Positions 1 through 64,000 are shown, counted from the stretch's first letter. The stretch: DNA of 64,000 bases from an uncultured Akkermansia sp. (GCA_947626545.1 CANQSS010000002.1:59500-123499); one strand, 5' to 3'. Notes: a model not told the origin generated them from the sequence alone. Translations and numbers: made by a program.

Positions 1-528
1 ATGCGCCTCCTGCGCCAGGGCGCGCGCCAAAAAAGCACGCTGGAGCTGCCCGCCGGAAAGCTCGCTGATCTGCCGCTGCTGCAGCTCGGTTATGCGCAGG
101 GTGTGCAGGGCTTTATCGACGATGAGGGCATCGTGCTCTCCCGTGGATCGCCATGGCCCGAGGGAGGGGTAGCGCCCCATTTCCACCAGCTCGCGTACTG
201 TGATGGGGAAGGAGAGATCCACCTGGCTGCGCTGTGGAAGCCAGGCGACTTCGCGCCGTGTGCAATGCAGCGGTTTGCCGTCCCAGAGCGCCTCTCCCCC
301 GGTGGTTGGCATGATGCCCGCCAGCACATTGAGCAAGGTCGATTTCCCCGCGCCGTTGGGACCGATCAGCGCCAGCGTATGCCCGCAATGGATGCTGAAG
401 TTCAGCCCGACAAGCGCCGGACGGATGCGCGAGGAGTAGGACGCGCTCAAGCCTCGCACCTGCAACTCATGCGGGTGGTGGTTCGGGTTGGCGGCGCCCC
501 AGCATACGTGATCGTGGTAATTTACCAT
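1..528 (-). CDS. Metal (zinc/manganese-type) ABC transporter ATP-binding protein, partial (C-terminus beyond window)
   Basis: Minus-strand reading from ATG at 528: MVNYHDHVCWGAANPNHHPHELQVRGLSASYSSRIRPALVGLNFSIHCGHTLALIGPNGAGKSTLLNVLAGIMPTTGG...LSGGQLQRAFLARALAQEA; Walker A GPNGAGKST and ABC signature LSGGQ. Confidence 0.9.
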   Translation of the reverse strand, partial: MVNYHDHVCWGAANPNHHPHELQVRGLSASYSSRIRPALVGLNFSIHCGHTLALIGPNGAGKSTLLNVLAGIMPTTGGEALWDGKPLHCTRREVAWLPQRSQVDLSFPITVRELVEMGRYPSLGPWRSTGEHDALIVDKALHTLRITELQQRQISELSGGQLQRAFLARALAQEAH

Positions 529-971
529 CGGAAGATAAAGATAGCGTGCAGCTCGCCCGCGCCGGTATCTGTCCACTGCGTATCCGACACAGCGCGCCGA
601 CCGAGCGGCATGATTTCTATGGTGATGGCCCTGTTGGCAGGAAGCGCGTTTGTCCACCGGGTCTGCACCTCCAGCTCCACCACGGAACCCGGAGAAACGT
701 CGGGCAGCGGGAGGCTGCCGCACCACATGCCATCGCGGTCGGGTGTCAGGCGCAGAATCTCCCTGCCCTCGCGGCGTATGCGGATCTCCTCAGCCCCTTC
801 CGTGCAGCGCACCAGCACCGGGGTGGACACCATCGCAGCCTCCGCCGCAGGGCTAGTTTCTTTCCCAGCTTCAGGCGCGGGCAGCTTCGCAAAATACAGC
901 AGCGGTGCCCCTGCTGCAACGACTCCCAGCAGGGCATACCCTATCGCGGCTATGGGATGCTTCATGATCAT
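522..971 (-). CDS. Small membrane-anchored hypothetical protein within the metal ABC transporter operon
   Basis: 149-aa ORF with one N-terminal hydrophobic segment; overlaps neighbours by a few nt on both sides. Confidence 0.7.
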   Translation of the reverse strand: MIMKHPIAAIGYALLGVVAAGAPLLYFAKLPAPEAGKETSPAAEAAMVSTPVLVRCTEGAEEIRIRREGREILRLTPDRDGMWCGSLPLPDVSPGSVVELEVQTRWTNALPANRAITIEIMPLGRRAVSDTQWTDTGAGELHAIFIFRW

Positions 972-1834
972 CTTTGCTCATCCATCAACCCCTCGCGTAT
1001 GGCACGCAGGTTTGCTCGAAAAATAGTCTCGTACGACGGCTGCCCGGGCACGACGCCGTCCATGGATAATTCCCCCACGGAGGCATCGGCGGATTCGGCG
1101 ATATTCTGCAGAAAACGCGGCGCCTCACGCAGTTCAGCGTACACGCGGCGCACCCCTCGGCGGCGCAATTCGCGAATCAACTGCGCCACGCTCGCCATGT
1201 CCCCCTCGCTCTCCACGGCCGCACCCTGCACTGCCACGGGATGCAAGCGAAAAGCCGCGCAAAAATGACACATGGCGGCGTGCTCCGTCACGAGCGTGCG
1301 CCGCTCTGCCGGCACTCCTGCCAGCGCCAGCCGCGCCTCGCGGGTGAGGGCATCCATTGCCTGCGCATACGTGGTCAGCCTCGCCCGTATCGCCTCCCTT
1401 TTCTCGGGCAATTCCTCCACCAACGCCGTGGCTAGCATGTAGGCGGCCCTCTTCATATTTTCCGGTGCATTCCACCAATGCGGGTCGGCGGCGCCCTCCG
1501 GTGTCATCACATCCGGTGCGGCCTCCCCGAGCTCCAGCACGCGCACCGGCGGATCATCTGCCGAAAAACTCTCGCGCAGGGCGTCCAAGTACGGCTCCAC
1601 GCCCTTGCCACAAGCCAGCAGCAGCCGACTCCGCGCGGCATGCGCAAGCTCCTGCGCGCCGGGTTCAAAACGATGCAGCTCCCCGTGGCGCGGAAACAGA
1701 TCCACCACCTCTACCTCTCCCCCCCCCACGCGCCGCGCCATCTCACTGAGCAGCGGGTGCAAACTTGCCACGCGCAACGGCTCCGCCCACACCACATGGA
1801 CAACGACCAGAGCTAAAAGCACGATGAACCGCAT
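968..1834 (-). CDS. Metal ABC transporter substrate-binding protein (ZnuA/TroA-like)
   Basis: Signal peptide then LRVASLHPLLSEMARRVGGGEVEVVDLFPRHGELHRFEPGAQELAHAARSRLLLACGKGVEPYL...DPHWWNAPENMKRAAYMLATAL...TEHAAMCHFCAAF. Confidence 0.85.
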   Translation of the reverse strand: MRFIVLLALVVVHVVWAEPLRVASLHPLLSEMARRVGGGEVEVVDLFPRHGELHRFEPGAQELAHAARSRLLLACGKGVEPYLDALRESFSADDPPVRVLELGEAAPDVMTPEGAADPHWWNAPENMKRAAYMLATALVEELPEKREAIRARLTTYAQAMDALTREARLALAGVPAERRTLVTEHAAMCHFCAAFRLHPVAVQGAAVESEGDMASVAQLIRELRRRGVRRVYAELREAPRFLQNIAESADASVGELSMDGVVPGQPSYETIFRANLRAIREGLMDEQR

Positions 1835-1863
1835 AACCTGAGCATAGCGGCGCCACCGAATTT

Positions 1864-1890
1864 TGTCAATAAAGTAATGACAAACGCCAC
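1864..1890 (-). promoter_or_regulatory. Putative leaderless promoter of the metal ABC operon (-35 part)
   Basis: Minus strand TTGACA-N17-TATGCT-N6-ATG (ATG at 1834); -35 is at 1864-1869 on the + strand as tgtcaa. Confidence 0.6.
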
Positions 1891-2240
1891 ATCCGTCCCA
1901 AGAAAAAGCGATCCCAACACGCAGTTATCGGCGCTTATTGTAGCATAATATGTTCATAATTTACGATTTACGACGGACGAAAAATCGGCAAGTTGGCATC
2001 GCGTACCCATAAACCATTCTAATTGACAACACGCAATATTTTGAGAGTTTCGCTGCGCTCCCGCTTCGCTTCCCGTCCCTTTGTAACTACCCCTCCGCGC
2101 ACAGTTTCATCACATTCAGCTCGCGTCTGCTTCGCGAAATTCCCGCGCCTCCAGCGCGCTAAATTCCCAAATCGTACATCGTACATCGTCCATCGTACAT
2201 GGGCAAACGCATTTTCAATGCGTTTGCGTTGACATTTTCC
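1888..2240. repeat. Dispersed TIR/heptamer element copy a
   Basis: Left end ccacatccgtcccaagaaaaagcg; atttacgatttacga at 1959-1973; GC hairpin GCGC-ctcca-GCGC near 2144-2158; right heptamer variants atcgtacatcgtacatcgtccatcgtacat; terminal hairpin gcaaacgcatt-ttc-aatgcgtttgc 2203-2227. Confidence 0.75.
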
Positions 2241-2256
2241 GCGCGCGCTATATAAT
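2229..2256 (+). promoter_or_regulatory. Promoter of rpiB-glyA fusion gene
   Basis: TTGACA (2229-2234), 16-nt spacer, TATAAT (2251-2256), ATG 9 nt later at 2266. Confidence 0.75.
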
Positions 2257-2265
2257 AACCGGCGT

Positions 2266-3954
<1,689 letters not shown>

Positions 3955-3956
3955 AC

Positions 3957-4378
3957 CCATATCTGTTCCAGGAAAAAGCACCCCCAATAAGTGGTTAACG
4001 GTGCATGTTGGGGCATAAGCCTCTGATTATTTACGATTTACGATTTACGATTTGCAAATAGTGCGCAGCAAAGCTGCGGCAACTGCAAAGCAAATGCGGA
4101 CGCGTATTCGTAAAGCCGTGATCGGACGTTGTTACAAAGAGGCGGTGGCGCCTATGACGATGTGACCAAGCCGTGGACGCAGCTTTGCATGATTCCGCCC
4201 CTTTCTAACCACGTCCGCACGCGGTTTCATGATTCACCTCCCGCGCCTGCTTCGCATCCTCGCGAGCCGGAGGCGAGCCAAATTTCTAAATCGTAAATCG
4301 TAAATCGTAAATAATCATGGGTTTATTCTCCATAATCTGCCGTTACCTGCCTGTTGGGACCGCTTTTTCTCGCTCCGT
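3957..4378. repeat. Dispersed TIR/heptamer element copy b
   Basis: (atttacg)x3 at 4029-4053; GCGAGCC-hairpin at 4262-4277; (aaatcgt)n at 4287-4312; TIR-like outer ends on both sides. Confidence 0.8.
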
Positions 4379-4410
4379 CTGTGATATTTTTTTGAGAAAT
4401 CGAAAAAAAT

Positions 4411-4454
4411 GATGGACATCTCCCCCAAAAAGAGGTAGACTGCGGGAAGCCTTG
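4411..4454 (+). promoter_or_regulatory. Conserved upstream element shared with the second autotransporter gene
   Basis: gatggacatctcccccaaaaagaggtagactgcgggaagccttg resembles the minus-strand upstream of 47709: ctgtacatctcctttaaaaagtgatagtctgcgggtaatcctcg. Confidence 0.55.
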
Positions 4455-4523
4455 TGGGGGGTCCGGGGTGCGCGTGCTCCTCTTGTTCCTCGGGCTCTAC
4501 TAACCATCAAACTACACTCAGTA

Positions 4524-7500
4524 ATGAAACTGCACTTACCATTGGGTCTCCTTGCAGCTCTGTTGGCTGCTACACCGATCGCTCAAGCAGAAACAGGAAG
4601 CTCCAGGATTTACCACAAAGAAAGAGTTGACATCACAAGTTGCTGGGAACAATTGCCTGGCACTTCTTGGGTGCACTTGAACTTCGCGGAGGTAGGTGAG
4701 AAGCTGGGGTTGCCGGGGCTGTCCCGCGGGTTGTCGTCCGACGTAGCGTGGGTTGTTCACTTCAATGTAACGGATAAGGAGCATGCTGTCAGCTTTGGAT
4801 CAGTTCAATATACGACTAGCGATAGAAATAATTTCTCAGTCAATATTGACCCGAACTGGGGCCTTACTTACGGTAGTTTGGACTATAGCGGTTACGGTTG
4901 GAGCTTCAACGGCGGTACTGGTTCTTTCTATGGCTCCGACATGTACCAGAACGGTTATGATTTGGTGTGGAATCCTGATGGTTCTCTCAATGATAAAAGA
5001 TACGGAGATGTTCATGATAAGGTCGGTTTCTTTTGGACCGGCACGGCTTCAGGAGGTAATAGAGGCATGTTCGACGAAACCGCAGGTGCCTTTTCCATTG
5101 GTCCGTCTGCATCATGGCAAGGGCTGACGGATCTATATGCAACAGGCGGGGAAGGGACTGGTTGGCTGCAAGTCATAATATCGTACGCCTATACGACTCT
5201 CCCGGTGAATGAGTATGTGGTGGGCGGCGCTGGGAATTTGCTCGCGGACACGAACGGGGAACGGGGAAACGGTGGAGCGGGACTGTACCTTCTGTACAGC
5301 ACCGACCCTGATGATCCGGACCGAGGGGAAACGGTCGTATCCGAACAGTACGGGTACGACGATAAGGAAGCGACAATCGCGGAGTTGTACGGTCATCAAG
5401 AGAATCGCAGGACTTGGAATAAATTGCGCTTCGTGGCTGAGGGCACACGGCGAGTCTTTGACGCTCCCCCTCCCGACAAAGAACCGGATCCTAAAGATTA
5501 CGCAAACGGTGAACAGGATTGGGCGTACCGCCTGGACAAGGAGGAATATGATGCAGCCTGGAAAGCGTACGAGGAAGCCACGGAAGGCGACGATACGGTG
5601 GGACCTGCGGGTGAGGTGGAGGCCGACTTCAACATGGATTTGGGCGGGATTGTGGTGCGTGAAAATACGGGGGATTACACTCTTATTGCCCCCGGCTTCA
5701 CCTTCAATGCGCCGGTTTGGGATTATGATACGGAAGGAAACCTGAAGGAAGTCTGCTACACCATCGATGTTGCCGAGGGAGGCTCCGGCACCTTTACCTT
5801 GAAAGCAACCCCGGCAGAAGATGGCACAACGGCGGAGGCTATCATTGACTGGGGGGACGGGGATGCGGAATCGCACATGCACATGCTGAGTGTGGCAACT
5901 GGCAGAACGCTTGTGTTGGATGGCGCGGGCAAAGGCAGCGCGGGGATGAGCATCCGTGGTGGCGGTACCGTCAGAATCACGGACGAAACCACCCTCGGCT
6001 ATGGGGAGGAGATCCACGTGACGGACGACTCCAAATTTGATCTGAACGGAAACAACCTCGCAGAGCTCCCGACCGGTCAGTCCCGAACCATCGTTCTGGA
6101 CGGCGGTAACTTGCGGCATGCGGAGAATCTCACGACCGCATTAGTGGATGTGAGGTCGGGCGTCAATGATCTGGGAAACTTGGACGGAAAATACCTGAGG
6201 AGTGTGAAGCAGGATGGCATTCCCATTACTCCCGATGACCCGAATGAGATCTCCGAGATGGAAAGGGACCTGACTACCACCAGGGTATCCGGCATACAGG
6301 AGGGGACAACGGTAACCCTCAAGGATGGGCAGTTTTCATTCCTGATCGATGTCTCCAACATCACCCGTCCAACGAAGCAGGGGCCGGTGACACCCGGTGG
6401 TCTCTACATGCTCAGTTTCTCCGGCAGCGGTGGTAACCTGGAGTTTGATGATGAGAGGGGTAAGGTTGATTTTTACCTGACCAATGATGCGGTGAAGATC
6501 ATCCAGAGGGGGGAGTACAATGGCTATATAGACCTTTGGTTCAGCAATGGCAGCTTTGTCGGGCTCGAAGGCATGGATGAGACCGAGCTGGATAAGTGGT
6601 TCGAGAATCATTTCCAGTTCAGAGACACCAAGGCGGAGCTAATTCAGTTGGACGGCGTCTTCGATATCGTTTCCGGCAACACAAGTGCGCGCAACGGCGG
6701 TATTCTGCGTCTGCTTGTCAACATGGGCAAAGACGGGGGCGGCATATGGCTGGCTAGTCTGTACGGGGATGCGCGCGTTGACCAACTTAGCGACACGAAT
6801 AGATGGTCGGAGGTTCGTGTGGACGAGAATATGAAAATCCGCTTCACCGGTGGGGAAAATGCACCGACCGAATTGAAGCTGACGAATCTGAGTTCCGGCA
6901 CCTCCGGGGGTGGCACGCTCACCATCGCAGATGAGAGAGATCCAAAGGCCGGGGAGCTGAAGGTGATCATTGACCAACAGGATTCGACTGTGGCTAGCTG
7001 GGGGTTGAGGGGCGATCTTAAGGTTCAGGACGAAAATATCACGCTGAAGAAACAGGGACCCGAGGATCTGCACATCACCGGCAACCTGCAGAGCGCCGGC
7101 GAGGTAACGGTCTCCAACGGGCATCTCATCGTGGATGGCGGGGGAAGCAAAGTGACGGTCTCCAACGGACGTCTTACCGTGGACGGCGTAACGAGCAGCG
7201 TCAACACGCTCGGTGACTTCGGCGAAGGTGCTGAACTAGTCGTTAACGGCGTGCTTGATATCGAGGGTTCTTCCTCTCCCAAAGGTGAAGGTGAGGGCAC
7301 CATATCCGGTACGGGCACGCTTCGTGTGAGGGGTGATCTCACGCTGAATGAGAACAAGTTGAAAGGCGTCGCCGTTTGGCTGGATAAGAAAGAGGGCAGC
7401 GATAGCTACGGCAGTCTCTCTTTGAGCAAGGACAGCAATGTGAGCCGTCTGATCGGCGGCGAGCAAGGCGTCGGCGGCACCTTGGGGCTCACCAACTGTG

Positions 7501-9383
7501 AGCTGACAATTGACAACAGCAGCGGAGATTTTCCTTGGGTCGCCGACTTTAGCGGATCCATCTCGGGCCAAAATGCTTCCATCATCATTAACGGGGAAAA
7601 GGTTGAGCAGATTCTGCGCAGTGAGGGAAGCGAAGGGATCGGTCTTGATGTGCGGAAGGGGCGTCTCACCCTGATCGGCAAGGCAAAAGTGATAGATGAC
7701 GCGCAGCAAACTGGTGGAGCTCGCGAACAGGTCGCAACGTACGGCAAGGTGTCCATCAGAGAAGGGGGCACGCTCACCGTGCAGGCGCAGGGCTATGGCA
7801 AGGATTACGCTGCCTTTACTCAGCTGAAAGCGGGGCAGGTCTCCGTGAGCGAAGGCGGCAGGCTGGAGGTGTTCTACAACTTGGCGACGTCTGATGGCGA
7901 TCTGCAGGGCATACAGAACAGCGGCGCCGGTCCCGCAATTTCTGCGAGTGCCGGCGTAGACTGGGATCCGAACGCAACCCTCGCCTTGGGTACCGTGAGC
8001 GTCAATCCGTTTGATTTAGACAATCCGACTGATCTGGATAATTTTGTGATACTCAGTGCAGGGGGGAAGGACTTCACCGGACTGAACGATGGGGACAAAA
8101 TTAAGGTCCAACTCGGAGGCTCCTTCCTCATCTACTGGACGAATGTGGAAGTCACGTACAAGGAAGACCTCGGAATCGTGATGAGCGGGAAGGCGCTGGA
8201 TAAAGGTGTAAATCCGATCCGCATCATAGCGGGCAACTCCAGCAACTCGCTGGCCGGCGCGGACATGTTGTGGGAGGCTCGCATGTCTGAACCGATGAGC
8301 ACGGCGAATTCGGATCTGTTGAGGGTGGCGACGTGGATCGCGGATCAATCCCAGAACCCGAGTAGCGCCGAAAAAACGTCCAAGGCCTTGGCTGCAGTTG
8401 CCGGCAGCACGGCGCCGATCCTTGGGACCGCCCAGAGGGAGGCTCTGCGTTCGCAGATGCTGCGCATGCGCGACCGCACCGGGATGATGGGGTTGAACGA
8501 CGACTACGCGTACGAGTCCATGCCCTTCACCCACTTCTGGCTGGAAGCAACGGGAGATTTCACCAATGCCCAAGACGGCAGCGACTACGAGTCCGGCTTC
8601 ACCTACAATGCGTGGGGCGGTACCGTCGGTTTGGAGATGGATGTGGATGAGACAGTCAGCGTGGCGGCGGGCATTACGGCGTTGTATGGCGACCTCGATG
8701 GAGGCTGCGCCGACACGGTCGATGGCAACTTGGACAGCTACTACCTGACCCTCATGGGCCGCTTCACCAAGAAGCGCTGGGGTCACACCTTGGTGGGGGT
8801 GATGGGGCTTAACCAAGCGAAGTTGAACCGCACGGTGAACTTCGGAACAGATTCCTACCGCACAAGCGGCAGCACCAGCGGTTGGGTCGCCGGTTTCATG
8901 TATGAAATCACCCGCGATATCCCCCTCAGCCGCGAGTCCACCAGCGTCATCCAGCCGCTCCTCGGCCTCTCCGTGATGAAGACGAGTATGAGTGGCTACG
9001 ATGAGTCCGGGGCAAATGGCCAGGGCGTTGGCTTGAACGTGGGTGATCAGGATTGGATGACGACGACGTTGACTGTCGGTGCACGCTACATCGCCACCGT
9101 GGGTGAGGAGACCTTCAATCGCCCCGCTCAAATGGAATTGCGCGCTAACGTTGCTCAGGACTTCGGGGACTCCCAAGGAGAAGTTGAGGCCGCTTTGCAG
9201 GCCAATCCGAGTCTCTCTCGCACGATGCGTGCTGCGGAAATCGGCAAGACGGCTCTCCAACTCGGCGCATCGCTCCGCGTTCCCATCTCTGATCAAACGC
9301 TTCTCTACTTCAACGCCGGTTCCGACATCCGCTCCGGCCTGACGGCTTGGAACCTCAGCGTCGGCGCACGCTACAACTTCTAA
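4524..9383 (+). CDS. Autotransporter with beta-helix-like passenger and C-terminal beta-barrel
   Basis: MKLHLPLGLLAALLAATPIAQA signal; passenger rich in autotransporter strand-type repeats; C-term barrel ending SVGARYNF. ORF track begins at 4452, but 4524 gives the signal peptide start. Confidence 0.88.
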   Translation: MKLHLPLGLLAALLAATPIAQAETGSSRIYHKERVDITSCWEQLPGTSWVHLNFAEVGEKLGLPGLSRGLSSDVAWVVHFNVTDKEHAVSFGSVQYTTSDRNNFSVNIDPNWGLTYGSLDYSGYGWSFNGGTGSFYGSDMYQNGYDLVWNPDGSLNDKRYGDVHDKVGFFWTGTASGGNRGMFDETAGAFSIGPSASWQGLTDLYATGGEGTGWLQVIISYAYTTLPVNEYVVGGAGNLLADTNGERGNGGAGLYLLYSTDPDDPDRGETVVSEQYGYDDKEATIAELYGHQENRRTWNKLRFVAEGTRRVFDAPPPDKEPDPKDYANGEQDWAYRLDKEEYDAAWKAYEEATEGDDTVGPAGEVEADFNMDLGGIVVRENTGDYTLIAPGFTFNAPVWDYDTEGNLKEVCYTIDVAEGGSGTFTLKATPAEDGTTAEAIIDWGDGDAESHMHMLSVATGRTLVLDGAGKGSAGMSIRGGGTVRITDETTLGYGEEIHVTDDSKFDLNGNNLAELPTGQSRTIVLDGGNLRHAENLTTALVDVRSGVNDLGNLDGKYLRSVKQDGIPITPDDPNEISEMERDLTTTRVSGIQEGTTVTLKDGQFSFLIDVSNITRPTKQGPVTPGGLYMLSFSGSGGNLEFDDERGKVDFYLTNDAVKIIQRGEYNGYIDLWFSNGSFVGLEGMDETELDKWFENHFQFRDTKAELIQLDGVFDIVSGNTSARNGGILRLLVNMGKDGGGIWLASLYGDARVDQLSDTNRWSEVRVDENMKIRFTGGENAPTELKLTNLSSGTSGGGTLTIADERDPKAGELKVIIDQQDSTVASWGLRGDLKVQDENITLKKQGPEDLHITGNLQSAGEVTVSNGHLIVDGGGSKVTVSNGRLTVDGVTSSVNTLGDFGEGAELVVNGVLDIEGSSSPKGEGEGTISGTGTLRVRGDLTLNENKLKGVAVWLDKKEGSDSYGSLSLSKDSNVSRLIGGEQGVGGTLGLTNCELTIDNSSGDFPWVADFSGSISGQNASIIINGEKVEQILRSEGSEGIGLDVRKGRLTLIGKAKVIDDAQQTGGAREQVATYGKVSIREGGTLTVQAQGYGKDYAAFTQLKAGQVSVSEGGRLEVFYNLATSDGDLQGIQNSGAGPAISASAGVDWDPNATLALGTVSVNPFDLDNPTDLDNFVILSAGGKDFTGLNDGDKIKVQLGGSFLIYWTNVEVTYKEDLGIVMSGKALDKGVNPIRIIAGNSSNSLAGADMLWEARMSEPMSTANSDLLRVATWIADQSQNPSSAEKTSKALAAVAGSTAPILGTAQREALRSQMLRMRDRTGMMGLNDDYAYESMPFTHFWLEATGDFTNAQDGSDYESGFTYNAWGGTVGLEMDVDETVSVAAGITALYGDLDGGCADTVDGNLDSYYLTLMGRFTKKRWGHTLVGVMGLNQAKLNRTVNFGTDSYRTSGSTSGWVAGFMYEITRDIPLSRESTSVIQPLLGLSVMKTSMSGYDESGANGQGVGLNVGDQDWMTTTLTVGARYIATVGEETFNRPAQMELRANVAQDFGDSQGEVEAALQANPSLSRTMRAAEIGKTALQLGASLRVPISDQTLLYFNAGSDIRSGLTAWNLSVGARYNF

Positions 9384-9400
9384 CGTGAAGCGAAGCAACT

Positions 9401-9785
9401 GACCATTTACGATTTACGATTTACGATTTACGATTTACGATTTGCAAATAGTGCGCAGCGAAGCTGCGGAAACTGCAAAGCAAATGCGGACGCGTATTCG
9501 TAAGGCCGTGATCGGACGTAGTTACAAAGAGGCGGTGGCACCTGGTGGCGCCTATGTTGGCCAAGCCGTGGACGCAGCTTTGCATGATTCGCTCCCCTTT
9601 CGAACCAACAACCACCCATGATTTACCCACCCCCTCAGCTAAAGCTTCGCATCTTCGCGAGCCGGAGGCTCGCCAAATTTCTAAATCGTAAATCGTAAAT
9701 CGTAAATCGTAAATGACCAACGGCTTACGCCGCATAATATGCCGTCATCTACCCATTGGTTGTGCTTTTTCTCGGAACGTATGGG
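9401..9785. repeat. Dispersed TIR/heptamer element copy c
   Basis: atttacg array 9405-9443; hairpin gcgagcc-gga-ggctcgc 9657-9673; aaatcgt array 9682-9714; TIR-like end accaacggcttacgccgcataatatgccgtc...tgctttttctcgg. Confidence 0.85.
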
Positions 9786-10816
9786 GGTAAAATGCCAAGT
9801 TGCATGGCATTCGTGACGCGGGCGTAGGAGCTGGCGGTGCCGGGTTCGGCGAAAGCGTGAGAACCGCCGGCGCCTGCATGACCAAACCCGCCGTCACCAA
9901 AGAGCTCTGCCGGTTCACACATGGCCCCACAGGTGAAAGAGGTGTGACAGAGCAGGGTGAGATCCGGACCGGAAACGACCGGGCGGCTCATCCAACCCAA
10001 CACCTGCGCAGAAAATGGCGATGGAGCAAGTTCCCCAAGGAGGGCTTGATAAAACAGCGCCAACCCGCGGGCTGAAGCGATGCCTCCTCGCGCCGGGCAA
10101 CCGCATGCAAGCCCGAAAGGAGTATTCATGGAACGCGGGGAAGGGAGCCCCGTCACGCAGTTGAAGGCGCGATAAATCGGCGAAGCGGGATCGAAATACG
10201 CGCGGTAAAAGGGCGTGTCCGGCATGGCGCCATGAATGCGCGGAGCCTGCAAAATGGCTACGCGTGCGGACAGTTCCGGCGGAAGCCCGATGTAGAAATC
10301 CAACCCGAGAGGACTGCGCACGCGCTTCTCCCAGTAGTCGGCAATGCGCGAACCGGTGAGCGCGAGCATGAAAAGATCCAGCATGGGACCGAAGGTGTGC
10401 GGATGGTAACCGTGCTGCGGCGGCGCCCAGAGTGGTCTGCTGCGCTCCACGGCGGCACGGCATGCCTCCAAATCATCGACGGGGGCGGACACATCCCACG
10501 CCGCCAGTCCAACTTGATGGGAAAGCAGGTGTTCCACGGTGCAATGCGGGGCAGGAAAATCAGGCCAGAGTTCGCCGAGCTCCAAGCTCGGGTCACTCCC
10601 CTGCTCTGCCAATGCCTGCAAAAAACATGCAGCAGATGCCGTCTTGGTGGCCGAGAAAATGGGGACGAGAGTGCTCTCCGTCCACGGCACACCGGGAGTC
10701 TGTTCTCCGCGCACGATAGATCTGACCACCTGCCCGGCACGACATTGGCAAATGGCTTCTCCCGCACCGGGGCGCATCGCTGTGGCATCCGCAGCAGCTT
10801 GGTCAGGGATGCTCAT
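9749..10816 (-). CDS. Serine hydrolase of the beta-lactamase/EstB family
   Basis: SATK (SxxK) motif in VPIFSATKTASAACFLQALAEQG; VEHLLSHQVGLAAWD. Confidence 0.75.
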   Translation of the reverse strand: MSIPDQAAADATAMRPGAGEAICQCRAGQVVRSIVRGEQTPGVPWTESTLVPIFSATKTASAACFLQALAEQGSDPSLELGELWPDFPAPHCTVEHLLSHQVGLAAWDVSAPVDDLEACRAAVERSRPLWAPPQHGYHPHTFGPMLDLFMLALTGSRIADYWEKRVRSPLGLDFYIGLPPELSARVAILQAPRIHGAMPDTPFYRAYFDPASPIYRAFNCVTGLPSPRSMNTPFGLACGCPARGGIASARGLALFYQALLGELAPSPFSAQVLGWMSRPVVSGPDLTLLCHTSFTCGAMCEPAELFGDGGFGHAGAGGSHAFAEPGTASSYARVTNAMQLGILPPYVPRKSTTNG

Positions 10817-11478
10817 GGCAAGCGACGGATGGAAGTGACGCGCAACACGCCGCCGGATACGACGAAATCAAGCTCACAGGGCTGCAAAATCATGTGGTAA
10901 ACGCGTTCGGGATCGTCTTGGTAGGCGGGACGTGGATCCTGCGCCAGGGACTCGCAGAGGGCCTCTCGATATTCCGGCGGCAACCCCTGCGGCATGGATT
11001 CCGGCAGCTCGACGGAGAGCAGTTCGCGCGGTGCGCTGTCCACGAAGCCGGAACTCGCCCCCTCGATGCAGTCCGCGTACGGTAAGTAGGGCTTGATGTC
11101 ATACACGGGCGTGCCATCCACCAGATCGGCCCCGGCCACGCGCAACACCGGTCCCGGCTCCACCGCCAACAAGCGCACGGCAGAAAGTCCGATGGGATTT
11201 GGACGAAACGGCGAACGCGAGGCAAAAACGCCGATGCGCGTATTGCCCCCCAGGCGCGGCGGTCGCACGGTGGCATGAACGCTCTCCTCTGTCACGCAAT
11301 GAAAGCCCCAAATGAGCCAGATGTGCGAAAAGGTCTCCAGGCCGCGCACGTAGTCCTGGGTGATCGACGGAGAAAAAACGACCGATGCCTGCACATGCGG
11401 AGCCAGACCACTTTGGCGCGGCACACCGAACTTTTCCGCATAAGGGGAGTGGATGTGGGCTATGGGCTCCATCTTCAC
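10813..11478 (-). CDS. trmO: tRNA (N6-threonylcarbamoyladenosine37-N6)-methyltransferase TrmO (TsaA/UPF0066 family)
   Basis: MEPIAHIHSPYAEKFGVPRQSGLAP...GVFASRSPFRPNPIGLSAVRLL...GTPVYDIKPYLPYAD. Confidence 0.92.
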   Translation of the reverse strand: MKMEPIAHIHSPYAEKFGVPRQSGLAPHVQASVVFSPSITQDYVRGLETFSHIWLIWGFHCVTEESVHATVRPPRLGGNTRIGVFASRSPFRPNPIGLSAVRLLAVEPGPVLRVAGADLVDGTPVYDIKPYLPYADCIEGASSGFVDSAPRELLSVELPESMPQGLPPEYREALCESLAQDPRPAYQDDPERVYHMILQPCELDFVVSGGVLRVTSIRRLP

Positions 11479-11951
11479 GCCTTTTCTATCCCGAAAAAGT
11501 CGCGCAGCACGCGGCGATACACTTCGCGTTTAAAATCCGGGAGCCAGTTGAGGTCAAACTGATCCGGTTGCACCCAGCGATACGAACAAAACTCTTTGTA
11601 ATCCAGCCAAGGTTCGGCGGCGTCATCGTGCATGCGGCACAGAAAATAATATTGCTCTTGTCCGGCGTAGGGAATGCCCCGCTTGCGCAGTACACGCTCG
11701 CGCTCAGCAGGCGGATAATCGTAACGGTACGGACCGTGCTCCTCCACGACATCGTACTCGTTCGGTCGGAATCCCGTCTCCTCCATTCCCTCGCGGCAGG
11801 CGGCGTCCATGGGAGATTCTCCCTTCTTGACCCCGCCCTGAGGGAATTGCCAGGCCCCTTGCGGCTTCACGCGCTCGCAGATGAGTACCTCCCCGTTGCT
11901 GCGGCGGTAAATGATAGCGGCGTTCGGGCGATACAATTCAGCGGAAGACAT
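11475..11951 (-). CDS. rppH: RNA pyrophosphohydrolase (Nudix)
   Basis: YRPNAAIIYRRSNGEVLICERVKPQGAWQFPQGGVKKGESPMDAACREGMEETGF (Nudix box). Confidence 0.9.
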   Translation of the reverse strand: MSSAELYRPNAAIIYRRSNGEVLICERVKPQGAWQFPQGGVKKGESPMDAACREGMEETGFRPNEYDVVEEHGPYRYDYPPAERERVLRKRGIPYAGQEQYYFLCRMHDDAAEPWLDYKEFCSYRWVQPDQFDLNWLPDFKREVYRRVLRDFFGIEKA

Positions 11952-11964
11952 GGGCGGACTCAGC

Positions 11965-13038
11965 TCAGAAAAACTTGCGCTTGCTCAGACGGGCGCGCAA
12001 CTCCTCCGCCTCGCGCTTGAGCGCCTGCATGGCCTTGAGCGCTTCCGGCAATTTACGCACTGCGGCCGATTGTTTCATGGCCTCCTTGAAGGGGGCGCTC
12101 GGCGAGCCCCAGTAGGCTTGCCCTCCCTCCAGATCGGACATCACCCCCGTGCGTGCTGCCAAGATCGCCTGGTCGCCAATATGCAGGTGTCCGGCGATCC
12201 CGCACTGAGCCGCGACGGTCACGTAGTTGCCCAGATGGGAACTGCCGGCCACGCCACTCTGGGAGACGATGACGGTGTGCTTGCCGACGGTGACGTTGTG
12301 CCCGATTTGCACGAGGTTATCAATTTTGGAGCCCTCGCCGATGACGGTACGACCGAAGCGGGCGCGATCGATGGTGGTGTTGGCGCCGATATCGACGTGA
12401 TCCTCAACAACCACGATACCCACCTGATCCACGGTCTCGTAGCGCCCGGTCTCTTTGTTGAGCAAAAAGCCGAATCCATCCGATCCGATGACGGCGCCGG
12501 GCTGGATCACCACGTGATTACCGATCACGCAGCGTTCGCGAACCACCACACGCGCATACAGGCGGCAGTGCTCGCCAATGCTCGCATACTTGCCGATCAC
12601 GCAGCCCGGGCCAATGTCCGAACCCGCGCCGATGCTCGCCCCGGCTTCAATAACGGCCCCGGCTTGCACACGCACCTTGGTCGCATCCACCTGCGCTGTG
12701 GGGTCCACCACGGCGCTCGGGTGCACTCCCGGCTCAAAATCATTGCCCACTTTTAGGAAAGCATCCACCAGCGCATTGAAGGCGAGTGATGGATTTTCCA
12801 CCTCGATGAGCGCCACTCCCTCCGGCTTATCCGGCACTCCCTGCGGCACCAGCACCAGTGCCGCTTTCGTCCCCAAATAATCCTTGTAGTACTTTTCGTT
12901 GCCCAAGAAGGATACCTCTCCGGTTCCGGCCTCGGCCAATGTCGCAACTCCAGTTATCGCCGGCACTTCCTCCGCCCGATTCGGCTGAACCAATACACCG
13001 CCGGTGAGTTGCAGGATATCCGCTGCGGAGAGAGTCAT
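11965..13038 (-). CDS. lpxD: UDP-3-O-(3-hydroxyacyl)glucosamine N-acyltransferase
   Basis: Left-handed beta-helix hexapeptides ...GVHPSAVVDPTAQVDATKVRVQAGAVIEAGASIGAGSDIGPGCVIG...DGFGFLLNKE...; start taken at MTLSAADI. Confidence 0.92.
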   Translation of the reverse strand: MTLSAADILQLTGGVLVQPNRAEEVPAITGVATLAEAGTGEVSFLGNEKYYKDYLGTKAALVLVPQGVPDKPEGVALIEVENPSLAFNALVDAFLKVGNDFEPGVHPSAVVDPTAQVDATKVRVQAGAVIEAGASIGAGSDIGPGCVIGKYASIGEHCRLYARVVVRERCVIGNHVVIQPGAVIGSDGFGFLLNKETGRYETVDQVGIVVVEDHVDIGANTTIDRARFGRTVIGEGSKIDNLVQIGHNVTVGKHTVIVSQSGVAGSSHLGNYVTVAAQCGIAGHLHIGDQAILAARTGVMSDLEGGQAYWGSPSAPFKEAMKQSAAVRKLPEALKAMQALKREAEELRARLSKRKFF

Positions 13039-13059
13039 GCGCGGAGCCTTTTTTCTACA

Positions 13060-13106
13060 AAAAAAAATCGGCGGCGGGGAATCGTACATGACCGATTTCC
13101 CCGCCG
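13060..13106 (-). terminator. Rho-independent terminator after the OmpH/Skp gene
   Basis: Minus strand CGGCGGGGAAATCGG...CGATTCCCCGCCGCCGATTTTTTTTTG: GC stem plus T tract. Confidence 0.75.
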
Positions 13107-13119
13107 TCCGGATTCAACT

Positions 13120-13812
13120 TTACTTAGCAGCCGGAGCCGCTCCGTCTCCGCTGGCTGCCCCCTCAGCAGATTGCTCAGAGGCGCTCTGCTGCACGGCATT
13201 GCGAACCTTCTGCAGCTCTGCCTGCGCGTCAAAACCTGCCGGAGCGTCCGCATTCAAACGCTTGATGACCTTCTCGGAGATATCCATGCTCGGCTTCACA
13301 TACGGGAAAACGCGTCCCCCCGGAGTCTGGCTGGTCGCAGACGAGTCGATCACAAAATCCACACCCTCTTCAGCAGCCACCGTCTGCACTACCTCGTGCA
13401 TCTCCCGAGCCAGCAGCGCAGTCATGCGAAGCCTCATGTCGTTGATCGCAAGCTGACGACGCTTCACAAAGGTGTCAAACTCCTGTCGCTCTGCATCATA
13501 CTCATTCTTCACAGAAGAAAATTGCTCGCGCAACTTCTTCGTCGCAGCCTCCGAAAGCGTGGGGTCTGCCTGCTTCTGGATGCCCACCAGTTTCTGCTCA
13601 AGCGCCTTGACCTTCTCCTGACGCGTGGTGATTTCCTCGCGTATGGCATCTATCTGCTTGCGCAGGTCGTTCTCTGCATCCACACGCTTGTAAAACATGA
13701 TATGCAGCTCACTCATATTCACAGAGGCAATCTTTACCTCCGCTGCAGCCGTTGCCACCAGAGAGCTGATAACAACAGCCAGTACCGACAGTGTAGTAGC
13801 GAACTTCTTCAT
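13120..13812 (-). CDS. OmpH/Skp family periplasmic chaperone
   Basis: MKKFATTLSVLAVVISSLVATAAAEVKIASVNMSELHIMFYKRVDAENDLRKQIDAIREEI...; coiled-coil and position upstream of lpxD. Confidence 0.8.
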   Translation of the reverse strand: MKKFATTLSVLAVVISSLVATAAAEVKIASVNMSELHIMFYKRVDAENDLRKQIDAIREEITTRQEKVKALEQKLVGIQKQADPTLSEAATKKLREQFSSVKNEYDAERQEFDTFVKRRQLAINDMRLRMTALLAREMHEVVQTVAAEEGVDFVIDSSATSQTPGGRVFPYVKPSMDISEKVIKRLNADAPAGFDAQAELQKVRNAVQQSASEQSAEGAASGDGAAPAAK

Positions 13813-13908
13813 AGTGATACGAAAGATCGTTAAGTGCGACCATTCTACACAAAACATCCCCGACAGTCAAGCACGGCTTGCGAAAGTTGTTCAAATTTAT
13901 GTCATACC

Positions 13909-14420
13909 GCCCACATCCGGCCCAAGAAAAAGCACCCCCAAGAGATAGTTAACGGCACATCATGCAGCATAAACCGTTGGTTATTTACGATTTACGATTT
14001 ACGATTTACGATTTGGGGAGTTCGCGCGCCTGCGGCACGAGGAAGCGGAGCAAGGGAGAGCGGAATGTGATGAAGCCGTGCGTGGGGGTGGTTAGAAAGG
14101 GGCGGAGGCGCCTAGCGCCGCCTATGTACAATTTGGAAAATTCGCGCGCCTGCGGTGCGGAGAAGCGGAGCGAATGCAGAGCGGAATCGTCAATGGTTTG
14201 ACATCTTGTCGGGCTTACTTCCGTTACCTCTCTCAAATGCGTTTGCCTTGAAGCACCCCCAAAGTTGTAATTGACTTTGCAGCCGCCAGCCGTTTTCCCG
14301 CCGCTTTGTAACTACGTCCGTGCGTAGCTTGATGAATCTCCGTTCGTTCCAGCTTTGCATCCCCGCGCCTCAGGCGTGCTAAATTTGCAAATCGTAAATC
14401 GTAAATCGTAAATGCTCAAC
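13909..14420. repeat. Dispersed TIR/heptamer element copy d (composite)
   Basis: CCACATCCGGCCCAAGAAAAAGCACCCCCAAGAGATAGTTAACGGCACATCATGCAGCATAAACCGTTGGTT then atttacg array 13983-14014; internal tcaaatgcgtttgccttgaagcaccccc; right array 14388-14413. Confidence 0.8.
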
Positions 14421-15081
14421 GTGTTTGCTCATCCACTCGTCCATCGCGAATCGTGAGCACCCGGTCGCCACGGGCGGCGATCTGGGCATCATGGGTCACG
14501 ATAACAAGAGTTTTCCCGCACTCATCCGCCAAAGAAAAAAGCAAATCGAGTATCTGCGCACCGTTGCGCGAATCGAGGTTGCCGGTCGGCTCATCTGCGA
14601 AAATGATAGCAGGATCGTGAGCAAGCGCGCGGACGATGGCGACGCGCTGTTGCTCGCCGCCGGAGAGCTCGGAGGGAAGGTGGTGCAGCCGATCCGCCAG
14701 CCCCACGCGCTCGAGGAGAGCGAGGACGCGTTCCGTGGCCTCCTGCCCTGCAACAGCGGTGGCGAGGGAGGCATTTTCCAACGCCGTAAGCTCGGGCATG
14801 AGCATGTAGTTCTGGAAGATGAACCCCATGGTCTTGTTGCGGAAGAGGGCGCGGCGACGCAATGAAAGCGCGTAAATGTCCTGTCCATCCACAAACACAC
14901 TCCCCTGCTGCGGCTGCTCCAAGCCGGCCAGTGTGTACATGAGTGTGGTTTTTCCCGCACCGCTCGGCCCGCAAAGAAACACCTTTTCACGCGGCGCAAT
15001 GCACAGGCTCAGGCCGTGCAATACCTCCACCGTCCTAGAACTGATGGAATAGCTCCGGTGCAAGTTGACAGCCCGAATCAT
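14416..15081 (-). CDS. ABC transporter ATP-binding protein, LolD-like
   Basis: VFLCGPSGAGKTTLMYTLAGLEQPQQGSV...LPSELSGGEQQRVAIVRALAHDPAIIFADEPTGNLDS. Confidence 0.85.
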   Translation of the reverse strand: MIRAVNLHRSYSISSRTVEVLHGLSLCIAPREKVFLCGPSGAGKTTLMYTLAGLEQPQQGSVFVDGQDIYALSLRRRALFRNKTMGFIFQNYMLMPELTALENASLATAVAGQEATERVLALLERVGLADRLHHLPSELSGGEQQRVAIVRALAHDPAIIFADEPTGNLDSRNGAQILDLLFSLADECGKTLVIVTHDAQIAARGDRVLTIRDGRVDEQTR

Positions 15082-15938
15082 GAACGAACGATGATTTGGA
15101 GGTTGTCAATGAGCCGAACTTCCCCAAAAAACACCGCTGCGGCCAACACCGCCGGCTGCTCCCCGGCCGCCTCATCATCCAACGTCTGCAGCGTCTGCGG
15201 ATGCACCAAATGCACATAATCCACCCTCACCCCCGGCAGGGTTTCCAACTGCTCCACCACATCGCGACACACCGCACCGGCAGTAGCCCCTTTGCGAAAG
15301 GCGTCAGCTGCCTGTTCCAGGGCGGCATGCAGCCGGGGCGCCTGCGTGCGCTGCTCGGGCGTAAGCCGCACATTGCGACTGGAAACAGCCAGACCATCCG
15401 CCTCGCGAACGATCGGAGCCGCGTGCAGAGCGACAGGAAAATCCAAGTCTCGCACAAGGCGGCGCAGCACGATGAGCTGCTGAAAATCCTTTTCGCCGAA
15501 GATGGCATCCGTAGGCTGCACCAGATTAAAAAGTTTGGCCACCACGAGACACACACCGTCAAAGTGACCCGGCCGACTCGCCCCGCACAGCACAGTAGAA
15601 AGCGCTGACTCGTGCAGAGAAATGCTCCGATCCTCGCAGTACATTTGCTCCGTATTCGGCATAAAAAGCACATCCACCCCGCAATTTTCACATATTTCAG
15701 CATCCTGTTCCGGAGTGCGCGGATAGGTTGCCAAATCCGATGCTTGGTTAAACTGCACGGGATTCAAAAAAACTGATGCTACCACACATCCCTGTTCGCC
15801 GGCGAGCTCTCGCGCTTGTCGCAAGAGAGAGGCGTGCCCGGCATGCAGCGCGCCCATGGTGGGCACCAGCACGCGGGGACTAGCCGCATTCTTCGCCAAC
15901 GCTGCGCGCAACTCCCTCTTTGATGTTACGATCCGCAT
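15078..15938 (-). CDS. panC: Pantothenate synthetase
   Basis: MRIVTSKRELRAALAKNAASPRVLVPTMGALHAGHASLLRQARE...VASVFLNPVQFNQASDLATYPRTPEQD...DAIFGEKDFQQL; minus-strand TTGACA-N17-TATGCT-N6-ATG upstream supports this start. Confidence 0.93.
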   Translation of the reverse strand: MRIVTSKRELRAALAKNAASPRVLVPTMGALHAGHASLLRQARELAGEQGCVVASVFLNPVQFNQASDLATYPRTPEQDAEICENCGVDVLFMPNTEQMYCEDRSISLHESALSTVLCGASRPGHFDGVCLVVAKLFNLVQPTDAIFGEKDFQQLIVLRRLVRDLDFPVALHAAPIVREADGLAVSSRNVRLTPEQRTQAPRLHAALEQAADAFRKGATAGAVCRDVVEQLETLPGVRVDYVHLVHPQTLQTLDDEAAGEQPAVLAAAVFFGEVRLIDNLQIIVRS

Positions 15939-15991
15939 GCCGTCAGCATAGCTGCCGGGTGACAAAATGTCAATGAGAATATCCACAGCAA

Positions 15992-16450
15992 CCACATCTG
16001 TCCCAAGAAAAAACACCCCCAATAGGTGGGTAACGGCACATCATGTAGCATAAGCCGTTGGTTATTTACGATTTACGATTTACGATTTACGATTTGGCCA
16101 AGCCATGAACCTGGTTTCGCATGATTCGCACCCCTTTCGAACCAACAACCTTGTACGATTTGGCCAAGCCATGAACCTGGTTTCGCATGATTCGCGCCCC
16201 TTTCGAACCAACAACCTTGTACGATTTGGCCAAGCCATAAACCTGGCTTCGCATAATTCGCGCCCCTTTCGAACCAACAACCTTGTACGATTTGGCCAAG
16301 CCATGAACCTGGCTTCACATGATTCGCACCCCTTTCGAACCAACAACCTTGTATGATTTTCCCCGCCACCTTTGCTTACGCTCCGCATTTCCCGCGCCGC
16401 AGGCGCGCTATAATCCAAATCGTAAATCGTAAATCGTAAATCGTAAATGA
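15992..16450. repeat. Dispersed TIR/heptamer element copy e, with internal 66-bp tandem repeat
   Basis: Left TIR ccacatctgtcccaagaaaaaacacccccaataggtgggtaacggcacatcatgtagcataagccgttggtt; atttacg array; right array 16417-16448. Confidence 0.88.
16091..16354. repeat. Four tandem copies of a 66-bp unit
   Basis: gatttggccaagccatgaacctggtttcgcatgattcgc(a/g)cccctttcgaaccaacaaccttgtac; unit starts at 16091, 16157, 16223, 16289, with the next partial at 16355. Confidence 0.95.
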
Positions 16451-16528
16451 CAACAATCTGCTTGCCAATCAGGCGTTTCTCTGCTAAAAGTATCGCACGC
16501 CCCGCCTCAGCGGGCATCCTTCGCTCCC

Positions 16529-17554
16529 ATGGGCCTTCCTTTCTTCAGTAAACTGCGCCACCATAGACAGCACCTGCGTCTCATCAAGAACGAACTGCAG
16601 CGTGTTCGCGAGAAAATTGCCGCGCAAGCAGCCGATTTTCAACCGCATGTTCGCGGGTACCTGGCGCAACTGTGCATGGGGCGAGGCAAAATGATACGCC
16701 CCGGGTTGGTGCTGCTCACAGCGGCTGCAACCGGCGGCATCAAAGAGGAACACATATCCTTTGCCGCTCTGCTGGAAATGCTGCACATGGCTTCATTGGT
16801 GCACGATGATGTGCTGGACAAGGCCGATGTGCGCCGTGACCGCCCCACACCGAACGCGCTGTGGGGGAATGAGCTGGCCGTGCTGCTGGGCGACACCATG
16901 CTAGCGCAGGCGATGGTGCTCGGCACTCGTATTGGGGATATACGCTTCAACCAGCGTATGGCTTTGTCCACTCGTGATTTATGCGAGGGAGAGGTGGAGC
17001 AATCCACCCGCCTGTGGGATGTCAACATGACGCGCTCGGAATACTACGAAATTATCCGTAAAAAAACGGCCACTCTTTTTGCCATGGCCATGAGCGGCGC
17101 CGCTATGCTGCAAGGCATGGAGGACGAGATGGTGGAGCACCTTAACCGCATGGGCACTCTTCTTGGTATCTCATACCAAATCTACGATGATTGCTTGGAT
17201 CTGCTGGGCGTGGATGAACAAGCCGGCAAGACACTAGGCACAGATGTGCAGAAGGGTAAGCTGACCCTGCCGATTTTCTTCCTCATGGAGTCGGATAACG
17301 AGGACATCGCCGCTGAGGTGCGTGATGCCGTGGAAAACCGGAGCGGATTCGACTTGCAGCGCTTGCGCCAGACGGAAAGTTTCCACGTGGCAATGCAGCT
17401 CTCGGTGAACGAGGCTCTCTCCCGCAACGAAGAGGCGCGGGAGGTGTTGTGGCTCCTGCCGGAAACCTCCGCCCGCGAGGCTCTGGCCGAAACCACCTAC
17501 CGTCTGGATGAAATGTTGCAGGAATGCTGCAACGGAACACTGATACTCTCATGA
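16529..17554 (+). CDS. Polyprenyl diphosphate synthase (IspB-like)
   Basis: LVHDDVLDKADVRRDRPTPN and YDDCLDLLG Asp-rich motifs; GRGKMIRPGLVLL. Confidence 0.88.
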   Translation: MGLPFFSKLRHHRQHLRLIKNELQRVREKIAAQAADFQPHVRGYLAQLCMGRGKMIRPGLVLLTAAATGGIKEEHISFAALLEMLHMASLVHDDVLDKADVRRDRPTPNALWGNELAVLLGDTMLAQAMVLGTRIGDIRFNQRMALSTRDLCEGEVEQSTRLWDVNMTRSEYYEIIRKKTATLFAMAMSGAAMLQGMEDEMVEHLNRMGTLLGISYQIYDDCLDLLGVDEQAGKTLGTDVQKGKLTLPIFFLMESDNEDIAAEVRDAVENRSGFDLQRLRQTESFHVAMQLSVNEALSRNEEAREVLWLLPETSAREALAETTYRLDEMLQECCNGTLILS

Positions 17555-18384
17555 CAACAAACGAAAGGTGCGCCCTGCGACCGGAATTGATGCTTCCCAA
17601 ACTGCCGGAGTCCGCAGAGGATCTTTGGGAAAAGGTAGTGAGCAACGCCTGGGAAGAAGCAGGCAAGGAAGCGCGACTCGCCGGCATGCTCGAAGAAATC
17701 GTACTCTCTCGCTCCGGTCTGCAAAACGCGATAGCTGTGCGTCTGGCACAACGACTCACTTGCCCTTACTTCACTCGAGAAGAGTGGGAAGAGCTTTTCA
17801 ACGCCGAGATCGAGGAGCATCCCCAGATCATCCCGGCTATGGTAGCGGATTTGTACGCTGTGGTGCACCGCGACCCAGCCAGCCACTCCCCGCTTACCCC
17901 CCTGCTCTTTTTCAAGGGATTCCACGCTCTGTGCGCCTACCGTTTCGCCCACACGCTCTGGGAGCAGGGACGCCAGCTGCCCGCCCTCATGCTGCAGAGC
18001 GTGACCAGCGAGGTCTTCGGCATCGACATTCACCCTGCGGCGCAAATCGGCTGCGGTATCATGCTTGACCACGGCACCGGCATCGTCATCGGTGAAACGG
18101 CTATCGTGGAAAACAACGTTTCCATGTTGCACGAGGTGACGCTGGGTGGCACCGGTAAGGAGTTTTGCGACCGCCATCCCGTGGTGCGCACGGGTGTGAT
18201 GATCGGCGCGGGCGCAAAAGTGCTGGGGCGTGTCGAGATCGGCGAGTGCGCCAAAATTGCCGCCTCCTCCGTGGTTCTGGATGATGTGAGCCCGCACACG
18301 ACAGTGGCCGGCGTGCCCGCAGTGGTGGTGGGCGCTCCCGGAGAGGACGAACCTGCATTCTGCATGCAGCAAAGCATCCACTAA
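17551..18384 (+). CDS. cysE: Serine O-acetyltransferase
   Basis: SEVFGIDIHPAAQIGCGIMLDHGTGIVIGETAIVENNVSMLHEVTLGGTGKEFCDRHPVVRTGVMIGAGAKVLG. Confidence 0.93.
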   Translation: MTTNERCALRPELMLPKLPESAEDLWEKVVSNAWEEAGKEARLAGMLEEIVLSRSGLQNAIAVRLAQRLTCPYFTREEWEELFNAEIEEHPQIIPAMVADLYAVVHRDPASHSPLTPLLFFKGFHALCAYRFAHTLWEQGRQLPALMLQSVTSEVFGIDIHPAAQIGCGIMLDHGTGIVIGETAIVENNVSMLHEVTLGGTGKEFCDRHPVVRTGVMIGAGAKVLGRVEIGECAKIAASSVVLDDVSPHTTVAGVPAVVVGAPGEDEPAFCMQQSIH

Positions 18385-18399
18385 CCTCTCTCTTTTTTC

Positions 18400-19980
18400 A
18401 TGCTCCGAGAGCTCCATCTGCGTCTGCCCCTGCCGCAGGCCGATTCTCCGGACGCCCGTTTGCGGGCCGCTGCTCGTGCACTGCGTTTGCCCCTGCGCCG
18501 CATCCACGGACTGCGCCTCCTCAAGGAGAGTCTCGACGCCCGTCAACGCACGATCTGCAAGCAGTTGCGCTGTCTTGTGGCGGTGGATGAGCCCCTGCCT
18601 CCCCCGACCCCTTTGCCTGCCTCCCCCTCACCGGCTCCGCAGGACGCCCCGCGCCTTATCATCGTGGGCAGTGGTCCGGCGGGTCTTTTTGCTGCTCTGC
18701 GTTGTTTGGAACTCGGGGTGCGTCCGGTCCTGCTGGAACGCGGCAAGGATGTGAGCGCACGACGCTTCGACCTGCGCCCCATTAACTGCGAGGGACGAGT
18801 ACCGATAGATTCCAATTACTGCTTCGGTGAGGGCGGCGCCGGGGCTTTCTCCGATGGTAAGTTATACACCCGCGCCACCAAACGTGGGGATGTGGCGGAA
18901 GTGTACCGCTACTTTGTAGCGTACGGCGCAAATCCCTCTATCCTGACGGATGCCCACCCGCACATCGGCTCGGATAAACTGCCGCGCATTATCCAATCGA
19001 TGCGCGCTGCCATCATCGCTGCCGGCGGAGAGGTGCATTTCGGCACGCGCGTGTGCGGCCTGCTGCGCAGTGCGGACGGCTCGCGGTTGCTCGGCGTGCG
19101 CAGCGTTGACGGTCGGGAATGGCAGGCAAACGCTGTCATTCTGGCGACCGGACACAGCGCTCGCGACATCTACCGCATGTTGGTGCAGGAGAAGTTGATG
19201 CTGGAGCGCAAAGCCTTCGCTGCCGGTGTGCGCATTGAACACCCTCAGGCTCTCATTGATGCCGCTCTCTACCATTTGCGCCCGGGACAGATACGCCCAC
19301 ACAACCTGCCCGCCGCGCGCTATACGCTATCCACTACCATCCGCGAGCGCGGGGTGCATTCCTTTTGCATGTGCCCGGGCGGTTTCATCGTGCCCGCTGC
19401 CACGGAAAACGATGAGGTCGTGGTGAACGGTATGTCGCTTTCCCGCCGAAGTTCTCCACTTGCTAATTCCGGCTTCGTGGTAACCGTCACCCCGGAGGAT
19501 ACGGACACTTTCGCGCGTGGGCACGGCGTTCTCTCCGGCATTGTTTGGCAAAAACAGCTGGAACAAGCTTCCGCCCGCGCCGGCGGCGGCGCCATGAAAG
19601 CTCCCGCCCAGCGTGTGCAGGATTTCCTGAATCGACGCACTTCGGTCTCTCTGCGCGCCTGTAACTACCGCCCCGGGATTACGCCGTACAACCTGTGGGA
19701 ACTGCTGCCGCGCGGCATCTGTGAGCGTATGGCAGAGGGCCTCCGCCTCTTTGAACGCAATATTCCCGGTTTCACCGGCGAAGATGCCTTGCTCATCGGC
19801 ACGGAAACGCGTACCAGCTCACCCGTACGTATTCCACGCAATTCTGACACCCTGCAGCACCCGCAACTCGCCGGGCTTTTCCCCTGCGCCGAAGGGGCCG
19901 GGTACGCCGGCGGCATTGTTTCCGCAGCGCTGGATGGCAGATTATGCGCCGAGGCTGCCGCAGCATACCTACACAGATGA
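18400..19980 (+). CDS. FAD-dependent oxidoreductase/dehydrogenase (uncharacterised, COG2509-like)
   Basis: RLIIVGSGPAGLFAALRCLELGVRPVLLERGKDVSARR...CFGEGGAGAFSDGKLYTR; ATGHSARD; FCMCPGGFIVPAA. Confidence 0.85.
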   Translation: MLRELHLRLPLPQADSPDARLRAAARALRLPLRRIHGLRLLKESLDARQRTICKQLRCLVAVDEPLPPPTPLPASPSPAPQDAPRLIIVGSGPAGLFAALRCLELGVRPVLLERGKDVSARRFDLRPINCEGRVPIDSNYCFGEGGAGAFSDGKLYTRATKRGDVAEVYRYFVAYGANPSILTDAHPHIGSDKLPRIIQSMRAAIIAAGGEVHFGTRVCGLLRSADGSRLLGVRSVDGREWQANAVILATGHSARDIYRMLVQEKLMLERKAFAAGVRIEHPQALIDAALYHLRPGQIRPHNLPAARYTLSTTIRERGVHSFCMCPGGFIVPAATENDEVVVNGMSLSRRSSPLANSGFVVTVTPEDTDTFARGHGVLSGIVWQKQLEQASARAGGGAMKAPAQRVQDFLNRRTSVSLRACNYRPGITPYNLWELLPRGICERMAEGLRLFERNIPGFTGEDALLIGTETRTSSPVRIPRNSDTLQHPQLAGLFPCAEGAGYAGGIVSAALDGRLCAEAAAAYLHR

Positions 19981-19997
19981 AGGCAGACGGAGCCTGC

Positions 19998-20238
19998 CTA
20001 TGTACGATGTACGATTTGGCCAAGCCGTGGACGCAGCTTCGCATGATTCGCGCCCCTTTCAAACCAACGACCTTGTATGATTTAGCCAAGCCATGGACAC
20101 GGCTTCGCATAATCCAGCACCTTTCGAACTACTACCTTGCGTAATTTTCCCCACCACCTTCGCTTACGCTCCGCAGTTCCGCGAGCCGGAGGCTCGCCAA
20201 ATTTCTAAATCGTAAATCGTAAATCGTAAATCATAAAT
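19998..20238. repeat. Dispersed element copy f
   Basis: aaggcagacggagcctgcctatgtacgatgtacgatttggccaagccgtggacg...; hairpin gcgagcc-gga-ggctcgc 20181-20197; aaatcgt array 20204-20236. Confidence 0.8.
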
Positions 20239-20242
20239 GGTA

Positions 20243-20935
20243 TCATTTTGCGTTCACCATCAACGTATAAATTCGCGAAAATTCCGCTAAATAGAGTGCG
20301 GGCTGCTGCGTCGAATGACTCCGCATTTCAGCTATGCGCCGCAATACCGCCGCCATCGACGTCGCCAGCGCACTGCGAAAATCCAGCAACGCCAGTAATT
20401 CGTGAGCCGCGCCTATCATGTAGCGCCGAGAGCTTCCCCTGGCACGTTTACCTGCCTGGGCCGGGTTTGCCAGCTGGAAATAATGATCGTGGTAATATAC
20501 GTTTTCCAGATGAAATTGACCTGACGCCACATATTCTGCGTCCATGCGCAGGCAGAGTTGGCAGATGAGCATCATCAACGTGCATAAATCCCGCGCCGAC
20601 AAACACCGCCCGTCACTCTGCATCATATCCAGCGGCTCGCCTTCCGGGCTTTCCTTGGCCACCATCCACGTCCCTTCCGCCTCCATCACCTCCAACACAC
20701 GCGACAGGTGTTCCCCTTGAAACCCGGCCTGGACTCGGGCGGTATCCAGAAAAAGCTCTACGTTGCGTTTGTCCCCCACGGCGCTTTTCCGCAGCACCTC
20801 CACCATCACTTCACGCCTCAAATCTCTCTGCTTCCCGCGGTACAGGATTGTATCACGCTCCTCCCTAATCACGGAGGTAAGCATATACTGCTCCCCCACG
20901 AGCATGGGTAAATCGTAAAAATCTGTTTTATCCAT
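20243..20935 (-). CDS. Protein-kinase-fold-like protein, probable pseudokinase
   Basis: MDKTDFYDLPMLVGEQYMLTSVIREERDTILYRGKQRDLRREVMVEVLRKS...YVASGQFHLENVYYHDHYFQLANPAQAGK reads like a kinase with the HRD and DFG positions changed. Confidence 0.5.
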   Translation of the reverse strand: MDKTDFYDLPMLVGEQYMLTSVIREERDTILYRGKQRDLRREVMVEVLRKSAVGDKRNVELFLDTARVQAGFQGEHLSRVLEVMEAEGTWMVAKESPEGEPLDMMQSDGRCLSARDLCTLMMLICQLCLRMDAEYVASGQFHLENVYYHDHYFQLANPAQAGKRARGSSRRYMIGAAHELLALLDFRSALATSMAAVLRRIAEMRSHSTQQPALYLAEFSRIYTLMVNAK

Positions 20936-20939
20936 GAAG

Positions 20940-21818
20940 TTACTGCGCGTTGAGAAGTTTAATGACCGGCAGACCTTCCACCGCCTGATCCCACACCGCC
21001 GCGGGAAAGGTAAACTGCATAAACGCGCGCGGCTCATCCTCACCGGGTTCCTCAACACGCTTCACGCGCACCGTCTGTTCCGGCTGCCCGAGTACCTCCG
21101 GCACCACCGTATCAATGAGATGCGCTGGGATTTTAAGCACCACATCTTGGGTCGGGTGCATAACAGGCGGATGCAGGTAAGTGTTCTCATCGGGCGCGAT
21201 GGTAGCCGACCAACCTTCCGGCAGACTCAAATCGACGGATGTGACACGACTCACAGATTGACCGTTCACGCTCATCCAACCGCCCACGCGGCGCACTACC
21301 TGCATGGCTTTCTCTCCGGCTTTCCCCTGCTCGTCCACCGGCAAATCCAACGCCAGAGCCTTTTTCCCACGAGCAAAAGCAGACTGGAGCTTGTTGATCA
21401 CCTGCTGCGCGGTGGGGAGTTCCTCCGTGTCCCCCAAATTGACGTGTTCAACATCTGCGCCGTCACTCACAACCGCCATCTGAACTTTCGCCGCTTCCTT
21501 CTGCAAATCCTCGGTCACCGATTGATTTTCGGCGGCGCCGACAATGCCCACGGCATTGCAACCGGCTTCCTTCGCCATCAGGACTATGCTATTGATGAGT
21601 TCGGGGCTGATAACGCTCTTGTTACCCTGCGCATCGGGGGCAATGTGCACTTCCAAACGCAGCCCCGGGCATTCATTCTCGGTTTGGCCAGCCTCCTCGG
21701 TATCAACAGACGGCGCCCCCCCAACACCTCCGGCACACGCGCCGCAGGCTTTCCCTTCCGAATCCACACCCATAACCATGGGCACGAGCATCGCAAGCAT
21801 CGAGAGTAGTATCCTCAT
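20940..21818 (-). CDS. Secreted hypothetical protein
   Basis: Signal-like MRILLSMLAMLVPMVMGV; minus-strand TTGACA-N17-TAGCAT-N9-ATG upstream. Confidence 0.65.
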   Translation of the reverse strand: MRILLSMLAMLVPMVMGVDSEGKACGACAGGVGGAPSVDTEEAGQTENECPGLRLEVHIAPDAQGNKSVISPELINSIVLMAKEAGCNAVGIVGAAENQSVTEDLQKEAAKVQMAVVSDGADVEHVNLGDTEELPTAQQVINKLQSAFARGKKALALDLPVDEQGKAGEKAMQVVRRVGGWMSVNGQSVSRVTSVDLSLPEGWSATIAPDENTYLHPPVMHPTQDVVLKIPAHLIDTVVPEVLGQPEQTVRVKRVEEPGEDEPRAFMQFTFPAAVWDQAVEGLPVIKLLNAQ

Positions 21819-21881
21819 CTTACGCTCATGCTAGCAAAGCACGCCCTCTCTGTCAATCTGAAAAAACATACATACATCCGT

Positions 21882-22155
21882 CCACATCCGTCCCAAGAAA
21901 AAGCGCCCCCAATAAGTTGGTAACGGCACATCATAAAACATAAGCCGTTGGTTATTTACGATTTTGCCAAGCCATGAACCTGGCTTCGCATGATTCGCGC
22001 CCCTTTCGAACCAACCACCCGTCTTGCTCCACCCTCCCCATTTGCTTACGCTTCGCAGTTCCGCGAGCCGGGGGCTCGCCAAATTTCTAAATCGCAAATC
22101 GTAAATCGTAAATGAATTGCATGTTTGATTCGCTTTTCCTTGGGACACGTGTGGG
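21882..22155. repeat. Dispersed TIR/heptamer element copy g
   Basis: ccacatccgtcccaagaaaaagcgcccccaataagttggtaacggcacatcataaaacataagccgttggttatttacg; one 66-bp-type module; hairpin gcgagcc-ggg-ggctcgc 22063-22079; right array. Confidence 0.85.
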
Positions 22156-23523
22156 TTACCGCAAGAAGAAACGGAGCACCTTTTCCTTCCACGCGGTGAT
22201 GGGTGCGTAGCGGAATGGCAAGTCGAGGAAGGTGAAGCGACTGAGCACTCCTTTGGCGTGGGAGAACGTGTTGAAGCCGGTGACGCCATGGTAGGCGCCC
22301 ATGCCGCTCTGCCCCACGCCGCCGAAGGGAAGATTGGGCACCGCGAGATGCATAATGGTGTCGTTGATACAGACTCCGCCCGAGGAAATGGAACCGATCA
22401 GACGTTGCTCATTGCGGCGGTTGGATGTGAAGATATAGCATGCCAACGGCTTGGGACGCGAACGCACAAACTGCTCAACCTCGTCCAAGGAATCAAACGG
22501 GATCATCGGCAAAATCGGGCCGAAAATTTCCTCCTGCATGCAAGGGGATGTCGCCGGATCGACCTCATCCAGCAAGGTGGGTTCCATGCGCAGGGTTGCT
22601 GAGTTCATTCGACCGCCCAGACGGATGTTCTCCCCGCTCAGAAGTCCCTGCAACCGCTCAAAATGCCGCTCACTCACGATATGCGTGAAGTCGGGATTAT
22701 CCGCCGGGTGTTCGCCGAGCATGCCGCGGATGGCGGCCGCATATTTCTGAATAAAGCGCTCCTTCACACTGCGGTGGATGAGCAGGTAATCCGGGGCCAC
22801 GCAAGTCTGCCCCGCATTGAGTGTTTTGCCGAAAGCAATGCGACGCGCCGCAAGCGGAATATTGGCCGTGTCATCCACAATGCACGGGCTTTTGCCGCCC
22901 AGCTCCAGGGTGACGGGCACGAGATTGGCGGCCGCAGCCTGCATCACTCGTCTGCCTACACTCGGACTTCCCGTGAAAAAGATCGTATCGAAAGGAAGCG
23001 CAAGCAGCTGCTCTGCCACATCAGTGCCACCGCCCACCGTGGTGACATATTCCGGCGGGAAAATGGCGGAAAGCAGCTCGGTGAGTTCCTTTGCCGTGTG
23101 TGGTGCGTGGCGTGAAAAACGAAGCACGCAGCAATTCCCGGCAGCCAGAGCAGAAATCAAGGGGTCGAGGCTCAGCAACAGGGGGTAATTCCACGGGCTG
23201 ATGATGAGCGCCACGCCGTACGGCTCCGGCACAATACGCGCCACCGCGGGAAACTGCGCCAGCGGCGTGCTCACCCTCTTCGGGGCGCTCCACTTGCGCA
23301 GGTGGTGCAATGCCTCACGCACGGAGTTGAGGCACAGTCCAATCTCGCACATGTACGACTCCGCGGGTGATTTGCCCAAGTCAGCATGCAGCGCCTCAGT
23401 CAGACCTTTCTCGCGCTCTCGCAGGGCGCTCTGCAAACGCTTGAGCGCATCCCGACGAAAGGAGAGCGGTCTGGTCGCTCCGCTCATGAAGTATCGGCGT
23501 TGTTTTTCGAGAATTTGCTGCAT
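22156..23523 (-). CDS. Aldehyde dehydrogenase family protein
   Basis: VPVTLELGGKSPCIVDDTANIPLAARRIAFGKTLNAGQTCVAPDYLLIH; QEEIFGPILPMIPF. Confidence 0.92.
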   Translation of the reverse strand: MQQILEKQRRYFMSGATRPLSFRRDALKRLQSALREREKGLTEALHADLGKSPAESYMCEIGLCLNSVREALHHLRKWSAPKRVSTPLAQFPAVARIVPEPYGVALIISPWNYPLLLSLDPLISALAAGNCCVLRFSRHAPHTAKELTELLSAIFPPEYVTTVGGGTDVAEQLLALPFDTIFFTGSPSVGRRVMQAAAANLVPVTLELGGKSPCIVDDTANIPLAARRIAFGKTLNAGQTCVAPDYLLIHRSVKERFIQKYAAAIRGMLGEHPADNPDFTHIVSERHFERLQGLLSGENIRLGGRMNSATLRMEPTLLDEVDPATSPCMQEEIFGPILPMIPFDSLDEVEQFVRSRPKPLACYIFTSNRRNEQRLIGSISSGGVCINDTIMHLAVPNLPFGGVGQSGMGAYHGVTGFNTFSHAKGVLSRFTFLDLPFRYAPITAWKEKVLRFFLR

Positions 23524-23547
23524 TATTTGTGAGGGGGTATGAGTGAT

Positions 23548-24735
23548 TCAAAGTGCGCCGCGCAGCAGATCCAGAACCTGCTGAACCGACATGGCGCGGG
23601 GGTTGACGATGAGAGCGCCATCGTTCACGGCCGTTTCCGCAACGCGTGCGAGCTGCTGTTCCGCGACCCCCGCTTCCGAGAGGCGCAGCGGAATCCCGGC
23701 GCTCGCGTGGAGCTGACCGAGCAAGTCAGTCACGGCCTGCACCAATGCTTCTCCTCGCATCTGTGCAGGGGTGGCGGCCGCTTTCTCCCATCCCACCATC
23801 TCCGGCAAGAGGCGCGCGTAGCTCTCTGCAGCGGCAGGTAAATTGTAGCGTAGGACGTGCGGCATCAGGATACCCATGGCCTCGCCGTGCGGTACATGGC
23901 ACACGCCACCCAACGCGTGGCCTATGGCGTGCACTGCACCCACCATCGAATTGGAAAAGGCAATGCCCGCCATGGTGGCCGCCAGCGCCATGTTCAGGCG
24001 AGCGTCGGCGTCTGATCCATGCTGCACTGCCCTGATTATATTGGCAGAAATGAGCTGTATCGCCGCATGGCAGTACGCGGAGCTGAGCGGATTGCTCTGC
24101 AGGCAGGTGGCGGCTTCGATGGCATGGCAAAGGGCATCCACCCCGGTAGCTGCCGTAGCGCGGGCGGGCAGACGCAGAGTCATGCGCGCATCCAGTACCG
24201 CCACGTCCGGCTCCACAAAAGGCGAGAGGAATTCCATTTTTATCCCCTGCTCCTCATTGCGAATCACCGCGACGCCCGTGCACTCCGAACCGGTGCCGGC
24301 CGTGGTGGGCACCACAATGAAGGGAATGTGCCGCCCGCATCGCAGGTTCTCAATCCCGCTGATGGCTAAAATATCGTCCGTATCGTGAGAGAGCACCAGT
24401 CGCGCTCCCTTGGCAGAGTCGATGACGGAGCCGCCTCCCACCGCCACCATGCTGTCACACCCGCTCTCGCGATACACGGCGGCAATGCGGTTCACCACGC
24501 TCAGCGAGGAATCCACCGGTATATCCGAGAACGTTGCCGCCGGTGCACAGCCTTCTGCCTGCATGGTGTCTTGCACCATGGCTACTATCCCCAGCCGCAA
24601 TAGCACGGCATCCGTGAGCAGCAGGGGACGTTCTACTTCCAAGTGGCGCAGTTCGTCCGGTATGCGCTCCAGGGCATTCTGCCCGCAGAGCAGTTTTACA
24701 GCGTTTTGGAATTCAAAATAGGCAGGTTTCATCAA
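23548..24735 (-). CDS. Iron-containing alcohol dehydrogenase
   Basis: VAVGGGSVIDSAKGARLV...FIVVPTTAGTGSECTGVAVI...GVDALCHAIEA...AIGHALGGVCHVPHGEAMGILMPHVL. Confidence 0.93.
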   Translation of the reverse strand: MMKPAYFEFQNAVKLLCGQNALERIPDELRHLEVERPLLLTDAVLLRLGIVAMVQDTMQAEGCAPAATFSDIPVDSSLSVVNRIAAVYRESGCDSMVAVGGGSVIDSAKGARLVLSHDTDDILAISGIENLRCGRHIPFIVVPTTAGTGSECTGVAVIRNEEQGIKMEFLSPFVEPDVAVLDARMTLRLPARATAATGVDALCHAIEAATCLQSNPLSSAYCHAAIQLISANIIRAVQHGSDADARLNMALAATMAGIAFSNSMVGAVHAIGHALGGVCHVPHGEAMGILMPHVLRYNLPAAAESYARLLPEMVGWEKAAATPAQMRGEALVQAVTDLLGQLHASAGIPLRLSEAGVAEQQLARVAETAVNDGALIVNPRAMSVQQVLDLLRGAL

Positions 24736-25244
24736 CAGGCGTTTTGAAGGAATCCAACCAGGGTGCGCGCATAAACCCTCAGTCTGCTCACCGGCAGCTC
24801 AGGCAGCTCGGGTAAAATACGCCGCGACAGGATGGGTGGGAAAAGGTAGGCCTCAGCCCGGTTCACCAGGCGAGCTAAACGCATCACATCTGCTATTTCC
24901 CCAGACAGGGTGAAAGCATGCTGCGCGTAAGCGTGCGCCAGGCCCATTTGCCCGGTGAAAAGGCGAAAGGAAATAGCGAGGGCTTTCAATCGAAGCGTAC
25001 ACAGCGCCGCCTGCTCCGGGTGCGGGATGCGCAGTAGCCTCTGCCCATCCCATTCAACGAAGAGCGAGGGTGCGTTATGCCCGGTGTGAATGGCGTAGGT
25101 CATGCCGACGGGCATGCGGCGCAGCTCTGCGGCCACCTCGGGATCCAGTTTCTGCAACGCCACAAGAGCTGCATGCACCAGGCGCAGCGCCGCCGCTACA
25201 ATCATGGCTTGCAGGCGGCGTCTCATGGCTTCGACGGCAAGCAT
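24732..25244 (-). CDS. Hypothetical protein, possibly SCP2-like lipid-binding fold
   Basis: LRLKALAISFRLFTGQMGLAHAYAQHAFTLSGEIADVMRLARLVNRAEAYLFPPILSRRILPEL; overlaps the ADH and sua5 genes. Confidence 0.5.
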   Translation of the reverse strand: MLAVEAMRRRLQAMIVAAALRLVHAALVALQKLDPEVAAELRRMPVGMTYAIHTGHNAPSLFVEWDGQRLLRIPHPEQAALCTLRLKALAISFRLFTGQMGLAHAYAQHAFTLSGEIADVMRLARLVNRAEAYLFPPILSRRILPELPELPVSRLRVYARTLVGFLQNAC

Positions 25245-26287
25245 TCATGTGCTGTGGGACGTGCGGCCGCCGCGCGGCGTAGGCGATCCATCATGGCACA
25301 GCCCAATCCGGTCTCCGGCAGAGCCTCGGCCACAATGCAGTCCACATCCGTCTGCGCATCCATGGTTCGCATCACCGCGAAGAGTCGCACAGCAGCCTCC
25401 GCAAGGCGTCCGCTGCCGGGGGAAAGCGCCATCACCTGCGACCACTCCCCCTGCGTGGCGAGCGGGGAATCTCCTTGGTACGTGATGAGTCCGTAGCGCA
25501 CTCCTGGCTGCGGGGAGAAGGGTTCGCGCGGTTCGCAGAGGATAACCGGCTTCACCGGCGCGTAGTGCGAGCTGAGTTGACCGGGAGCCGTGAGAGCCGC
25601 GCTGGCTCCCGCACGAGACGGCTTGAGCACGCGGCACACTCCGCGCAGTTTCTCGCGGGTGACCGGTCCCTCCCGCAATAAACGCACGGCGGGTTTGCCT
25701 TTCTCATCCAAACACGGTTGCAAGATCGTGCTTTCCAACCCCTCGGAACAGGCCCCGGCATCCACCACCAGCGGGATGCGTCCGCCCAGCTCCTCCATGA
25801 CCGCCGCAGCCGATGTGGGGGATATGCGCCCGAAGCGGTTTGCACTAGGTGCGGCAACAGGATGCCCCAGCGCGCGAGCAACACCGCGCATCACTTCGTG
25901 CCGGGTCACACGGCATGCCACGGTGGGCAGTCCGCTCGTCACGATATCCGGCACGCAAGCCTTGCGCGGCAGCACCAGCGTCATCGGTCCGGGCCAAAAG
26001 AGTTCAGCAAGTTTATTGACGAGGGAGCGCAGTTCCGCAGGCACTTCTGCGATGCTGTGCACGGCCGCCGCCTCCGGCAGGTGGCAAATGAGCGGGTCAA
26101 AGCTCGGTCGCTCTTTCACTTCAAACACGCGAGCTACCGCCTCCTCACAAAAAGCATCCGCCGCTAACCCGTACACCGTCTCCGTCGGCAATGCCGCAAT
26201 CTGGCCACTCGCCAGCAACTCGGCTACCTCCCGATAAACCGAGCGCGCATTGGTGGTCATATCTATGCAGATTACACGCGTATGCAT
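25223..26287 (-). CDS. L-threonylcarbamoyladenylate synthase (long Sua5-type)
   Basis: VAELLASGQIAALPTETVYGLAADAFCEEAVARVFEVKERPSFDPLICHL...WPGPMTLVLPR...APSANRFGRISPTSAAAV; C-terminal Sua5-like domain; start supported by TTGACA-N17-TATGAT-N9-ATG. Confidence 0.9.
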   Translation of the reverse strand: MHTRVICIDMTTNARSVYREVAELLASGQIAALPTETVYGLAADAFCEEAVARVFEVKERPSFDPLICHLPEAAAVHSIAEVPAELRSLVNKLAELFWPGPMTLVLPRKACVPDIVTSGLPTVACRVTRHEVMRGVARALGHPVAAPSANRFGRISPTSAAAVMEELGGRIPLVVDAGACSEGLESTILQPCLDEKGKPAVRLLREGPVTREKLRGVCRVLKPSRAGASAALTAPGQLSSHYAPVKPVILCEPREPFSPQPGVRYGLITYQGDSPLATQGEWSQVMALSPGSGRLAEAAVRLFAVMRTMDAQTDVDCIVAEALPETGLGCAMMDRLRRAAAARPTAHECLPSKP

Positions 26288-26338
26288 CTGCTCGAAATCA
26301 TACACGCGCGCCTTTCGTATGTCAAGAAGAGCCAACGG

Positions 26339-26688
26339 GGCAACCGCATCAGAAAATGCGGTTGCCAATTTACGATTTTGGTACCTCTAAAAACTACTGA
26401 AGTGAAAAAACGCGGAAATTTAAAGCTGAAAAATAAAACATTTTTTGTAATACGTCCGCATGAGGATCACACGTGTCCCAATAAAATCTTTTCTGGGATC
26501 ATTCAACCCATTCCTCATGCGTTTCCTACGGATGAAGGAAGTAAGCCAGCAAGACGGCAAACTTTGCCAAGTTCGCGCGCAAGCGCGGGAATTTCCAAAT
26601 CGTAAATCGTAAATAACCAACGGCTTATGCTGCATGATGTACCGTGAACTACCCATTAGGGGTGCTTTTTCTTGGGACGGATGTGGAT
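26339..26688. repeat. Dispersed element copy h (composite)
   Basis: Left hairpin ggcaaccgcat-cagaaa-atgcggttgcc 26339-26366; hairpin CGCGC-aa-GCGCG 26576-26587; right end aaatcgtaaatcgtaaataaccaacggcttatgctgcatgatgtaccgtgaactacccattaggggtgctttttcttgggacggatgtgg (perfectly TIR-like). Confidence 0.85.
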
Positions 26689-26791
26689 TTTTTCCCGAAG
26701 CTGGGCTGATTAGGCTTGAAAGTACTAGCGGGTACGAGTAAGATGAGGACGAGGCGCGAGGAATGCGCCGGCACACACATTCTATACTGCT

Positions 26792-27934
26792 ATGAAGACA
26801 ATTATTACAAATGCGCACGTTATTTCTCCCGGGGTCGATATTATGGGTGGCAGTGTTTTGATAGAAGACGGCAAAGTGGTGGCCGTGCTGCAACCGGGCG
26901 AGAGCGCACAGGCAGATGCCACGCACGATGCCGGCGGGCACATGCTGATGCCGGGGTTCATCGATATCCACTCTCACGGCGCGGGCGGCTGCGACACCTG
27001 CGATTGCAAGGTGGAGAGCATCCGCACCATCGCAGATTGCAAAATGAAGGAGGGTGTGACAACCTGGCTGCCGACGACGCTGACGCTCGGCACAAACACT
27101 TTGGCGGATGTGTGCCGCTGCGTGAAAGAATACGCAACTTCCCCAAATGGCTCTAAAACTCCCGGTGTGCATTTGGAGGGGCCTTACATCAACCCCAAGC
27201 AGTGCGGCGCGCAGAACCCCGCCTTCGTACGCCCTGCCGATGTGGATGAGTTAATGATGCTGCACGCGATTTACCCGGTACTCAACATCACATTGGCTCC
27301 GGAAATGCCGGGAGCGATCGACTTTATCGCTCGAGCCACAGCAGAGGGCATTACCTGCTCCGCCGGTCACTCCGCAGCCACGCACGCAGACTTTGCAAAA
27401 GCAAAGGCCGCCGGGTTGCGCCGCCTCACGCACTTCTGCAACCAGATGAGCCCGCAACACCACCGCGAAATCGGTCTGGTGGGCTCCGGCATGCTCGACC
27501 CCGACATCCGCATCGAAATCATCTGCGATACCATCCATCTGTGCGCGGATATGCTCAACCTCACGTTCAGCAACAAACCCATCGACCAGATGATCATGAT
27601 TACGGATTCCCTTGCCTGCTCATGGATGCCGGATGGACCCGGCCAGTTGGGCGGCTTGCCGATCATCGTGAAAAACGGTGTAGCGAGGCTGGAGAGCGGG
27701 AATTTAGCGGGCTCTACCCTGCGCTATGCCAAGGGTCTCTACAATGTGTGGAAAATCACCGGCAAACCGCTTAGCCAGCTTGTGAAGGCAACCTCTCTCA
27801 ACCAGGCGGAAAGTCTCGGGCTGAGCGGACTCGGCAAGATATCCCCGGGATACACGGCGGATCTGGTGCTGCTGGATGACGAGTTCAACGTGCTCAAGAC
27901 TTATATTGACGGCACGCTGCGCTACGAAGCCTGA
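26792..27934 (+). CDS. nagA: N-acetylglucosamine-6-phosphate deacetylase
   Basis: GGHMLMPGFIDIHSHGAGG...GVHLEGPYINPKQCGAQNP...GHSAATHADFAKAKAAGLRRLTHFCNQM...TDSLACSWMPDG. Confidence 0.93.
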   Translation: MKTIITNAHVISPGVDIMGGSVLIEDGKVVAVLQPGESAQADATHDAGGHMLMPGFIDIHSHGAGGCDTCDCKVESIRTIADCKMKEGVTTWLPTTLTLGTNTLADVCRCVKEYATSPNGSKTPGVHLEGPYINPKQCGAQNPAFVRPADVDELMMLHAIYPVLNITLAPEMPGAIDFIARATAEGITCSAGHSAATHADFAKAKAAGLRRLTHFCNQMSPQHHREIGLVGSGMLDPDIRIEIICDTIHLCADMLNLTFSNKPIDQMIMITDSLACSWMPDGPGQLGGLPIIVKNGVARLESGNLAGSTLRYAKGLYNVWKITGKPLSQLVKATSLNQAESLGLSGLGKISPGYTADLVLLDDEFNVLKTYIDGTLRYEA

Positions 27935-27946
27935 GCCAAAAGCAAC

Positions 27947-28729
27947 GTGGCCATGCTCATTTCGCCATTAGCACGCAAACTCTGCGCGGCGCACGGGAAG
28001 GATCCCACCGAGCTGCGTGGCAGTGGTCCGCGCGGGCGTATCATGGCGGCGGATGTGCTGCGTGAATCGGCTAGATGCGCCACCAAAGCTGCGCCAAACG
28101 CTCGCTGCGGCACTCAGTTGGCGGATCCTGCTACGCCACCCACCCGCGAGCCGAAGGATGGCTACTACGTGTACGATGCCGAGGTAGATATGAGTGCGCT
28201 GGCAAGCATCAGTTTCCCCATTGCCGTGCAGTGCGAGAAACTGCTTGAAGAGCGCTACTCACTTTTCGACTACATTGTGCGTGCCATGGTGAAAGCGTGT
28301 ATGAGTACGGAGGAATGGATACCGGAACGGGTGGATCTCCTGCTTTTCGAGCATCAAGGCGAGCAGACGACTGCCCTGCAAGATGCCGCGGACATGAGCA
28401 TCTACCGTATTGCCCGCGAGGGTGCTCAAAACCCACCCGTGCCGCAGAATTTTCGTCCCAATATCGTCATCTGTGATGCCCATACCACCCGCGCCCAAGT
28501 TGCAGAAAAGTTGAGCGGGGATGCACGTCCCGCTTTTGCCCTGGTGGTGCGCGGGCACACGCCGAAGGTTGGTATCCGCGCCGGGCGCACTACGCTGCAG
28601 AACTACACGCTTCCCTACACCTTTTACGCTGCGGCGCAGGGTGGCGTAAGTGAAAGGGCAGCTAACCGCATCGCGGCCGAACTGCACGCTCTTCTTTTTA
28701 ACCCGGTGCGACTGCTCTTGCTGCACTGA
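27947..28729 (+). CDS. Degenerate 2-oxoacid dehydrogenase E2-like protein: E3-binding domain + catalytic-domain remnant, no lipoyl domain
   Basis: ISPLARKLCAAHGKDPTELRGSGPRGRIMAADVL is a peripheral-subunit-binding domain; C-term FYAAAQGGVSERAANRIAAELHALLFNPVRLLL aligns with the E2 terminus but lacks HRVxDG. Confidence 0.65.
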   Translation: MAMLISPLARKLCAAHGKDPTELRGSGPRGRIMAADVLRESARCATKAAPNARCGTQLADPATPPTREPKDGYYVYDAEVDMSALASISFPIAVQCEKLLEERYSLFDYIVRAMVKACMSTEEWIPERVDLLLFEHQGEQTTALQDAADMSIYRIAREGAQNPPVPQNFRPNIVICDAHTTRAQVAEKLSGDARPAFALVVRGHTPKVGIRAGRTTLQNYTLPYTFYAAAQGGVSERAANRIAAELHALLFNPVRLLLLH

Positions 28730-28730
28730 T

Positions 28731-29903
28731 ATGAACGCGCCCGTGCCGGAAGTCCCTGCATCGGAACCTCAACCTCCTCGACCACGCAAGCGCACCCGGC
28801 GCTGGTTTCTGCGTTCTTTGCTGGGGTTGGGAGTACTGGCGGCTGCCGGCAAAGGGGTGGATTACCTGCTGCCGCGTACCATTTGCCGACCGGGCGAGTG
28901 GCATGGTCCACGTACAGACCATTTCGACGGCATGTATTTCCACAACGTGGCGGAACCTGCCCCTCCCGCCGACTACGGATCCGCCCCTATTCTGCGCTGG
29001 TTGAAAGACCGCCTGCACCGCGGCGAATACCCGGAAATCGAACGCAACGCACATACGCCGCAGCTCGCAGAACGAGTGACAGGTCGAGATTGGGAGGTCA
29101 CCATGATCAATCACTCCACCGTGCTCGTGAGACTCGAGGATTACACCATTCTCACCGACCCTGTGTGGAGCGACTACACGAGTCCCATCCAAGGCATCGG
29201 CCCGTGCCGCACCCGACCGCCCGGTATCGCGTTGGAAAACCTGCCGCACATTGACATTTGCCTGCTCTCGCACGACCATTACGACCACTTCGATGTACAT
29301 ACCCTACGCCTGCTGGAGGAGCGTGACCATCCGCTTTTCATCCTGCCGCTCGGTCTGCGCAGCTTGTTGGAGTACCATACGAGCAGTGGCGTGCGCGTGA
29401 TGGAAAAAGATTGGTGGGAGAGCGTAGAACTGCCACGCCTCACCGTGCACCTTACTCCCGCACGTCACTGGAGCAAACGCTACCGCACTGAGGAAACGGC
29501 CAATCGCTCGCTCTGGTGCGGTTTCTACTTGGTCGGGCACGGCGGCGTGCGCCTCTACTACGCCGGCGACACGGCCCGCACGCGCTGGTTTACCCACATC
29601 CGGGAGCGCTTGGGGGCGCCGGATGTGGCCTTGCTGCCCATCGGTGCTTACAAGCCGGACTGGATTCGTTTGCACCATACTGGGCCTGCGGACGCAGTAG
29701 ATGCCCTGCTGGATTTGCGCGCGCGACAGGGCATCGCATGTCATTTTGGCACTTGGCAACTCGCGAATGAAGGCTATGCAGAAACGCTGGCGGATTTAGC
29801 GGCGGCGCTGGAGCGGCGTGGAGTGCCGACGCAGCGCTTCATTGCCCCGGAGAATGGTCAGACCTTGCGCAATCACGTTCCAGTCGCAAGCACTCGCGCG
29901 TAG
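28731..29903 (+). CDS. MBL-fold metallohydrolase (UlaG/NAPE-PLD-like) with Tat-type signal
   Basis: RKRTRRWFLRSLLGLGVLAAAG; INHSTVLVRLEDYTILTDPVWSDYTSPI...DICLLSHDHYDHFDVHTL; ARHWSKR; YYAGDTA. Confidence 0.88.
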   Translation: MNAPVPEVPASEPQPPRPRKRTRRWFLRSLLGLGVLAAAGKGVDYLLPRTICRPGEWHGPRTDHFDGMYFHNVAEPAPPADYGSAPILRWLKDRLHRGEYPEIERNAHTPQLAERVTGRDWEVTMINHSTVLVRLEDYTILTDPVWSDYTSPIQGIGPCRTRPPGIALENLPHIDICLLSHDHYDHFDVHTLRLLEERDHPLFILPLGLRSLLEYHTSSGVRVMEKDWWESVELPRLTVHLTPARHWSKRYRTEETANRSLWCGFYLVGHGGVRLYYAGDTARTRWFTHIRERLGAPDVALLPIGAYKPDWIRLHHTGPADAVDALLDLRARQGIACHFGTWQLANEGYAETLADLAAALERRGVPTQRFIAPENGQTLRNHVPVASTRA

Positions 29904-30029
29904 CCAACCCGCATGGCTGCGCCCCCGCCGTGGTAAACTCCGCGTACCACTTGTAGCCATCGGCAGTGTTGTCCCCGTACATAGCAAGCGTATTTCCTAA
30001 TGCGATCGCTCTCTTTCCTTTCTTTGAGC

Positions 30030-30058
30030 TTGACTTTCCTTGTGCTTCACCTCATAAT
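30030..30058 (+). promoter_or_regulatory. Promoter of tRNA-Ser
   Basis: TTGACT-N17-CATAAT upstream of the tRNA. Confidence 0.6.
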
Positions 30059-30087
30059 GCCCCCGCGCTGCGCCCTGCGTATGCCCT

Positions 30088-30175
30088 GGAGAGATGGCTG
30101 AGTTGGTCTAAGGCACTCGACTCGAAATCGAGCGTGGCAGAGATGTCACCGTGGGTTCGAATCCCACTCTCTCCG
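30088..30175 (+). tRNA. tRNA-Ser (anticodon CGA)
   Basis: GGAGAGATGGCTGAGTTGGTCTAAGGCACTCGACTCGAAATCGAGCGTGGCAGAGATGTCACCGTGGGTTCGAATCCCACTCTCTCCG; class II with long variable arm. Confidence 0.95.
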
Positions 30176-30241
30176 CTGCTGCCTACTGCTGGAAGGCACG
30201 GAGCCAATCCGTCCCTTTTGCGTCATGCTCAAATAAAAGTC

Positions 30242-30270
30242 TTGCCATGTCGCATGTTTTTCGGTAGAAT
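30242..30270 (+). promoter_or_regulatory. Promoter of tRNA-Val
   Basis: TTGCCA-N17-TAGAAT. Confidence 0.6.
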
Positions 30271-30310
30271 GCACTCGCTTTCCCTGAGAAGGGGAGGAAA
30301 TATTTCTCAA

Positions 30311-30382
30311 GCGAAGTTAGCTCAGTGGTAGAGCACATCCTTCACACGGATGGGGTCATAAGTTCGAATCTTATACTTCGTA
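30311..30382 (+). tRNA. tRNA-Val (anticodon CAC)
   Basis: GCGAAGTTAGCTCAGTGGTAGAGCACATCCTTCACACGGATGGGGTCATAAGTTCGAATCTTATACTTCGTA; cloverleaf folds. Confidence 0.93.
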
Positions 30383-30412
30383 GCGAATTTGATAGTTTGA
30401 TTGAGTTTGATT

Positions 30413-30444
30413 AGCCCGCAAGTCCTAGAGACGGCGGGCTTTTT
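30413..30444 (+). terminator. Rho-independent terminator after tRNA-Val
   Basis: AGCCCGC-loop-GCGGGCT-TTTT. Confidence 0.75.
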
Positions 30445-30492
30445 GCTTGCCTTGGTTTGGTGGAGTTTGATAGAGAGGGGGTACATTTAGGG

Positions 30493-31347
30493 TCACATAG
30501 CGGGGTCACATAAAAAATGGGGCAACGCAAATTTTGTTGATAGAGGGGGAGATAGGGTAGCACCACCCGAAGCACCACCCCCCAAAGCGGTTTGCCTGAC
30601 TTCGACAAGTAGGTGATGAATAGAGGATATGTAATCCGTGAACAAGTCTTTTCCGAACAGACCGGCATCTTCCGCATAGAGGCAGAACACCAAACGCACA
30701 CAAAAGCGGTTGAGCTGTTGCAGGGTTGCGGCGTTCACCATGCTCCCGGCTTTTTTCAGGAGAGCATTGTAGATTTCGGAGACGAGAACGCCAGCTTTCA
30801 TCGACATTTCGCGCTCCTTCTCAATGCGCGCATTGGCGGCATCCACGAGGAACTGTAAGCGGTGCCACTGCTCAGGTAATTCTTCCAGAGTAATACAGCT
30901 CGCCGTTACAGCTGGCTGCGGGGCGTTCATATCGTGAATACGTATCTCGCTAAAGTTGCAGGTCACAATCCAGCGCGCGTGTTGATCCACGGGCAGATTA
31001 TCCGAATATCGTTTGGCTTGTTCGTAAGGAGTGAGCATGGCTCCGCCGGATTGCATTTGTGGCGCATTCAAGTCCACCTTGCGTCCTTTTTGCTCAATCA
31101 GCACGCGAGTATCAGGCAGGTAAGCGTCAATGTAGCGCGTGGAATTCCCCACTTGCACGGGCTTCTCAAAAAGAACGGTGCGGCTGATATCATAGCTGCG
31201 CACGCCAAGGATCTCTTGCAACAAATCCCTCCAAAAACTCTGTGCTTCCTGCCTTTCTCCTCCCGTTGCTTCTTTCCATTTTTCTGCGAAAGCCTTTACG
31301 ACTTTCTTCATCGCTGCCTCTGTTGTCGGGCCGGTAGTTGCATCCAT
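30493..31347 (-). pseudogene. N-terminal half of a Type IIG/MmeI-like restriction-methyltransferase (currently disconnected), with an out-of-context C-terminal tail
   Basis: QSFWRDLLQEILGV...VLFEKPVQVGNSTRYIDAYLPDTRVLIEQKGRKVDL (PD-(D/E)xK-like nuclease) ...RFCVRLVFCLYAEDAGLFGKDLFTDYIS then an unrelated tail SIHHLLVEVRQTALGGGASGG. Confidence 0.85.
30625..30639 (-). repeat. 15-bp inverted repeat, left copy (IR-L)
   Basis: + strand ggatatgtaatccgt = reverse complement of acggattacatatcc. Confidence 0.97.
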
Positions 31348-31553
31348 ACGCTAGAGAATATAACACAACCGCCTGCAAAATGGAAGAGCAAACAGACACC
31401 CGCTGGACTGCTCCAACGGGCTGCTCAAACAATGAAGGGGGACACCAACCTTCCCTTGCTCCGGACATACAACCAAAGCGAGGTAACGTCAACATTTCGG
31501 GCAAAAATCAAGCATTCAAGGAGCTTGCGTGGTCTACAAAACGAGGCTGAGAA

Positions 31554-33665
31554 TTGACCCCACAAAACGTTACGGATTACATATCCGCTGTGGTGAGGCC
31601 CTCGGCTGTGCGAGAACGCATCATGAAGCTCTTCCGTGCGCTCAACGTGGAACCGCAGCAGCGCGATCCTTTCGATGAAGAACTGCGAGCCTTCCCCTTC
31701 GTGAATGGCGGGCTTTTCGCAGGGAGTGACACGGACTTCATTCCTCCGCTGGATGAGGCTCTCTGCAATCTCATCCGAGATGCGGCGCACTTTGACTGGC
31801 GCGGCATTTCGCCCACGATTTTCGGCGGTCTTTTCGAAAGCACGCTCAACCCCGCCACGCGCCGCAGCGGCGGCATGCACTACACCAGCGTGGAAAACAT
31901 CCACAAAGTGATTGACCCTCTCTTTCTGAACGCTCTCGCGGAGGAACTGCATAGCATCATGGAGGAAAGCAGAGGAAACACCCTCGTCCGCAAGTTGGAA
32001 ACCTTCCGCGATAAACTCGCCTCGCTCACTTTCCTCGACCCCGCCTGCGGTTCTGGCAACTTCCTCACCGAAACCTTCATCTTCCTTCGCCGCTTAGAGA
32101 ATGAAGCTCTGCGCTACCTTTCCAACGGACAAGCAACCTTTGGCGGCGACTTCTCCCGAGTGAAAGTAACGATACAACAATTTTTCGGGATCGAGATAAA
32201 CGACTTTGCCGTGTCGGTTGCCAAGGCCGCCCTCTGGATAGCCGATGCTCAAATGTGGAGAGAAACGCAGGAGTTCACCGATCAGCAATTGGCGGACTTC
32301 CTGCCGCTGCAAAGTTACGAGAATATCCGCGAGGGCAACGCGCTGGAAATGGACTGGATGGACAACCTCCCCAACCGTCATGTGGACTACATCATCGGCA
32401 ACCCGCCGTTCATAGGCTACTCCCTTCAAACGAAGGAACAGAAAGCTGATATGCAGCGTCTTCTCGGCAAAGCACGAGCATGGGGCAAGCTGGATTTTGT
32501 TTGTGCATGGTTCGATAAAGCGGCTCAAATCTTGCAGCATGATTCCAACACGCGCGCCGCTTTTGTCTCCACCAATTCCATTACTCAGGGCGAACAAGCC
32601 GCTAACCTTTGGAAGCTTCTTACGAGTGAGTACGGCGTTCACATCGACTTCGCCTATCGCACGTTCAAGTGGGCAAATGAAGTAAGAGACACGGCAGCAG
32701 TGCACTGCGTTATCATAGGTTTTAGTACGGGACAAGCAAGAGGATGCACCATTTTTGACGAAGAGGGGATTGCCCACACGACACATCAGATTAACAGCTA
32801 TCTCCTGGATGCGCCTTTCTTGTTTATTGAAAGTCGCAGCTTACCGCTTTGCAACGTACCGAAAATGAGTACGGGAAACCGCCCGGCTGACGGCGGGCAC
32901 CTCATTATTGGGGCAGACGAGTACGATGCTTTTATGGCGCGAGAACCACGAGCCGCAAAGTTCATCAAATCCTTCATGGGAGCGGATGAATTTATCAAAG
33001 GAAAAAAACGGTGGTGCTTATGGCTTGTTAGTGCCAGTCCTGCAGAATTGCGCACAATGCCCGCCGTCATGGAGCGAGTAGAAGCATGCAGACAAGATCG
33101 ATTGAACGCTCCCGACCCCGGACGCCGCAAGTTGGCTGATACTCCCACCCTCTTCCGTGAAACGAATAATCCTGTTCGTTATGTCGCCATTCCGGAAGTT
33201 TCGTCCGAGAATCGTCAGTACATTCCAATGGCTTTTCTGAATGAAACAACGATATGTAGCAATCTCCTCAAGCTCGTCCCCGATGCCACACTTTATCACT
33301 TCGGCGTTCTTTCCTCCGTTATCCACATGGCATGGATGCGGACAGTGGCGGGAAGACTTAAGAGCGACTATCGGTATTCTGCCAAAATTGTTTACAACAA
33401 CTTCCCATGGCCGGAGCCTACCGACAAGCAACGCGAGAAGGTAGAGGCTTGCGCACAGGCAGTTCTGGACGCCCGCGCGAAGTACCCCGAAAGTACGTTA
33501 GCTGACCTTTACGACCCACTGCTCATGCCTCCGGAGCTGCTCAAGGCCCACCGTGCTTTAGACGCCGCCGTTGATGCCGCCTACGGGAGGAAGTTCGCTG
33601 ATGATTCCGACCGCGTGACTCACCTGTTCGAACTCTATCAAAAACTCACAAAGGATGGAAAGTGA
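31554..33665 (+). CDS. C-terminal half of the Type IIG/MmeI-like enzyme: adenine methyltransferase + specificity region
   Basis: ERDP-like region then FVNGGLFAG, SPTIFGGLFESTLNPATRRSGGMHYTSVENIHKVIDPLF, DPACGSGNFLTETF, NPPFIGYS. Confidence 0.9.
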   Translation: MTPQNVTDYISAVVRPSAVRERIMKLFRALNVEPQQRDPFDEELRAFPFVNGGLFAGSDTDFIPPLDEALCNLIRDAAHFDWRGISPTIFGGLFESTLNPATRRSGGMHYTSVENIHKVIDPLFLNALAEELHSIMEESRGNTLVRKLETFRDKLASLTFLDPACGSGNFLTETFIFLRRLENEALRYLSNGQATFGGDFSRVKVTIQQFFGIEINDFAVSVAKAALWIADAQMWRETQEFTDQQLADFLPLQSYENIREGNALEMDWMDNLPNRHVDYIIGNPPFIGYSLQTKEQKADMQRLLGKARAWGKLDFVCAWFDKAAQILQHDSNTRAAFVSTNSITQGEQAANLWKLLTSEYGVHIDFAYRTFKWANEVRDTAAVHCVIIGFSTGQARGCTIFDEEGIAHTTHQINSYLLDAPFLFIESRSLPLCNVPKMSTGNRPADGGHLIIGADEYDAFMAREPRAAKFIKSFMGADEFIKGKKRWCLWLVSASPAELRTMPAVMERVEACRQDRLNAPDPGRRKLADTPTLFRETNNPVRYVAIPEVSSENRQYIPMAFLNETTICSNLLKLVPDATLYHFGVLSSVIHMAWMRTVAGRLKSDYRYSAKIVYNNFPWPEPTDKQREKVEACAQAVLDARAKYPESTLADLYDPLLMPPELLKAHRALDAAVDAAYGRKFADDSDRVTHLFELYQKLTKDGK
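31572..31586 (+). repeat. 15-bp inverted repeat, right copy (IR-R)
   Basis: acggattacatatcc; encodes TDYIS in the same frame as IR-L. Confidence 0.97.
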
Positions 33666-33935
33666 CGCTCCTTCGTATAATTTGCGGAATGACTCCACAA
33701 AGCCAGCGAGATGTGCGGTGCCTTCGAAAGATTTGGGTGAGTGTAAAATGCACTTGCTGAGTGTGCGCGAATAAAAGTTGTTCTCAACCCCCAACCTTCT
33801 CAGCTCCCTGCAAACAATCACATTGCTTACTAAAAAACTCGTGCTACCACTCGTGCTAATCTCATGCTTCATAACACGCCTATTAAACAACCCTCCCTTC
33901 CCCAAAAATCAAGCAAAACAACCCGCTTCCATTTC

Positions 33936-34238
33936 CTAAACATCCCTACCCACCGTCCGTGGGAAGTCAGCGAAATACTCCCGCACCGTCGGAATCTTCC
34001 CCGCGCACCCGTGAAGCTCCGCCACCTTGCGCACCGCATCGCACGCCTTGTGCGCCGGGGTCTCACCCGTGGAAGCCGCCTCCATCGCCGCCGCCGTCTG
34101 CTCCGCAAGTGCCCGCGCATGCCGCCCGGCTGCCCCTGCTTCAATGCGGATACCCGTTGAACGTCGCACCTTGCGATTGCCTTGCTTCCAGCATGCAATC
34201 CAGCATCTGCAATTATTCCGTTTTTCAATCCAGCTCAT
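33936..34238 (-). pseudogene. Truncated tyrosine recombinase/integrase N-terminal fragment
   Basis: WIACWKQGNRKVRRSTGIRIEAGAAGRHARALAEQTAAAMEAASTGETPAHKACDAVRKVAELHGCAGKIPTVREYFADFPRTVG; no catalytic domain follows; lies next to the tRNA-Glu 3' end. Confidence 0.55.
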
Positions 34239-34399
34239 AATCGTGATAAGTATAGATTTCACTAGGGCTGCGGCGGTTTTTTTATGTGCCCCTAAATGTG
34301 ACCCCACTATATAGCACCCTTCGCACCCCTGTCAAAATAAAAAAGTGCCCTGTCAGTCACTTATGCACGCTACAAAACTCTAATACCCCCAAAATGTAG

Positions 34400-34472
34400 C
34401 ATCTGGAACGGGATTCGAACCCGTGTTGCCCGCGTGAAAGGCGAGAGTCCTAGGCCTCTAGACGATCCAGAC
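34400..34472 (-). tRNA. tRNA-Glu (anticodon TTC)
   Basis: Reverse complement GTCTGGATCGTCTAGAGGCCTAGGACTCTCGCCTTTCACGCGGGCAACACGGGTTCGAATCCCGTTCCAGATG. Confidence 0.93.
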
Positions 34473-34698
34473 TTTAGGTTGCTCTCCGAACAGAGCGAGA
34501 GGAAATGTAACATAGAGGGGCTCCCTTGGCAAGCACAAATTCTCTCACCGAGTGAAAAAAACGACGTCCTGAAAAATCAACGTGCGGAACTGGGGTGAAA
34601 GCGAAACTGCCGGGCAGTAAAACATGGGGAACCCGAACCACGGCGAGGGCGCGCTCCACAGATAATGAAGCGCGCCCCTCACTCGCCGGTTCTATGCG

Positions 34699-37600
34699 TC
34701 AGAAGCTGATGCGATAGCCCGCCGAGGCATCCAAGCTGGTCCATCCGCGGCGGCACTCCACAGAAGCATCCATGAAAATGCTTCCCGAGGAGGAGCCCAA
34801 CGGTATCGTGAGCCCTGCTCCCACTTCCACGCCAATCGCTCCCACCTCCACGCTCTCCACCTCCGCTCTTGTCGCCGCCCCCAGCAGGGTGTTGTCAGCC
34901 GTGCCGGAGCGGTCGCCCACGTCAGCCTTCAGCAGCAAACGCGCCTCGAAAATCGCTGTGCGATTGAAGGAGTTCTCGCCAACGAGGCTCTGCATACGTG
35001 CGCCCAATCCAAAGGTGACCACATCCTGTGAGATTTCATCCACATGCAAACCTGCATCGCTTCCCGTTTCCGTGTACCCCTTGATGCTGGCATGTCTCGC
35101 CTCCACATTGAAGACGGGTTGCAACGCAAAGGTTCCGCTTGCGGAGAAGAGCCTCGTATAGCCCACCTCATACATGGCGCCCAACACGTAGCCATCCGTG
35201 GATCCTCGAGTTCTGTAGCTGCCCGTGCCATAGTTCACCGTGCGATCCAGCTGCACCTCGGCCTTGCCTCCGCTCATCACGAAAGTGTGGATCCATGCGC
35301 CGCCTGTCGCCCGCACGAATCCGCTCAGGTATGTCATATCCACATTGCCCGTGGCCGCATCCACCGATTCCGGCTTCAGATTCCCGTACATGGCGGTGAT
35401 AGCCAGTCCCATCGTCGCCTGCGGGCTCATATCCACATCCACACCCACTGTGCCGCCCCAGTTGTTGAGCGTGTAACCCGGCGCCTGACTGTCCGCATCC
35501 ATCTTATGATAACCGCCTTCGCCGTTGATCCAAGCATGCCAGAGCGGCAGTTGATCGTAGTTGTCGTAGGTTGCCTCAGTGGCCATCGTGGTGGTGCGGT
35601 TGCGGATGGTCTTAATCTGCCGGTGCAGGTCTTCCATCACTGCCGGACCTATCGTCGCAACCGAGGAGCCCGCCACGGATGCCAGGGCGTTCTGAAGCGA
35701 TCCCGTCTGCCCGTTGTCCATCTGAGTGACGAGTCCGTGTATCACGCGGGCGTAGTCAGATTCGCTGTTGGTCAGCATATCAACGAACGAGTCAAGTTCG
35801 GACTTATCCTTGAGCGATCCCCACACCATGGTTGCACCCGCCATCGCATTCTTTTCCCCGTTCGGCATGGCTCGCTCAAACTTGTTCTCCTTGGCCCCCT
35901 CCAACTGGACGATCACGGTTCTTCCTTCCACAACAACTCCTTTCACATCCGCAAAGATAAAGCCGTCGCCGCGCAGCTGCACGTCGATGTCCTCTCCTCC
36001 TCCTTTTACAGCACCCCATTCGCCCAGCGTCAGCTCTCTGCCCCCGCTACCGTTCCAGATATCCCCCGCCGCAGCTTCCAGCATCACCATCGTGTTCTCA
36101 CCGAAGCTCAGTGTATTGCCCTTTACGGTGCTGCCTTCCAAGTTGTAGTTCGAGCTGTTCACCTTGAGATTGACGGTATTGCCGCTGCCAAAGTTCACAT
36201 CGCCCAGCACCACTTGCTCGCCGGCCTTCGACTTGCTCACATCCAGCGTGAGTCTGCCGCCATCCTGCACTTCCACATCCCAGGCGTTGGCAGTGTTGCC
36301 TCCTGCCGCACTCGTATCCACATTGTCCAGCGTCACCTCCGCATTCCTGCTGATCGTCAGCTTGCCTGCGCCCGCTCCCTCAACCGTGCTCGCGAGCTTG
36401 CCGGAGAACACACTCGGTCCCGCCTCTCCCGTGATGGTCGTGTCCCCTCCCGCAGCGCTCTTCAGCGTTCCCGTGCCATTCAGCGCGGTAAGTGAGTTCT
36501 GCGCGCTGCTGCCCAAGTCGAGCAAGCTGTTGCTACTGCCCAGCGTCGCAGAACCTCCCGTCATGGTGGCTCCCTCGGTCAGCTTCAGTTCGCCTCTTTG
36601 CACCGTCAGGTCGCTTCCCTTCATGGCTGCATCAATCCCGCTCACTTCCATGCTCGCGCCCTCCTGCACCTCCACATCCACTCCGGAAAGCACCGTCCGT
36701 TTACCATCCTCCCCCAGCGACACATTCTTCCCTCCTCTCAGCTTCAGACTGGCTCGCTGCTCTCCCTTCACGGCAAGCGTCAGTTTCGTCGAGTCATCGC
36801 CCATGATGGAGGTGCCCTCCAGGTCGCTCTCGCCATTCAGCACGAGTTCCGCTCCGCTGCTCATCACGATTTCTCCTGTCTTCTTTTCGCCCTCGGTGAT
36901 GCTGCCCCTCACGGTGGTTCGGCCACCATCCAGCAGCAAGCCTCGGTAATCCTCTCCCTTATCCTTCTGCTGTTGCACGTCTGCGTAGTCGAATGCCAGA
37001 CCATTGATGGTGTTTTTGGCTCCGCGCAGTTTCAGGGCTCCTGCCGTGATAGTAGTCGTCCCATCCTCCAGCGTGTAGTCTCCTCCCACGGACAGCGTGC
37101 CGAAGCCGGTCTTCTTCACGGCCACACCTTCTCCTCCATCGATGCTTCCGTTGAAGGTGGTATGTTGTCCTTCCACGGTGGTGTCGTCAACGCTCGGGTA
37201 TTTGTCCTTGTCATTGACGCTGACTTTGGCATTGTGGAATGTCACCTCCAGCCGGTTCGCTCCTGTCGGGTCATCCTGGCTGCTGTTTTGCAAGTGCAAC
37301 TGGCTGCCGGTCACACCCAGCAAGTTGTTCACGATGGCTCTGTTGTCCTCCGGGTCATCTGCTGTTCCTCCATCCAGGTTCAGTGTCAGCTCTACTCCCG
37401 GTGTGGACAATACGGTGGATTTCGACGTGCCCAGCGCCGCCGCATCGGTCAGCGTGCTCGTCTCGTTCACCACAAAGACATCGGCCGCTGTGCCCACCAA
37501 CCTGATGCTTCCTCCCTCCACTCTCACTTCTGTGACATCCAACCTCTCCAACAGTTCCGCATCGCTTCCCTTCAGGTCGCTCAGCGTTACTTCGCCTATC

Positions 37601-40600
37601 GTGAGGTCGCCTCCCTGCAGCAGGTGCAAATACGCATCCGCCATCTCCCCATTCTCACCGTCCGATTCAGACAGTCTCCCGATGATACTTGCCACCGCAT
37701 CCGACGACAACCAGAGTTCCACGTTGTCCTTGCTCTCGGCATTCAATGAAAAGCCGCCTTCCCCGGCTATGAGCGCGTTTTCACCTTCTCCGACCGTCGC
37801 GCTCTCCCCCACATTTTCGCCCGCAAAGTGCAGCTCGAGCTTGTGGTTTGCATCGGCCGTATAGCTGCCGGTAATGCCGGTGAGCCGCCCATGCTCATTG
37901 ATCGTGATGCCGTCCAACTGCTCGCCGCTCATCCCATTAACGTTCACCTCAGCGGTCCGTCTCGCAGCTCGCGCTTCGTACGCCGCAGCCACGGCCACTC
38001 CCGATGTCGCAGTGCTCACGTACAGCTTGGCGTTCCTCTTGGTACTGATGCCTCCGGCGGCCAGCTCCACGTTGGCCAGCGTGATCTCTCCGTTCACCAA
38101 GGTGCTCCCCTGCCACGCCGCCTGCTCTCCCTGATTGCCCAAGGTGACCTGCCCTTTCAATTTCGCTCCGTTGCTCGTTGTTCGGGAGGTGATGATGAGT
38201 TGCTCTCCGTTTTCTCCGCCCCCTTCCAGCGTCACGCTTCCCTTCACGTCGCCACCATAGACGCTTTCTCCCGCGAAGCTCACGATCCCACTGCCGCTCA
38301 CTGCGTTGGTCACCGGCTTCTCCAACGCTTTTCCACTCAATTTCCACGTGCCGGTTCCGGTCAACTCGCCCGTGTATCCGGAGATATCTCCGCTCAGTCC
38401 GGCTGTTCCGCTCCCGACGCTCATCGCCTCTTCTCCTGTCACTGTCCCGGCGAGCGTTACTCCACTCAGCGTGGCCGCTTCCATCACCCTGACTTGACCG
38501 GCATTGACGCTCACATTGTTGCCGCTCAGATTGCCACCGTTGAGTGTGAGCGTGGTATCTGCTCCGCCCAAGGCATTCGCACGGCCCGCTTTCAAGGTGG
38601 CTCCGCTGTCCACTTGAATATTCGCGACCGTGTTGTTCCCACCACTCAGCGTCACTTCTCTGCCGGTGATCTTCAATGTTCCACTGCCGCTAACCTCTCC
38701 GGAAAGTGTTGTGGCGTTGCTCACGTTCAGCGTCAGGCTTCCCTCGTTCACGGCGATGCTCCCTTCATGCGTGTCTCCTGTCCCTCGCCATGCCAAAGTG
38801 AAGTCGCCGGCGCCGCTCTTCTCGATGCCCTCTTCATCCAAGGCAAGCTTCAAGCCACTGTTGTCCCCTACTGCCGTACTCGTCGATCCCCAAGTCACGC
38901 CATCGGTGTACGTCGTGCCATCCACACTCACTTTGACGACGGCTTCGCTGCCCTCCTCGGCACTGGCTACCTGCCTGCTTACGTCGGAATTCGCCAGTGG
39001 GGCATTGCTGTACTCCAGCACGCCGCCTTGGAATTTGATCTTGCTGTCGCCCGGCAAGGCTCCGTCATGTGCCAGAACGAGGGTACCCTGGTCTTTCAGT
39101 TGAATTTCCGGAATGGCTGTGTTCTTCAGCTTGAGCGTGAGTTTCGCGTCGCGCACTCGCAGAACACCGCCTCCATCGTCGCTGCTCATGTTCAAACCGC
39201 CCTCGGTACCTCCCTGCTGCGTAAAGGTGTACTCGCCTCCGTCCACATAAACGTTCCTCGGCGCCACCACGCCTTCAATCCGGACAGTTTCGTCTTTCTG
39301 CGCTCCCTGCTTGGTGAAGCGCACGTCCTCCCCGTTGGGCGTCTTGCCTCCCTCCCATTGGCTTCCGGAAGTGTCCGACCACGTCCCTCCTCCGTTCCAC
39401 TCCATTCCTGTCGTCTCCATGTCGATCCAGCCTTCCCTATTCAATCCCAGAACCTTATCGTTCTCTCCATTCACGGTGATGTCAAAGACATCTTCCCACG
39501 TCTTGTCATCCGTCACCAGGGCGTTCCATACGCTGGCAAAGGTACTTTCCTCAAACAGCTGGTATCCCCCCATATCACCGTTGTCCCCCGTCAGTTTAAT
39601 AGCCAGTTTTCCATCTGCCCCCAGTGTGATGCCTCCGAAGTCCAACTTGGCCTGCCCGGTCATGTCGATGCTGAGGCTGGCGCCCTGGGTGTCGGTGAGA
39701 TCCAATGTATCTGCTTTCAAGGTACCTCCCTTGAGCGTTACTGTCGTCCCGCTCGCTATCTTGAGTGTACTCAGCCCCTCATTCGCTCCGGTGCCGATGG
39801 TTAAATTGCTCTGGACATCCAGCTCACCGGTCGTCGCTTTGAAAGTGCCCACCTCCAGAGCCGCTCCGCTGATAGTGATCTTGCCGGCCGTCAGCTCCAA
39901 AGCGCCGCCGTGTTTTCCTCCACCTGATATCGTCAAGTCCCCATTCGTCAGCTTCAAGGTGCCGCCGGTGGAACCACCCGTGTTACTCAACGCGCCGGAA
40001 ATAACGGAACCCGCTCCCTCAAACTCCAGGACGCCTTCATCCACCTTCACGTTGCCCTGCAGCTGGGTTTTCCCGTTGCCCGCCTCATTGGTTCCCTCCG
40101 ATGTCGTAAACTTTTGCGTGCCCGTTCCCTTCTTCACGAGGGTGACGCCTTGCTCAATCACCAAGCCGTCCACCTCTTTTGTCGCCTCTCCAGTTACGTT
40201 AACGGTGAGACTGCCATCTCCTGTGATCGTGCGGTAGCGATCTAATCCTATTTGCAACTTAGTAGACCCCTCATTACCTCCATGCTCAGGATCAAGTTGC
40301 GCGACGCCACCAACTTCGAAATCATCGCCGAGACTTAACCTGGCTCCCCACCCTGACAGCGCCATATCGCCGCTGATACTGCCGCCCTTCTCCATTGTTA
40401 ACATGTACCTCTTGTCTGCCGTTGCAACATTGAAGTTGCCCTGTCCGGTCAACTTGCCCTTCAGGGTGTAGTTGTTGCCGTTGAACTGCACCGCACCCTC
40501 GGCAATATCCAAGTCGTAGTTCAGTGTACCGCCCGTGTCTTGGAAATTCAGGATACCTTCCCCGGTCTTCTGAAGACCCACACCCTCCCCGAGCGTTACG

Positions 40601-43600
40601 CCGCCCAGCTTTTCCGTCACCCAAGCGTCAACCGTCTTCTGAACGTTCGGAGCTCCCTGACTCACCTGGAACTGAACGTACGCCCCCTCGCTACTCTTGT
40701 TGATGGTGCCGCTGCCAGAGAGTTTGCCATTTTGACCCAAGGTGATGTTGCCGTCCATGGTGAGAGTGCCGCCAATGGCAAACTCGCCGTTTTCAACGCT
40801 CACACTGCCGAGAGTGCCAGTGCCGCCGGTCCAATCCAGTTTGCCTCCGCCAGCTAAGGTGAGCTGGTTACCCTCACCTGCGATATCTCCGGTCACGGTG
40901 AGAACCGCCCCCGCTTCACTGAGGTCTATTCTGCCGCCGTTCGCACCCACGGTGAGTTTGCCGGCGCTCACGGTACCCGCCAGGCTGAAGGATCCCCCGT
41001 TCTGCACAGTGAGTACCCCAGTCCAGCTATGCATCCTGTTGGCCAAGGTGAAAGTCTTGGTGTCCACCGTGAGCGCGCCGCTGCCGGTCATCTCTCCCTG
41101 CACATTCGTGCCCACTTGGAAGGTGGCTGCACTCTTCAGGTCTAACTTCGTTCGCACGGTCAGGGTATTGTCCCCATCCGCCGTGAAGGTGTACGTCGCA
41201 CCAGTAGCATCCACGGTCATGTTTTTCACCGTTGTCTCACCGCTAATGCCGAGTTTAACGATGTTCGCTCCGCTGCCCGTGAATTTTACGCTGTTGCCCG
41301 CGGCAAAAGCCTGGTTGCTATCCCACGTGCTGCTCGCGTTATCCCAAATGAACTCTGCGCCGCTGCCGGTGTGGGTGAGCTCGGAGGAGTCGTTGGTAAA
41401 GGTCAGTTTGCCGGTTGCATCCAACGCGACATCGTAAGTGCATTCGCCCAGATCGATGGCTAATTTACCCCCATCAAAGAGTGTCTCTAACCCGTCGAGT
41501 ATCTCGCTGCTCATGTCCGCATCGAAGAGCTGGTAACCGTTGCTCAACAAGCTTGTAGATTCCTCATCCGTCAACCCCGTGAGCGTAATCGTCAACGTAA
41601 AGTCGCCCGCAATCCCATGACCCAGTTTGATCTTGCCGGAATCCGTGCCGCTCAGCTCGATGGTCGCCGGTCCACTGAGCGTGAGGGTGTCGATGTTCAG
41701 CATGTTCCCTCCTCCAACGTGAAGAGAAGATCCCTCTGCCAGCTGCAGGCTCGTGAGACTTGCCGTCGCATCCGCACTGCCGAAGCTCGCCGTCGCTCCT
41801 GCCTGCAGACTCAGCGTGCCGCCCGTGCCCTTCAAACTTCCTGTTGCGCTGAGTCGCTTCCCTTCATTCACGGTGATGGTTGAACCCGCACCGATTTCCA
41901 CATTCATTCCTGCCGTCGCGTCCACGTTAAACACCATGTTGCCGCCTTCCACCGCCGCATAGCTGCCGCCCACGGCAAAGGTATTGCTCCCTCCAAAGGT
42001 CAGCGTGCCAGTGCTTCTCCTTATGCCTACTCCCGAGCCAATGGAGAGGGAGCCGTTGCCGCTATACCTAAGTTCTGAGTCTGACAGATCTGGTGAATAT
42101 TGGGGATTGGTAGTCACCTTGCCCACTTCAATGAACACTTCCTCTGCCTCACCAGTTTTTTCGAAAATGCACTGGTGTCCACCAAAGTTCCCTCCTTCAA
42201 AGAACCATTCGCCAACCTTGAGGTCTCCGCCCAGCTTAATTTGAACGTTGTTCCACGATGCATCTAAGGTGCCGACTTCACCGCCCTCATCTAGTTGCAA
42301 CACCGAACTGTTCCATAGCTGCAGCAAGCCATCCACCTGCAACTTCTTTCTGAAGGTGAACTCTCCCTTCTTCCCCGTGCTGATGAAGTTACCCATCACA
42401 CGCACGTTCACTTTTTCATCGAAGACAGCCTTCACAAGGTTTCCCCCCGATCCTTCTGGGTTGTTGGTCATGTTTCCCTTGACCAAGAGGGTCGAGGAGC
42501 CTTCTGCCGCATCAGAGGTAAAGGTGTAGCCGTCCGTGGCGTTGGCTGCGGTAAAGGTAATGCTGGCTGCCTCAATGCTGGCATCCTTCAGGGTAACTGT
42601 AGCGGCACCTGTCGCTCCCAGATAGACATTGCTGTTGGTAGTCCACCCACTGCCCGGCGCCTGATCAGCTCCCGTAGCCCATTGATTGTCACCGCCTGTT
42701 CCCCAAGTGAGATTGTTACTTTCACCGTTGCCAGGCCAGTACAAATTTCCGCCATCCTCCACGGATTCACCCGCCCAAGTGAGTTTGCCGGTGGAATCAA
42801 GACGGAGGTCTCTACCTTCTGCCTCGAAGGTGAAGTACTGTTCCCACCCACTCGTGAAACCACTTGCACTGAACAGCTGGATCCCCGTCTCCCCATCGAC
42901 GCTTCCAAAGAAAGCGCTGTCCAAATGGATGGTGAGTTTGTTGTCCGAACTGCCGCCATTGAGCGTTTCAATATCGCTGAGCGTAATCTGCTGTCCATTC
43001 GTGCTGAGAGTTAGCTTGCTTCCCGCACCCCACGTCCAGCCGCCTTGGATGGTGAAGGATCCCTCGCTCACCACCAACTCCGAACTCGCCGCTAGTTGCA
43101 TGTTCGTGAGGGTGCTTCCATCCGCCGTACCGAGCGTCAGCTTTCCGCCCGTCACATTCAGCGTCCCCGTGCCGGTGAGCGCCTTGACTGTTCCCGTGAT
43201 GCCGCCCTCCAGCGTTGAGCCGGAAGTAAGAACAATGGTATGATTCTGCAACGCATTGGCATTTGTCGTGTTGCTCAGTTTCAACGTCCCTTCCTCCACA
43301 GCAACCGTGCCGCCGCTACCCGCCTTTGTGGAGAAACTGTCGCCAAACTCCAACGTACCGTTCCCCTTCTTCGTGAGAGTCTTTCCATCACTGCCAGTGT
43401 CAAGTTCACCGGTGAGCGTCATCGCCGCAGTGTTGGTCACCGTTGCGGCGCCATCCAGCACGAAGGCCCAAGAGATTGTCTCTGCCTGACCAATCACCAA
43501 TGCTCCTGCTCCGTCAGCTCCCGATCCTTCTATGTGCACGTGACCTGTTCCCACATTGAATAAGTCCTGACCGCCACCGTCCTTGACTTCCACGATCACG

Positions 43601-46600
43601 CTGCTGCCGTTCTCAATGTCAACCTTCTTTGCATTCTGCAGGCGATCACCCAAGTTGCCGTTCAGCTTAAGGTTGGTGTTGTTGCTCAGTCGCAAAGTGA
43701 GTTCTGCACCATCATAGGCCACGGCAGGGAAAAGGCAACCGAACCAGTTGCTCCAGTCTCCCGTCTGCGCCCCACCAATAGCAATGTCCACCGTACCCAA
43801 ACCCTTCGCGTAGGCTAAGCTTAAGCGGCTAAACACATTCGAGCTCAGTCTCAGCGTGGCTCCATCTTCTATCTCAATGCCTCCATTACCGTTAACTCCG
43901 ACAACATTTCCACTGCTTTCATCATTTGCCAGTGTCCCTTGCACATTCACCGAACCAGCGGCACTGTGCAACTCCACCACTGTACCTTGACCGCTGATCG
44001 TCAGCTTACCTGCAGTGAGCGTACTGCCATCCTCAAATTTCGTTGTGCCGCCGTTTACTGCCACCGTTGAACCGGTCGCATCCACCGTCACATGCTCGCC
44101 AAAGACGCTGCTGTCGTTGATAGTCATCCCCGCAGACACCTTCAGAGTCTGATCGCTCTCCGCACTGAAAGTATACGTCGTAGTTGGTCCAGCAGCGTTC
44201 CCCACAGTGAGCGACTTCATGGTCACTACATTGTCATCTCCCCCGTCAACGGCAACGGTAACAACTGCTGCGCTTCCTTCCAGAGTTACCGTCTTGGTGT
44301 CATCCACCGCCCCCGTTGCAGACCATCCGTCGCCGGAGATACTGTCGCCCAGTGTCACAGCAGTCCCTGCCCCGCTCCACGTGAAATTAGACCCCGGCTC
44401 TACCTGCTCCGTCCAAGTCAGTCTACCGTCCGCCCCAATCCTGAGATCTGCGTACATGCTTGTATCCACAGCTTGCCCATCAATGGTGAAATCAAAGAGA
44501 TCCGCAGAATTCCAGTCTTCCCGCCAACCGCTGAAGAGTTGGTAGCTATTGTTCTGATCCAGCGCATCGCTCGCCAAGTCTATCTTAAGCTTAAGCTTAT
44601 GCGCCCCCTCTGGCGCCGTCAGGGATGAAACGCCGGTCAAGTCGATCGTGAGCTTCTCCTCGAGCTTCAGTACACTGCCCTCGCCCCAAGTCAAGGCGTT
44701 GGTGATGGCAAAATTTCCCTTGCTCACCGTCAGCTCGGCACCCGCTGCCAATGTGAGCGAAGTGAGAGATCCTGCTCCCGTGAGCTGTAAGACCTTCGTC
44801 TCAGCGTTAATCACGAGGGAACCCTCTGTTCCCGCAATCTCGAGATTGCTAATGCTCGAGCCCCCACCTGACACAGTCATTGAGCCACTGAAGAGTCTGA
44901 GCGTTCCTTCCAAGGTTGCCTTGCCGTTTAGTATCAGACTCACTCCCCTCACATCTACACTCGAACTTTGCGAACTCTTGGCCTCGCCGCCCACAATCAC
45001 CTCGTGTGTGCCCTGCACAACAAGTGAACTCTGCCCCTGCACATCAAGCTGCCCAGCCAGTGTCGCCCCATGGTTGAGGATGACTCCTCCCTCTTCCACG
45101 ACCAAAGCCTGAATCGTCCACCAACCGTCTGATGGAGCTCCACCATCATCCGAGGAGTCTAATGTGATTACGTTGTTTCCTTTTTTCCTAAGTCCGACAT
45201 CAGTAAATGTAAATGTTCCCTTAGAGTTGCCACCAACCGCATCGTGCCAATTGAGAACCAAGCCCGTTTGATCTCCATCTGCACCCTTCGTGAACGTTGC
45301 ATTGTTCAACACGAGGAAGACATCCTGCATCACCCCCTCCTTCTTCCTGAACGTGATTCCCTTGCTGTTATTGTCAAACGCCATGGCATTGACAGATAGG
45401 TCCCCACCAAGCTCCACTGTTGAGTTCCAGCTCACGTCGAGTGTACCAAGACTGCTCGCTGCTCCGAGACTGACGATGCAACTGAATCCCGCTAATGTTC
45501 CATCTCCTGTCAACGAACCAAAGCTGTTGCTACCAGACAGTTGCACCTTTGCATCTGATTCGATATTGACTTGTTTACCTACATTGAGGGTTGCTTCATT
45601 CAGCAACAACGTCGTGCCTGAACCCACAACCATTTCCCCAGTCACTGTAACTGGCTTTCCGCCTGTGAACGTGTAAATTGCCGAGCCACTTGCTACGTGG
45701 AGGCTCGCCATCGAGGCCTCATCTGTAACGGTGACCCCAATTCTGTCAGAAACTGCTTCCAAGTATACGTTCTTTCCCGCAGCCCATTCGCTTGAGCCAC
45801 TCTGCCCCTGTTGTTCGCTCCAGACGGAGCCTCCCAATCCAAACGTCAGCGTCGTGAGATCTCCATTGCCTAATCCCCAGTATAAGTTCTCTGCAGAGGA
45901 AATTTTAATGCCAGTGTGGTCGTCATTCCATTCTACCTTGCCGCCGTACGAACTACCCTCTTCCGTGGCAAATGCCACGTGGTCGTACCAAGAGTCATCG
46001 CTGAAGAGCTGGTACCCCTGTCCCTGTACGGTTGCCAAGAAATCATCCGTGAGATGGATGGTGAGCGTGTGTTCATTAGCCGTCAACGCTCCAGACAACT
46101 TAAGCGTTGTAAGAACACCGCTTAGCGTAATGTCCGCATTGTTTGAGAGGTTAATCGCCCCCAGATTGATCGCCCCCTCTGTGATATCACCACCCAACTT
46201 CAGATGTCCGCCCTCGGCGAATGTGAGGGAAGTCAAAGATTTGCCGATCTCCCACGCCGAAACGGAAAGTTCACCTGCCAGAGATAAACCTCCTTCAAAT
46301 GACAATGTGGCTACCGACAGCGTTCCTCCGCTAGCCACATTCACCGTCGTTCCAGTAGCACCCATGAGTTTGCCTTCTACGGCAGATGCCCCAGTAAACT
46401 CGAGAGTAGCCCCCTCCTTCGCCTTCGCCGCCCCCTTGACCGTGTAATCGGCTATGGTCAGTTTATGCGCCCCTGTTGCCCCGATGCCCACATCAAAACT
46501 TGTAACGGTAGGCAAAAGCTCACTCAATGTTTTATCCCCTTCCCCGAGATTGAACACCACCGCCGCATCGGTTGCATCGTCCTTCTTCTGGAACTTGGCG

Positions 46601-47709
46601 TCGCTGTTCCCTGGTTGATCCTTTTTTATTGATTGGAGCTCCAGATCATCGCCTATCACATAGACCCCTCCCCAGCCCACGGTGAAATTGCCAGTGATTT
46701 TTCCTCCCCTAGACAGCGTCAGAGTTCGTTCATCACCTGCCGTAACTCCGTACCATTCAAAGTCGCCGTTCGATGTAAAATTCCCGCTAATGGTAGTTTG
46801 AGTTACCTTATCTCCACCGCCCAATTTCGCACCGGAGTTTAACGTTAGGTCTCCACCCAGATCACCGCTGAACGAAAGTTCGCCGCCAGTCACACTCACG
46901 CTGCCACCAGACATATTGCCTACAACCTTGAATTTACCCCCAGTCACTTCTAAATCTCCACCAGTAATGTTGCCAACAATTTCCACAGTGCCGGCAGAAG
47001 TGATTTTTTGCGACGGTCCTACGATTACCTCCGCATCAGAAATATGCAACTCAGAACCTGCCTCAACACTCACGCCTCCCGTGAACGTAACCTTATGGGT
47101 TCCGCCAATCGCTCCATGTGCAGAAGCGTCAATTTTTAAATAATCCGAGCCATCCAGAGTTACTTTATTGGTGATGGTCAGTGTTGAAGGCGTCGTTGTA
47201 AAGAACTGGAATCGCCCGCCGCAAGAGTCCAATTCAAGAGACCCCAACGTCAGACTGCCTCCCATTTCCACAATCGGGTTGGCCCACCCATTCGATTGGA
47301 CTCCTTCTGTTATTCTGAGTGTACCGTTAAAGTTCCCTCCCTGCTCAAGTACGAGTTGTGCTGCTCCGTCTCCGTCCTTTCTCTTCAGAGTAAGCGTACC
47401 ACCGGTGCCGGCTAACTCCCCCGTTACGGTCACCTTGGTCGCATCTCCGGGCGCGATGTCCAATTCCACCTCACCATCGCTGATGGTGATGCTTTCATAG
47501 GTTTGCGCGCCGCTGAGATCCCGAACATCTGTGTCGCTCCCCGTGTGATTAATGGCCTCTGCTTTTGCCCGTTGGCTAGCGATGAGGAACGCAGCGGCAA
47601 TGCCGGAGGCGGAGGCAACAGTGGTAGGGATGGTAGCAGCAGGTAAAGCGACTGCAGCAAGGCATACCAACAGAGCCTTGCGGAGACCCGTAGGGAGGTG
47701 GAGTTTCAT
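34699..47709 (-). CDS. Giant autotransporter (4336 aa)
   Basis: MKLHLPTGLRKALLVCLAAVALPAA signal; very long Gly/Thr/Ser-rich beta-strand passenger; C-term barrel WHAWINGEGGYHKMDADSQAPGYTLNNWGGTVGVDVDM...SLDASAGYRISF homologous in layout to the 4524-9383 protein. Confidence 0.93.
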   Translation of the reverse strand: MKLHLPTGLRKALLVCLAAVALPAATIPTTVASASGIAAAFLIASQRAKAEAINHTGSDTDVRDLSGAQTYESITISDGEVELDIAPGDATKVTVTGELAGTGGTLTLKRKDGDGAAQLVLEQGGNFNGTLRITEGVQSNGWANPIVEMGGSLTLGSLELDSCGGRFQFFTTTPSTLTITNKVTLDGSDYLKIDASAHGAIGGTHKVTFTGGVSVEAGSELHISDAEVIVGPSQKITSAGTVEIVGNITGGDLEVTGGKFKVVGNMSGGSVSVTGGELSFSGDLGGDLTLNSGAKLGGGDKVTQTTISGNFTSNGDFEWYGVTAGDERTLTLSRGGKITGNFTVGWGGVYVIGDDLELQSIKKDQPGNSDAKFQKKDDATDAAVVFNLGEGDKTLSELLPTVTSFDVGIGATGAHKLTIADYTVKGAAKAKEGATLEFTGASAVEGKLMGATGTTVNVASGGTLSVATLSFEGGLSLAGELSVSAWEIGKSLTSLTFAEGGHLKLGGDITEGAINLGAINLSNNADITLSGVLTTLKLSGALTANEHTLTIHLTDDFLATVQGQGYQLFSDDSWYDHVAFATEEGSSYGGKVEWNDDHTGIKISSAENLYWGLGNGDLTTLTFGLGGSVWSEQQGQSGSSEWAAGKNVYLEAVSDRIGVTVTDEASMASLHVASGSAIYTFTGGKPVTVTGEMVVGSGTTLLLNEATLNVGKQVNIESDAKVQLSGSNSFGSLTGDGTLAGFSCIVSLGAASSLGTLDVSWNSTVELGGDLSVNAMAFDNNSKGITFRKKEGVMQDVFLVLNNATFTKGADGDQTGLVLNWHDAVGGNSKGTFTFTDVGLRKKGNNVITLDSSDDGGAPSDGWWTIQALVVEEGGVILNHGATLAGQLDVQGQSSLVVQGTHEVIVGGEAKSSQSSSVDVRGVSLILNGKATLEGTLRLFSGSMTVSGGGSSISNLEIAGTEGSLVINAETKVLQLTGAGSLTSLTLAAGAELTVSKGNFAITNALTWGEGSVLKLEEKLTIDLTGVSSLTAPEGAHKLKLKIDLASDALDQNNSYQLFSGWREDWNSADLFDFTIDGQAVDTSMYADLRIGADGRLTWTEQVEPGSNFTWSGAGTAVTLGDSISGDGWSATGAVDDTKTVTLEGSAAVVTVAVDGGDDNVVTMKSLTVGNAAGPTTTYTFSAESDQTLKVSAGMTINDSSVFGEHVTVDATGSTVAVNGGTTKFEDGSTLTAGKLTISGQGTVVELHSAAGSVNVQGTLANDESSGNVVGVNGNGGIEIEDGATLRLSSNVFSRLSLAYAKGLGTVDIAIGGAQTGDWSNWFGCLFPAVAYDGAELTLRLSNNTNLKLNGNLGDRLQNAKKVDIENGSSVIVEVKDGGGQDLFNVGTGHVHIEGSGADGAGALVIGQAETISWAFVLDGAATVTNTAAMTLTGELDTGSDGKTLTKKGNGTLEFGDSFSTKAGSGGTVAVEEGTLKLSNTTNANALQNHTIVLTSGSTLEGGITGTVKALTGTGTLNVTGGKLTLGTADGSTLTNMQLAASSELVVSEGSFTIQGGWTWGAGSKLTLSTNGQQITLSDIETLNGGSSDNKLTIHLDSAFFGSVDGETGIQLFSASGFTSGWEQYFTFEAEGRDLRLDSTGKLTWAGESVEDGGNLYWPGNGESNNLTWGTGGDNQWATGADQAPGSGWTTNSNVYLGATGAATVTLKDASIEAASITFTAANATDGYTFTSDAAEGSSTLLVKGNMTNNPEGSGGNLVKAVFDEKVNVRVMGNFISTGKKGEFTFRKKLQVDGLLQLWNSSVLQLDEGGEVGTLDASWNNVQIKLGGDLKVGEWFFEGGNFGGHQCIFEKTGEAEEVFIEVGKVTTNPQYSPDLSDSELRYSGNGSLSIGSGVGIRRSTGTLTFGGSNTFAVGGSYAAVEGGNMVFNVDATAGMNVEIGAGSTITVNEGKRLSATGSLKGTGGTLSLQAGATASFGSADATASLTSLQLAEGSSLHVGGGNMLNIDTLTLSGPATIELSGTDSGKIKLGHGIAGDFTLTITLTGLTDEESTSLLSNGYQLFDADMSSEILDGLETLFDGGKLAIDLGECTYDVALDATGKLTFTNDSSELTHTGSGAEFIWDNASSTWDSNQAFAAGNSVKFTGSGANIVKLGISGETTVKNMTVDATGATYTFTADGDNTLTVRTKLDLKSAATFQVGTNVQGEMTGSGALTVDTKTFTLANRMHSWTGVLTVQNGGSFSLAGTVSAGKLTVGANGGRIDLSEAGAVLTVTGDIAGEGNQLTLAGGGKLDWTGGTGTLGSVSVENGEFAIGGTLTMDGNITLGQNGKLSGSGTINKSSEGAYVQFQVSQGAPNVQKTVDAWVTEKLGGVTLGEGVGLQKTGEGILNFQDTGGTLNYDLDIAEGAVQFNGNNYTLKGKLTGQGNFNVATADKRYMLTMEKGGSISGDMALSGWGARLSLGDDFEVGGVAQLDPEHGGNEGSTKLQIGLDRYRTITGDGSLTVNVTGEATKEVDGLVIEQGVTLVKKGTGTQKFTTSEGTNEAGNGKTQLQGNVKVDEGVLEFEGAGSVISGALSNTGGSTGGTLKLTNGDLTISGGGKHGGALELTAGKITISGAALEVGTFKATTGELDVQSNLTIGTGANEGLSTLKIASGTTVTLKGGTLKADTLDLTDTQGASLSIDMTGQAKLDFGGITLGADGKLAIKLTGDNGDMGGYQLFEESTFASVWNALVTDDKTWEDVFDITVNGENDKVLGLNREGWIDMETTGMEWNGGGTWSDTSGSQWEGGKTPNGEDVRFTKQGAQKDETVRIEGVVAPRNVYVDGGEYTFTQQGGTEGGLNMSSDDGGGVLRVRDAKLTLKLKNTAIPEIQLKDQGTLVLAHDGALPGDSKIKFQGGVLEYSNAPLANSDVSRQVASAEEGSEAVVKVSVDGTTYTDGVTWGSTSTAVGDNSGLKLALDEEGIEKSGAGDFTLAWRGTGDTHEGSIAVNEGSLTLNVSNATTLSGEVSGSGTLKITGREVTLSGGNNTVANIQVDSGATLKAGRANALGGADTTLTLNGGNLSGNNVSVNAGQVRVMEAATLSGVTLAGTVTGEEAMSVGSGTAGLSGDISGYTGELTGTGTWKLSGKALEKPVTNAVSGSGIVSFAGESVYGGDVKGSVTLEGGGENGEQLIITSRTTSNGAKLKGQVTLGNQGEQAAWQGSTLVNGEITLANVELAAGGISTKRNAKLYVSTATSGVAVAAAYEARAARRTAEVNVNGMSGEQLDGITINEHGRLTGITGSYTADANHKLELHFAGENVGESATVGEGENALIAGEGGFSLNAESKDNVELWLSSDAVASIIGRLSESDGENGEMADAYLHLLQGGDLTIGEVTLSDLKGSDAELLERLDVTEVRVEGGSIRLVGTAADVFVVNETSTLTDAAALGTSKSTVLSTPGVELTLNLDGGTADDPEDNRAIVNNLLGVTGSQLHLQNSSQDDPTGANRLEVTFHNAKVSVNDKDKYPSVDDTTVEGQHTTFNGSIDGGEGVAVKKTGFGTLSVGGDYTLEDGTTTITAGALKLRGAKNTINGLAFDYADVQQQKDKGEDYRGLLLDGGRTTVRGSITEGEKKTGEIVMSSGAELVLNGESDLEGTSIMGDDSTKLTLAVKGEQRASLKLRGGKNVSLGEDGKRTVLSGVDVEVQEGASMEVSGIDAAMKGSDLTVQRGELKLTEGATMTGGSATLGSSNSLLDLGSSAQNSLTALNGTGTLKSAAGGDTTITGEAGPSVFSGKLASTVEGAGAGKLTISRNAEVTLDNVDTSAAGGNTANAWDVEVQDGGRLTLDVSKSKAGEQVVLGDVNFGSGNTVNLKVNSSNYNLEGSTVKGNTLSFGENTMVMLEAAAGDIWNGSGGRELTLGEWGAVKGGGEDIDVQLRGDGFIFADVKGVVVEGRTVIVQLEGAKENKFERAMPNGEKNAMAGATMVWGSLKDKSELDSFVDMLTNSESDYARVIHGLVTQMDNGQTGSLQNALASVAGSSVATIGPAVMEDLHRQIKTIRNRTTTMATEATYDNYDQLPLWHAWINGEGGYHKMDADSQAPGYTLNNWGGTVGVDVDMSPQATMGLAITAMYGNLKPESVDAATGNVDMTYLSGFVRATGGAWIHTFVMSGGKAEVQLDRTVNYGTGSYRTRGSTDGYVLGAMYEVGYTRLFSASGTFALQPVFNVEARHASIKGYTETGSDAGLHVDEISQDVVTFGLGARMQSLVGENSFNRTAIFEARLLLKADVGDRSGTADNTLLGAATRAEVESVEVGAIGVEVGAGLTIPLGSSSGSIFMDASVECRRGWTSLDASAGYRISF

Positions 47710-47790
47710 CGGAGAAGTTAGTTAGAGGTTGAAATAGACCCAAGCCCCCGCACACCGTGAGCGCGCGGGACACCTGTCCCCGAAATAGAA

Positions 47791-47837
47791 GCGAGGATTA
47801 CCCGCAGACTATCACTTTTTAAAGGAGATGTACAGCG
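47791..47837 (-). promoter_or_regulatory. Conserved upstream element shared with the first autotransporter gene
   Basis: Minus strand ctgtacatctcctttaaaaagtgatagtctgcgggtaatcctcgc. Confidence 0.55.
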
Positions 47838-47929
47838 TTTTCTTCATCTTATCACAATTTTTTCCTCATGCCGCTTTCACTCGACTCCGAGCGAATCATC
47901 CATCATAAAAGACTTATATGCAAAGAACA

Positions 47930-48460
47930 ATTCATTTACGATTTACGACGGAGGCAAACGGAGCCTGCCCATGTACGATGTACGATTGCCAAATTCGCAC
48001 GCCGGTGGCTCGGGGTGGACGGCATACGTTGCCCGGAGGGTGAAAACTGCCGACGGCCGTAAGATCGCTTTCTCCCTTCGGGCAAAAGCTGTACTTTGTC
48101 CAATCCCACTCCGAGCCCTCGGGGACTTTCACGGCCTTGCTCAATCGTCAATGGTTTGCCGTCTTGCTGGCTTACTTCCTTTATTTGTTGGAAACGCATG
48201 GGAAATGGGTTGAATGGACATGCGAAAATTTTTATTGGGACACGTGTGCGTTTGCCATGTACGATTTACGATGTACGGTACGATTTATTAATAATGTATG
48301 CGTTGCGCAGATTTTTTCGGATCATTAACGTATGCAGATATTTCTCCAGATCCATCATCATGATGACCGCTGTTTCACGATTTTTGATACGTATAAACGA
48401 TGATATCAGTCAATAAGAGAACTTTCTCCGTTGATGAACTTTTCTCAAATGCGTTTGCCC
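47930..48460. repeat. Dispersed element copy i (mosaic)
   Basis: atttacgatttacgacggaggcaaacggagcctgcccatgtacgatgtacg; module 48151-48250 resembles an inverted copy at 26467-26568; module 48281-48460 resembles an inverted copy at 53535-53715. Confidence 0.8.
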
Positions 48461-48480
48461 TGAAGCGCACGCGAAACTGC

Positions 48481-48509
48481 TTGACAATTTCGCAGGCGTT
48501 GAGTATCCT
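48481..48509 (+). promoter_or_regulatory. Promoter of nuoB
   Basis: TTGACA-N17-TATCCT, ATG 10 nt later at 48520. Confidence 0.65.
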
Positions 48510-48519
48510 CGAGCGCGTG

Positions 48520-49104
48520 ATGGCTACGGACACCCAAGAGCAAATAGAGCAGAACTACATGTGTGACCCGGATGCGGACGGTGGGTTTGTGTACACGACG
48601 CTGGAGGCGGCAATCAACTGGATGCACAAGTACTCACTGTGGCCAATGCCGATGGGAACATCATGCTGCGCAATTGAATACATGGCGGCATCATGCTCGC
48701 GCTACGACATATCGCGCTTCGGGTCCGAGGTCAACAGGTACGCTCCACGTCAGGCGGACTTCATGTTCATTTGCGGAACTATTACTTACAAAATGGCCGG
48801 ACTCGTGCGGCGCATTTGGGATCAAATGCCGGAGCCGAAGTGGTGCATTGCCTGCGGGGCGTGCGCGTGTTCGGGCGGGATGTTCCGTTCGTACTCCGTG
48901 CTGCAAGGAGTGGACAAGATAGTGCCGGTGGATGTGTATATTTCCGGCTGTCCACCGCGTCCGGAAGCTCTGCTGCAGGGTCTCATTACGCTGCAGGATA
49001 AGATCATGAAGACGGATCACCCGCTGAAAGGATTTTTCAAGACGCACGATCTGCGCGAAGCCCAGCGCGCTGCTTGCACCAACACGGCAGCCGTCACCGA
49101 TTAA
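48520..49104 (+). CDS. nuoB: NADH-quinone oxidoreductase subunit B
   Basis: MGTSCCAIEYMAASCSRYDISRFGSEV...DFMFICGTITYKMAGLVRRIWDQMPEPKWCIACGACACSGGMF...DVYISGCPPRPEALL. Confidence 0.95.
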   Translation: MATDTQEQIEQNYMCDPDADGGFVYTTLEAAINWMHKYSLWPMPMGTSCCAIEYMAASCSRYDISRFGSEVNRYAPRQADFMFICGTITYKMAGLVRRIWDQMPEPKWCIACGACACSGGMFRSYSVLQGVDKIVPVDVYISGCPPRPEALLQGLITLQDKIMKTDHPLKGFFKTHDLREAQRAACTNTAAVTD

Positions 49105-49129
49105 GGAAACCACCGATTCCCTCTTGCCT

Positions 49130-49711
49130 ATGCCTACGAAAAGCCACACAGACGCAGCCCGCGAAGCCTGCGATAAAATTCGCGCCCGTTTTCCGCAACT
49201 TGCGCTCCGGGATTTCCGTGGCGATACCACGTTCACCGTGCCGCGAGAGCAGTTGGTGGAGGTGATGCGCTACGCGAAAGAGGCATGCGGTTTTGATATG
49301 CTGCTGTGCGTATCGGCGGTGGACCACATGGGGGAAGAGCCGCGCTACGAGGTGGATTACACCATCACCCAAGCTGAGACGGGCGCCAACCTGCTGGTGC
49401 GCACGCCGCTGGAAGAGAACGACGCCACGCTGCCCTCGCTGGTGGGAGTCTGGCGCTCGGCCAACTGGCTGGAGCGCGAGCAGTACGACCTGATGGGCAT
49501 TCATTTTGAGGGGCATCCTGATTTGCGCCGTATCATGATGTGGGAGGATTACCCCTTCCACCCTCTGCGCAAGGATTTTCCCGTGGCCGGCGTACCTACG
49601 GAGACCCCCGGCATTGCCTTCACGGAGAAGGCGCCTACCGGCGGTGCGCCTTTTGTCACTGCGCCCGGCGGCAAAACCGCTGCTGAGCGTGAGCCCCGCT
49701 CCCGCAATTAA
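49130..49711 (+). CDS. nuoC: NADH-quinone oxidoreductase subunit C
   Basis: PRYEVDYTITQAETGANLLVRTPLEENDATLPSLVGVWRSANWLEREQYDLMGIHFEGHPDLRRIMMWEDYPFHPLRKDF. Confidence 0.93.
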   Translation: MPTKSHTDAAREACDKIRARFPQLALRDFRGDTTFTVPREQLVEVMRYAKEACGFDMLLCVSAVDHMGEEPRYEVDYTITQAETGANLLVRTPLEENDATLPSLVGVWRSANWLEREQYDLMGIHFEGHPDLRRIMMWEDYPFHPLRKDFPVAGVPTETPGIAFTEKAPTGGAPFVTAPGGKTAAEREPRSRN

Positions 49712-49736
49712 CCTAGGGTCCCTTGCCACAACTCTC

Positions 49737-50051
49737 ATGAAAACGCATCGTCCGGAACATGACCCAGCCGTGCGCGCCGAGGCGTGGATCGGGGATGCTG
49801 TGCTGGCGCTCTATGTTCGCGAATTCTTGCTCGCTGAATGCCACGGGCAGATTGACGGCGAGACTTTCGTGCAGCTCACCTCGAACGATTTTCTGCGCCT
49901 TGTCGGCAACGCCACCGAAGTGGAAGCCAGCATTGGCCGCGCCTACCGCGAGGGGCAGCTCCCGCTTGCGTACGACTGGATACGCCGCGAGCTGCACCCC
50001 AAAATGCTCATGCGGCTTCACTCTCTGCGCTCGGCTCGGCAACGCGCCTGA
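49737..50051 (+). CDS. Short RNase III-domain-like protein (Mini-III-like)
   Basis: AEAWIGDAVLALYVREFLL resembles the RNase III signature; 104 aa only. Confidence 0.5.
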   Translation: MKTHRPEHDPAVRAEAWIGDAVLALYVREFLLAECHGQIDGETFVQLTSNDFLRLVGNATEVEASIGRAYREGQLPLAYDWIRRELHPKMLMRLHSLRSARQRA

Positions 50052-52106
50052 ATGATGCCGAGCATGAGTACGCCGCCTCCGGATGAACCCAAGCGCAGGG
50101 GACGCGCTGTGTACCGCGCCTGCCGCGATCTGGTGAACCGCGCGCCCCTAATGCTGCCGCTCGCGGTAGTGGTCGGGGTCATCTGTGGGGGCACGTCGGG
50201 TTGGGCAATAGTTTGCGTGGCACTGGCAGCGGCCGCTGCGTTGCGTGCGTACCGGATACTGCTGTGCGCCTTTTTTTGCGGGGTGATTATGGTGCTTTGT
50301 CTGGCGTTGCGTCAACGTGCGGAAGATGAGTTGGGGATCACTGCCATGCCACCGCCCGTTGCCGTGGAGCTGCGAGGCACAGTCATCCGCTCGCTCAATC
50401 GCGGATGCATTGTGGAGACAGATCCGCTCGGCGTGCGAGTGGCGGCGTACGGCAAATTGACGGTACAGCCGGGGGATTACGTCCATATCATAGGTTCCCT
50501 GCGGAATGTGGAGCCGCCTCTTGTACCCGGAATGTTTTCCCAAGCTGAGTGGATGCGCGGAAGCGGGATAGCTGCGTGTTTGGATTGCCTGAGGTTCGAG
50601 CGCGAAGGCAGCACACTCGGCTATGCCACAATACTGCGTGCAGCGGCCGAGGTACGCTCTGCCCTGGCAGACCGTCTGATGCCACCCGGCACGGAGGATG
50701 ACATCCGTCGCCAGGTGCTGTGTGCCCTCGTGCTTGGTGAAAAAGATCGTGCAGATACCAGCACGATCGATATTTTTCGTCGCGGGGGCTGTCTGCATGC
50801 TTTCGCCGTGAGCGGGCTTCATGTGGGCATTGTCGCGGGCATCTTGTGGATGCTGCTGCGGTGGTGCCGAGTTCATCCGAGGGTCGGGCGCCCGGCGCTA
50901 CTCATTGGGGTGGGACTGTATGTGTTTGCCACGGGTATGGCTGTGCCGGCGCTGCGCGCGTACGTGATGCTGGCGGTGCTCATGGGTAGCCTTATCCTGA
51001 GGCGGCGTCCAAGTTATTTGAACACATGGTGTTTTGCAGCGATCGTCATACTCATGCTTCAGCCGTGGCAGTTCTATCAACCGGGGTTCAGGCTATCCTT
51101 CGTTGTGTACGGCGCCATTTGCTTGGGCGTACGTTACGGGATGTCGGACACACCTTGGTTCGGGCCGGACTCTTACATCCCGGCACGCATCCACACGCAC
51201 TGGGAGCGGCTGACAGCGAGCACAGAGCTTTTCGTGCGCGGGACGGTTGTCGTATCGATGTGCGCATGGTTGGTATCCCTGCCGCTCTCCATCGCGCATT
51301 TTCACGTGGTGAACACAGCCAGTTACCTGGTCAATATTCTCATCGCTCCCCTGTTGCCAGTGACAATGTTCATAGGTTTGCTGGTGCTGGTGTTTGCGGG
51401 TGTGCCCTGCTTGGGGGGCGTGGTGCAGGCGTGTGCACTCGGGAGCTCTGGCTGGCTGGTGTCGCTGGTGGGGTTTTGCGGCTCCCTTCCGGGGGCTTTT
51501 TTGCCCGCAGCACCTCCGGCGCCCGCAAGCGATTACATGCTCATGCCCCTCGGCCACGGCAAATCCGCGTGTGTGCTGGGGAATCCGGGTATTCTGGCAG
51601 GCGATGTGCACAGGGAAAATGACGTGCGCTATGTGCTGCAGCCGGCTCTTTTCCACGCCGGGTATTCCCCTGCCCTCTGTCCGGCTCCTCGCCAGGCAGC
51701 CGCCAAGGACATCTTCACACAGACTTGGCCCCAACTGCACTTTTTCACAGCCCCGCCCGGAACTCCGCCACAGAGCTATACAACCCCCGCCGGTGTATTC
51801 ACCATATTTGCGCCGCCTGCCAGTCAGCCAGTCTCATACTCCGCCAACGCATCCCCGATCATCTGCTGGCAAAGGACGGACGCCCAGCGCTTCCTCTTCA
51901 TCGGCAACGCCGCGCTATCCACCTATGAAGCGCTACCTCCCGAATTTCGGCATGCCGATGTGCTCATTCTCGGTTACAATTCGCACGAACCAATTGAACA
52001 CCCCGATCTGCTGCATGAGATCGGAGCAAAGCGCATCATTCTCCTTCCGTCCGCTCACGGCCACAACGTGGAGCGTTTTCTTCCTCAAGAAACGGCACAG
52101 CCTTGA
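50052..52106 (+). CDS. ComEC/Rec2-family competence protein
   Basis: LCALVLGEKDRADTSTIDIFRRGGCLHAFAVSGLHVGIVAGILWMLL...; many TM segments; C-terminal metallo-beta-lactamase-like region. Confidence 0.88.
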   Translation: MMPSMSTPPPDEPKRRGRAVYRACRDLVNRAPLMLPLAVVVGVICGGTSGWAIVCVALAAAAALRAYRILLCAFFCGVIMVLCLALRQRAEDELGITAMPPPVAVELRGTVIRSLNRGCIVETDPLGVRVAAYGKLTVQPGDYVHIIGSLRNVEPPLVPGMFSQAEWMRGSGIAACLDCLRFEREGSTLGYATILRAAAEVRSALADRLMPPGTEDDIRRQVLCALVLGEKDRADTSTIDIFRRGGCLHAFAVSGLHVGIVAGILWMLLRWCRVHPRVGRPALLIGVGLYVFATGMAVPALRAYVMLAVLMGSLILRRRPSYLNTWCFAAIVILMLQPWQFYQPGFRLSFVVYGAICLGVRYGMSDTPWFGPDSYIPARIHTHWERLTASTELFVRGTVVVSMCAWLVSLPLSIAHFHVVNTASYLVNILIAPLLPVTMFIGLLVLVFAGVPCLGGVVQACALGSSGWLVSLVGFCGSLPGAFLPAAPPAPASDYMLMPLGHGKSACVLGNPGILAGDVHRENDVRYVLQPALFHAGYSPALCPAPRQAAAKDIFTQTWPQLHFFTAPPGTPPQSYTTPAGVFTIFAPPASQPVSYSANASPIICWQRTDAQRFLFIGNAALSTYEALPPEFRHADVLILGYNSHEPIEHPDLLHEIGAKRIILLPSAHGHNVERFLPQETAQP

Positions 52107-52129
52107 CCCCGCACGACAGACGCATTAGA

Positions 52130-52440
52130 AAATACGTCTGTCATATACGACGGTGGCAGACGGAGTCTGTCCATGTACGATGTTGGATGTACGATTTAGG
52201 AAATTCCCGCGCTTACGCGCGAATTTTTCGAAGCGGGGGCAAAGGGGTGTGGTGGAGCTGTGCGCGGAGGTGATTAGAAAAGGACGGGAAGCGGGGGTGC
52301 CTGGAGGCGCCTATTTACGAACACGAAAACCACAATGTCAGCACACTCCGCGATGCGAATGAAGTAATTCCTTCCTCATTCTTGAGCACATCCGCCCTCC
52401 AGAATAAATTTGCGTAACACACACGTTGTCAATAAATCGC
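52130..52440. repeat. Dispersed element copy j (degenerate)
   Basis: cgcattagaaaatacgtctgtcatatacgacggtggcagacggagtctgtccatgtacgatg; hairpin GCGC-ttac-GCGC 52209-52220; gcgtaacacacacgttgtcaataaatcg. Confidence 0.65.
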
Positions 52441-52470
52441 AACTTACATTTTCAAATGCAATTGCGCAGG

Positions 52471-53775
<1,305 letters not shown>

Positions 53776-53788
53776 CTGGGATGCAGTC

Positions 53789-53817
53789 TTGACGGGCGGG
53801 CGCGCATATGATAGTAT
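53789..53817 (+). promoter_or_regulatory. Promoter of the his operon
   Basis: TTGACG-N17-TAGTAT. Confidence 0.65.
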
Positions 53818-53825
53818 GGGCGCGA

Positions 53826-53864
53826 ATGACACACCGGCTCACTATCCATCCCAAGCATGCCTAA
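53826..53864 (+). CDS. Putative his leader peptide MTHRLTIHPKHA
   Basis: ATG ACA CAC CGG CTC ACT ATC CAT CCC AAG CAT GCC TAA between the promoter and hisG; 3 His in 12 codons. Confidence 0.35.
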   Translation: MTHRLTIHPKHA

Positions 53865-53936
53865 CATCACCCAGTTTGAAGCGGTGAGGCGAAATTGTGC
53901 AAGCGCATGCTGCTTGAGCCGACATAAAAAAGAGAT

Positions 53937-54797
53937 ATGAATACGAGACTGAGAATAGCTGTACAATCCAAAGGACGACTCAACGAAGACACACTACGCC
54001 TTCTGACGGAGGCTGGCATTAAGGTAGAAGCCGGCAGGAGGGCGCTTTTGGTGGAAGCGCGCAAATTCCCGTTGGAGGTGCTTTTCCTGCGCGACGACGA
54101 TATACCGCAGACAGTGGCTGACGGAGTGGCGGATGCGGGAATTGTAGGCATGAACGAACTGACGGAGCAAGGAGCTCGAGCCGAAGTAGCGCACCGACTC
54201 GGGTTTGGCGGATGTCGCCTGTCCATCGCTGTACCCAAGGAAGCGGATTACACGGACGTCAGCTGGCTGGAAAATAAAAAAATCGCCACTTCATACCCGA
54301 ACATATTGCAGCGTTTCCTAGAATCGCAGGGCGTCCACGCACATATCCACGTGATCACCGGATCGGTAGAGATTGCAACGGGCATTGGTCTGGCAGATGC
54401 TATCTTCGACATCGTCAGCTCGGGATCCACACTTGTCAGCAACAATCTGCGTGAAGTGGAGGTCGTGATGCAGAGCGAGGCCGTGCTCATTGCCCAACCG
54501 GAGCTGAGCGCAGAAAAGCGGGAAATTCTCGATGAACTGATTTTCCGTTTTAAAGCCCTGCAGGGAGCGGCCGGTAAGAAGTACGTACTGATGAATGTGC
54601 CGAAAGAAGCGCTGGATTCCGTGTTGCATGAGCTGTCGGGTATTAAGAGCCCAACGGTGATGCCGCTGGCACAGGAGGGCTGGTGCAGCGTGCACACGGT
54701 CCTAGAGGAAGACAGTTTCTGGGAAAAGGTGGGACGGCTCAAGGAAGCGGGAGCCCAAGGGATTCTGGTGCTGCCGATAGAGAAAATGGTGCTATGA
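53937..54797 (+). CDS. hisG: ATP phosphoribosyltransferase (long form)
   Basis: LRIAVQSKGRLNEDTLRLL...GVADAGIVGMNEL...ATSYPNILQRFLE...GSVEIATGIGLADAIFDIVSSGSTLVSNNL; C-terminal regulatory region present. Confidence 0.95.
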   Translation: MNTRLRIAVQSKGRLNEDTLRLLTEAGIKVEAGRRALLVEARKFPLEVLFLRDDDIPQTVADGVADAGIVGMNELTEQGARAEVAHRLGFGGCRLSIAVPKEADYTDVSWLENKKIATSYPNILQRFLESQGVHAHIHVITGSVEIATGIGLADAIFDIVSSGSTLVSNNLREVEVVMQSEAVLIAQPELSAEKREILDELIFRFKALQGAAGKKYVLMNVPKEALDSVLHELSGIKSPTVMPLAQEGWCSVHTVLEEDSFWEKVGRLKEAGAQGILVLPIEKMVL

Positions 54798-57181
54798 CGA
54801 TTATGCAAGTGAAGCGTTGCCCATCACGGGAGCAATGGAAAGAATTGACGCAGCGCCCCATGCCGAACATGGCGGAACTGCGCGCAGTAGTGGAGCCCAT
54901 CGTGGCAGAAGTACGCCTGAATGGCGACCGAGCGTTGCGCGAACTCAGCCTGCGCTTTGACCACTGCGAGCTGCTCAGCCTCCGGATCAGCCCGGAGGAT
55001 TGCGAAGCCGGTATTCGGAAGCTGCCGCTGCAGCTTCGACAGGCCATTGAGCGCGCACACGCCAACATCTCCCGCTTTCATGCCGCCCAGCGCACACCGG
55101 ACATCAGACTGGAAACACAGCCCGGCGTACTCTGCGAGCAACGCAGTGTACCGATTCAGCGCGTGGGCATTTACGTACCCGGCGGCTCTGCTCCCCTCTT
55201 CTCCACCGTGTTGATGCTGGCGGAACCGGCTCGTCTGGCGGGCTGCCGGGAGCGGATACTCTGCACACCTCCGGGCAAGAATGGTCAAGTGAACCCCGCC
55301 ATCTTATACGCAGCGCGGCTTTGCGGCATCACCCAACTCTTCTGCGTTGGCGGAGCGCAGGCTATCGCCGCCATGGCTTACGGCACCCAAACCATCCCCA
55401 AGGTAGATAAAATTTTTGGTCCCGGCAATCGTTATGTCACCGCTGCAAAGCAGATTGTCTCGCTGGACGGCGTCGCCATTGATATGCCGGCGGGACCCAG
55501 TGAGGTGGAGGTGTATGCCGATGCCACGTGCAACCCCGCATTTGTGGCGGCGGATCTCCTCAGCCAGGCTGAACACGGAGCGGATAGCCAGGTGGTTCTC
55601 GTGACGACTGATGAAGGCGTGCTTAACAGCGTATTGGAGGAGTTGGAGCATCAACTCGCGATGCTGGAACGTCGCGAAGTTGCCGCGCAAGCGCTGGAAC
55701 ACAGCTTGGCGGTTCTGCTCCCCGGAGAGCAGGATGCGCTGGATTTTACGAACGAATACGCGCCGGAACATCTCATCCTCGCGGTAGAGCATGCACGTGC
55801 GGTGGCGGAAAAGGTCGTGCACGCGGGGTCTGTGTTCATCGGCAACTACAGCTGCGAAAGCGCGGGCGATTACGCCTCCGGCACCAATCATACCCTGCCC
55901 ACCATGGGCTGCACGAAAGGCTACAGCTCACTCGGCTTGCACAGTTTCATGCGCCAAATGACGCTCCAGGAACTCTCAGCCGAGGGTTTGCGCCACATTG
56001 GTTCCACTGTGGAGATCATGGCCGAAGCCGAGGGATTGGGGGCGCACAAAAACGCCATGAGTTTGCGCCTGCGGTCATGCAACGACGTGCCTTCTCCGCA
56101 TCCGGCGGATGAAGTACCGGCGGAACTGCGCGCGCTTGTGCGACCGGATATTCTTGCGCTCAAGCCGTACAGCTCGGCGCGTGATGAGGCGGCTGGTCTG
56201 CCGGCCGAGGTGTGTCTGGACGCAAATGAGTCCCCCTTCAACGAGCCGCTCAACCGCTACCCCGATCCCTTGCAGCGCGAACTCAAGCAGAGACTTGCCA
56301 AGCACTTGGGAATTGCCGCAGAGTGCATCTTTTTAGGCAATGGAAGCGATGAGGCCATTGATTTGACAATGCGCATTTTCTGTGAACCGCGGGTAGATCG
56401 CATCATCACACCGGATCCGACTTACGGCATGTATTCCGTGTGTGCGCACATCAATCAGGTGGACTGTACTGCCGTGCCCTTGCGGGAGAACTTCGATTTC
56501 TGCGCGCAGGATCTGTTGAACGAGGTAGATGCACGCACGAAGGTGATTTTCCTGTGCAGCCCTAACAACCCGACGGGTAACATGCTGCCAAAAGAGGAGA
56601 TTCTGGAGACGCTGCAACGTTTTTCGGGCATCGTCGTGGTGGATGAGGCCTATATCGATTTTGCGGAGGATGAGGGAATGCTGCCCCTGCTGAAGGATTA
56701 CCCGCGCTTGATCCTGCTGCGGACTTTCTCAAAAGCGTGGGCGAGCGCCGGCGTACGGTTGGGTATGGCCTTGGCGCACCCGGGGCTCATCGCCTGCTTC
56801 AACAAGGTAAAGTACCCGTACAATGTCAACCGGCTCACTGCAGCTTACGCACTGGAGCAACTCGGGCGTGCCGACAGTGTGCGGCAACAGGTGGCTGCCA
56901 TCCTTTCTGAACGGAAGCGCATGGAGGTACAACTGCGGAAAATGAAGCTCTGCACGCGCGTATTCCCCAGCCGTGCAAACTTTCTGCTGGTGCAGGTGAG
57001 CCATGCGCAGAGCATATACAATGCCTTGGCGCGGGAGGGCATCATCGTGCGCAATCGCGACAGCGCCACGCTCTGCCGCAATTGCCTGCGGATTACAATC
57101 GGCTCTCCTCAACAAAATGACGCCCTGATCGCCGCCCTCCGCAAACTTGATTCCGACCCTTCTCTGTTGAATCTTTCATGA
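54794..57181 (+). CDS. hisD-hisC: Fusion: histidinol dehydrogenase + histidinol-phosphate aminotransferase
   Basis: His[22 protein letters not shown]...[31 protein letters not shown]...; His[21 protein letters not shown]...[12 protein letters not shown]...[12 protein letters not shown]...[10 protein letters not shown]...[15 protein letters not shown]; no stop between; ATGA overlap with hisG. Confidence 0.95.
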
Positions 57182-58242
57182 AAAAAGTACTCTTCATCGA
57201 CCGCGACGGCACACTGCTTCGGGAACCGCCCGATGAGCAGGTGGACAGCTTGGAAAAGTTCGCTTTCATGCCCGGTCTTTTCCGGGCACTCACCGCCATC
57301 TGCGACCGTACGGACTACCGGCTCGTCATGGTGAGCAATCAAGACGGCCTCGGCACGGCCTCCTTCCCTGAGGAACAATTTTGGCCGGTGCAGAATTTTT
57401 TGCTCGATACGCTGCGAGGCGAGGGGATTGAGTTTGACGACATTTTTATTGACCGACACTTCCCCGAGGATCACGCACCCACCCGTAAACCCGGCACCGC
57501 CATGCTGAGTTCCTATCTCGATGGCTCGTGCGATTTGAAGCACTCCTATGTCATCGGTGATCGCGACGCGGACGAGCAGCTTGCCCGCAATTTGGGCTGC
57601 GGCATGCTGCGTCTCGGTCCGGACTTCGGCTGGGACAAAGTGGCGGAGGTGCTGCTGGCCGGCGAACGCACGACCGAGCTGCACAGCAAAACGCGCGAGA
57701 CAGATATCCTTGTGCGGCTGGACCCGGATCGTCCAGGAGCGAGCGACATCGACACTGGTCTGCCCTTCCTGGACCACATGCTCTGCCAACTCGTGGTGCA
57801 CGGCGCCCTCTCGCTCACCATTCACGCCAAGGGGGACTTGGACGTGGATGAGCACCACACCATGGAAGACACGGCGCTTGCCCTCGGGAAGTGCCTGCGG
57901 CTCGCTCTCGGTGATAAAGTCGGCATCCAACGCTACGGATATTGTCTGCCGATGGACGACAGTCTGTGCCGCGTTGCTCTCGACTTCGGCGGGAGGCCGT
58001 GGTTGGAATGGGATGTGACTTTTCAGCACGATCGGGTGGGCAATCTGCCGACGGAAATGTTTTTCCACTTCTTTAAAAGCCTGAGTGATGCCGCGCAGAT
58101 GAACCTGAACATCTCCGCCACCGGCATGAACGATCACCACCGCATCGAAGCCGTCTTCAAAGCCTTTGCACGTGCGCTGCGTATGGCGGTGCAACGCGAT
58201 GTCCGCCACCTTGTCCTTCCTTCCAGCAAGGGGACACTTTAG
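57178..58242 (+). CDS. hisB: Bifunctional histidinol-phosphatase/imidazoleglycerol-phosphate dehydratase
   Basis: [21 protein letters not shown]...; then [45 protein letters not shown]. Confidence 0.95.
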
Positions 58243-58258
58243 TATTTTCTCGCTCGCC

Positions 58259-58870
58259 ATGTCAATTGCCGTCATCAACTACAATGCGGGGAACACTCGA
58301 TCGGTGCTCAATGCGCTGAAACGCGCGGGCGAACAACCTGTCCTTACCGCAGATCCGTCCGTCATTTCATCCGCTTCCGGCGTGATTTTGCCCGGACAGG
58401 GAGAGGCTTCCAACGTCATGCAAAGTCTGCGTGATTGCAAGCTTGTGGAAACGATACTCAATCTGCGGCAGCCCGTGCTCGGCATCTGCATCGGTCTGCA
58501 GCTGTTCTGTGAGTATTCCGAAGAGGGCGACACGGTATGCATGGGCATATTCCCGAGCACAAGGGTGCGCCATTTTCACGCGCTGTCGACTCTTCCTTCC
58601 CTGAAAGTACCGCATATGGGATGGAATTCGCTGCATGGACTGCGTTCGCCGCTGTTCCAAGGCATGTCGGAAGGCACCTACGTCTATTTTGTGCACAGCT
58701 TTTGTGCGCCTCCCACGCAAGACACCTGCGCCACCTGCGAATACGGCGGGGTGTCTTTTGCCGCAGCCATGCAACGCGGCAATTTTTACGCCACGCAGTT
58801 TCACCCGGAAAAAAGCGGCTGTGCGGGCGAACAGATTATCCGCAATTTCATATCCCTCTGCCATGATTGA
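58259..58870 (+). CDS. hisH: Imidazole glycerol phosphate synthase subunit HisH
   Basis: SIAVINYNAGNTRSVLNALKRAG...LPGQGEASNVM...PVLGICIGLQLFCEYSEEGD...HFHPEKS-like QFHPEKSG. Confidence 0.93.
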   Translation: MSIAVINYNAGNTRSVLNALKRAGEQPVLTADPSVISSASGVILPGQGEASNVMQSLRDCKLVETILNLRQPVLGICIGLQLFCEYSEEGDTVCMGIFPSTRVRHFHALSTLPSLKVPHMGWNSLHGLRSPLFQGMSEGTYVYFVHSFCAPPTQDTCATCEYGGVSFAAAMQRGNFYATQFHPEKSGCAGEQIIRNFISLCHD

Positions 58871-59582
58871 ACTCATACCGGCTATAGATATGATCGACGG
58901 CAAGTGCGTGCGTCTCTCTGCCGGCGATTACGCGTGCAAAAAAGTGTATTCAGACGATCCTGCCGAGGTGGCGAGCCGCTTGTACGATCAAGGGTTCCGC
59001 CGCCTGCACGTGGTAGATTTGGATGGAGCAAAGGCGCGCCACTGTGTGAATCTCCACCAGCTCGAGCGTATCACCTCGTGCACACAGCTCACCGTGGACT
59101 TCGGGGGCGGCATTGCGAGCGATACTGACCTGCAAGCCGCTTTCGACGCGGGCGCCGCCATGGTGACCATCGGCAGCCTCGCCGTCTCGCAGCGCGAACT
59201 CGTCGCCTCTTGGCTTGCAAAGCACGGCAGTGAGCGCTTCATCATCGGCGCGGATGTGCGAGAGGGACGTATCCGCACGCAGGGCTGGTTGCAGGATGGG
59301 GGAGTACAGCTTATGGACTTCATCGCGTACTGGATGGAGGCGGGAGTCTCTCGCATCCTCTGCACGGACATTTCGAGAGATGGAATGCTGAACCACCCGA
59401 ACATCGGACTGTACACACAAATCATGCGACGTTTCCCGACATGCCGTCTCATCGCCAGCGGCGGAGTTTCCTGCACCCAGGACATCCTGGACCTGCAATC
59501 CGCCGGCATACCGTCCGTTGTGTTTGGCAAGGCGTATTATGAAGGGCGGCTCGACCTGCAAAAACTCTTATCGCTCTCGTAA
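58863..59582 (+). CDS. hisA: Phosphoribosylformimino-AICAR ribotide isomerase
   Basis: [58 protein letters not shown]. Confidence 0.95.
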
Positions 59583-59584
59583 AA

Positions 59585-60343
59585 ATGCTCTCGAAACGCA
59601 TTATATCCTGCTTGGACGTAAAAGATGGTCGCACAGTGAAAGGCACCTGCTTTGTGAACCTGCGAGAAGCCGGCGACCCGGTAGAACTCGGCAAAACGTA
59701 CAGCGAGCAAGGGGTGGATGAGCTCGTGTTCCTCGATATCACCGCCAGTCACGAAGGCAGGAAGACCTTCACCGACATGGTTTCGCGCGTGGCGGAGGCT
59801 CTTTCCATTCCCTTCACCGTGGGAGGGGGAGTGCAGGGCCCGGATGATGTAGCCCGCCTGCTGGATGCCGGCGCGGACAAGGTGAGCATTAACTCCTCTG
59901 CCTTGTGGAATCCGGAACTCATCGACGCCATTGCCACTCGCTTCGGTTCTCAAGTCTGCGTGGTGGCCATTGACGCGCATCAGGCTTCCCCGGGACAGTG
60001 GGTATGCTACGCGAACGGCGGTCGTGTACCAACCGAGCGCGAACTCTTCACCTGGGCACACGAAGCACAGGAACGCGGCGCCGGTGAAATCCTTTTTACT
60101 TCCATGGATCATGACGGTTCACGCAGCGGCTTTGCGAACGCCGCTCTCGCCTCGCTCAACGAACGACTGCGCATCCCCTTGATTGCCAGTGGCGGCGCCG
60201 GCTGCATGCAAGATTTTGCGGATGCCTTTAACCTAGGCAAAGCCGATGCCGCGCTGGCCGCAGGGGTCTTCCACTTCGGCGACATCGCCATCCCTCAACT
60301 CAAATCTTTTCTCAAACAACAAAATATCCCCGTACGCCTGTGA
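59585..60343 (+). CDS. hisF: Imidazole glycerol phosphate synthase subunit HisF
   Basis: [58 protein letters not shown]...[28 protein letters not shown]. Confidence 0.95.
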
Positions 60344-60975
60344 TACCTCATCCTAATGCCGCTCAAATCGATTTTGCCAAAGGCTCCGGACTTGTCCCGG
60401 CTATCGTGCAAGATGCTGTGACTCGCCGTGTGCTCATGCTCGGTTACATGGACCGCGAAGCCTTCGATACCACCATCCGCCTCGGCCGCGTCACCTTCTT
60501 CTCGCGGTCCCGCCAATGTCTCTGGACCAAGGGTGAAACAAGCGGGAACTTTTTGGAGGCACGGGAACTTCGCTTGGACTGCGATGCGGATGCCCTGTTG
60601 GTGCTCGCTACGCCGCATGGCCCGACCTGCCACACCGGCGCCGACACCTGCTGGGGTGAACAGAATACGCCATCACATCTCGCTTTTCTCACTGAATTAC
60701 AAGATTTTATCAACACACGACGTGCCGAAATGCCCGAGGGATCCTACACCACCTCTCTCTTTCGCGATGGCATCAACCGCATCGCCCAGAAGGTGGGCGA
60801 GGAGGCACTGGAAACCGTTATCGAAGCCGTGAACGGATCCGATGAACGTTGCATTTATGAGGCCTCCGATTTTCTCTACCATCTTATCGTCCTTCTCTCC
60901 GCCAAGGGCTTGCGCATCGAACAAGTTGTGGATGAATTGGCAGAACGCCACCGTCCGGGCTGGAAAAAACACTAA
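60340..60975 (+). CDS. hisIE: Bifunctional phosphoribosyl-AMP cyclohydrolase/phosphoribosyl-ATP pyrophosphatase
   Basis: [30 protein letters not shown]...[20 protein letters not shown]...; [19 protein letters not shown] start. Confidence 0.95.
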
Positions 60976-61001
60976 TTTACCCCAAGGCATTTACGATTTA
61001 A

Positions 61002-61907
61002 GAACAATTCCATCCCACAACTTTCTACAACCCCAAGAGTCCGGATCGTGAGGGCCTTACCTTCCTCATCTCGGAAGCCGTACGCGGTGAGGGCGGCATC
61101 CTCAAAGGGCCGGATGGACAGGAGTTCATGCAAAAGTATGACCCGCGCAAGAGTCTAGCGCCGCGCGACATCGTAGCACGTGCCATCAACAGCGAAATCC
61201 TGCGCACCGGGCATCCTTGCATGTACTTGGATATGACCCACAAGCCTGCCGGTTTCATGGCTGAGCGTTTCCCTTACATCTACGAAACATGCAAAAGCTA
61301 CGGCGTCGATGCCGAGCGCGATATGATCCCCGTAGTCCCCTCTGCCCACTACCAATGCGGCGGCGTGAAAACTGACACAAACGGACAGACCAGCCTGCGC
61401 GGTCTCTTTGTGGCTGGGGAGAGCGGCTGCACGGGCTTGCACGGCGCCAACCGGCTCGCCAGTAACTCTCTTCTGGAGTGCGTGGTGATCACCAAACGCG
61501 CGCTTGCAGCCATGCTCACGCGGCTTCCCCTCGCGCACGCGGAGGAAACCTACCCCATCCCGGAATGGAAGCACGGCGACCGCGTGCCGCAGGATGATCT
61601 GGCTATCCTCTACCATTGTTGGGATGAAGTTCGCCGCACCATGACGGATTACGTGAGCATTGTGCGCACGAACCATCGTCTGCAGCGCGCGGCCACACGC
61701 CTGCGCAACATTAACCGCGAAATTCACGAATACTACTGGGGTTATCGTGTGACGCCGGAAATTCTCGACTTGCGCAATCTCGCTCTCACCGCCTCGCTGA
61801 TTATCGACTGCGCCATTCGTCGCCAGGAGTCACGCGGTCTGCACTACAATTTGGATGCGCCGGAGAAATTGCTCCACCCCCGTCCCACCATTCTGCACAA
61901 CGGTTGA
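61002..61907 (+). pseudogene. nadB: L-aspartate oxidase, 5'-truncated (FAD-binding N-terminus missing)
   Basis: Frame opens immediately after a TAA in the repeat remnant atttacgattTAA: EQFHPTTFYNPKSPDREGLTFLISEAVRGEGGILKGPDGQEFM...PRDIVARAINSEI...HYQCGGVKTD...GLHGANRLASNSLLECVV. Confidence 0.85.
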
Positions 61908-61931
61908 TACCGCCAAACGCTCGTTCCCGTC

Positions 61932-62876
61932 ATGAGTTCCCGCACGCTGCGCTCTGCCATGCTTGCCACGCTGATACCGGTGCTGGCGTCTTGGACATGC
62001 GGGGCGGTTGGCATTAGCGGGCAAACATCGGCAGAACGCCGAGGGGCAAGTTCTAACCGGGAAGTGCACTATTTTCGTCCCCCAACCCAGTCGCGCACGG
62101 TGAGCAAGGAAAAACTGCGCGAGCTGGCCATCAAGAACGGTCCCCTCCGTCCGCGCATCGACCAGAGCAAGCGCAAAAACTTTCCTGACCCCAAGAAATA
62201 CCCCACGCCATTTCGCCGCGGCGCTTTCCCTTGGCACTTCGATATCACCGCTACCTACTTCTTTATCGGAGAGCGTGCCACAGCGCGCAATCCTGTGCCC
62301 AACACAGCCAGCAGCTGGGACAGCGCTTGGGATGACAATTACGGCGGCTACGATGACCCCGACCCCAAAAAACGCGATCCCGTCACCTTCGCGCCGCTCG
62401 GCTTCCGCCCCCAGCTCAACCCTTTCTACGTGGCTCTGCCGTACAACGACATTGACCGCGGCGGTCCCAAGCCGGAGGCAGAGAGGGTCATCCCTTGGTA
62501 CCGGCGAGACAAGGAGGGTAAGTACGAGTCGGTCTGTCGAGGAAGCTGGGTGCAGATCTACTACAAAGGACGTTACTGCTTTGCCCAGTGGGAGGACTGC
62601 GGTCCTTTCGTGACCGATGATTGGGAGTACGTTTTCAAAGGCAAGCGCCCCAGAAATACACGGAACAACGGCGCCGGCATCGATATATCCCCCGCCGTAC
62701 GTGATTACTTGGGCATCCCCGGCGGCAGTGCTGTGGTGCATTGGCGCTTCGTCGATTTCTCTCTTGTCCCCGGCGGTCCCTGGGCGCGCTATGGCAAGGA
62801 TAACCCCTTCGTCAATCCCGCGCTCAAGGAAGCTATCCGCAAATACAGTATCAAATACAACATAAAAGCCAAATAA
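61932..62876 (+). CDS. Secreted hypothetical protein, possibly double-psi beta-barrel-like C-terminus
   Basis: Signal-like N-term; WVQIYYKGRYCFAQWEDCGPFVTDDWEYVF...NNGAGIDISPAVRDYLGI...WRFVD. Confidence 0.6.
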   Translation: MSSRTLRSAMLATLIPVLASWTCGAVGISGQTSAERRGASSNREVHYFRPPTQSRTVSKEKLRELAIKNGPLRPRIDQSKRKNFPDPKKYPTPFRRGAFPWHFDITATYFFIGERATARNPVPNTASSWDSAWDDNYGGYDDPDPKKRDPVTFAPLGFRPQLNPFYVALPYNDIDRGGPKPEAERVIPWYRRDKEGKYESVCRGSWVQIYYKGRYCFAQWEDCGPFVTDDWEYVFKGKRPRNTRNNGAGIDISPAVRDYLGIPGGSAVVHWRFVDFSLVPGGPWARYGKDNPFVNPALKEAIRKYSIKYNIKAK

Positions 62877-62891
62877 CCCCTGCCTGCAAAA

Positions 62892-63878
62892 ATGTTTGAT
62901 TCACTTATATTCGACTGGTCCGGTACGCTGTGCGATGATCTGACGCTCACCCTGCAGGCTACCAACTACGTCATCTCACAATACGGGCTGCCAGCACTGA
63001 ATCGCGATCAGTTCCGCGCGGAATTCCAACTTCCCTACCCGACCTATTATTCATGGAAAACACCGGGTATCCCCATCGAGGAGTTAGAAGATCACTACCG
63101 GCACATCCTAAACTCGCCGGAGGCAGAGCCCGTCACCGTTCTCCCTCATGCGCGAGAGTTCTTGGTCTACTGTCGGGCGTGCGGCATCCGCTGCTTCATT
63201 CTCTCCAGCATGGATTCTATCGCCTTTGATCGGCAAGCAAAGGAACTCGGCCTTTTTGACTACTTTGCGGGATTGCACACCGGCATCCTCAACAAGGAGG
63301 CTCACATTCACACCCTGCTTGCCCAGCACGGTCTCGATGCGCGTCAAACCGCTTTCATCGGCGATATGCAGCACGATATGGCGGCTGCCCACTGTGCCGG
63401 GGTCTGCGCTATCGGCGTGCTGACCGGCTACAACAACGCCGCCCAGCTCTGCGAGGCTGAACCCGATCTCGTCGTACCCCATCTCGGTGCTTTGCAGGCG
63501 CTCATGCAGCGCGGCAATTGCCACCCCTCTCGGGATACGGTCAAACTGCACACACTCTCCTTCACATGCCGCTTGGGGGTGCCGGAAAGTGAGCGCGCCA
63601 CGCCCCAGCCCGTGCAGGCGGATGTCACTTTCACTCCGGAGCTCCCCTTTGGCGAAATGGCCGATGACATCGCGAAAACCATCGACTACGACGCGCTTTC
63701 CCGCCGACTCATTGAACTAGCTCAAGTCGAGCCCACAGTTCTGCTGGAAACGCTCGCGCACAAGCTCGCCGTCTGCTGTGTGCGAGAGTTCGGCGCAACT
63801 GCCGCCACGGTGCAACTCCGCAAGTTCGTCCTCCCCAACACATCTGCCGTCTCTGCCACCGCCCACGCGCAAAGGTAA
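62892..63878 (+). CDS. Fusion: HAD-like phosphatase + dihydroneopterin aldolase (FolB-like)
   Basis: MFDSLIFDWSGTLCDDL...FILSSMDS...FIGDMQHDMAAA (HAD); then VKLHTLSFTCRLGVPESERATPQPVQADVTF...DDIAKTIDYDALSRRLIELAQVEPTVLLETLAHKLAVCCVREFGATAATVQLRKF (FolB). Confidence 0.8.
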   Translation: MFDSLIFDWSGTLCDDLTLTLQATNYVISQYGLPALNRDQFRAEFQLPYPTYYSWKTPGIPIEELEDHYRHILNSPEAEPVTVLPHAREFLVYCRACGIRCFILSSMDSIAFDRQAKELGLFDYFAGLHTGILNKEAHIHTLLAQHGLDARQTAFIGDMQHDMAAAHCAGVCAIGVLTGYNNAAQLCEAEPDLVVPHLGALQALMQRGNCHPSRDTVKLHTLSFTCRLGVPESERATPQPVQADVTFTPELPFGEMADDIAKTIDYDALSRRLIELAQVEPTVLLETLAHKLAVCCVREFGATAATVQLRKFVLPNTSAVSATAHAQR

Positions 63879-63910
63879 AAAAGCACTTTCTAATACGTTT
63901 GCCGTGAAGG

Positions 63911-64000
63911 ATCGAGTAGGAGACTTTCGCCCCCTCTCACACCACCGTACGTGCCTTTTATGGCATACGGCGGTTTCCTAACCTTTGCAGACAACGCTCT
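63911..64000 (-). mobile_element. Group II intron 3' end (domains V and VI), rest of intron outside window
   Basis: Minus strand ACCGCCGTATGCC-ATAAAA-GGCACGTACGGTGGT (DV-like hairpin with 2-nt bulge) followed by GAGAGGGGGC-GAAA-GTCTCCT-A-CTCGAT (DVI-like with GNRA loop, bulged A, 3' end AT). Confidence 0.78.

What the first reader, a model, noticed from the sequence alone, without database searches (positions are those of the whole stretch)
30493..33665. Restriction-methyltransferase gene split by an invertible segment with 15-bp inverted repeats inside the coding sequence
Seen directly: the N-terminal nuclease half (minus, 31347 down to 30625) and the methyltransferase/specificity half (plus, 31587-33665) are in opposite orientation. 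Both carry ACGGATTACATATCC (30625-30639 reversed, 31572-31586), translated as TDYIS in the same frame. Inverting the 932 bp between the repeats joins 723 nt (241 codons) to 2079 nt in frame. The result is one 933-aa protein ...LVFCLYAEDAGLFGKDLFTDYIS|AVVRPSAVRERIMKLFRALNVEPQQRDP..., which reads as a continuous Type IIG/MmeI-like enzyme. In the present orientation the N-half runs into an unrelated tail, so the enzyme is OFF. The invertible DNA carries the start codon and presumably the promoter. Inference: phase variation of a defence/epigenetic enzyme by intragenic inversion.
Basis: partly seen in the sequence, partly recalled or inferred. Interest (0 to 1): 0.92.

Follow-up and report, generated by a model that had tools for sequence, protein, structure and literature searches.

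The report
Flip-switch inside an Akkermansia restriction gene
In an Akkermansia gut bacterium, a 932-base DNA segment holding the start of a virus-defence and DNA-marking enzyme gene appears to flip back and forth, using the genus's known DNA-flipping signal, so that the enzyme is either joined up (ON) or cut in two (OFF, as in this genome).

Summary
A 15-bp inverted repeat (30625-30639, 31572-31586) brackets 932 bp carrying a promoter-like block, the start codon and most of the first 241 codons (nuclease plus part of the spacer), opposite in orientation to the methyltransferase/specificity half. Virtual inversion gives a 933-aa protein colinear with MmeI, a Type IIL restriction-modification enzyme. 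In 78 of 78 GTDB homologue loci with any N-half present, the halves are joined on one strand.

New evidence favours a working switch. (1) The repeat fits the published Akkermansia inverton motif CGGATT..AATCCG. Five tyrosine-recombinase genes of this genome have such inverted pairs beside them with the same layout; the C3 pair matches at 17 of 20 bases. (2) Close relatives carry the locus OFF (G071) and joined (G069). (3) In sister genome G072 the two flanks are separate contigs that both begin with the same 19-bp repeat, and the segment is missing, as mixed orientations would give.

No recombinase gene lies in the window, so the invertase presumably acts in trans. Flipping within one strain, enzyme activity and the responsible invertase are not shown. 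It is a new variant of known kinds: Akkermansia invertons, intragenic inversion, phase-variable RM enzymes.

The parts
30624..30638 (-). left recombination site (repeat ACGGATTACATATCC at 30625-30639): outer AGGATA, spacer TGT, inner AATCCG
   Evidence: motif class
31573..31587 (+). right recombination site (repeat at 31572-31586), inside the coding sequence of the restored gene (codons T-D-Y-I-S)
   Evidence: sole non-recombinase inverted pair of the motif class found in the own genome at up to 1 mismatch
30640..31571 (.). invertible segment, 932 bp, at present in the OFF orientation
   Evidence: same order in G071, opposite in G069; absent between the two flank contigs of G072
30625..31347 (-). 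N-terminal half of the MmeI-like gene, 241 codons: PD-ExK nuclease (D74...E85-Q-K87) and start of the helical spacer
30493..30624 (-). out-of-context tail read through in the OFF state (SIHHLLVEVRQ...); differs in G072 and G071, so presumably meaningless
31348..31375 (-). promoter-like block directly upstream of the ATG (TGTGTTATATTCT...GTATG), conserved in nine MmeI-type genes of the genus; lies inside the invertible segment
   Evidence: not a sigma-70 consensus match
31587..33665 (+). C-terminal half: rest of the spacer, N6-adenine methyltransferase (DPACGSGNFL 392-401, NPPF 513-516 of the restored protein), target-recognition domain, C-terminal bundle
30311..30382 (+). tRNA-Val(cac), left neighbour; also the left neighbour in G072
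34399..34472 (-). tRNA-Glu(ttc), right neighbour
30470..30499 (+). outer repeat, left copy (GGGTACATTTAGGGTCACATA...), inverted relative to the right copy at 34283-34312; role unknown
   Evidence: I1; similar stretches on C16 and C11 of the own genome
34283..34312 (-). outer repeat, right copy
   Evidence: I1

Best explanation
This is an ON/OFF phase switch of a single-chain MmeI-family (Type IIL) restriction-modification enzyme, made by site-specific inversion of a 932-bp segment whose right border lies inside the coding sequence. The segment carries the promoter, the start codon and most of the first 241 codons. In the ON orientation it is joined in frame to the methyltransferase/specificity half through the shared repeat, which encodes TDYIS. 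In the OFF orientation, seen here, the promoter drives a truncated 284-aa nuclease/spacer fragment and the C-half has no evident promoter, so the cell neither restricts nor methylates with this enzyme. The inversion is made by a tyrosine recombinase of the family that flips the known Akkermansia invertons, acting in trans; the best candidate is the gene at G000:C3:38250-39300. Shown: repeats, restored frame, motif match, both orientations among close relatives, assembly breaks at both repeats in G072. Inferred: the promoter, the loss of function in OFF, reversibility in one strain, the identity of the invertase.
For: Exact repeats and restored 933-aa ORF. End-to-end match to MmeI 5HR4 (E 2e-189) and five MmeI Pfam domains in order; best PADLOC model REase_MTase_IIG, 1104 bits. 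The halves are contiguous in all 78 GTDB loci with any N-half. The paralogue on C139 is unsplit, with only a one-residue gap at the junction. The repeat fits CGGATT..AATCCG, the published Akkermansia inverton motif (PMC13343947); chance of a given 15-mer matching at up to 1 mismatch about 2e-6. Five own-genome tyrosine-recombinase genes have inverted pairs of this motif about 170 bp apart beside them, all with a perfect inner half AATCCG and a degenerate outer half, as here; reversed control pattern 0 hits. C3 pair: TTACGGATTA-GCA-ATCCGCT against TTACGGATTA-CAT-ATCCGCT here. The repeat core GGATTACATATCC brackets the upstream region of a related recombinase in G059 and 150-bp intergenic segments in G011 and G045. 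G071 OFF, G069 joined, at a shared locus. G072: contigs C49 and C72 both begin TTACGGATTACATATCCGC and lead to the C-half and to the tRNA-Val flank; the N-half segment is not found.
Against: No recombinase gene in the window, so a trans invertase must be assumed. The 3-bp spacer TGT/ACA is not the spacer of any recombinase-linked pair found in this genome. Both orientations were never seen in one strain, and no reads were available. G069 and G070 have their N-half interrupted or cut at the same GAGATTTG, so the joined form in G069 is not a working gene there. The sequence upstream of the conserved 30-60 bp is poorly conserved, and the promoter block is not a sigma-70 consensus match. G000 and its relatives are draft assemblies.
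Confidence: 0.86

Rival explanations
1. A one-off inversion between repeats that has become fixed: a split, dead pseudogene in this strain rather than a switch.
For: Only the OFF form is seen in this genome. N6-type enzymes are costly and often decay; G069 and G070, and several contig-end fragments, show broken genes.
Against: Both halves are free of stops and frameshifts, and catalytic motifs are intact. The same OFF layout occurs in G071 (C-half 89%, N-half 81% identical), with the two half-genes still open. G072 breaks at both repeats. The spacer is kept in G000, G071 and G069.
Confidence: 0.08
2. The switch is real but does not turn methylation off: in the present orientation the C-half is expressed alone (from TTG 31554 or an inner start) as a methyltransferase without nuclease, so inversion toggles restriction while modification stays on.
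For: All methyltransferase and recognition motifs are in the C-half, and M.TaqI shows that this class can methylate without the N-terminal parts (PMC4833311). The C-half ORF is open back to 31554.
Against: The promoter-like block leaves with the N-half. The DNA upstream of the C-half in OFF is poorly conserved between this genome and G071. The C-half starts in the middle of the MmeI helical spacer (residues 156-300 in MmeI). Start codons differ (TTG in window, ATG within the repeat in G071).
Confidence: 0.12
3. Assembly artefact: a misjoined contig in one draft genome.
For: The genome is a 146-contig draft.
Against: The same arrangement, with its own diverged repeats, was assembled independently in G071 on a 67-kb contig; the breakpoints fall exactly on a genus-wide inverton motif.
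Confidence: 0.02
4. A swap of specificity rather than ON/OFF: the N-half cassette joins alternative C-halves.
For: G069 and G071 share 94-100% identity outside the TRD, but the region holding the TRD is only 46-64% identical over much of its length.
Against: The identity drop begins about 800 nt after the repeat, not at it, so TRD exchange is a separate event by homologous recombination. No second C-half is present next to the segment in the window.
Confidence: 0.03

Closest known systems
Akkermansia invertons with IR motif CGGATT..AATCCG (Jiang et al. 2019, as cited in PMC13343947; cps1 capsule switch in PMC13343947; inverton group 138 in PMC11892184)
   Same: same repeat motif class, same genus, short inverted sites, ON/OFF output; tyrosine recombinases with the same sites beside them
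   Different: those described there are mostly invertible promoters of about 150-300 bp; here the site is inside an ORF and a 932-bp block with promoter and N-terminus moves
Intragenic DNA inversions (Chanin et al. 2024, Nature 634:234; not readable here)
   Same: inverted repeat within a coding sequence, inversion changes the protein
   Different: whether an MmeI-type gene is in that catalogue could not be checked
MmeI, Type IIL restriction-modification enzyme (PMC4833311, PDB 5HR4)
   Same: five domains in the same order, PD-ExK and NPPF motifs; phmmer E 2e-189 over the full length
   Different: MmeI is not described there as split by an invertible segment
Phase-variable Type IIG enzyme of Campylobacter jejuni (Anjum et al. 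2016, cited in PMC5903667)
   Same: single-chain RM enzyme with ON/OFF phase variation
   Different: from own knowledge: a homopolymer tract changes the frame; no inversion, no recombinase
Inverting Type I hsdS loci (Mycoplasma pulmonis, Streptococcus pneumoniae; PMC11868660, PMC11892184)
   Same: site-specific inversion inside RM coding sequence
   Different: inversion swaps specificity subunits, with a local recombinase; here one enzyme is cut in two and no local recombinase exists
BREX PglX loci of Lactobacillus rhamnosus (full and partial pglX separated by an integrase, PMC7513527)
   Same: methyltransferase gene with a partial copy and recombinase-linked variation
   Different: duplicate partial gene and local integrase; here no duplicate and a different enzyme family

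Membership tests
MmeI family (Type IIL restriction-modification) | domain order nuclease - helical spacer - gamma-class N6-adenine methyltransferase - TRD - C-terminal bundle in one chain | tested here: met
   restored ORF: PF20464, PF20465, PF20473, PF20466, PF20467 in order, all above cut-off; met only after in-silico inversion, the present DNA encodes two pieces
MmeI family (Type IIL restriction-modification) | PD-(D/E)xK residues and NPPF motif | tested here: met
   D74, E85, K87; DPACGSGNFL 392-401; NPPF 513-516 (MmeI D70/E80/K82 in PMC4833311)
MmeI family (Type IIL restriction-modification) | single-strand methylation and cleavage about 20 nt away | not testable with these tools
   needs biochemistry or methylome
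Akkermansia inverton (CGGATT..AATCCG class) | inverted pair of sites matching the motif | tested here: met
   one mismatch at the right site, two at the left; inner halves perfect
Akkermansia inverton (CGGATT..AATCCG class) | both orientations occur | tested here: inconclusive
   met between close relatives (G071 OFF, G069 joined, G072 assembly fork); not seen within one strain
Akkermansia inverton (CGGATT..AATCCG class) | tyrosine recombinase able to act on the site | tested here: inconclusive
   none in the window; 5 motif-linked recombinase genes elsewhere in the genome, C3 site 17/20 identical; no serine recombinase in the genome; activity not tested
Intragenic inversion / phase-variable RM system | inversion changes the protein product and reverses at high frequency | not testable with these tools
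   product change shown in silico; frequency needs reads or PCR

The most novel reading that the evidence does not exclude
The tyrosine recombinases that flip this segment appear to have invertible upstream regions of their own, flanked by the same kind of site. The restriction enzyme would then be the output of a two-layer stochastic circuit, in which a self-switching invertase sets the state of phage defence and, through shared sites, of surface loci such as capsule, linking epigenome and coat in Akkermansia.
Probability: 0.3. Interest if true: 0.78.

Novelty: new variant of a known kind. Interest (0 to 1): 0.62.

Why it matters
It brings a restriction-modification enzyme, hence phage defence, DNA uptake and possibly a methylation regulon, under the inversion system that Akkermansia is known to use for its capsule. 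It does so by an unusual design: the promoter and N-terminus move as one block, and the recombination site is written into the protein as five residues. It gives a directly testable prediction (two methylomes in one clone) in a much-studied gut genus, and a way to recognise other split RM genes now annotated as pseudogenes or fragments in draft genomes.

Tried and rejected
Chance repeat: rejected on restored frame, motif and conservation, although length alone would not suffice (a second perfect 15-bp inverted repeat lies nearby). A regulon of identical repeats in the own genome: none; the other 2-mismatch hits are at about the number expected by chance. Local invertase: no tyrosine recombinase in the window, no resolvase/invertase of the serine type in the genome. 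Shufflon-like swapping of C-halves: the identity drop between G069 and G071 is at the TRD, not at the repeat. Inverted layout in other taxa: none in 78 GTDB loci. Further intragenic invertons of this motif in the own genome: single sites at C8, C22, C23, C35, C55, C73, C75 have no inverted partner nearby. G069/G070 N-half breakpoints at GAGATTTG: read as an insertion sequence with an 8-bp target duplication, seen only from its two ends in two genomes, not proved. Outer repeats at C16: no transposase beside them. Jiang 2019, Chanin 2024 and Ni 2025 are not in the library.

Full report
Observation. The repeat ACGGATTACATATCC lies at 30625-30639 (-) and 31572-31586 (+) and nowhere else in the window, even with two mismatches; shuffles gave 0.06 matches on average. 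The arms match over 18 nt at 94%, with 932 nt between. Inverting 30625-31586 in silico joins 241 and 692 codons into one ORF of 933 aa. Length alone proves little: a second perfect 15-bp inverted repeat, presumably chance, lies at 33332/35488 in the same 7 kb.

What the gene is. The restored protein matches MmeI (PDB 5HR4) from residue 18 to 929, E 2e-189, without a break at the junction. The five MmeI Pfam domains follow in order, and the best PADLOC model is a Type IIG enzyme. The nuclease residues D74, E85 and K87 are in the N-half; the methyltransferase motifs DPACGSGNFL and NPPF are in the C-half. MmeI is nuclease 1-155, helical spacer 156-300, methyltransferase 301-620, TRD 621-825 and a C-terminal bundle (PMC4833311), so the breakpoint falls in the spacer.

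Is the junction natural? Of 80 GTDB loci with a relative of the C-half, 78 hold N-half sequence, always contiguous on the same strand; the other two are cut by contig ends. The own genome, a 146-contig draft, has an unsplit paralogue on contig C139; at the junction the alignment has a one-residue gap. Named neighbours (Akkermansia sp. L017, L018) and the autotransporter place the genome in Akkermansia; the genus of the window is otherwise unnamed in the tool.

Relatives at the locus. Of 77 genus genomes, 28 have a DNA match. G071 has the window's OFF layout, with two half-ORFs of 260 and 694 aa and diverged repeats (21 nt, 86%). G069 has the halves joined across a single repeat. G069 and G071 share the downstream flank and are 94-100% identical, except for the region holding the TRD (46-80%), which looks like a TRD exchange. 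So two close relatives at one locus differ in orientation. G070, at the same tRNA-Ser site as G071, has the N-terminus pointing away from the tRNA with the repeat upstream of it, as in the ON form, but its N-half is cut after about 50 codons. G069's N-half begins at the same GAGATTTG. An insertion sequence with an 8-bp target duplication would explain both, but only its ends are seen.

G072. The sister genome with 96% identity in the C-half is the most telling. Its contig C49 begins TTACGGATTACATATCCGC and runs into the C-half; contig C72 begins with the same 19 bases and runs into the left flank with tRNA-Val(cac), as in the window. The N-half segment was not found in the genome. A 19-bp repeat is shorter than the k-mers of usual assemblers, so it should not break an assembly by itself; a mixture of both orientations breaks it exactly at the first base the two forms share and leaves a segment contig of about 1 kb, which binning usually drops (inference). 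Contig C60 of G069 also starts at such a site beside a recombinase. Four of about 110 motif sites lie within 20 bp of a contig start, against roughly 0.1 expected.

The recombination site. A 2026 mBio paper gives the Akkermansia inverton motif as CGGATT..AATCCG, after Jiang et al. 2019, and shows that such an element switches the cps1 capsule (PMC13343947). In the own genome, CGGATTNNNAATCCG with up to one mismatch gives 19 places and the reversed control none. Ten of them form five inverted pairs about 170 bp apart, each beside a tyrosine-recombinase gene (C3, C10, C31, C44, C72). Related CGTATTNNNAATACG pairs lie beside recombinase genes on C2 and C4. In all five pairs the half facing the segment is a perfect AATCCG, while the outer half varies; the MmeI sites follow the same rule. 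The C3 site differs from the MmeI site only in the three central bases over 20. The repeat core GGATTACATATCC also brackets the upstream region of a related recombinase in G059 (52% identical to the C3 protein) and 150-bp intergenic segments in G011 and G045. No serine recombinase is present in the own genome.

Mechanism. The block TGTGTTATATTCT..GTATG directly upstream of the start codon is conserved in nine MmeI-type genes of the genus and lies inside the segment, so promoter, start and N-terminus move together. In OFF, the N-half runs into a tail that is not conserved, and the C-half is left behind without a conserved upstream region. Hence ON means a whole enzyme, OFF a nuclease fragment without a target-recognition part. 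That OFF also abolishes methylation is likely but inferred. An OFF cell with a silent C-half cannot cut its own DNA, since the nuclease fragment lacks recognition; on return to ON the genome must be methylated before it is cut, as in other Type IIL enzymes, which need two sites to cleave (PMC4833311).

Novelty. Invertons in Akkermansia, intragenic inversion, and phase-variable RM enzymes are each known. In the papers that could be searched, no MmeI-family enzyme split by an invertible segment was found, but the key catalogues (Jiang 2019, Chanin 2024, Ni 2025) could not be read, so priority is open. I file it as a new variant of a known kind.

Limits. No reads, no expression, no methylome. Relatives are unnamed drafts. 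The invertase is a candidate by site similarity only.

Noticed in passing
window 4029-4053/4287-4312, 9405-9443/9682-9714, 13983-14014/14389-14413, 16064-16095/16417-16448, 53443-53476/53709-53738: Pairs of short heptamer arrays (ATTTACG)n and (CGTAAAT)n facing each other about 260-430 bp apart; look like a dispersed palindromic element family.
   Followed up: no
window 16088-16359: 66-bp unit repeated 4.1 times at 95% between one such pair of heptamer arrays.
   Followed up: no
G000 contigs C3, C10, C31, C44, C72, C2, C4, C76: A family of tyrosine recombinase genes, most with a segment of about 150-170 bp next to the gene (602 bp on C4) flanked by inverted 15-bp sites; the recombinases may switch themselves.
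   Followed up: partly
G069:C155 (L152) 3202-3239 and window 33665-33702: A 38-bp stretch (CTTCGTATAATTT..GGAATGACTCCACAAAG) borders the interrupted N-half in G069 and lies just after the stop codon of the gene in the window; reminiscent of an insertion-sequence end.
   Followed up: partly
window 30470-30517 and 34278-34312: Inverted outer repeats (GGGGTCACATTTAGGGGCACAT) around the whole gene between tRNA-Val and tRNA-Glu; similar stretches elsewhere in the genus; possibly the borders of a mobile unit.
   Followed up: partly
G074:C1 (L156) 2170-4923 and 5095-5949: In G074 a joined MmeI-type gene is followed within about 170 bp by a recombinase gene of the same family.
   Followed up: no
G072:C43 (L157), Akkermansia L017: Two MmeI-type genes in tandem, both joined, in G072 and in L017.
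   Followed up: no
window 34699-47709 (-): A 4336-aa autotransporter-like protein next to the locus; the paralogue on C139 also follows the end of such a gene.
   Followed up: no
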